Of a stretch of DNA of 24,412 nucleotides, positions 1 through 24,412 are shown piece by piece. The notes below the pieces were generated by a model. That model made no database searches. It was not told the DNA's origin and was given only the letters and a program-made list of their open reading frames with translations. The translations under genes and the position numbers were made by a program. Source of the stretch: a virus; the IMG/VR virus record IMGVR_UViG_3300010370_000234, positions 1 to 24,412 of that record; one strand, written 5' to 3'. Each line of letters opens with the position of its first letter. The stretch's first letter is position 1.

Positions 1-1
1 T

Positions 2-583
2 CCGTTATTTAAATTTGCACTAGGAACAGATGGTTGGAGTTCTAGATTTAGTCAAAGACCAGAATTTAGAACAAATTCTGTTGATTCTGGTGTTTTTGGA
101 CGATGTAGTGGAAGTCCATATGCTCCTGTTAGATCTTATAGAACTGTTAAAAAAATAAGAGCTGGAAGAGACTATTGTTTAATGTTATCAAATGAAGGAA
201 AAGTTATAACACCATTATGCCACAATTCAATTTCAGAACCGGGATTACCAAGACATTTTACAACGATAGGTTTAGCTGAATTTAATATCAATGTTCCTCC
301 TGTAAGATTTACAGAAAAACCATTAGCAGATATACAAATAGGACATTTTCATGTTATAGCTTTAACCACGGATAATAGAATATTAACATGGGGTGTTTCT
401 CCGGATGTAAGTTTCAGTAGACAATATTATCAAACAGTTATACCACCAGATCTAGAAAATGCTTCAAATGTAGTACAAATTGCTGCAGGAAAATACCACA
501 GCTCTGCTATATTAGCATCTAAAACTGATACTACATATTCTACGAGGATACGTTCTTTTGGTGAACCAGAAAGTAGTAATTAA
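2..583 (+). CDS. RCC1-repeat protein, C-terminal fragment (5' end outside window)
   Basis: The reading frame is open from base 2, so this is the last 193 codons of a longer gene; the internal ATG at 182 is not its start. At least three RCC1-like repeats can be read: KKIRAGRDYCLML (about 151-190), IQIGHFHVIAL followed by LTWG (about 335-405), and VVQIAAGKYHSSAIL (about 472-516) followed by a degenerate SFG. Such repeats form blades of a beta-propeller, used in many proteins for binding other macromolecules. The stop codon overlaps the next start (TAATG), so the gene is probably translationally coupled to its neighbour, which also contains RCC1 repeats. It is inferred to be part of the same virion-surface or adhesion cassette. 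Enzymatic activity is not suggested. The RCC1-like call is fairly secure; the role is not. Confidence 0.75.
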   Translation, partial: PLFKFALGTDGWSSRFSQRPEFRTNSVDSGVFGRCSGSPYAPVRSYRTVKKIRAGRDYCLMLSNEGKVITPLCHNSISEPGLPRHFTTIGLAEFNINVPPVRFTEKPLADIQIGHFHVIALTTDNRILTWGVSPDVSFSRQYYQTVIPPDLENASNVVQIAAGKYHSSAILASKTDTTYSTRIRSFGEPESSN

Positions 584-3500
584 TGCCATTAATAGGATCT
601 AGTTCTGTATCAGGAATGGGAAAAGGTCCAACCGGAGATACCGGAAATAGTGGTCCCATAGGTCCTATAGGAAATTCTGGTATAACTAAAGGAGAAACTG
701 GGGCGACTGGCATATTTATTTCTAGAGTAGTTTCTGATAGAGAAAACGATACTATTGTTTTTTATACATCAGATGGTAGTGCATATTCTCTCAATGGATT
801 TAGAGGACCATCCTCTTTAGTTTATGGTGTTAGTGGCATTTCTGCATCAATAAATTCTTCGTATTATTCTCCATTTATTGGTGTAAGTTCTGGTTTGACT
901 TTGAATTTTATAGGTATTTCTGCTGGCAATAATGTATCTGTAACTTCAAATTCTGAAAAAGTTTTTGTAAATATAAATTCTTCTTCTGGAAGTTACGGAC
1001 TTGTTCCAAAATTAGATCATGTTGTTTTTACCGACAATCCTTATCTAAAGGGAACAAATATATTTGTAGACGAAAATGATATTTTAAATTTTGGTTTAAC
1101 TGGAATACCAACAGGCATAACTTATAATACTTTATTTTCTACAATAAACGAAGATATAAATTATATAAATTCAGTAGTTCCTTCCAGTAATGGTGGAATA
1201 ATTTTAGATTTGAAGAAAAGCAGTAATCATTGGTTGGAAACACCCATGGGAATAACCGCATTCTCAGGAATTTCTTTGTCTGGAATACGACAAGAATATA
1301 CTTTATTTTTTAATGGTTCTAATGTTTGGAATCTACCAAATAATTTATATTTTGAAAACGATCAAGGCGGAATAAAAAATTATGCATTTTTAGATGGTGT
1401 TAATATTCTGCATATATGGTCTGAAAATGGGGGAGTTACTTTTAATGGTAATTTTATAGAAAGAGGATTGGGTGCTTCTGGTCCTTTTTATTTTACAAAT
1501 ATTGGTTCTTGTTGTTACAAAAAATATGGATACAGATATTGCACAGATGGAGTAGATCAGAGAACATGCGATTCTTTGGGTGGTATATTTGAGGCATTTA
1601 CTAATTGTTCTTCTAGAACATCTATAGATGAGTGTGGTGTTAGAGCTGGTCATAATATAAGAGGAGAAACGGGAGCATGTTGCTGTGGTGTTACTGGTTG
1701 TTTCGATAACAGTCCTGGAGGAATAGATCCATCTGTTGCTATTATATCAAGAAATTTGTGTGAGAACATTATTGGAGGAAAGTTTTATCCAAAGAAAGAG
1801 TGTAGTGTTGGAGACAAATGGCCAGCATACGGTATTAGGCCAATAGATGGAAATACTGCAGCAAATATTTTTTGTCATAAGCCGTGTATAGATCCTGTTG
1901 CTTGTTATAGGGTAGTAAATGGTGTGGGGATTTGTTCTCAAGAAACTGTTGCATATTGTGATGAAATAGGTGGTGATTCTTTTATAAACAAATTGTGTGG
2001 AGAAATAGATCAGATTGGTGGTGGTGCAGAACTTACAAGAGAAGGTTGGTGCTATAAATTCGGTGTTTGTAGTGATTTGCCTAATGTAAAAAAATACGAA
2101 TGTACTCCCTGTGGTCACTGGAATCAGACATTTTGTGACACTCAGCCGGTCATACCTGTTTCAAAAACTGTTATAACCACACCAAATCCTTTAATAAAAA
2201 TAGTTCACTCAGTTTCTTCTGTAGACGACGAAAACGTAACAACTACGTATTCTGATAGGGATCCTACTTTAAACTCTTTATCATTTCAAGTAGTTCAAGA
2301 AACTGTACAGAAGCATACTCTTTATGGTATAGTAAAAATATTAGATACTTCTATAGCAGGACAAACTGTATTTAATATATGGGATTTAAATCCAAGAAAT
2401 AATACTTGTTTTAATGTGAATGTTTTTGATGAAGATGGTTTAACATTAACAGAAAATTCTTTTATAGAAAGAGATAGAAGATACTTTTTACAAATTAAGG
2501 GCGTTCCATCTAAATGTGTTGATACTGATTTTAAAGCAGAAATTTATCTTGCTTTAAATAGTTGTGTTGGAGGATTTACTCTCACAACAAAATCCGATAC
2601 AGTTCCTATAATTTATACCAGAAGCCCCTGTACATGTATAGCAATAGATTCTTCACAAACTGTAGGAGATGTATTAAATAAAGCACCAATAACAATACCT
2701 TATGTCGCTGAACGTTTTTGTCTAGACTGTACTAAACGCTATTCTGGATTTACTGGCGATAAAGCACACATTTCTCACATACCATACCCTTTAAAAAAGC
2801 AATCTGGAATAATTACATTTTGTCCACCAACAGAAAATTTTGAAGATAATCCAATATCAATATGCACAAATTCTGAAGGATTTTGTGTTAGCTACGGCAT
2901 AATTGAAGATATCAATGGTTGTACTTATTCTAGTTTATTTGATTCTAACGGTGATGGAAAAATATTCAACGAAACAAATACAGCTCCAAATAATTGTTAT
3001 CATGCAGAATACAATGTTCCCGGAGAAGGAACCACTTATTATTATACTGGCTTAAGTAATCAAAATATTAGAACTTGTGAAACCAGATGTAAAGTAAGGA
3101 CACATTACGGGAGCACTTCTGATGAATTGTATTCTTTGGGGGATTGTTCTTCAAGAGACTGTAATTCATTATATGATACTGATTGTTGTGGTGCATTTAC
3201 TACAACAAGATTGAATACTTTAGCAAACTGTAAAACTTGCGCTGGAAATAACGAATCAATAACCGGTCCTTGTTCTTTTGTATACGCAAATCCGTATTTT
3301 AATAGAGTACATTTAGACACTAATGCGTTATATGATATAGGACAAAAATATAATATTAATATAAATGAACTAGAAAAAAACGTAATAAATGTTATAGAAA
3401 GAAAAAATTTATTATTTAATCCTAATTTTATCGGTGTAGGAAGTGATGGAGGTCCCTATGGAATAACTACATCCGATTCTGGAGTTGGTGGAGCTACGAT

Positions 3501-6312
3501 AGAAAGAAGAATTAATTTTTATGGTGGAGGAGGAGTTACACTAAATCCCGATCCCGATGATAGGGCAAAAACTTCTTGTATAACTTGTTCTGGTTTTTTT
3601 GATAAAACCGATAAAATAAGAGTACCAAAATTAAATCCAGATGGAGCATATGATGTTTATGGTTTGGTTTTAGAAAAAGAAAATATATGTTTGGTTGAAG
3701 AGAAGAAAACAAATCCCCAAAAATTTAATGAAACAAATATAGATAGAAAATATTATATCTTAATTAAAAAAATAGACAATTCTTGTTATCTAATATACGA
3801 TATAGCAAATCAAACAATAATAAACAGTCCAATTAAAGATTTACAATTAAAGTTTTTTAATTATAATAGCTTATGTTCTCTTAATTGTGAAGACTATACA
3901 GCATCTATAAAAGAAGTAAAGTGGTTAGGCACTGTCGGTTCTTCTTATAGAACTCCTATTATAACCGATAGATGTCAAGATTCTGTTATATTAAATTATA
4001 CTTTAAATAAAGACATAGAAGAAAAATTATATACGTCTGATAAAATTAATGATTATAAAATTTCTGATCTCGTAACATTTAGTGGTTTAAATTACAGTTC
4101 TTCTGAAGAAGTTAATAAAAATAAAGAACTAGCATCTCTTCTCTTAAGTATATTTAATGGAACTTTAAATCAACATAAGTTAAAACAATGTTCTCTGTGT
4201 TCTGGTGATGATTGTTATTCTGATATAATTCAAAATTTATCAGAATTTATTGGTGTTGATTGTAATGTAGATGGTATAAGTGGATCTGTTGGTAATGCTG
4301 AATTTTATTCTGCTTCTTTTTCGTTTATAAAAGACCCAATAAAAGTTCCTTTTAATCCTTCATTAAGATATAAAGAAGTATCTGCAGGATTTCATTGTAC
4401 CATAGGTATAACAGCAGGAGGTCCAGGAATAAGTGGTGGATTTACTGGTTGGGGCAGAAATCATTTAAATATGTTAGACGGATTTGCTTCTGCTGGTAGC
4501 ACTTACACTAAGGTTTCTGCTGGTGCTAATTGTGTTTGTGCTATACGAGGGGTTACGTACACAAGTGCAGTATTGGTGTGTAAAGGCGACAGTAAATACA
4601 GCAATACCATATATCCACAAGCTCCAATAACGGGAGTTAAGGATGTTTCTGTTGGTTATGCCCACACTGTTTGGATTGATTCTACTGGCGGATTAAGTTT
4701 TACAAATTCTATACCATATTCTCCGTATTGGGATGGTTCTAGAAAAATTGTTACAAGTTTACCTAAAGTAAAATCAATTTCTTCTGGTAAATTTCATTCT
4801 TGTGCTATATTAGACAATAATGGAATAACTTGTTGGGGAGATAATTTTTTTAACCAATGTAGTGTTCCGTCAGGATTAACCGCTTCAGCCATTTCTTGTG
4901 GTGGGCATCATACCCTTGCATTATTGGGAGACGGAACGCTTCGTGTTTGGGGAATAACAGCTTTTGGTTTAAATACCGTACCAACAGACAAATATAATAA
5001 AATTACAGCAGGATATCTTCACAACTGTGGAATAAAAACCGATGGTACTGTCCGATGTTGGGGATATACTTACGACGGACAATGTAATTCTCCAACCGGC
5101 CAATATGTTAGTATTTCTGCAGGTAGAGAACACACGGTAGCACTAGATTCTTCTGGGGGCATTACTTGCTGGGGAGTTATAGGAGACGACGGAATATGTG
5201 CTTCGTTTGAAGACAAAACTTTAATAGTTAATGATAATCCTAAACTAAGATGGTTAAAAGAAGGCACAGATTATGCAGACTTATCGCCATCAATTATTTT
5301 TAAGAATCTTAGTTTGCCCACATTATATTATGATACTAAAGTTTCCGGTTCTGGATTAACCGGATTTGTTGATTTTGATGCTAAGTTTTATTCTAGCGTA
5401 TTTGTTGGTGGTTTATATTTGGTTAATCAGCAGATAAAAAAACAAAAGAAACTGTTATTTCCTCCTTCAAGTGATATATCCTTTTATTATTTAAGTTATG
5501 CAATATATAAACAAAAACCTTCAGGATCTCCTAATATAGATTCTTATTCTCTTTCTTTTTACGATGTAATATACGATTATAATGGATTTTCTGGTCTTAG
5601 AACTGATGAAAATAAAGGAATTATTTTAAAGAAAAGAATACCAAGATTAGATGTGTCTTCGTTTAGAAATGAATTAAGTTTATCTAATGTAAAAACATAT
5701 TTAAATATAGTAACAGATAATCCACCAGAAGGATTCACATCATACTATCAACCTATAATTACTTTTAATTTAAAACAAACACAAGCAAGAATACCCGTTA
5801 AGGTTGGTGTGTTTGAAGTTGTGGGAGAAAATATTGTAGACGTAACACAGCAATATTATATGTTTGATGGTGGAAGTGATGAACTATTAACGCTAGACCT
5901 ACAAGGACTTGATGAATTTGACACTAATAAATATATTATAAGAGGAAAAAGGTTATACGATACAACACATCCATCTTTAAATTTTAGAAATAAATATTTA
6001 CTTGTTTACAGTCAGGGCAGTTTAAGTTCTTATTCGTATTACAATAATATCAATTTTTATCCGGGATTAACTTTTGGTTTTGAAGAGTTTAAAACATTAT
6101 TTTTAGATCGTATAGGTAATAGTAACAGTGTTAAAACCAGTAATTTTGACATAAAACCAATACCCCTACAAGAAACAGGACAAGAATTTGCTGGATATAT
6201 ATTAATGACTAAAGATACTACCAGTGCTCAACGAAAAGATGTAAATGGGGTATGTTTAGAAATAGATTGTAGTAAAATGCCTGAATTTTGTTCCGGTTAT
6301 CGTTCGTGTTAA
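583..6312 (+). CDS. Giant cysteine-rich virion protein with collagen-like segment and RCC1 propeller (paralogue A)
   Basis: This 1909-residue protein has no assigned family as a whole. Order of parts: an N-terminal GSSSVSG motif; collagen-like Gly-X-Y triplets at residues 15-33 and 37-43, separated by ITK; a probably beta-rich region to about 305, ending near ILHIWSENGG; four cysteine repeats of the GxCC type at 308-518; long Cys-containing domains with an EF-hand-like loop DSNGDGKI at 787-794; about seven RCC1 repeats at 1264-1540; and a C-terminal domain ending in VNGVCLEIDC. It is clearly paralogous to the next gene, for example QEYTLFF, SHIPYPLK and PGEGTTY in both. It occupies the place of gene 12/wac in T4, so a fibre, whisker or adhesin role on the virion is inferred. 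The start overlaps the upstream stop; no strong ribosome site is visible. CDS certain, role tentative. Confidence 0.9.
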   Translation: MPLIGSSSVSGMGKGPTGDTGNSGPIGPIGNSGITKGETGATGIFISRVVSDRENDTIVFYTSDGSAYSLNGFRGPSSLVYGVSGISASINSSYYSPFIGVSSGLTLNFIGISAGNNVSVTSNSEKVFVNINSSSGSYGLVPKLDHVVFTDNPYLKGTNIFVDENDILNFGLTGIPTGITYNTLFSTINEDINYINSVVPSSNGGIILDLKKSSNHWLETPMGITAFSGISLSGIRQEYTLFFNGSNVWNLPNNLYFENDQGGIKNYAFLDGVNILHIWSENGGVTFNGNFIERGLGASGPFYFTNIGSCCYKKYGYRYCTDGVDQRTCDSLGGIFEAFTNCSSRTSIDECGVRAGHNIRGETGACCCGVTGCFDNSPGGIDPSVAIISRNLCENIIGGKFYPKKECSVGDKWPAYGIRPIDGNTAANIFCHKPCIDPVACYRVVNGVGICSQETVAYCDEIGGDSFINKLCGEIDQIGGGAELTREGWCYKFGVCSDLPNVKKYECTPCGHWNQTFCDTQPVIPVSKTVITTPNPLIKIVHSVSSVDDENVTTTYSDRDPTLNSLSFQVVQETVQKHTLYGIVKILDTSIAGQTVFNIWDLNPRNNTCFNVNVFDEDGLTLTENSFIERDRRYFLQIKGVPSKCVDTDFKAEIYLALNSCVGGFTLTTKSDTVPIIYTRSPCTCIAIDSSQTVGDVLNKAPITIPYVAERFCLDCTKRYSGFTGDKAHISHIPYPLKKQSGIITFCPPTENFEDNPISICTNSEGFCVSYGIIEDINGCTYSSLFDSNGDGKIFNETNTAPNNCYHAEYNVPGEGTTYYYTGLSNQNIRTCETRCKVRTHYGSTSDELYSLGDCSSRDCNSLYDTDCCGAFTTTRLNTLANCKTCAGNNESITGPCSFVYANPYFNRVHLDTNALYDIGQKYNININELEKNVINVIERKNLLFNPNFIGVGSDGGPYGITTSDSGVGGATIERRINFYGGGGVTLNPDPDDRAKTSCITCSGFFDKTDKIRVPKLNPDGAYDVYGLVLEKENICLVEEKKTNPQKFNETNIDRKYYILIKKIDNSCYLIYDIANQTIINSPIKDLQLKFFNYNSLCSLNCEDYTASIKEVKWLGTVGSSYRTPIITDRCQDSVILNYTLNKDIEEKLYTSDKINDYKISDLVTFSGLNYSSSEEVNKNKELASLLLSIFNGTLNQHKLKQCSLCSGDDCYSDIIQNLSEFIGVDCNVDGISGSVGNAEFYSASFSFIKDPIKVPFNPSLRYKEVSAGFHCTIGITAGGPGISGGFTGWGRNHLNMLDGFASAGSTYTKVSAGANCVCAIRGVTYTSAVLVCKGDSKYSNTIYPQAPITGVKDVSVGYAHTVWIDSTGGLSFTNSIPYSPYWDGSRKIVTSLPKVKSISSGKFHSCAILDNNGITCWGDNFFNQCSVPSGLTASAISCGGHHTLALLGDGTLRVWGITAFGLNTVPTDKYNKITAGYLHNCGIKTDGTVRCWGYTYDGQCNSPTGQYVSISAGREHTVALDSSGGITCWGVIGDDGICASFEDKTLIVNDNPKLRWLKEGTDYADLSPSIIFKNLSLPTLYYDTKVSGSGLTGFVDFDAKFYSSVFVGGLYLVNQQIKKQKKLLFPPSSDISFYYLSYAIYKQKPSGSPNIDSYSLSFYDVIYDYNGFSGLRTDENKGIILKKRIPRLDVSSFRNELSLSNVKTYLNIVTDNPPEGFTSYYQPIITFNLKQTQARIPVKVGVFEVVGENIVDVTQQYYMFDGGSDELLTLDLQGLDEFDTNKYIIRGKRLYDTTHPSLNFRNKYLLVYSQGSLSSYSYYNNINFYPGLTFGFEEFKTLFLDRIGNSNSVKTSNFDIKPIPLQETGQEFAGYILMTKDTTSAQRKDVNGVCLEIDCSKMPEFCSGYRSC
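625..711 (+). repeat. Collagen-like Gly-X-Y segment of paralogue A
   Basis: Residues 15-43 of the 1909-residue protein carry glycine at every third position (15, 18, 21, 24, 27, 30, 33), then one four-residue step (G-ITK-G), then glycine at 37, 40 and 43. Such segments in phage tail proteins form short trimeric triple helices that link an N-terminal anchor to a distal domain. The same layout, including the interruption, recurs in the next gene. Confidence 0.8.
1504..2136 (+). repeat. Four GxCC cysteine repeats in paralogue A
   Basis: Residues about 308-518 hold four units that start with IGSCC, TGACCC, PVACY and GWCYK. Each has roughly the pattern G-x-C-C, Cys after 5-12 residues, a second Cys preceded by T or S, GG or G plus an aromatic, and a closing Cys. 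They look like small disulfide-linked (or metal-binding) modules. I recall similar GACC units in proteins of Planctomycetes and some environmental phages, but could not search. Confidence 0.7.
4372..5202 (+). repeat. Seven RCC1-type repeats (probable beta-propeller) in paralogue A
   Basis: Residues 1264-1540 contain seven consecutive units averaging about 40 residues, opened by KEVSAGFHC, TKVSAGANC, KDVSVGYAH, KSISSGKFHS, SAISCGGHHT, NKITAGYLHN and VSISAGREHT. The last four carry the classical closing WG (CWGD, VWGI, CWGY, CWGV) and the first ends in GWGR. Seven units is the number of blades in a closed RCC1 propeller. In the paralogous neighbouring protein the flanking sequences continue without these repeats. 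Confidence 0.85.
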
Positions 6313-6347
6313 CAGATAATTTATACATATTTTAGAAATATACAATT

Positions 6348-9300
6348 ATGCCCATATTAGGATCTAGTACAATTAAGGGATTTGGAGCGACCGGTCCTAC
6401 CGGAGATCCCGGAATTTTGGGCCCACGAGGGACCACTGGAAACGCTGGTACCACCAAAGGAGCAACAGGCAATACTGGAGAATATATTGCCAATGTTACC
6501 AGCAATAGAAGTTCAAATCAAATAATATTTACTACCTCAGAAGGCAGACAAACAATACTAAACGGGTTTTCTGGTCCTACCGGATTTGTTTATAATGTTA
6601 GTGGAATTTCTTCTGCTTTTGGTTCTACTTTTGTAAGTGGAATATCTAGAGGATACGGTTATACTTTTAGTTTTTACGGTATTAGTGCAGGAACAGGTAT
6701 CTCTGTATCGTCAGATGCAAGTAAAATAACAGTAACGTATACTCCTGGAAGAGATCCGTATACTAAAAATCCAGTACAAGATTATGTTCCGTATATACAG
6801 ATGGTTTCTGTTGCGGGGGGAAGTACGGGCATAAATTCTACCAGAATATACGCTGATACTAATAACCATTTACAATTTGGTTTAACAGGATTGCCTGTAG
6901 GAACTACTTTTAATTACTTATACACAAATCTAAATGAAGAAATTTTTACAGTAACCACTCCAGCTGTTAAAAGCCAAGGAGGAATAACACTAGATTTAAC
7001 TAGAGGATTTTCTAATTATTGGATACCCAACGATTACGGCATAACTGCATTTGTTGGAAATACTGCATCTGGAGTGCGGCAAGAATACACTTTATTTTTT
7101 GCTGGAAGAGATATATGGAATTTACCAAAAAATCTATATCTACAAAATACTGGTTCTGGAGTAAGTTATGGTGGGTTTGTTAAAGGATTAAACATTCTTC
7201 ATATATGGTCTGATAACGCTGGTGCAACCTTTAATGGTATATTTTTAGAAAGAGGAATAGGAGAACCAGATCCGTATGCATTCTATAATCTAGGATCTTG
7301 TTGTCTTAGTGGTACTTGTGAAGATAATGTTACCGAAGAATACTGTCTTGGCAGATCCGGCACATTTAGATCTTTAACTACCTGTGAGTCTAGAATAAAA
7401 TCCGGACAGTCTGTTTGTGGTGTTATAGTTGGAGGAGCAACCGGTGCTTGTTGTTGCGGTATTACCGGCTGTATTGATGCCACTAATATACCTTTGTTAG
7501 GTACTTTCCCGGATAGAGCTTTCTGTGACAGTATAAACGGAAAATTTTATCAAGGAAAAACATGTGGGTTCCTTGATAAATGGGGCCAGGGCTATACTTA
7601 TAATAGAGGAAACACTTCAGCAGATTATAATATCTGCCACACATGTGGTGCTCCAATGGTTGCTTGTTGTAGACAAATAGCTGGTGGTTGGACTTGTACA
7701 CAAGAAACTGTTTACTATTGTGAGAGTATTGGCGGTACCGCTCATTACAATACTGACTGTTCTACAATAGACTGTTCTGTTATTAGTTCAGGTGGTAATT
7801 GTAGACAGAATGGAGCATGTAACGTTGTACCAAATTCTGATTGTGTTTGTGGAGTATGGTATGGAACAAACCCCTGTCAATCGTCCGGAAATACTGGTAT
7901 ATTTAATATCTTAACAAATGCACCACACGTTAATATTATTCATTCTTTAACCGTTGCTCAGTATTCTGTTCGTCATTCTTTGGATATAACACAACCAAAC
8001 AAATTAGACTTTTATGTTAATTATCCTTCTGGTTATACTCAAGACTATAAATTAGATGGTTATATAGAAATAGAAGACACAGGAGTTACTTATAGTATAT
8101 GGAACAATACATCTTGTATAAGATTAGATATAAAAGATTTTACAAATAATTTTATAAATCAAAACGATATATTAACCAATAATACAGCTGTTACAGTAGA
8201 AGTATCTGTAGATTTAGCAGAAGCTCCGTGCAGCACAGATCAAAACTTTAAAGGTAAATTATTTTTAAATCTTATTTCTTGTCCAGACGGACCTCTACTT
8301 TCTACCCAAAAAAGTGTAGACATTATCTACACAAACAGCCCGTGTACTTGTTTAGGGTACTCTAACGGTGATATTGTAAACAAAGCTCCAATAGTAGTTC
8401 CATTTACTGCTGAACGGTATTGTACACACTGTACATTCCCAGAAGTTAATCTAGGAAATATAATTTCTCATATTCCTTATCCCTTAAAAAGACAAACAGG
8501 TCTGTTAACTTTCTGTCCTCCTACAGGAATTTCTGGTTCTCAGTGTGGTATAATATCGTCTTTCTGTGTGTATTACGATCCTATTCAAGAACTTAGTGGT
8601 TGCACATATTCTAGCAGATTTGATGGTAATGGCGATTATTTGGTTGCTTTTGGTATTAATGATCCTAATGGAGCATATGGGCCAAATCGAAACGGTGATA
8701 GAGGAGACAGTATATTCGAAGGAAACACTTTACCGGATGGTTGTTTTCACGTAGAATACAATGCTCCCGGAGAAGGAACCACGTATTTTCATAAATACGA
8801 TCCTCAAGAAGCGTTTTATCCGGATGAATTTGCTTTAGTAAACGATTGGTATAGTGCTGGTAACACTGACAGATATACGGATTCTGATGGAAACGATATT
8901 CCTCTGGATTATGCTGATTGGCTGTCCGGAAACTATAAATTACACCACACCAGACTATATACCGACGATAGATGTAAACGTTGTTTATACGTAAACTCTA
9001 AACCTTCGATATTAGACTGTGATGCAAGAGCACCATTTGATTATGCATATTGCGTTGATGAACAAGATGTAAGAGCGCAAGTAAAAACAAATATGTATCC
9101 CGGACAAAACGGGAACTGGTTAACAGCATTTAATGCGGCTGGTGGTATTTTACGACTATTAGGAAATCCATACTATAATACAGTAAAATTTGATGATGAT
9201 GCTTTAACGTACGTAGCAAAAACGTATAATCTAGATCCATTTTTCTTACAACAAAGAATTAACAGAGAACTAAGAAAATACGGAAAATTATTTGATCCAT

Positions 9301-11576
9301 CACATATTTATGGTACGGTTACCCACATAACAGCAAATTACGGTATAACATCATCTGATGGTTTTGATGCATTAGATTCTACTACCAAACAACGTTTATT
9401 AGTAGATCCTTTAGAAGATATAGGAGGATCTGCTATAGATGTGGACGATAAAGCAAGAGATTCGTGTATGGATTGCAGTAAGTTTTTTAATATTAATAGA
9501 ATACAAGTTCCTTCATTAGCAATTACTGATATAAGTGCTTTAGGTGCAGACTATTATGCTTATGGATTGGTTATAGAAAAATTAAAACAGTGTAGTGTTC
9601 ATTACGAAGGAACCACAGCAGACAGTGATGCTGTTCTATATTGTGGGTGTAATGCAGGTCCAGATCCGGATGGCGATGGAATAGATGCTGTTTGTCCGGA
9701 CGGTTGCGATAGCGATTCTAACAAATATTGTAAAGAAAAAAATCTAATAACACGGCAATTAAAATATTATGCAGTTATTATAAGAAAACCAAAAAATGCG
9801 GATCCATCTTGTGTTTTAGTGTACGATATAGGAAATCAAGAAGTTGTTTACGGTGGTGATTTGAACAGTGGTAATTTTGGTTCGGTTTTTTGTAGAGGAG
9901 GAGATGTGATTTGTCCTTTGGACTGCAATACACCTATAAAAATTAGAGAACTTGTTTGGTTAGGAGATCTTACACTAAATAGTCTAGACATGGTAGGACA
10001 GGATCCAAGGCCAGAGACGCGGCAGTGTGAAGATAGTGTAAAAGTTAGATATACTTTAAATCCAATAGATAAAACATTTACAGGATTTGATCCGTACAGA
10101 TACGTTTCTATTACAGATCCTAGTTTCTTTCGAATTGATAATCTTAATAGACCAACAACATTCGGCAGCATCAATGCAACAATTTCTGCTAGATTAGCTC
10201 ATTTTGCTACGGTAACTAGTAATATATTTTGTAAATCCGGTACAACAGATTATTTAAATTCCAGATGTTCTATATGTGCTAACGATAGTTGTTATTCTGA
10301 TGTTATACCTAAACTTATAGAGTTTATTGGACCTGGTTGTTCTGTAGAAGGGTTCTTTTGTGGTGCTACTGCTTCCGTGAATAACAAAGGTTTAACTTTT
10401 GTTGATGGTCCTAATGATAGAGCAAAAAGTTTTGTTCAAATTACAGGAGATCCTGTGTATTGGTTGATTGAATCTAAATATAATTCTAATATATCTGGAT
10501 TAACTATAGGGCCTCCTGCCGGAACTACTAGTATTACAGGTATTGGCGCACCTTTTAGGGATACGTGCAATACAGGAACCAGTCCAACAAGAACTTTTTA
10601 TACGGGGTTAGACACCAGATTCTATCAAGAACACAATATTTCGTATTTGTATACTACAAAAATAAATGGTGCAACCGGTATAAGATTATCAAAAAATATA
10701 GAATCTAATGGTTTAACTGCATGTTTTGTTATTCCGAGAGATACTGACGGTAAAGATTGGTGGTATTTACAAAATTCCGGTTATACAAGTGGTATACGTT
10801 ATTGTTCTAATGCTTCTACATGCTCTGGTTATGTATTTACACCACCCAAATTAAATGTAAACGGATACAGACCTTCTATTCTGATAAACAATTTATCTGT
10901 AACAGAAACTGGTACTGGAGACATTGTTGTTAGATTTAGACCAACTGGTGCATTTTTTAGAAGCACTTTGTCAACTTTAGATAATATTGATTATAATGAT
11001 TTAAATGTAAAGGTTATAAAATTAAATGGAAATACTATAGAAGATGTTACATCTTCGTATATTGATCCCCTCGTCCCTAGTAGTTCTAATACATTTAATA
11101 AAAATCATACAGACGCAGAACTAGACGGGGATTCTAAAGAAACCGGATACGTTATATTTAATATAACAAATAATAAACCACAATTTAAAAACGACGTTAT
11201 TGCTGGTAATTTATACTTGTTATTTAATGTGAATAACAGTGACGTTGCTAACACAAATTTTACAACAAACTGGGCAGCAAAGCAGGTAAAAACTGCTATA
11301 TACTCTAATGTTTATAAACAGTATGAAGTTCCACATTCCAATGGTTCGGGGGATCCGGATCCGGGTTGGCCAGCAGTGTTTGATAATTCCTGGAATGGCA
11401 ATGCTGACTGGGATAACACTTCTACATTGGGCGATTTTGCATTACAAAAAATAAATGCAGTGATTACTGGTGCTATTGCACCACCCATTTCTACAAAGAA
11501 AACCGTAAACGGAATCTGTATAAATATTGATTGTACGGCTATAAATGGTCTATGTGATAACTTAGAAGGATGCTGA
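6348..11576 (+). CDS. Giant cysteine-rich virion protein with collagen-like segment (paralogue B)
   Basis: This 1742-residue protein is a paralogue of the upstream gene, from the MPILGSSTIKG start to the VNGICINIDC ending. Visible parts: Gly-X-Y triplets at 13-34 and 38-44 interrupted by TTK; a beta-rich region with QEYTLFF and ILHIWSDNAG; four GxCC-type repeats at about 316-505; shared Cys domains (SPCTC, SHIPYPLK, PGEGTTY); and a thrombospondin-type-3-like acidic stretch DPDGDGID at 1106-1113 followed by CPDGCDSD. It lacks the RCC1 block of its neighbour. A 35-base gap precedes it, with no clear Shine-Dalgarno site and only near-matches to the late promoter (TATACATA at 6322, TAGAAATA at 6333). 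It is inferred to be a virion fibre or adhesin working alongside paralogue A, perhaps in the same trimeric structure. CDS certain; function inferred from position and domains. Confidence 0.9.
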   Translation: MPILGSSTIKGFGATGPTGDPGILGPRGTTGNAGTTKGATGNTGEYIANVTSNRSSNQIIFTTSEGRQTILNGFSGPTGFVYNVSGISSAFGSTFVSGISRGYGYTFSFYGISAGTGISVSSDASKITVTYTPGRDPYTKNPVQDYVPYIQMVSVAGGSTGINSTRIYADTNNHLQFGLTGLPVGTTFNYLYTNLNEEIFTVTTPAVKSQGGITLDLTRGFSNYWIPNDYGITAFVGNTASGVRQEYTLFFAGRDIWNLPKNLYLQNTGSGVSYGGFVKGLNILHIWSDNAGATFNGIFLERGIGEPDPYAFYNLGSCCLSGTCEDNVTEEYCLGRSGTFRSLTTCESRIKSGQSVCGVIVGGATGACCCGITGCIDATNIPLLGTFPDRAFCDSINGKFYQGKTCGFLDKWGQGYTYNRGNTSADYNICHTCGAPMVACCRQIAGGWTCTQETVYYCESIGGTAHYNTDCSTIDCSVISSGGNCRQNGACNVVPNSDCVCGVWYGTNPCQSSGNTGIFNILTNAPHVNIIHSLTVAQYSVRHSLDITQPNKLDFYVNYPSGYTQDYKLDGYIEIEDTGVTYSIWNNTSCIRLDIKDFTNNFINQNDILTNNTAVTVEVSVDLAEAPCSTDQNFKGKLFLNLISCPDGPLLSTQKSVDIIYTNSPCTCLGYSNGDIVNKAPIVVPFTAERYCTHCTFPEVNLGNIISHIPYPLKRQTGLLTFCPPTGISGSQCGIISSFCVYYDPIQELSGCTYSSRFDGNGDYLVAFGINDPNGAYGPNRNGDRGDSIFEGNTLPDGCFHVEYNAPGEGTTYFHKYDPQEAFYPDEFALVNDWYSAGNTDRYTDSDGNDIPLDYADWLSGNYKLHHTRLYTDDRCKRCLYVNSKPSILDCDARAPFDYAYCVDEQDVRAQVKTNMYPGQNGNWLTAFNAAGGILRLLGNPYYNTVKFDDDALTYVAKTYNLDPFFLQQRINRELRKYGKLFDPSHIYGTVTHITANYGITSSDGFDALDSTTKQRLLVDPLEDIGGSAIDVDDKARDSCMDCSKFFNINRIQVPSLAITDISALGADYYAYGLVIEKLKQCSVHYEGTTADSDAVLYCGCNAGPDPDGDGIDAVCPDGCDSDSNKYCKEKNLITRQLKYYAVIIRKPKNADPSCVLVYDIGNQEVVYGGDLNSGNFGSVFCRGGDVICPLDCNTPIKIRELVWLGDLTLNSLDMVGQDPRPETRQCEDSVKVRYTLNPIDKTFTGFDPYRYVSITDPSFFRIDNLNRPTTFGSINATISARLAHFATVTSNIFCKSGTTDYLNSRCSICANDSCYSDVIPKLIEFIGPGCSVEGFFCGATASVNNKGLTFVDGPNDRAKSFVQITGDPVYWLIESKYNSNISGLTIGPPAGTTSITGIGAPFRDTCNTGTSPTRTFYTGLDTRFYQEHNISYLYTTKINGATGIRLSKNIESNGLTACFVIPRDTDGKDWWYLQNSGYTSGIRYCSNASTCSGYVFTPPKLNVNGYRPSILINNLSVTETGTGDIVVRFRPTGAFFRSTLSTLDNIDYNDLNVKVIKLNGNTIEDVTSSYIDPLVPSSSNTFNKNHTDAELDGDSKETGYVIFNITNNKPQFKNDVIAGNLYLLFNVNNSDVANTNFTTNWAAKQVKTAIYSNVYKQYEVPHSNGSGDPDPGWPAVFDNSWNGNADWDNTSTLGDFALQKINAVITGAIAPPISTKKTVNGICINIDCTAINGLCDNLEGC
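6384..6479 (+). repeat. Collagen-like Gly-X-Y segment of paralogue B
   Basis: Residues 13-44 have glycine at 13, 16, 19, 22, 25, 28, 31 and 34, then the four-residue step G-TTK-G, then 38, 41 and 44. The interruption sits at the same place as in paralogue A, which argues for common descent rather than independent repeat growth. Confidence 0.8.
7293..7862 (+). repeat. Four GxCC cysteine repeats in paralogue B
   Basis: Residues about 316-505 carry four units beginning LGSCC, TGACCC, MVACC and GNCRQ. The third (ending TQETVYYCESIGG) aligns directly with SQETVAYCDEIGG in paralogue A. The cysteine spacing is largely kept between the two proteins, while the intervening residues differ. Confidence 0.7.
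11519..11526 (+). promoter_or_regulatory. Putative T4-type late promoter core (TATAAATA) inside the end of paralogue B
   Basis: An exact TATAAATA lies within the coding region 54 bases upstream of the 486-residue gene. In T4-type late promoters transcription starts about 6 bases past the motif, which would give a leader of about 48 bases that contains a good AGAAGGA ribosome site. Because the motif is coding sequence it could be chance; the position is suggestive only. Confidence 0.4.
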
Positions 11577-11579
11577 TAT

Positions 11580-13040
11580 ATGTCACAATTTAAAAGTAGA
11601 GTTCCTGGAAGTTTTTGGACTTCTTCTTCAACAATAAAAGGAGCAGATCAAGGTTATTGTTGTAGTAGTACAGGAGACGGTACTTATGTGCCTTCCACTC
11701 GTTACGAATGTTTTTTAAAAAATGGATTTTTTGTTGCTGGATTTAGTGAAATAGATGCAAAAAATCAATGCCCAAAAGTAGAAAAGGGAGTTTGTTGTGT
11801 TTACGATGCTACTACAAAAGTTAGGGTACAACAAGATAATGGTGTAACTTTTTGTTCTTGTTCGCAAAGCAATCCTACGTATTCAGGTTATCTTGTTAGT
11901 TATCAAAAATCAGGAACATGTCCTTCTGAGAAAGCTTCTCTTGCACCAGAAAATGGGGCGTGTTGTTATTGGGATGCAGTTAGTGATTATTATGTAAATA
12001 AATGCGAAACCGTGGCTAATTATGATTCTTGTAAACTTTTACACGATGGTGGCCCAGAAGGATTAAAATTTTCATTCTATCTGGGAGAATCGTGCATTTT
12101 TGATGGCGGTAATATTGTGTGTAATGCTGGCAAAGGACTTACACAATTAGAAAAAGAAAATAATCCAGACTGCAAAACAGACACACCAGAAGATTGTCTT
12201 TTAGAAGAAAATATGTTAGGAAATTGTTGTACTTTGTTAGAAAATGGCACAAGACAATGCAATATATCAACAAAATCAGAATGTTCTGGATTTTGGTCTT
12301 ATCTTGGTGTGGTAAAAGGATGTAGTGGTAGCACTTTATGTTCTGGTGTTTATTTTCCAGAAAAAACAGCAACAGAATATTTTCCAACAACTGCTAGTAT
12401 TTCTGTAATTACAGGATCCGGTAATCCTATAGAAAAACTTCCAACAACATCTGCTCTTTATCAAGGAGGATTGTATGTTGGTATATTTGAACCAGGAAAT
12501 ACAATAAATCTTTCTGGTTCTATGGTCTATGGAAACACAACAACCGGAGACCCCAAACAATATAGAGCTAGAGGAACTGGATTAGGCACAAGAAATAAAA
12601 AATGGATACTAATAGCAGGACTTGCCGATACTAATATCCCGCAATCCAGTATATTAGATCCAAATAAAGGCACATCATTTTATGATGGTTTTTATAACAC
12701 AAATATAAGAAATACCAACTATTATTCAACAATAAGAAATACAAATATAAACGGGTTTTCCGACTGGTATATTCCTAGTCAAGACGAACTTGCTTTTTTC
12801 TTTAACACTATTACATCTACTTTCACTGTAAGTGGTTATACTCCACTTTTAGAAAATTATTATTTGACTTCTACAAATTATGGTGTAGGTTATGATAATA
12901 AATTAGCACAAATAGGAGAAAAATATTTTGTGTATACTCAAAGTGCTATATCCAGTCAATACGGAAAAGTAATTTTAATGCCTCAAGATAATCTTAATTG
13001 TAAAGTTAGATTATTTAGAAGAATTTATTTGGGTAGTTGA
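11580..13040 (+). CDS. Cysteine-repeat protein with DUF1566/Lcl_C-like C-terminal domain
   Basis: This 486-residue protein has two halves. Residues 25-248 hold four GxCC-type units (GYCC, GVCC, GACC, GNCC) like those of the two upstream giants. The C-terminal part (about 290-486) has GGLYVGIF, then GFSDWYIPSQDEL at 392-404, then YYLTSTNY, and ends with VRLFRRIYLG. This order resembles the DUF1566 / Legionella collagen-like C-terminal (Lcl_C) domain, a C-type-lectin-related fold common in adhesins and phage tail proteins. The N-terminus contains SSSTIKG, matching GSSTIKG of paralogue B, so both may dock to the same partner. The start is supported by AGAAGGA at 11564-11570, and the gap to the upstream stop is only 3 bases. 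It is inferred to be a small adhesin or tip protein of the same apparatus. No transmembrane segment or signal peptide was seen. Confidence 0.8.
   Translation: MSQFKSRVPGSFWTSSSTIKGADQGYCCSSTGDGTYVPSTRYECFLKNGFFVAGFSEIDAKNQCPKVEKGVCCVYDATTKVRVQQDNGVTFCSCSQSNPTYSGYLVSYQKSGTCPSEKASLAPENGACCYWDAVSDYYVNKCETVANYDSCKLLHDGGPEGLKFSFYLGESCIFDGGNIVCNAGKGLTQLEKENNPDCKTDTPEDCLLEENMLGNCCTLLENGTRQCNISTKSECSGFWSYLGVVKGCSGSTLCSGVYFPEKTATEYFPTTASISVITGSGNPIEKLPTTSALYQGGLYVGIFEPGNTINLSGSMVYGNTTTGDPKQYRARGTGLGTRNKKWILIAGLADTNIPQSSILDPNKGTSFYDGFYNTNIRNTNYYSTIRNTNINGFSDWYIPSQDELAFFFNTITSTFTVSGYTPLLENYYLTSTNYGVGYDNKLAQIGEKYFVYTQSAISSQYGKVILMPQDNLNCKVRLFRRIYLGS
11652..12323 (+). repeat. Four GxCC cysteine repeats in the 486-residue protein
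   Basis: Residues 25-248 contain four units headed GYCCS, GVCCV, GACCY and GNCCT, each with two or more later cysteines. Spacing is looser than in the giant paralogues but the GxCC heads are better kept. The repeat type is therefore shared by three adjacent genes. Confidence 0.7.
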
Positions 13041-13048
13041 TATAAATA
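13041..13048 (+). promoter_or_regulatory. Putative T4-type late promoter core (TATAAATA)
   Basis: An exact TATAAATA begins directly after the TGA stop of the upstream gene and lies 22 bases before the next ATG. The ribosome site TTGGAG (13057-13062) sits between. It matches the consensus read by the T4 gp55-gp33-gp45 late transcription system. Confidence 0.7.
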
Positions 13049-13070
13049 TTAATATATTGGAGTTTATATT

Positions 13071-13763
13071 ATGGAACAAAAAAAAGGTTGTGGTTGTAGG
13101 AATAAAAATAGAGAAGGACAAAATACATCCGGTCCTGTTATTCCCGAATTTACAAATGAAACAGAACTTAAACACCCTATACGTTTAAATCATGGTTCTG
13201 TTCATTCTGCCCCGCCCAAAGTACAACCAGATTCTGCCGAATCAACACAACAGCCCGAGTTTAAAAAGAGAGAAATTTTAACAGCAGATACACTCAAACA
13301 ACAACTAGGCCGAAAAATAGGCATGGTACAAAGTTTTGCGCAGGCTATTGCTTCTCGTGGTTTTACAAACAATAAAATAAATAAACCAACAAAACAATTA
13401 AGAGTTCTTAGTTGTTTTGGTAATTCTGATAAAGGTGGACCGCTTCCTCCTTGCGAATATCTAAGAAACAGCTCAACACCAGGAAAGCATTTTTGTGGTG
13501 GTTGTGGTTGTGGCGATAAACCACATACTTGGCTTACGGCAGAAGGAGATGAGTACAGTAAATTAGATTATCCTAAGTTAAACTGTCCTTTAAATATGCC
13601 CGGTTTTGCTAATTATGAGCAAAGCAAACCCGAAGAGGCTACTCCTCCAATAACAAGGCGTTATTACATAGAAAATATAGATTACCACGAGGTAGACAGT
13701 ATTTCTGTAACTTTACCAGAAAAAACAGAGAATTCTCCTCCAACTACCCCACCTTCTCAATAA
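13071..13763 (+). CDS. Small cysteine-cluster protein of unknown function
   Basis: This 230-residue protein has an N-terminal GCGC (Cys 7, 9), a charged, low-complexity region to about residue 65, a helical stretch (LKQQLGRKIGMVQSFAQAI), and then a tight cysteine cluster: C115, C128, C142, C145, C147 and C172, with the motifs PPCEYL, CGGCGCG and YPKLNCPL. The tail is rich in Pro, Thr and Glu. The cluster recalls small zinc-binding domains with a CxxCxCG...CPLG pattern (DUF6171-like, from memory), so metal binding is likely but unproven. It has its own late-promoter match and a good ribosome site, TTGGAG. It lies between the cysteine-rich surface genes and the neck genes. It could be a minor virion protein or an assembly factor for the neighbours; I do not recognise a T4 counterpart. 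Confidence 0.7.
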   Translation: MEQKKGCGCRNKNREGQNTSGPVIPEFTNETELKHPIRLNHGSVHSAPPKVQPDSAESTQQPEFKKREILTADTLKQQLGRKIGMVQSFAQAIASRGFTNNKINKPTKQLRVLSCFGNSDKGGPLPPCEYLRNSSTPGKHFCGGCGCGDKPHTWLTAEGDEYSKLDYPKLNCPLNMPGFANYEQSKPEEATPPITRRYYIENIDYHEVDSISVTLPEKTENSPPTTPPSQ

Positions 13764-13779
13764 TTAAAATTTATTTGGC

Positions 13780-13787
13780 CATAAATA
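13780..13787 (+). promoter_or_regulatory. Possible late promoter core (CATAAATA) next to gp13
   Basis: CATAAATA followed by CTATTA matches the T4 late consensus at seven of eight positions. The expected start of transcription would fall at about 13793, one base before the gp13 ATG, giving a nearly leaderless message. The same 8-mer occurs by chance inside a coding region near 8789, so confidence is limited. Confidence 0.4.
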
Positions 13788-13793
13788 CTATTA

Positions 13794-14594
13794 ATGGCCA
13801 CCATACAATCACGAGAAGATCTAATAAACTATAGTTTAAGGTACTTAGGTGCCCCTGTTATAGAAATAAACGTAGACTGGCAACAATGCGAGGATCGTTT
13901 AGATGAGGCACTTCAATATTTTACCGAACGTCATTTTGACGGTGTTGAAAAAGTATTTTTTAAATATCAATTAACACAACAAAATATAACAGACAGATAC
14001 ATCAATACTGAAGACATTCTATCTCCAAATGAAATAGACGGTCCCACCGGTAAAGAAATAGTATCCATAATTAAAGTCATGCAATTCGGTCAATTTGCAA
14101 ACATCAATATGTTTGATGTTCGTTATCAACTGGCACTGACCGACTATTTTGGTATTAATAGAAATTTAAGTGGTGTGTATTCTATGGGATTGGCAGCATA
14201 CGATGCAACCAAACGATATATTCAATTAATTCAAGATCTTTTTCAACCAGAAAAAGCGGTACGATACAGTAAAGTGACTAATCGTTTATATTTGGATATG
14301 AACTGGAATCAAGAAACAAAAGCCGGAGATTGGATCTGTATTTGGGCTTATGCTGCTCTTAATCCAGAAAAATATGTAGAAATTTATAACGATCGTTACT
14401 TAAAAAGATATGTAACAGCATTAATTAAAAAACAATGGGGAAGCAATATGTCTAAATTTGATGGAGTTGCTCTTCCTGGAGGAGTTTCTATGCGTGGTGG
14501 GCAGATTTATGCTGAAGCTGTAGCAGAAATAGCTCAAATAGAAGCAGAGATGTTAATTAATTACGAGTACCCAGTAGATTTTATGACAGGTTAA
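13794..14594 (+). CDS. gp13: Neck protein gp13
   Basis: The 266-residue product resembles the T4 superfamily gp13 neck (head-completion) protein, which with gp14 seals the filled head after packaging and forms the joining site for the tail. Support: the N-terminal MATIQSREDLI...LGAPVIEINVDWQQ...RLDEALQYF is typical of environmental T4-like gp13; it has the expected order before gp14-gp15-gp16-gp17; and its length is somewhat below the 309 residues of T4 gp13. The central region is helical with an aromatic-rich segment (DMNWNQETKAGDWICIWAYAAL). The start is the family-type MATIQ. No Shine-Dalgarno site precedes it; a CATAAATA motif ends seven bases before the ATG. It is separated from gp14 by a single base, consistent with co-translation. 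Confidence 0.92.
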   Translation: MATIQSREDLINYSLRYLGAPVIEINVDWQQCEDRLDEALQYFTERHFDGVEKVFFKYQLTQQNITDRYINTEDILSPNEIDGPTGKEIVSIIKVMQFGQFANINMFDVRYQLALTDYFGINRNLSGVYSMGLAAYDATKRYIQLIQDLFQPEKAVRYSKVTNRLYLDMNWNQETKAGDWICIWAYAALNPEKYVEIYNDRYLKRYVTALIKKQWGSNMSKFDGVALPGGVSMRGGQIYAEAVAEIAQIEAEMLINYEYPVDFMTG

Positions 14595-14595
14595 T

Positions 14596-15213
14596 ATGGC
14601 AATAAATCCGTTCTTTAAAGATTATTCGGGAGAACAAAACCTAGTAGAAGATCTAACTATAGAGATCATAAAAACTATGGGACGGGATGTAGTCTATGTT
14701 CCTCGTATGGCGGTTTTAACAGATGAGCTGTATGGAGAACACAGAGGTTCTCATTTTAAAAATGGTATACCAATAGAAATGTATATAGATTCTGTTAGTG
14801 GTTTTGAAGGTCAAGGAGATCTTGCTACAAAATTTGGTATTGAAATTAGAGATAATGTTTCTTTAACGGTAGCAAAAAAAAGATTTAATGAAGAAATAAA
14901 AACAAGATTTCCTGATGTTATCAGACCAAGAGAAGGCGATTTAATATTTTTTCCGTTAGCAAGAGCATTGTTTGAAATAAATTTCGTAGAACACGAAAAC
15001 CCATTCTATCAACATGGAAAACTGTATTCGTATAGATTAACATGTGAACTGTTCTCGTATAATACCGAAGAAGTTCAAACTGGAAATACTGATATAGATG
15101 CAGTAGTTCCTGAAAATGAAAACGAACTAGGCGAAAATGAACACATACAAAATCTATCTGTTGATATTATAGATTTTACAGAAACTAATCCATTTTCTGA
15201 AGGAAGCTTTTAA
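14596..15213 (+). CDS. gp14: Neck protein gp14
   Basis: The 205-residue product corresponds to T4 gp14 (256 residues), partner of gp13 in the neck. The N-terminal FFKDYSGEQNLVEDLTIEIIKTMGRDVVYVPR is a recognisable gp14 signature: these proteins open with a (S)GEQ-L-EDL helix and a V-Y-PR strand. The region PREGDLIFFPLARALFEINFVEHENPFYQHGK also fits the conserved core. The C-terminal tail is acidic (residues about 160-190). It starts 1 base after the gp13 stop, with a weak AGG ribosome site, and its last base overlaps the gp15 start (TAATG). No oddities apart from the shorter length. Confidence 0.92.
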   Translation: MAINPFFKDYSGEQNLVEDLTIEIIKTMGRDVVYVPRMAVLTDELYGEHRGSHFKNGIPIEMYIDSVSGFEGQGDLATKFGIEIRDNVSLTVAKKRFNEEIKTRFPDVIRPREGDLIFFPLARALFEINFVEHENPFYQHGKLYSYRLTCELFSYNTEEVQTGNTDIDAVVPENENELGENEHIQNLSVDIIDFTETNPFSEGSF

Positions 15214-15887
15214 TGTTTACACATTTTAAAAATGATTCGATAAGAAAATTGGTTATTGCTGTTGGTACATTATTCAACAACATTAAAATAGTTAGATTAA
15301 AAAAAGATTCAACAACACAAGAAATAACTATTCCTTTAACTTATGCTCCAAAGGAAAAGTATATAAAAAGATTAACACAAGCAAGCTCTATAAGCGATAG
15401 AACTCGTATTCAAATTGATGTGCCACAAATGGCATTTGAATTAACTGATGTTGTATACGATCCTACCAGAAAATTAAACAAGATGTTTGACAAGTATGGT
15501 TCTACTGGTGGTGTTAGTTATTCGTCAAAAATGGAAGTTCCTTATAATTTTGTATTTTCTCTATACGCTTATACAAGAAACATAGACGAAAATTTAGAAA
15601 TAATGGAACAAATACTCCCGTATTTTAGTCCAGAATTTGTAGTATCTTTAAACATCACAGATATTCATAAAAAAGTAGATGTTCCTATAGTTTTAAATAA
15701 AACAATTTTAACACAAGAATATGAAGGAGATTTTAGTTCTAGAAGAATGATACTTAGTACGTATCAATTTACCGCCAAGTCTTATATATTCAATCGTGTT
15801 AAAGCTGCTACAAACATTACTAAAGAATTTGATTTATCGTTGTTTGAAACTCTTGGTGGAATAACTTATGATATTGATGTGGAGTAA
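15213..15887 (+). CDS. gp15: Tail terminator / proximal sheath stabiliser gp15
   Basis: The 224-residue protein matches T4 gp15 (272 residues), which caps the tail tube and sheath with a hexameric ring and connects the tail to the neck. Signature stretches: the N-terminus FKNDSIRKLVIAVGTLFNNI, PLTYAPKEKYIKR, the DVPQMAFELTD segment, and YDPTRKLNK, in the family order. The C-terminal part, with FSSRRMILSTYQFTAKSYIF, is the usual gp15 ending. AAGGA at 15200-15204 is a good ribosome site, and the start overlaps the gp14 stop. There is no sign of truncation. Confidence 0.93.
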   Translation: MFTHFKNDSIRKLVIAVGTLFNNIKIVRLKKDSTTQEITIPLTYAPKEKYIKRLTQASSISDRTRIQIDVPQMAFELTDVVYDPTRKLNKMFDKYGSTGGVSYSSKMEVPYNFVFSLYAYTRNIDENLEIMEQILPYFSPEFVVSLNITDIHKKVDVPIVLNKTILTQEYEGDFSSRRMILSTYQFTAKSYIFNRVKAATNITKEFDLSLFETLGGITYDIDVE

Positions 15888-15889
15888 TT

Positions 15890-16327
15890 ATGGATGATAT
15901 TATTTCTAAATCTCTAGGCATTGAATATAAATCGGATATAGTTCCTGCCGTTACAACTTCTACGGAAAAGGAAAAAAATTTAGATAAAGATTTTGATTAT
16001 GCAAAAGATAATATTAAGCTTTTGATTCAAAACGGAACAGACGCTATAGAAGAAATTCTTAAAGTTGCTAAAGCAGGCGATTCGCCACGTGCATACGAAG
16101 TGGTTTCTCAATTATTAAAAACTGTAGCAGACATGAATAAAGATCTGTTAGAGCTACACCAGCGTGCCAAAAATGTTAAAAAAGAAACAGTAAACGTAAA
16201 AAATACCACCAACAATTCCATATACGTTGGTTCTACTAGTGACCTACAAGATCTGATTAATAAAGACCGTAGTCGTTCTAAGGCTTTAGACAGTCAGACA
16301 TTTTTAGATAATACCAATGGGCTATAA
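15890..16327 (+). CDS. gp16: Small terminase subunit gp16
   Basis: The 145-residue, mostly helical protein sits immediately before the large terminase and overlaps it by 11 bases, as small terminase subunits do in T4-like phages (T4 gp16 is 164 residues). It forms an oligomeric ring that recognises DNA and stimulates the gp17 ATPase. The central part (about 35-105) reads as two long helices, DYAKDNIKLLIQNGTDAIEEILKVA and PRAYEVVSQLLKTVADMNKDL, followed by a basic KNVKKETV segment; the C-terminal tail is polar. Ribosome site TGGAG (15880-15884). Assignment rests on position, size and helical pattern rather than on a catalytic motif. Confidence 0.87.
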   Translation: MDDIISKSLGIEYKSDIVPAVTTSTEKEKNLDKDFDYAKDNIKLLIQNGTDAIEEILKVAKAGDSPRAYEVVSQLLKTVADMNKDLLELHQRAKNVKKETVNVKNTTNNSIYVGSTSDLQDLINKDRSRSKALDSQTFLDNTNGL

Positions 16328-17966
16328 AAAGAAAAGCGGATATCTGGGAAATCCCAATCTTAAAGAGATTGCAACACCCATAGAATTTACAAAAGAACAG
16401 GTCGAAGAGTACATCAAATGTTCTCAGGATCCTGTGTATTTTATTAAACGATATGTAAAAATTGTTACTCTGGATAAAGGTCTTGAACCTTTTCAGCTAT
16501 ATGATTATCAAGAAGATATAGTAGAAAAAATACAGAACAATCGTTATGTGATTGCCAAACTACCGCGACAGACGGGTAAAACCACGACTATTGTCGCTTG
16601 GCTAGTACATTATGTGTTGTTTAATCAAAACGTAAATGTTGCTATTCTGGCAAACAAATTAAAGACCGCTACAGAAATTATGAAGCGTCTTAAGGAAGCG
16701 TACGAATATCTTCCTAAATGGTTACAGCAAGGTGTGGTAGAATGGAATAAAACTTCCATAGCTTTAGAAAACGGTTCTCGTGTTATGGCTTCTGCTACTT
16801 CTGCATCTGCTGTTCGTGGTGGTTCGTACAATGTTATATTCCTAGACGAGTTTGCTCACGTTCCGCCTAATGTAGCAGACGAATTCTTTACGTCTGTGTA
16901 TCCTACAATTACTTCCGGTCAAACTACCAAAGTCCTTATAGTGTCTACACCCAACGGTCTTAATATGTTCTATAATCTTTGGCAAGGAGCCACCAAAAAT
17001 CCTGGTCAAGAAGGTAAAAACGAATATGTGCCCATAGAGGTTCATTGGAGTCAGGTTCCTCTGTATCCTGGTGGTCCATTACGTGATCATAAATGGAAGA
17101 TGCGAACAATCAAACAGCTTGGTGGAGGAGCTGGTGGTGAACACAAATTTCAAAGCGAATACGACTGTGACTTTATAGGCTCTTCTAATACTTTAATATC
17201 ATCGGCCAAACTCCATGTTCTGTCTGCTAAAGCACCCCAATATAGGACCAAGGAGGGGCTTACGGTTTATGAGGAGCCCAAAGAAGGCAGAATATATGTT
17301 ATGACTGTAGACACGTCCAGAGGGCAAGGAAACGATTATAGTGCCGCTGTGATGTTTGATATCACAGAAGCCCCATATCGTATAGTAGCAAAATATCGAA
17401 ACAATATAGTATCGCCTATGTTATTGCCAACTATAATTTCTACATTTGGAAAAAAATATAACAATGCTTATGTTTTAGTGGAAGTAAACGATATTGGTGG
17501 TCAGGTTGCAGATATTTTACACTACGATCTAGAATACGATAATATATTAATGAGTATGAATAAGGGCCGTTCTGGTATGGTATTAAATGGAGGATTTGGA
17601 AAAGGAGAATCTCTCTTTGGTGTTCGAACAACCGTAACCGTTAAAAAACTAGGTTGTTCCATTTTAAAAAGTTTAATAGAACAAGATAAACTGATTATTG
17701 AAGACGAAGAAACAATAAATGAACTCCTTTCATTTGTGGCAAAATATAACACCTTTTCTGCGGATGAAGGCCATACAGATGATCTAGTAATGTGCTTGGT
17801 TCTTTTTTCTTGGTTAACAAAACAAAGTTATTTTAAAGAATTAACAAATATAGACATACGAAAAGAGTTATTTGACGGAGAAATAAAGAAAATTGAAGAT
17901 GATGATTGGTTTAGTTTTGGATTTATAAGTTCATACGACATGGATGAGGGAGATGCAAAATTATGA
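16317..17966 (+). CDS. gp17: Terminase large subunit gp17 (packaging ATPase-nuclease)
   Basis: The 549-residue protein is the DNA-packaging motor. ATPase half: Walker A LPRQTGKTT at 82-90 (K88), Walker B VIFLDEFA at 173-180 (D177, catalytic E178), and the STPNG coupling motif at 210-214. Nuclease half (RNase H-like): TVDTSRGQGNDY (D332), VLVEVNDIGG (E389) and GHTDDLVM (D488/D489), matching the acidic triad of T4 gp17. The N-terminal CSQDPVYFIKRYVKIVTLDKGL is typical of the family. Length is near the usual 550-610. There is no intein or intron. The ATG lies inside the gp16 end with no obvious ribosome site, so translation is likely coupled to gp16. It cuts concatemeric phage DNA and pumps it through the portal (gp20). 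Confidence 0.98.
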   Translation: MGYKKKSGYLGNPNLKEIATPIEFTKEQVEEYIKCSQDPVYFIKRYVKIVTLDKGLEPFQLYDYQEDIVEKIQNNRYVIAKLPRQTGKTTTIVAWLVHYVLFNQNVNVAILANKLKTATEIMKRLKEAYEYLPKWLQQGVVEWNKTSIALENGSRVMASATSASAVRGGSYNVIFLDEFAHVPPNVADEFFTSVYPTITSGQTTKVLIVSTPNGLNMFYNLWQGATKNPGQEGKNEYVPIEVHWSQVPLYPGGPLRDHKWKMRTIKQLGGGAGGEHKFQSEYDCDFIGSSNTLISSAKLHVLSAKAPQYRTKEGLTVYEEPKEGRIYVMTVDTSRGQGNDYSAAVMFDITEAPYRIVAKYRNNIVSPMLLPTIISTFGKKYNNAYVLVEVNDIGGQVADILHYDLEYDNILMSMNKGRSGMVLNGGFGKGESLFGVRTTVTVKKLGCSILKSLIEQDKLIIEDEETINELLSFVAKYNTFSADEGHTDDLVMCLVLFSWLTKQSYFKELTNIDIRKELFDGEIKKIEDDDWFSFGFISSYDMDEGDAKL

Positions 17967-17971
17967 ATTTT

Positions 17972-17979
17972 TATAAATA
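17972..17979 (+). promoter_or_regulatory. Putative T4-type late promoter core (TATAAATA) for the tail genes
   Basis: An exact TATAAATA sits 5 bases after the gp17 stop and 31 bases before gp18. The predicted start at about 17985 gives a short leader holding AAGGA (17999-18003), seven bases from the ATG. This arrangement fits a strongly expressed structural gene such as the sheath. Confidence 0.75.
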
Positions 17980-18010
17980 AATGTAGTTAAATTATAAAAA
18001 GGACTAAACA

Positions 18011-19162
18011 ATGGCAGGATTCACAGCAGGATTAATTTCAAATTACGGTTTAGTTAGAAATTTTGCCACAACGGCAGAAAAAAGTGTAGGTGTAATGCCT
18101 GTTGCTACTAGCAATGACTGGCTAGCCAGACTAAGTTATGCACCGGCAGGCGTTTGGGGATCAACCGGTAGACCGGTTAAGCCCTCTGATGGTATAACTG
18201 GTTCTTTAGCAAAAGAATGGTGGTCGGTTTGGAATTATCTGCAATATAATGTGGGTGGTGTTGTTGTAGGAGGAACTGGTGACAATTCTTGGCAAACAAT
18301 AGGCGTAACTTACACACCTTTACACGCTTCTACTGAAAATATATCGGTATTTTTTGCTGGTGGAACTACTTTTAGTGCAGCAGCTGCAGCTGATATTGCC
18401 ACTAAACGAGGCGACTGTTTTGCTGTCGTGGGAAATGCCCTACAAGGAATTACTCAACCTGTAAGCGCTAGTGGATTCACTCATTTTCCAAGTACATTCG
18501 GTTTAGACGGATTTACTGGTCTGACCGGTACAAACGTAATTTACGTTGGTGGTAGAAAAAACATGTTCTTAGATTATGATGGTTCTGGAAGAACCGAGGT
18601 AGACAAAATAGATACCGCATCGGATGTTGCTGCAAATATAGCTAAAACAAATTTAAATGCAAATGCTTGGTCGGTTCCTTCAGGATTTAGACGAGGAGGA
18701 ATCAATGGGGTAATAAGCTTAGAACAAAACTTCACTAATAGTGAATCTACGTTATTGCAAGACAGCGGAGTAAATCCTGTTGTATCTTTCACAGGAAAGG
18801 GCAGTTTCTTTATGGGAAACAGCACCGGTGCTGCTGCTGCTGGAAGTACCAGTTCAAGAGGAATGTTGAACGTAGCTTCTGTTTTAAACTATGTGAGAGC
18901 AGAAGTAAAGGGATTAGCTAACGAGTATCTCTTTGAGCCAAACACTGAAAGCAATAGAAGTCAATTCGTTACTAGAGCCAATTCTATTTTAGATGGCGTA
19001 AAGAGTAGTGGAAGTATTAGTAATTACAGTGTTATATGCCCACCAGCAGATAATACTGGTATAACATTTACTGCTGAAATTCGTTTAACACCAACAAATG
19101 TTGCAGAAACTATAACTCTAAGAGTTATAAACAGCACAACATCAGAAATATTTAATCTCTAA
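18011..19162 (+). CDS. gp18: Tail sheath protein gp18 (short form)
   Basis: The 383-residue product is the contractile sheath subunit. The central and C-terminal parts follow the sheath pattern: NVIYVGG, a short linker, ASDVAANIAKT, W-SVPSGFRRGGINGV (about 220-234), SGVNPVVSF, SSRGMLNVASVLNYV (281-295) and EYLFEPNTESNRSQF. The N-terminal third is Gly/Ala-rich and less recognisable. T4 gp18 has 659 residues; this version is little more than half and lacks room for the protruding outer domains, resembling compact sheaths of P2/Mu-like phages. A DYDGSG loop occurs at 188-193. It is preceded by an exact late promoter and AAGGA, and followed by two tail-tube genes, its expected partners. Confidence 0.88.
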   Translation: MAGFTAGLISNYGLVRNFATTAEKSVGVMPVATSNDWLARLSYAPAGVWGSTGRPVKPSDGITGSLAKEWWSVWNYLQYNVGGVVVGGTGDNSWQTIGVTYTPLHASTENISVFFAGGTTFSAAAAADIATKRGDCFAVVGNALQGITQPVSASGFTHFPSTFGLDGFTGLTGTNVIYVGGRKNMFLDYDGSGRTEVDKIDTASDVAANIAKTNLNANAWSVPSGFRRGGINGVISLEQNFTNSESTLLQDSGVNPVVSFTGKGSFFMGNSTGAAAAGSTSSRGMLNVASVLNYVRAEVKGLANEYLFEPNTESNRSQFVTRANSILDGVKSSGSISNYSVICPPADNTGITFTAEIRLTPTNVAETITLRVINSTTSEIFNL

Positions 19163-19183
19163 TTAAACCAAGGATAATACGGT

Positions 19184-19717
19184 ATGGCAGTTTCTTCTAT
19201 AACTCAGTTTTTGGCCGGATTTGGTGGCGGAACCAGAGTAAATCGTTTTCAAGTAACCACCGCTGGTTGTGGTGCTGCTGGAAACTTTTTAACTAATACA
19301 GATACTCAATTTCACATAAGAGCTGCAACTATTCCCGGTTCAAACATTGTTCCTATCGGAATAAATTATTTTGGAAGAACAATAAACATTCCAGGAGAAC
19401 GTGTATACGAACCGTGGTCAATAACTGTGCTAGACGACAGAGGCGATAAACAACTATACAATAAATTTAAAGCTTGGCATAAACGAGTAACTAGTTATGG
19501 AACAGATATCAGTATCGATACTACAGGCATTGCTGATTGTACCTGGACTATTACGCATTTAAAAAATGCAGATGAAACTGCTCACAAAACATTTACACTG
19601 TCTCAAGCATGGCCTGCAACTATTGGTCCACTTATTTTAGATATGAGTCAAGACAACGTATTAGCATCGTTTGAAGTAAAAATACTCTACACCCATTTTA
19701 ACTACACACACACCTAA
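19184..19717 (+). CDS. gp19: Tail tube protein gp19 (copy 1)
   Basis: The 177-residue protein matches the T4 tail tube gp19 (163 residues), which stacks as hexameric rings inside the sheath and conducts DNA. Typical elements: N-terminal SITQFLAGF...RVNRFQV, FHIRAATIPGS, RTINIPGERVYEPWSITVLDD (the strand pair resembling T4 INVAGDRTFDDWTVTV), a central FKAWHKR helix, and the closing WP-T-IGPLILDMS plus FEVKI strand. Ribosome site AAGGA at 19170-19174. It lies between the sheath and a second, diverged tube gene, and is closer to T4 gp19 in size, so it is the better candidate for the main tube subunit. Confidence 0.92.
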   Translation: MAVSSITQFLAGFGGGTRVNRFQVTTAGCGAAGNFLTNTDTQFHIRAATIPGSNIVPIGINYFGRTINIPGERVYEPWSITVLDDRGDKQLYNKFKAWHKRVTSYGTDISIDTTGIADCTWTITHLKNADETAHKTFTLSQAWPATIGPLILDMSQDNVLASFEVKILYTHFNYTHT

Positions 19718-19728
19718 AAGAGGATTAG

Positions 19729-20313
19729 ATGGCATCAATAACAGATTTCTTAGGCGGTTTTAGAGGCGGTACTAGAGTTAATCGATTCAAGATTAATGCT
19801 CAAAACTGTCCTTATTTGGGAACCGGAGACATAGAGATTCACATTAGAGCAACTTCATTTCCAGAAATGGATATTTTACCTTTTCCGGTAAATTACAAAG
19901 GAAAAACAATAAACATTCCAGCTGTTAGAAACTTTGTTCCTTGGATCGTTACTGTTATGGATGATGTTAGAGTTGGTGCTGGTGATGCTTCTTCTAATCC
20001 AGAAGAAAATTTACACAAAAAATTTATGGATTGGAGTGATAGCATAGTAGATACTGGAGAGACTTATGGTGTTAGACGATTAGGTTCTGCAATAAAAGTG
20101 GGGCAAGGTGATGATGCTGCATTTTCTGGTAATGGAAATATATGGACTATTACTCATTTAGATCATCTTCCGACAGAAACTGCACTAAAGACCTTTAAGA
20201 TGTATAATTGTTGGCCTATTCAGGTGGGACCAATACAATTAGATATGAATGAAAATGCTAGAATTTCTATGTTTAACGTGACTTTAGCGTATAGTCACAT
20301 AGAAGACTCATAA
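19729..20313 (+). CDS. Second tail tube protein, gp19-like (copy 2)
   Basis: The 194-residue protein is a diverged tandem copy of the preceding gene: ASITDFLGGF...GTRVNRF against SSITQFLAGF...GTRVNRF, KTINIPAVRNFVPWIVTV against RTINIPGERVYEPWSITV, and both end with GPIQLDM or GPLILDM followed by a final strand. It carries extra residues in the middle (around DVRVGAGDASSNPEE and the GVRRLGSAIKVGQGDD stretch). Ribosome site AGAGGA is 4 bases before the ATG, and the gap to copy 1 is 11 bases. It could be a second tube subunit, a baseplate tube-initiator (T4 gp54 is a gp19 relative, though much larger) or a tube-end protein. The gp19 fold is secure; the division of labour is unknown. Confidence 0.87.
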   Translation: MASITDFLGGFRGGTRVNRFKINAQNCPYLGTGDIEIHIRATSFPEMDILPFPVNYKGKTINIPAVRNFVPWIVTVMDDVRVGAGDASSNPEENLHKKFMDWSDSIVDTGETYGVRRLGSAIKVGQGDDAAFSGNGNIWTITHLDHLPTETALKTFKMYNCWPIQVGPIQLDMNENARISMFNVTLAYSHIEDS

Positions 20314-20334
20314 AATTAACCTAAATATTATATT

Positions 20335-21903
20335 ATGGAATTAGATTTATTTGGTTTTAAATTAGGTCGTAAAAAAACAGAACCGGTTGTACGTGAGCCT
20401 ATTACCCCGGATTCTTATGATGGCTCTTATGTATTAGAAACTGGTGGTGTGTTTGGAACATTTGTTGATTTCTCCGGAGCAGTCCGCGATGAAAATCAAA
20501 TGATTCAGCATTATCGTGCAATGGCTCTGTATCCAGAAGTAGATGCTGCTATAGAAGATATAACAAATGAATCTATAGTTATGGATATTGATCGAAAGCC
20601 TATAAAATTAAATTTAGATTATGTTAATTTATCAGAGACTATTAAAACAAAAATTTATTCTGAATACAACACTCTATTAAAATTATTAGATTTTTCTAAT
20701 AAAGCTCCAGATATTTTTAGAAGATGGTATATCGATTCTAAACTTTTTTACTATAAAAAAGTAGACAAAAACGATCCAAGAAAAGGCATTATAGAACTTA
20801 TTCCAGTAGATCCTGTTAAAATTAAAAAGATTAGAAAGATCGAAAAAGATAAAAACGTAATGTCTGGTATTGGTCCATTTGCTACTACTAAAAAAATAGA
20901 AGAATATTTTGTTTATACGGACACAGACAAAGAATCTGCTTTTCCAACATCTACTACTGGTTGGAAAATTGCTCCTGACACTGTTGCATACTCTCATTCT
21001 GGTATTATTGATTCTGCAACAAAACGTGTAGTTGGTTATTTGCAAAAAGCAGTACGTCCACTAAATCTTCTTCGACAAATAGAAGATGCCGTAGCAATTT
21101 ATCGTATATCTCGTGCTCCAGAGCGTAGAGTGTTTTATGTAGACGTTGGTAATTTACCAAAACAAAAAGCAGAACAATACTTACGAGAGATTATGAATAG
21201 GTATCGTAACAAAGTTATTTACGATCCAACTACTGGTCAGATTAAAGACGAACGAAATCACATGAGCATGCTTGAGGATTTTTGGATGCCTCGTCGTGAA
21301 GGTGGTCGTGGAACCGAAATTAGTACACTGGATGGTGGGCAAAATCTAGGACAGATGGAGGATGTTCAATATCTATTACAAAAATTGTATAGAGCTTTAG
21401 GCGTACCTCTCTCTAGAATGCTTCCTGATAGCGGTTTTAATATGGGCCGTTCTGCAGAAATTACCAGAGATGAAGTTAAATTTAATAAATTTATAGATCG
21501 TTTGCGACAACGTTTTAGTTCTGTTTTATTAGACCTTTTAAAAACACAAATAATACTAAAAGGTATAATGACAGAAGAAGATTGGAACAGAATAAATCAA
21601 GACATTACATTTAGATTTAATCAAGACTCATATTTTACAGAACTAAAAAATAATGATATTTTAAGAGAGCGTTTAGACATTATAGCTGCTGTAACTCCAT
21701 ATATTGGACGATTTTTCTCTGAAGAATACATCAGAAAGAATTTCTTAAAACAATCAGAAGAAGAAATTATGGAAATAGATGCTCAAATAAATAGAGAAGC
21801 ACAGCGTCAATTAGAAGCCCAAGAACAGCAAATGTATCAACAAATGCTGACAGGTCAGGTTCCCATAGAACAACAACAACAACAACAACCACCACCACAA
21901 TGA
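20335..21903 (+). CDS. gp20: Portal vertex protein gp20
   Basis: The 522-residue protein matches T4 gp20 (524 residues), the dodecameric portal that initiates prohead assembly, docks the terminase and later carries the neck. Signature stretches: MIQHYRAMALYPEVDAAIEDITNE (near 55-80), PDIFRRWYIDSKLFYYK, LIPVDPVKIKKIRKI, RAPERRVFYVDVGNLPK, FWMPRREGGRGTEISTL, and LGVPLSRMLPDSGFNMGRS. The extreme C-terminus is low-complexity Gln/Pro encoded by a CAA/CCA run. There is no Shine-Dalgarno site before the ATG; a CCTAAATA motif eight bases upstream is a weak late-promoter candidate. The stop overlaps the next start (ATGA). Confidence 0.97.
   Translation: MELDLFGFKLGRKKTEPVVREPITPDSYDGSYVLETGGVFGTFVDFSGAVRDENQMIQHYRAMALYPEVDAAIEDITNESIVMDIDRKPIKLNLDYVNLSETIKTKIYSEYNTLLKLLDFSNKAPDIFRRWYIDSKLFYYKKVDKNDPRKGIIELIPVDPVKIKKIRKIEKDKNVMSGIGPFATTKKIEEYFVYTDTDKESAFPTSTTGWKIAPDTVAYSHSGIIDSATKRVVGYLQKAVRPLNLLRQIEDAVAIYRISRAPERRVFYVDVGNLPKQKAEQYLREIMNRYRNKVIYDPTTGQIKDERNHMSMLEDFWMPRREGGRGTEISTLDGGQNLGQMEDVQYLLQKLYRALGVPLSRMLPDSGFNMGRSAEITRDEVKFNKFIDRLRQRFSSVLLDLLKTQIILKGIMTEEDWNRINQDITFRFNQDSYFTELKNNDILRERLDIIAAVTPYIGRFFSEEYIRKNFLKQSEEEIMEIDAQINREAQRQLEAQEQQMYQQMLTGQVPIEQQQQQQPPPQ
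21871..21900 (+). repeat. (CAA)6(CCA)3 simple repeat at the 3' end of gp20
   Basis: Six CAA codons, three CCA codons and one CAA encode QQQQQQPPPQ at the portal C-terminus. It occupies the place where a ribosome site for the next gene would lie and contains no purine-rich SD-like run, so the next ORF probably depends on reinitiation. Such triplet runs can vary in length by slippage. Confidence 0.85.
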
Positions 21904-22271
21904 ACACTCTCAATAGATTATTAACTATGGTATTAAGGGGAAAAAAAGACCAGTTTAATACTGTTTTACAAGAAGAATTAAAAGAACGTGTATCTATTTT
22001 ATTAGAAATTGCTTATAAGAATGAAGCAAAAAATGCTTTATTTTCTAAGATAATTTCTGAATTAAATGAACAAGTTAAACACGATACACTACAATTAAAA
22101 CTAGAAAATAATACTGTTGTAAATTTAACAAAAACAGAAATAAATCAAATTACTAAATTATATGAAAGTCTAAATAATGATAACAAGGAAAGAATGCTAA
22201 AATTATTGACAGAATCGCAAGAATCGGTTAATAGAGTATTAAATCTTGCAAGATTAAACGACAAAGGATAA
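21900..22271 (+). CDS. Putative prohead core protein (gp68 position)
   Basis: The 123-residue, almost entirely helical, charged protein has no cysteine or enzymatic motif. It lies between portal gp20 and the acidic core-like gene, in the slot where T4 has genes 67 and 68, both coding for small prohead core proteins. Several (L/I)xE triplets (LQE, LLE, LNE, LTE) fit the cleavage preference of the T4 prohead protease, as expected of core proteins, though such triplets are common in acidic helices. The ATG overlaps the gp20 stop by four bases and has no ribosome site. Sequence similarity to T4 gp68 is not evident by eye, so the call rests on position and composition. Confidence 0.5.
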   Translation: MNTLNRLLTMVLRGKKDQFNTVLQEELKERVSILLEIAYKNEAKNALFSKIISELNEQVKHDTLQLKLENNTVVNLTKTEINQITKLYESLNNDNKERMLKLLTESQESVNRVLNLARLNDKG

Positions 22272-22274
22272 ACA

Positions 22275-22685
22275 ATGAATACTAACAAAGAAATAACATC
22301 AGTAATAAATTCAGTTTTAAATGAAGATTTAGTTCAGGCAAAATTTAAACTGCAAGAAATACTTAATGAAAAATTATCTGAAATTATGGCCGAAAAATTT
22401 GAAGAATATGCTCCAACTATTTTTGAATCGTCACATAAAAAATCAAAAAAATCAGAAAAGGGTAAAACTCGTTGGCAAGACAGCGATGGTGATGGTAAGT
22501 GGTATGAAGAAGGCGATGATGTAAAAAAATCTGTCAACGAAGAAAAATATTGTGAAGATGGAGAATGCGAAGATATGGAGGATGAAGATGAGGAAACCGA
22601 GGGTAAGGAATCATCTGGTTCGGAAGAAGAAGAAGGGGCCGAAGACAAAGGCGGAAAAAAAGATAAAGAAGAAGAGAAAGACTAA
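22275..22685 (+). CDS. gp67: Prohead core protein, gp67-like, with acidic tail
   Basis: The 136-residue protein has an N-terminal helical part (SVINSVLNEDLVQAKFKLQEIL...KFEEYA) followed by a basic spacer and a very acidic C-terminus. T4 gp67 (80 residues) has the same plan: a short helix with a D-L-x-x-A-R pattern and an Asp/Glu tail. The present protein adds RWQDSDGDGKWYEEG at 67-80, containing an EF-hand-like loop (D69, D71, D73), and CEDGEC at 93-98. It would form part of the scaffold core and be degraded by gp21; several (L/I)xE sites are present. Ribosome site AAGGA at 22264-22268. It lies directly before gp21. Identification is by architecture and position. Confidence 0.68.
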   Translation: MNTNKEITSVINSVLNEDLVQAKFKLQEILNEKLSEIMAEKFEEYAPTIFESSHKKSKKSEKGKTRWQDSDGDGKWYEEGDDVKKSVNEEKYCEDGECEDMEDEDEETEGKESSGSEEEEGAEDKGGKKDKEEEKD

Positions 22686-22690
22686 TTTAA

Positions 22691-23338
22691 ATGAAACTGA
22701 TAACAGAGATGGTTGAACAGGTTGATTTTTTGACCGAAGCCACTGCAGAAGGTGGAAAAAACTTTTTTATTGAAGGCACTTTTATGCAAGCAGATACTCT
22801 TAATAGAAATAAAAGAGTATATCCATCAAATATTTTATTAAATGAAGTTGCTCGTTACACCAAAGATTTTGTAAATCAAAATCGTGCTTTTGGTGAACTA
22901 AATCATCCATCAGGACCAACAGTAAATTTAGATCGTTGTTGTATCATAATTAAAGAATTAAATTGCAACGGAACAGATGTTCGTGGTAAAGCTAAAGTAA
23001 TGAGTACTCCTATGGGAGAGATTGTAAAAAATCTCATTGCCGAAGGCGCTCGTTTAGGTGTGTCTACTCGTGGTATGGGCTCATTAAAAGCTAAAAATGG
23101 ATATAATGAAGTTCAACCAGATTTTATGCTTTCTGCTGTAGATGTTGTCGCAGATCCTTCTGCTCCTGGTGCATTTGTAAATGGTATAATGGAAGGTAAA
23201 GAATGGATTTGGGATAACGGTATTCTTATAGAAAGACAAATAGAAGAATATAAACGAGAAATTTCTGCTGCATCGAAACGAGAACTAGAACAAAAGGCTA
23301 TAAGTTTATTTGAAGACTTTTTAAGGAAGTTGGGATGA
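22691..23338 (+). CDS. gp21: Prohead core protease gp21
   Basis: The 215-residue protein matches T4 gp21 (212 residues), a serine protease of the herpesvirus-assemblin-like fold that removes the core and trims capsid proteins during head maturation. Catalytic elements: GELNHPSG with His72, and GVSTRGMG with nucleophile Ser125, plus the downstream SAVDVVADPSAPGA motif. RNKRVYP near 39-45 is also conserved. An LTE/A site at residues 14-17 could be a self-cleavage point. The preceding ribosome site is weak (AGAGAAAG). The stop overlaps the next start (ATGA). Its substrates would include the adjacent core proteins, gp22, and probably the major capsid protein downstream of the window. Confidence 0.96.
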   Translation: MKLITEMVEQVDFLTEATAEGGKNFFIEGTFMQADTLNRNKRVYPSNILLNEVARYTKDFVNQNRAFGELNHPSGPTVNLDRCCIIIKELNCNGTDVRGKAKVMSTPMGEIVKNLIAEGARLGVSTRGMGSLKAKNGYNEVQPDFMLSAVDVVADPSAPGAFVNGIMEGKEWIWDNGILIERQIEEYKREISAASKRELEQKAISLFEDFLRKLG

Positions 23339-23862
23339 AGTTGTCTGGTTTAAAACAACTTGTAGAAGCAGGACCAAGTGGAGGTGGTTCTCTTAGTGGT
23401 GGAAGAGCAGGACAAAGTGGTACACTTGTTCCAAATACTTCTGGTTACGATGTAATTACCGGTGGGTTTAAAGGACTAGCTACAGGAGCAGCATATGCAG
23501 TTCCTGCTCTTTCTCCGCAAAGTATAGGACCTGCACTTTTTGGCATAGATGGAAACAGAAGAGCAGCTTCTGTAGAAGCCGAAAAACAGTTAAAAACAAG
23601 ACTAGCACCAAGAATAGCAGGGTTAATGACTGGACTTGGTGCTACAACACTACCACCTACTAAACAAAATTTAGTTGGAAGAGCATTAAGTAGTTCCTTG
23701 GGTGGAAAAATGGCTAAATTTACTGGTGCTCTTATTAATAATCCTGTAACTAAATTTTTTGCACCAGGATTTACATCTATTTTAGACACAGCAGCTAAAG
23801 TTGGAGTTAGGGCTGGTCTTGGAGGCCATACTACCGGTTGGGGTACTGGTGGGGCAAGTTAA
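23335..23862 (+). CDS. Gly/Ala-rich protein between gp21 and gp22, possible processed head protein
   Basis: The 175-residue protein has no recognised family. It is rich in Gly, Ala, Ser and Thr, has no cysteine, and is basic in the middle (KQLKTRLAPR, VGRALSSSLGGKMAK). The N-terminus MKLSGLKQLVEAG contains a single LVE followed by Ala at residues 9-12, fitting the (L/I)xE cleavage rule of T4 gp21. T4 gp24 is cut after residue 10 in a comparable way. T4 has no gene between 21 and 22. The start overlaps the gp21 stop, and AAGGA (23323-23327) gives a good ribosome site. A processed capsid or internal head protein is the most economical guess; a membrane role is less likely because no long uninterrupted hydrophobic segment is seen. 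Confidence 0.6.
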   Translation: MKLSGLKQLVEAGPSGGGSLSGGRAGQSGTLVPNTSGYDVITGGFKGLATGAAYAVPALSPQSIGPALFGIDGNRRAASVEAEKQLKTRLAPRIAGLMTGLGATTLPPTKQNLVGRALSSSLGGKMAKFTGALINNPVTKFFAPGFTSILDTAAKVGVRAGLGGHTTGWGTGGAS

Positions 23863-23881
23863 AAAGTAAAAAAAATAATAT

Positions 23882-23889
23882 TATAAATA
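23882..23889 (+). promoter_or_regulatory. Putative T4-type late promoter core (TATAAATA) before gp22
   Basis: An exact TATAAATA lies in the 48-base gap between the Gly/Ala-rich gene and gp22. The predicted start near 23895 leaves a 16-base leader carrying AGGGGA. The motif is embedded in a 16-bp AT-only inverted repeat (23879-23894). This promoter would drive gp22 and the downstream capsid gene. Confidence 0.75.
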
Positions 23890-23910
23890 TAATAGTATTA
23901 GGGGATAACA

Positions 23911-24412
23911 ATGGAAAAAACAAAGAAAACAAACAAACCTGTCGTTATGGATGCTACTGGTAAAGGAGATATGGATACTTCTGGTCGTGGAAGTATGCTT
24001 GGTACTTTAGATAATCCTGCTGCTAATCCTGCAGCAAATATGCAATCACTAAGACCAGGTGGTGGTGCAGTGATAACTCCAGTTGGTTCTGGATCCACTC
24101 CAGTAGCTGCTGGCGGTCAAGGTGGACCTGTTGCTCCTGTTGGTGGTAGCAGTGTTTACGAGGCTTTTGAAAATCTTTTTAGTGGCCAAGATTTATCAGA
24201 AGACTTTAAAAACAAAACTCAAGTAATTTTTGAAACTGCTCTTAACGAAAAAGTTTCACAAATTAAAGAACAACTTCTTCAAGACGCTTCAAAACTTGTA
24301 GAAGAAGAAGTAAACAAAACAGTTCAAGAAATGGCAACTCGTTTAGACGAATATCTAGAGTATGTTGTTGAAGAATGGATGCAAGAAAACAAGCTTGCAG
24401 TAGAATCTGGAA
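23911..24412 (+). CDS. gp22: Prohead scaffold protein gp22 (5' part, runs off window)
   Basis: The frame is open from ATG 23911 to the window end (167 complete codons). It matches the T4-like scaffold gp22: a low-complexity Gly/Pro/Ala N-terminal region (about 20-85), then LSEDFKNKTQVIFETALNEKV, a coiled-coil-like helix, and LDEYLEYVVEEWMQENKLAVESG, the strongly conserved core of gp22. Gp22 forms the inner scaffold around which the capsid assembles and is then digested by gp21; the matching triplets LSE, IFE and LVE are present. Ribosome site AGGGGA at 23900-23905, five bases before the start. T4 gp22 is 269 residues, so roughly 100 or more residues probably lie beyond the window. Confidence 0.93.
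   Translation, partial: MEKTKKTNKPVVMDATGKGDMDTSGRGSMLGTLDNPAANPAANMQSLRPGGGAVITPVGSGSTPVAAGGQGGPVAPVGGSSVYEAFENLFSGQDLSEDFKNKTQVIFETALNEKVSQIKEQLLQDASKLVEEEVNKTVQEMATRLDEYLEYVVEEWMQENKLAVESG

Follow-up and report, generated by a model that had tools for sequence, protein, structure and literature searches.

The first ~13 kb of the window (the whole 24,412-nt stretch of viral DNA analysed here, with a GC content of ~34%) probably form an exchangeable fibre cassette for host recognition in a clade of T4-like myoviruses related to Kyanoviridae. The cassette proteins are most likely tail- or neck-attached receptor-binding fibre subunits, which would be carried on the virion, trimerise and bind the host receptor. 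This reading, which agrees with the host-recognition apparatus, unusual in size and chemistry, proposed in an initial annotation of this DNA, was best supported by the slot between baseplate and neck genes, a common N-terminal anchor, divergent C-termini, lectin-like and propeller modules, and the optional presence of the block among relatives. The virion proteins that set the host range of abundant uncultured T4-like viruses are mostly unknown, and a bordered module (left border gene, ORF5, common anchor) can be followed from one metagenome to another and used for comparisons between hosts.

The cassette comprised four consecutive plus-strand frames, two of them above 1700 codons as annotated initially, with the first being only a fragment (Table 1); no homolog of this fragment was found in the related loci that were fetched. 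The block had been described as adjoining gene 13, but ORF5 stands between the two. Cysteine accounted for 164 of the 4137 residues of A, B and ORF4 (4.0%) vs. 18 of 3314 residues (0.54%) in the 13 downstream genes (Fisher p 1e-24), and an HMM of a 33-residue Cys repeat matched both A and B, corroborating the cysteine repeats noted earlier. The T4 late promoter TATAAATA had four matches vs. 5.5 expected by chance and thus provided no evidence of late promoters. The photosystem genes psbA/D, markers of a cyanobacterial host, were found in none of nine contigs, which is not decisive.

Table 1. Genes of the cassette, its right border and the adjacent neck and tail genes in the window.
Feature	Position	Strand	Description
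Gene 1 fragment	2..583	+	193 aa, open at contig start; C-terminal part of upstream RCC1-repeat protein; Pfam RCC1_2 E 7.3e-11, WD40_RLD E 2.9e-12
Giant A	583..6312	+	1909 aa; collagen-like start, anchor, Cys-repeat region, RCC1 propeller, Cys tail
Giant B	6348..11576	+	1742 aa; paralog of A, other distal module in place of RCC1
ORF4	11580..13040	+	486 aa; Cys-rich N-terminal half, putative Lcl_C/DUF1566-type C-type-lectin-like domain ~284–486
ORF5	13071..13763	+	230 aa; conserved Cys-motif protein, right border of slot
gp13-like	13794..14594	+	Neck protein (head-tail adaptor), first gene of T4-like core; phrog_211 E 8e-37
gp14-like	14596..15213	+	Neck/head closure protein; PF11649 E 1e-34
gp15-like	15213..15887	+	Tail sheath stabiliser; PF16724 E 1.5e-55

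Giants A and B lie in tandem and are paralogous (34% identity over 1467 columns, ~1400 aa), with exchanged C-terminal modules. In A, a collagen-like segment (residues 1–45) was followed by a conserved anchor up to ~310, a Cys-repeat region (~307–515), a middle part paralogous to B up to ~1235, the RCC1 propeller (~1250–1535), a unique C-terminal part and a Cys tail common with B. The anchor, Cys region, middle part and Cys tail were also present in B, which held a shorter, unrelated module where A has RCC1. The RCC1 blades reported before exceeded the Pfam cut-off (22 bits) in the gene 1 fragment (42 bits) and in A (83.7 bits, E 5.5e-24), but the Pfam scan found none in B; the closest PDB neighbour of the RCC1 part of A was beta-lactamase inhibitory protein II (E 3e-18). 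The collagen-like triplets stood up in part: the collagen-like start of the giants was short (~7–12 Gly-X-Y triplets), with the periodicity kept and the glycines invariant in the 15 proteins compared, and collagen-like and tail-fibre PHROGs matched these N-termini weakly, no tail-fibre or receptor-binding family giving a strong match, but Pfam Collagen (PF01391) matched neither A nor B, and the best homolog reached 22 bits vs. a cut-off of 27.2. The anchor HMM matched 2–4 tandem genes per virus. The predicted model of B residues 1–520, which include the anchor, had a pLDDT of 50 and was left out of the fold search, being too poor to identify the anchor.

For the DUF1566/Lcl_C-like end annotated initially, ORF4 itself scored 18.7 bits against Lcl_C (PF07603), below the Pfam cut-off of 34.9, but the family was matched by 20 of 21 ORF4 homologs (E ≤ 0.1, best 2.4e-4). 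The ORF4 region ~284–486 in the AlphaFold model (pLDDT 78) had 44 structural matches at Z ≥ 2, nearly all of them C-type lectins (typical Z 3–5, best 5.8), weakly suggesting a C-type-lectin-like fold at the C-terminal end. In this predicted fold class, in the C-terminal motifs DWYIPS..EL and YLTSS, and in its BFVD structural neighbours, which include phage DUF1566 and collagen proteins, ORF4 resembles the C-type-lectin-fold receptor-binding domains of Lcl_C/DUF1566 type (Lcl adhesin, Mtd-type tropism proteins); its score under the Pfam cut-off is the difference. PDB profile searches with the ORF4 and ORF5 alignments returned nothing significant. DGR-driven variation was considered and rejected, since no linked reverse transcriptase (RVT_1) was found in any of 14 records, comprising the window and 13 related contigs, which are incomplete.

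Beyond the RCC1 segments of A, the giants had no relatives among 50,697 phage records (tblastn), and viral contigs scanned with single-protein and A/B-pair patterns gave the same result, so relatives were reached via ORF4, ORF5 and gp13. The search for the block before gp13 in other environmental T4-like genomes, proposed in the initial annotation, was productive: dozens of uncultured T4-like contigs carried it in the same slot, with a size of 10–13 kb. The order gp6/gp8-like genes, cassette, ORF5-gp13 was seen in L072/L073, L070, L069 and L203, with gp6-like PF21379 and phrog_438 on the left side of relatives; the left border of the window's own block lies outside the contig. In relatives, two fibre-like genes (774 and 380 aa) precede the block and remain where it is missing, and its borders are conserved, with a 377/380-aa gene on the left and ORF5 on the right. 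ORF5 (motif C..C...CGGCGCGDK..TWL; 58–72% identity across 18 loci; no Pfam, PHROG or INPHARED match) was likewise kept where the cassette is missing, as a constant right border directly before gp13. In L032/L033 the flanks match and the cassette is cleanly missing, and the gp13 tree nests both among carriers. The cassette is thus a syntenic, optional module and not, as had been proposed, a replacement of gene 12/wac: the neighbouring fibre-like genes persist without it, and Pfam and PHROG detected no gp12 or wac (fibritin) family in the cassette proteins or in the relatives' neighbours, in both arrangements. The paralogy of A and B, ORF5, the recurrence in relatives and the empty slots had not figured in the initial annotation.

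Within the close pair L013/L017, identity of the giants fell from 70–84% at the N-terminus to 24–31% at the C-terminus, with ORF4 at 63–86%. Between the window and L002, the C-terminus of giant B (212 aa) was 42% identical, below ORF4 (67%), ORF5 (75%) and gp13 (92%). Polarisation in the other close pair, L034/L064, was mild (86% to ~50–60%, tail 79%), and its ORF4 lectin-like domain was 89–98% identical, unlike a fast-evolving tip; both observations count against the fibre-cassette reading.

A host recognition cluster (HRC) has been described in cyano- and pelagimyophages: a large, hypervariable region between the baseplate genes and gp14, with the baseplate protein VrlC at its left border and several genes resembling those of tail fibres or receptor-binding proteins, among them collagen-repeat, Mtd and YadA domains (PMC7029224). 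Judging from the relatives' loci, the block described here shares this position as a baseplate-to-neck island in the structural operon, and differs in its Cys-rich repeat family, which is unmentioned in that paper. The new class of adhesin complex suggested initially is therefore of a known kind, but its protein families, absent from the phage records searched except for the RCC1 part of A, and its Cys-repeat chemistry look new. Virion structural or tail fibre genes are annotated at the corresponding position in S-PM2 and Melnitz. In S-PM2 (Kyanoviridae), the slot genes S-PM2p091-095 include a giant tail fibre and three virion structural proteins by annotation, immediately before gp13; they contain 0.3–0.6% Cys and matched none of the anchor, Cys-repeat, ORF4 and ORF5 HMMs. 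In cyanophage S-TIM4, a YadA structural protein of 2235 aa carried mutations in every evolved population, mostly where the host was sub-optimal (PMC6224464).

The neck fibres of the Anabaena myophage A-1(L) are the product of several genes and ~100 nm in length; the distal carbohydrate-binding module of their gp80 did not bind the host (PMC10966104). A multi-gene fibre from one operon, anchored at the N-terminus and carrying a carbohydrate-binding module at the far end, would resemble the products of the cassette; T4 order and neck type differ, and 'cysteine' and 'disulfide' do not appear in the text of that paper. With this precedent, and with the cassette directly preceding ORF5-gp13-gp14, its products could be neck fibres or whiskers on the gp13/gp14 neck (like those of A-1(L) or T4 wac) acting in fibre retraction or weak tethering and not in primary receptor binding. 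We consider this improbable, as complete loci have baseplate and fibre-like genes to the left, the varied C-terminal modules fit recognition better than a mechanical whisker, and no sequence link connects the cassette proteins with wac. Less probable still are adhesins decorating capsid or tail by which virions stick to particles, mucus-like polymers or cell surfaces and which do not trigger infection: the RCC1 propeller, the lectin-like module and the Cys repeats are binding modules of a general extracellular type, the Cys repeat also occurs in planctomycete proteins and the cassette is dispensable in L032/L033, but its position inside the tail structural operon and the anchor common to all paralogs argue otherwise. 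Non-virion proteins, displayed at the surface or released late in infection for superinfection exclusion or surface degradation, have a parallel in the non-structural surface-modifying genes of pelagimyophage HRCs (PMC7029224) but are very unlikely given the collagen-like fibre N-termini, the lack of a hydrophobic N-terminal segment suggesting a signal peptide or membrane anchor in the cassette proteins, and the lack of any enzyme family match in Pfam and PHROG scans, homology to non-structural enzymes being what the initial annotation had set against its own proposal.

As a host-recognition cassette, the block could work as follows. The N-terminal anchor (few collagen triplets and a beta-rich domain of ~310 residues) would dock onto baseplate or neck, the Cys-rich repeats would form a shaft stiffened via disulphides or metal, and the distal module, which varies between paralogs and viruses (RCC1 beta-propeller in A, another in B), would make contact with the surface of the host. 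A smaller partner or cap may be provided by ORF4, which has Cys repeats and a lectin-like end. Located between the fibre-like gene pair and ORF5-gp13, the cassette would be acquired, lost and duplicated as a whole.

Outside these phages, the 33-residue Cys repeat appears from sequence matches to occur mainly in planctomycete proteins (63 of the 80 bacterial loci listed as matching the HMM), with the consensus GACC..G.C...C...GG.F.G.GT.C in Planctomycetota (Phycisphaerae). These loci share the repeat with the phages and contain neither the phage anchor nor ORF4 or ORF5; the cassette would link phage fibres to a repeat chiefly known from planctomycete proteins. Nothing specific on phage Cys-repeat fibres, planctomycete Cys repeats or phage Lcl_C turned up in literature searches. 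For a phage, Cys-rich proteins that fold in a reducing cytoplasm are unusual, which counts against the fibre-cassette reading and raises the question of how proteins with 4–16% Cys fold there and what role the cysteines have on the particle. Sulphydryl oxidase (Evr1_Alr) gave no match, and neither did the control, which makes this negative uninformative. It is conceivable, albeit rather doubtful, that these are cysteine-armoured, redox-matured fibres with a shaft repeat also present in planctomycete surface proteins, reduced and flexible in the cytoplasm of the host and locked by disulphides or metal only after release, which would be long-lived and have their tips swapped as modules. The phage-built HMM matched up to 42 repeats within one bacterial ORF.

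The window, an entire IMG/VR contig (24,412 bp; approximately 34% GC), carries a T4-like virion core from position 13794 onward, with gp13 (phrog_211), gp14 (PF11649), gp15 (PF16724), and further genes. Because its gp17/terminase was 56% identical to those of cyanophages and Methylophilales phage Melnitz, the virus was placed near the Kyanoviridae, far from any isolate. The genes preceding gp13 were tightly packed and encoded on the plus strand throughout. The cysteine-rich gene block described here in the initial annotation was borne out: the genes were in place, and the giant proteins A and B together with ORF4 contained 4.0% cysteine vs. 0.54% for the 13 downstream genes (p 1e-24). Downstream of the sheath gene, two adjacent gp19-type tail-tube-like genes (177 and 194 aa; 19184-20313) are apparently paralogs.

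Genes preceding gp13 in the window
Feature	Coordinates	Strand	Remark
RCC1 fragment	2-583	+	upstream of gp13
A	583-6312	+	
B	6348-11576	+	
ORF4	11580-13040	+	
ORF5	13071-13763	+	absent from the initial annotation

A and B are tandem paralogs, with 34% identity across 1467 alignment columns starting at the first residue, and their homology ends around residue 1235-1290. Past this break, A contains an RCC1 propeller (residues ~1250-1535; nearest solved structure BLIP-II, E 3e-18) and B a shorter, unrelated module, while the final ~20 residues are alike again (Cys motif VNGxCxxIDC...C...C). This represents module exchange with conserved ends on both sides. Among 15 aligned homologs, the collagen-like glycines (residues ~16-41) were invariant, followed by a conserved domain up to ~310 and then by 11 invariant cysteines.

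The N-terminal half of ORF4 is Cys-rich, and its C-terminal domain gave a weak Lcl_C match in 20 of 21 homologs. In the predicted model (pLDDT 78), residues ~284-486 matched C-type lectins at low Z (3-5.8); in BFVD, the model also matched DUF1566 and collagen proteins from phages. The small protein ORF5 (Cys motif CGGCGCGDK..TWL, plus YSKLDYP) was invariably located just upstream of gp13 and, in the distant loci L050-L058, was better conserved (about 62-67%) than gp13 (46-51%). It had no match among Pfam, PHROGs, and phage records, and may be a neck or assembly factor that binds zinc.

Scans of viral contigs yielded 25 related loci via ORF5 and 49 via gp13. In many of them (L013, L017, L020, L031, L034, L041, L050, L053, L055, L064, L065, and the more divergent L021, L025, and L203), several Cys genes sharing the N-terminal anchor domain, the last of 567-1966 aa, were followed by ORF4, ORF5, and gp13. 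In some of these, a long protein with an identical-type C-terminal domain took the place of ORF4, and additional Cys genes were interposed at some distant loci. The giants of L013 and L017 shared 65-84% identity in their first 400 residues but 24-31% in the final 500, with their ORF4s at 63-86%. Between the window and L002, identity rose from the B C-terminus (42%) through ORF4 (67%) and ORF5 (75%) to gp13 (92%). The L034/L064 pair was a counter-example with only mild polarisation. Receptor-binding fibres usually display such a pattern, but the informative sequence pairs are few (n=3).

Presence of the cassette is optional. On longer contigs, the left flank of L073 comprised a gp6-like gene, 373 aa, a gp8-like gene (455 aa), 133 and 243 aa, a 774-aa fibre-like gene, and a 380-aa gene, after which came the cassette, ORF5, and gp13. 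L032/L033 have these same flanks, but there the 377-aa gene led directly to ORF5 and gp13; flank identities were 69% (372 aa), 65% (456 aa), 60% (236 aa), 42% (882/774 aa), and 40% (377/380 aa). L032/L033 is a natural empty slot, and was nested in a carrier clade of the gp13 tree. Non-carriers were scattered over this tree, well-supported branches forcing at least 5 changes under coarse carrier labels (ORF4 or repeat match upstream; short contigs unlabelled; the 'with' row L030 holding just one small Cys protein). On two contigs without giants, short Cys-rich ORFs adjoin the gene upstream of ORF5 (L030 2259-2567, 102 aa with one Cys repeat; L028 1941-2492, 183 aa), perhaps as cassette remnants or minimal versions. 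In the related contig L026/L063 (IMGVR_UViG_3300045125_000073), the gp6, gp13, portal, and cassette genes were broken by numerous in-frame stops, with all three stop codons represented; the contig is either poorly assembled or a decayed, provirus-like remnant.

The cassette most probably codes for fibre subunits whose distal modules are exchangeable. The shared N-terminal domain would serve as the common docking domain of each subunit, followed by a Cys-rich shaft, and ORF4 would act as a lectin-like partner. The comparisons establish the cassette's position, its conserved N-termini and exchanged C-termini, and its optional presence; virion location, oligomeric state, receptor binding, and the part played by the cysteines are inferred. 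No hydrophobic N-terminal segment was found in the cassette proteins, and cytoplasmic assembly was therefore assumed; disulphides would then form post-release, or the cysteines would bind metal. By analogy with the neck fibres of A-1(L) (PMC10966104), the fibres could possibly attach at the neck instead of the baseplate.

Host-recognition and fibre genes at this position have precedents. In pelagi- and cyanomyophages, a hypervariable host recognition cluster that includes collagen, Mtd, and YadA domains separates the baseplate genes from gp14 (PMC7029224). The 2235-aa YadA structural protein of S-TIM4 acquired mutations in every evolved population, with greater diversity on sub-optimal hosts (PMC6224464). 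In S-PM2, one giant tail fibre and three virion structural proteins are encoded at the equivalent site; in Melnitz, tail fibres are. Because of these precedents, this kind of system is already known: the proposal of a novel host-recognition or whisker apparatus is partly supported, as a host-recognition island of unusual chemistry, but novelty of kind is too strong a claim. RCC1 apart, four families (anchor, Cys repeat, ORF4, and ORF5) had 0 matches in 50,697 phage records and nothing above cut-off in NCBIfam or Pfam. The unusual chemistry merits a biochemical test.

An HMM of the 33-residue Cys repeat (consensus IGACCINGTCVDNVTETECESLGGIFYGDGTSC) was constructed from 75 instances; A has 3 copies, B 2, and relatives up to 17 (L192). 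A low-confidence model suggests that each repeat may fold as strand-strand-helix-strand. The ORFs L025 1-3198 (16% cysteine, 12 repeats) and L192 1-4437 (10%, 17 repeats) were among the highest in Cys content of the phage ORFs examined. As an exact DNA pattern, the repeat occurred in 108 stretches across 84,980 genomes, planctomycetes, chiefly Phycisphaerae, accounting for 63 of 80 among the matches listed. With the phage-built HMM, repeat proteins were confirmed at 84 bacterial loci, a single ORF carrying as many as 42 copies. The window GC (~34%) gave no support for a planctomycete host or a transfer direction. Among 2.9 million viral contigs, the identical pattern was found in 16 stretches from 15 records, and since 7 of these 15 also encode ORF5, the viral occurrence of the repeat is strongly associated with this clade.

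Follow-up and report, generated by a model that had tools for sequence, protein, structure and literature searches.

The first of two adjacent, paralogous genes in the tail region of an uncultured T4-like bacteriophage, here called A, is predicted to encode a complete seven-bladed ring of the RCC1/BLIP-II type (residues 1247–1545, modeled rather than solved), while the second gene, B, encodes none. As far as the sequences tell, the two paralogues differ over a whole C-terminal segment, which in A opens with the propeller. The RCC1 propeller also appears, from its distribution in related records, to be a reused building block of this phage group and not a one-off.

The window analyzed here is the whole 24,412-nt IMG/VR record IMGVR_UViG_3300010370_000234 (positions 1–24,412). 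It displays the gene order of a T4-like myovirus, in which a gp13-like adaptor is followed by the terminase, sheath, tubes and portal, and its large terminase is ~55% identical to the terminases of Synechococcus and Methylophilales phages. A cyanobacterial host, though possible, found no support from psbA in 15 related records. Paralogue A (583..6312, 1909 residues) and paralogue B (6348..11576, 1742 residues), each a single open frame on the plus strand like the other window genes described below, are located between the baseplate genes (gp48-, gp53-, gp25- and gp6-like) and gp13. In T4, this baseplate-to-neck interval is occupied by the short tail-fiber and whisker genes. B is followed by the gene of a Cys-rich protein of 486 residues (11580..13040), which is also its syntenic neighbor in relatives, and, further downstream, by the T4 gp13-like head–tail adaptor (13794..14594; phrog_211), used as a bait for relatives, and an ordinary tail sheath of 383 residues (18011..19162).

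Paralogue A consists of a collagen-like Gly-X-Y start, an N-domain, a Cys-rich core, the propeller, a unique segment and a 28-residue tail. The collagen-like repeats match tail-fiber PHROGs weakly (E 0.008–0.07), and both features expected of a tail fiber or adhesin, a collagen-like stem and a location in the tail cluster, are present. The cysteine content of A, B and the 486-residue neighbor (window 583–13040) is unusually high (3.8–4.9%), and all three carry a repeated G-x-CC...C...C...G...C motif. A loose pattern for at least two such motifs finds 112 ORFs in 57 loci.

The propeller of A and the C-terminal segments of both paralogues

The first-pass annotation of this DNA had described seven RCC1-type units in A, and a unit profile independent of it finds the same number. 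Pfam RCC1_2 matches A in four stretches with a score of 83.7 bits (cut-off 22; E=5.5e-24), and WD40_RLD scores 67.4, below its cut-off of 150. An HMM of the single unit, trained on relatives only with the window's own units left out, which avoids circularity, places the seven units at residues 1263–1301, 1308–1345, 1352–1371, 1396–1429, 1434–1467, 1471–1504 and 1508–1539, and lists none in the 383-residue sheath. Four of the seven are strong (27–40 bits); the other three are weak (3.4–8.7 bits in the whole protein, 6.4–11.6 bits when the domain is searched alone), and the maximum reached in some 300 shuffles of the A block is 6.6 bits. The block boundaries first proposed, 4372–5202, fit these results and widen to about 4321–5217 when an N-terminal closing strand is included.

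The proposal that the repeats close into a seven-blade propeller is borne out by structure prediction. An AlphaFold2 model built from an alignment of 37 RCC1 proteins at about 30% identity, which supersedes a poor six-sequence model (pLDDT 57.8), contains seven three-stranded blades (starting at residues 1263, 1308, 1352, 1396, 1436, 1471 and 1508) and a closing N-terminal strand (residues 1247–1254) with a pLDDT of 82.1 and a pTM of 0.84; a non-propeller fold was not obtained. When compared to solved structures with VIA-align, the model gives Z scores of 32–28 to UVR8, BLIP-II and RCC1 over 240–279 residues. The predicted propeller (4321..5217) is thus seen by Pfam, the unit HMM, AlphaFold2 and VIA-align. 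In the viral contigs searched, the architecture of A with its propeller is found in one record only.

In B, Pfam finds no RCC1 match at E<=1, and there are no degenerate RCC1 units: the best scores −1.5 bits, compared to 5.2 bits in the shuffled B segment. The absence of the propeller from B, as originally claimed, is therefore upheld. It was also correctly noted that both paralogues share the sequence CYSD(I/V)I...EFIG (A 1211–1224, B 1315–1328), after which B runs into non-repeat sequence.

The interpretation of this difference as a whole-domain insertion (or clean loss) is not supported by the alignment. The part of A common to B (583..4278, residues 1 to about 1232) is 34% identical to B over the whole BLASTP alignment (gaps included) and 41% identical in a MAFFT alignment of the shared part, which ends at residue ~1232 in A and ~1336 in B. 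Between this part and the tail, A has 649 residues (1233–1881; 4279..6225, propeller included) and B has 378 (1337–1714; about 10356–11489), with no detectable similarity between them. Homology resumes only in the last 28 residues (6226..6309 in A), VNG(V/I)C(L/I)(E/N)IDC...C, a tail that is also conserved in the relatives of B. A clean insertion can be recognized by its flanks; here, the left flank aligns between A and B, and the right flank does not until this tail. The 336 residues that follow the propeller (1546–1881; 5218..6225) have no counterpart in B and no match found elsewhere. Because this right flank lacks a B counterpart, the unit of change would be the C-terminal segment and not a single domain.

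RCC1 repeats in other proteins of the group

RCC1 domains had been called unusual in phage structural proteins, which is untrue for this group. Of 50 related records, 13 contain RCC1_2 matches (above the cut-off in 11), and the repeats occur both in a gp53-type baseplate-wedge protein and in the ORF beside A. The main carrier in the relatives is a 600–628-residue protein, the first ~90 residues of which match the gp53 family of baseplate wedge proteins (PF11246, with several matches above the cut-off; phrog_232). Its gene is flanked by gp48-like and tail-protein genes, and the RCC1 propeller is an insert that separates the N-domain from the C-terminal part (L121:788–2620, L122:5116–6918, L123:13642–15489, L120:5403–7247, L124:17389–19248 and others). 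There are 19 distinct complete RCC1-bearing sequences of this type, but as this set was drawn partly from an RCC1-motif search, the records collected via gp13 and the N-domain give the less biased count. In the latter, all ten close relatives with a visible gp53-type gene have the RCC1 insert (seven genes are intact with 612–631 codons, two are strongly enlarged and split, and one is interrupted). In eight more distant relatives, the gp53 open frames are 304–330 codons long and have no RCC1, and neither does the cyanophage gp53 (216–219 residues).

The two enlarged gp53-type genes (L128:7120–15349, minus strand, and L129:12180–20001) have grown to about 2,700 codons, and each consists of two adjacent ORFs, with the break falling among the RCC1 repeats in a similar position in both genes. 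The interrupted gene (L131:15017–16862, minus strand) is broken within its RCC1 part into ORFs of 219 and 357 residues, by either a real split or a sequencing error.

A second type of carrier is a tail-sheath protein. One record, which has an ordinary sheath of 379 residues, also encodes a second sheath of 1187 residues outside the structural cluster (L126:6818–10381, minus strand), with RCC1 units within a ~700-residue insert. RCC1 units are also found in very large proteins of 1342 residues (L120:12331–16359, minus strand) and 2210 residues (L124:4120–10752), and the RCC1-motif search returned giant proteins of 15–49 units (up to 2455 residues) in many viral contigs (L132–L208).

Whether RCC1 is in this group a promiscuous virion-decorating module, which is inserted independently, is gained and lost between relatives, and alters what the virion binds, is in our estimate an even question. 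In this reading, the proteins that received it would comprise the gp53-type wedge (possibly with six propellers round the baseplate), the second sheath and the collagen-stemmed fibers.

The ORF immediately upstream of A was overlooked in the first reading. It is the 3' end of a gene that starts outside the window (2..583, plus strand), and its last ~150 residues contain three RCC1 units (residues 49–70, 110–139 and 157–175; Pfam RCC1_2 E=7.3e-11, WD40_RLD 2.9e-12). Its stop codon overlaps the ATG of A by one base (TAATG). At the DNA level, there is no similarity between this ORF and the A block.

Origin and role of the propeller

Searches of viral contigs with A, B, an alignment of both or the propeller alone found no relatives, and the relatives were gathered via the neighboring gp13-like gene and via the N-domain. 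A tree built from 40 N-domains joins A to B as its sister (support 100/100). The members of their clade adjoin the 486-residue Cys-rich gene, directly upstream of it, and none of the 24 complete members from outside the window has RCC1. The close relative L002 retains the C-terminal segment of B at 42% identity, and L034 and L041 match it weakly; these three are cut at the contig end, and the direction of change is called from more distant members. Given that A and B are sisters in a clade with 24 complete members free of RCC1, a gain of RCC1 in A after the duplication would be the simplest history and is favored over a loss in B. An 803-residue fiber paralogue in L029 does carry RCC1 (Pfam E=7e-12). 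It sits in the other clade and is a case independent of A; its similarity to the ORF upstream of A is too weak for a statement on orthology.

A comparison of nucleotide composition between the block and its flanks, which had been suggested as a check, does not set the block apart as foreign DNA. Its GC content is 39%, compared to 31% and 29% in the flanks, yet the excess is mainly in codon position 2. Its GC3 of 0.205 is inside the range of the other window genes, third-position GC is low throughout A, and its codon-usage distance (0.142 vs 0.117 ± 0.019) is no outlier. The last four blades of A match gp53-type proteins at 36–39%, and the phage's own gp53 propeller was considered as a donor; it is rivaled by bacterial plasmid-borne RCC1 proteins, whose matches to the propeller of A are equally good or stronger (up to 119 bits).

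We propose that a single large virion protein, collagen-stemmed and rich in Cys, gave rise to A and B by tandem duplication. Afterwards, A would have had its C-terminal third replaced or remodeled, gaining a complete seven-bladed propeller, while B would have retained a different C-terminal segment. The propeller would then serve as a rigid binding head on the virion surface that contributes to host-surface recognition, and it may represent one instance of separate RCC1 insertions into several virion proteins of the group. We consider this explanation, taken as a whole, to be reasonably probable. Its inferred elements are the presence of A on the virion, the binding of a host ligand by the propeller, and recombination as the route by which A made the gain. 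Propellers of the RCC1 fold are binding platforms. This property, the coming and going of the module on exposed proteins and the collagen-like stem together point to a surface-binding head as the most likely role.

The main rival to such a role is a structural decoration, in which the propeller stabilizes the particle or brings its proteins into contact with one another and has no part in host recognition. This is a possible reading, clearly less probable than the one we prefer: the propellers of the relatives lie in assembly parts, a gp53-type wedge and a sheath paralogue, rather than in fiber tips, and eukaryotic RCC1 propellers are generally known as platforms mostly for protein binding, but in cyanophages and in the sister clade gp53 functions with no such insert, and the recurrent, clade-variable presence of RCC1 on exposed proteins resembles that of host-interaction modules such as the phage Ig-like domains. 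As to how A and B came to differ, the insertion of a single RCC1 domain into an otherwise colinear protein is unlikely. The propeller of A is complete and sharp-edged, and the gp53 event does look clean, with a form of ~304–330 residues beside one of ~612–631 residues; in A, however, the 336 residues that follow the propeller cannot be aligned with B. A clean loss by B of a propeller that the common ancestor possessed is less likely still. A loss is always possible, and the intermediate ancestors of A lie outside the sampling, but the tree and the persistence of the B-type segment in L002 and, weakly, in L034 and L041 disfavor it.

Two alternatives remain. The occurrence of A in a single record would be compatible with a chimera created by metagenome assembly, but the uninterrupted frame of 1909 codons ends with the expected tail, and the codon usage of the block is inside the spread of the gene with the same low third-position GC, so an artifact is scarcely credible. 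We give even less credence to a domain that condenses DNA or works inside the cell. The name of the family and a role of this kind suggested for the RCC1-like proteins of phAPEC6 (PMC7247149) speak for it, but the propeller of A belongs to a structural protein with a collagen stem that is encoded among the tail genes, and gp1 of the Rak2-like phage GAP32, a protein with an RCC1/BLIP-II domain, is a virion component according to mass spectrometry (PMC5259590). The surface-binding head that we prefer is consistent with the location of A in the tail cluster.

Relation to known propellers and phage modules

In phage annotation, RCC1 is usually read as 'chromosome condensation' and placed under DNA metabolism, and PHROGs files it there. 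Here, the fold resides within recognizable virion proteins, so its location in the particle is predictable and testable. The gp53 case is especially clean in that related phages have two forms of this baseplate protein, one of them longer by an insert of roughly 290 residues. T4-type gp53 (PF11246) contains this insert in the close relatives of the phage described here and lacks it in the cyanophages and the eight distant relatives. Searches of the open-access literature yielded no description of an RCC1 propeller within a gp53-type or sheath protein, which by itself is weak evidence of novelty.

Among solved structures, the best phmmer match of the A propeller is BLIP-II (beta-lactamase inhibitory protein II; PDB id: 1jtd/3qi0; E 1.2e-21, VIA-align Z 28.0), which likewise forms seven blades, each of about 40 residues. 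Whereas this inhibitor is a free-standing protein, the A propeller is one domain of a 1909-residue phage protein; the likeness is that of fold and repeat sequence only, and no inhibitor function, such as that of BLIP-II on class A beta-lactamases, is claimed. UVR8 (Z 32.4), human RCC1 (Z 27.7–28) and the ectodomain of plant CR4/ACR4 (Z 27.7) have the same seven-bladed fold, but at about 13–24% identity to A, their roles in UV sensing, Ran exchange and receptor-kinase signaling are not implied.

Phage proteins of the RCC1 type are already known. The C-terminal domain of phiKZ gp131 (PDB id: 4gbf) is a solved phage propeller with a related fold (Z 17.8 to the A model; sequence E 0.026), a much weaker match than BLIP-II or RCC1 in both sequence and structure. 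Ig-like domains offer another parallel, as a fold that many unrelated virion proteins have acquired by insertion, time and again. The Rak2-like phages (GAP32 gp1, phAPEC6, 121Q) contain RCC1-type repeats as in A and have many RCC1-like proteins, but these are described as separate proteins (PMC5259590; PMC7247149), whereas here the domain is built into gp53 or into a single member of a pair of fiber paralogues. The Ig-like domains are also mentioned in the first of these papers (PMC5259590). The RCC1 inserts of the group described here share the scattered habit of phage Ig-like domains and differ from them in fold, since these inserts are seven-bladed propellers.
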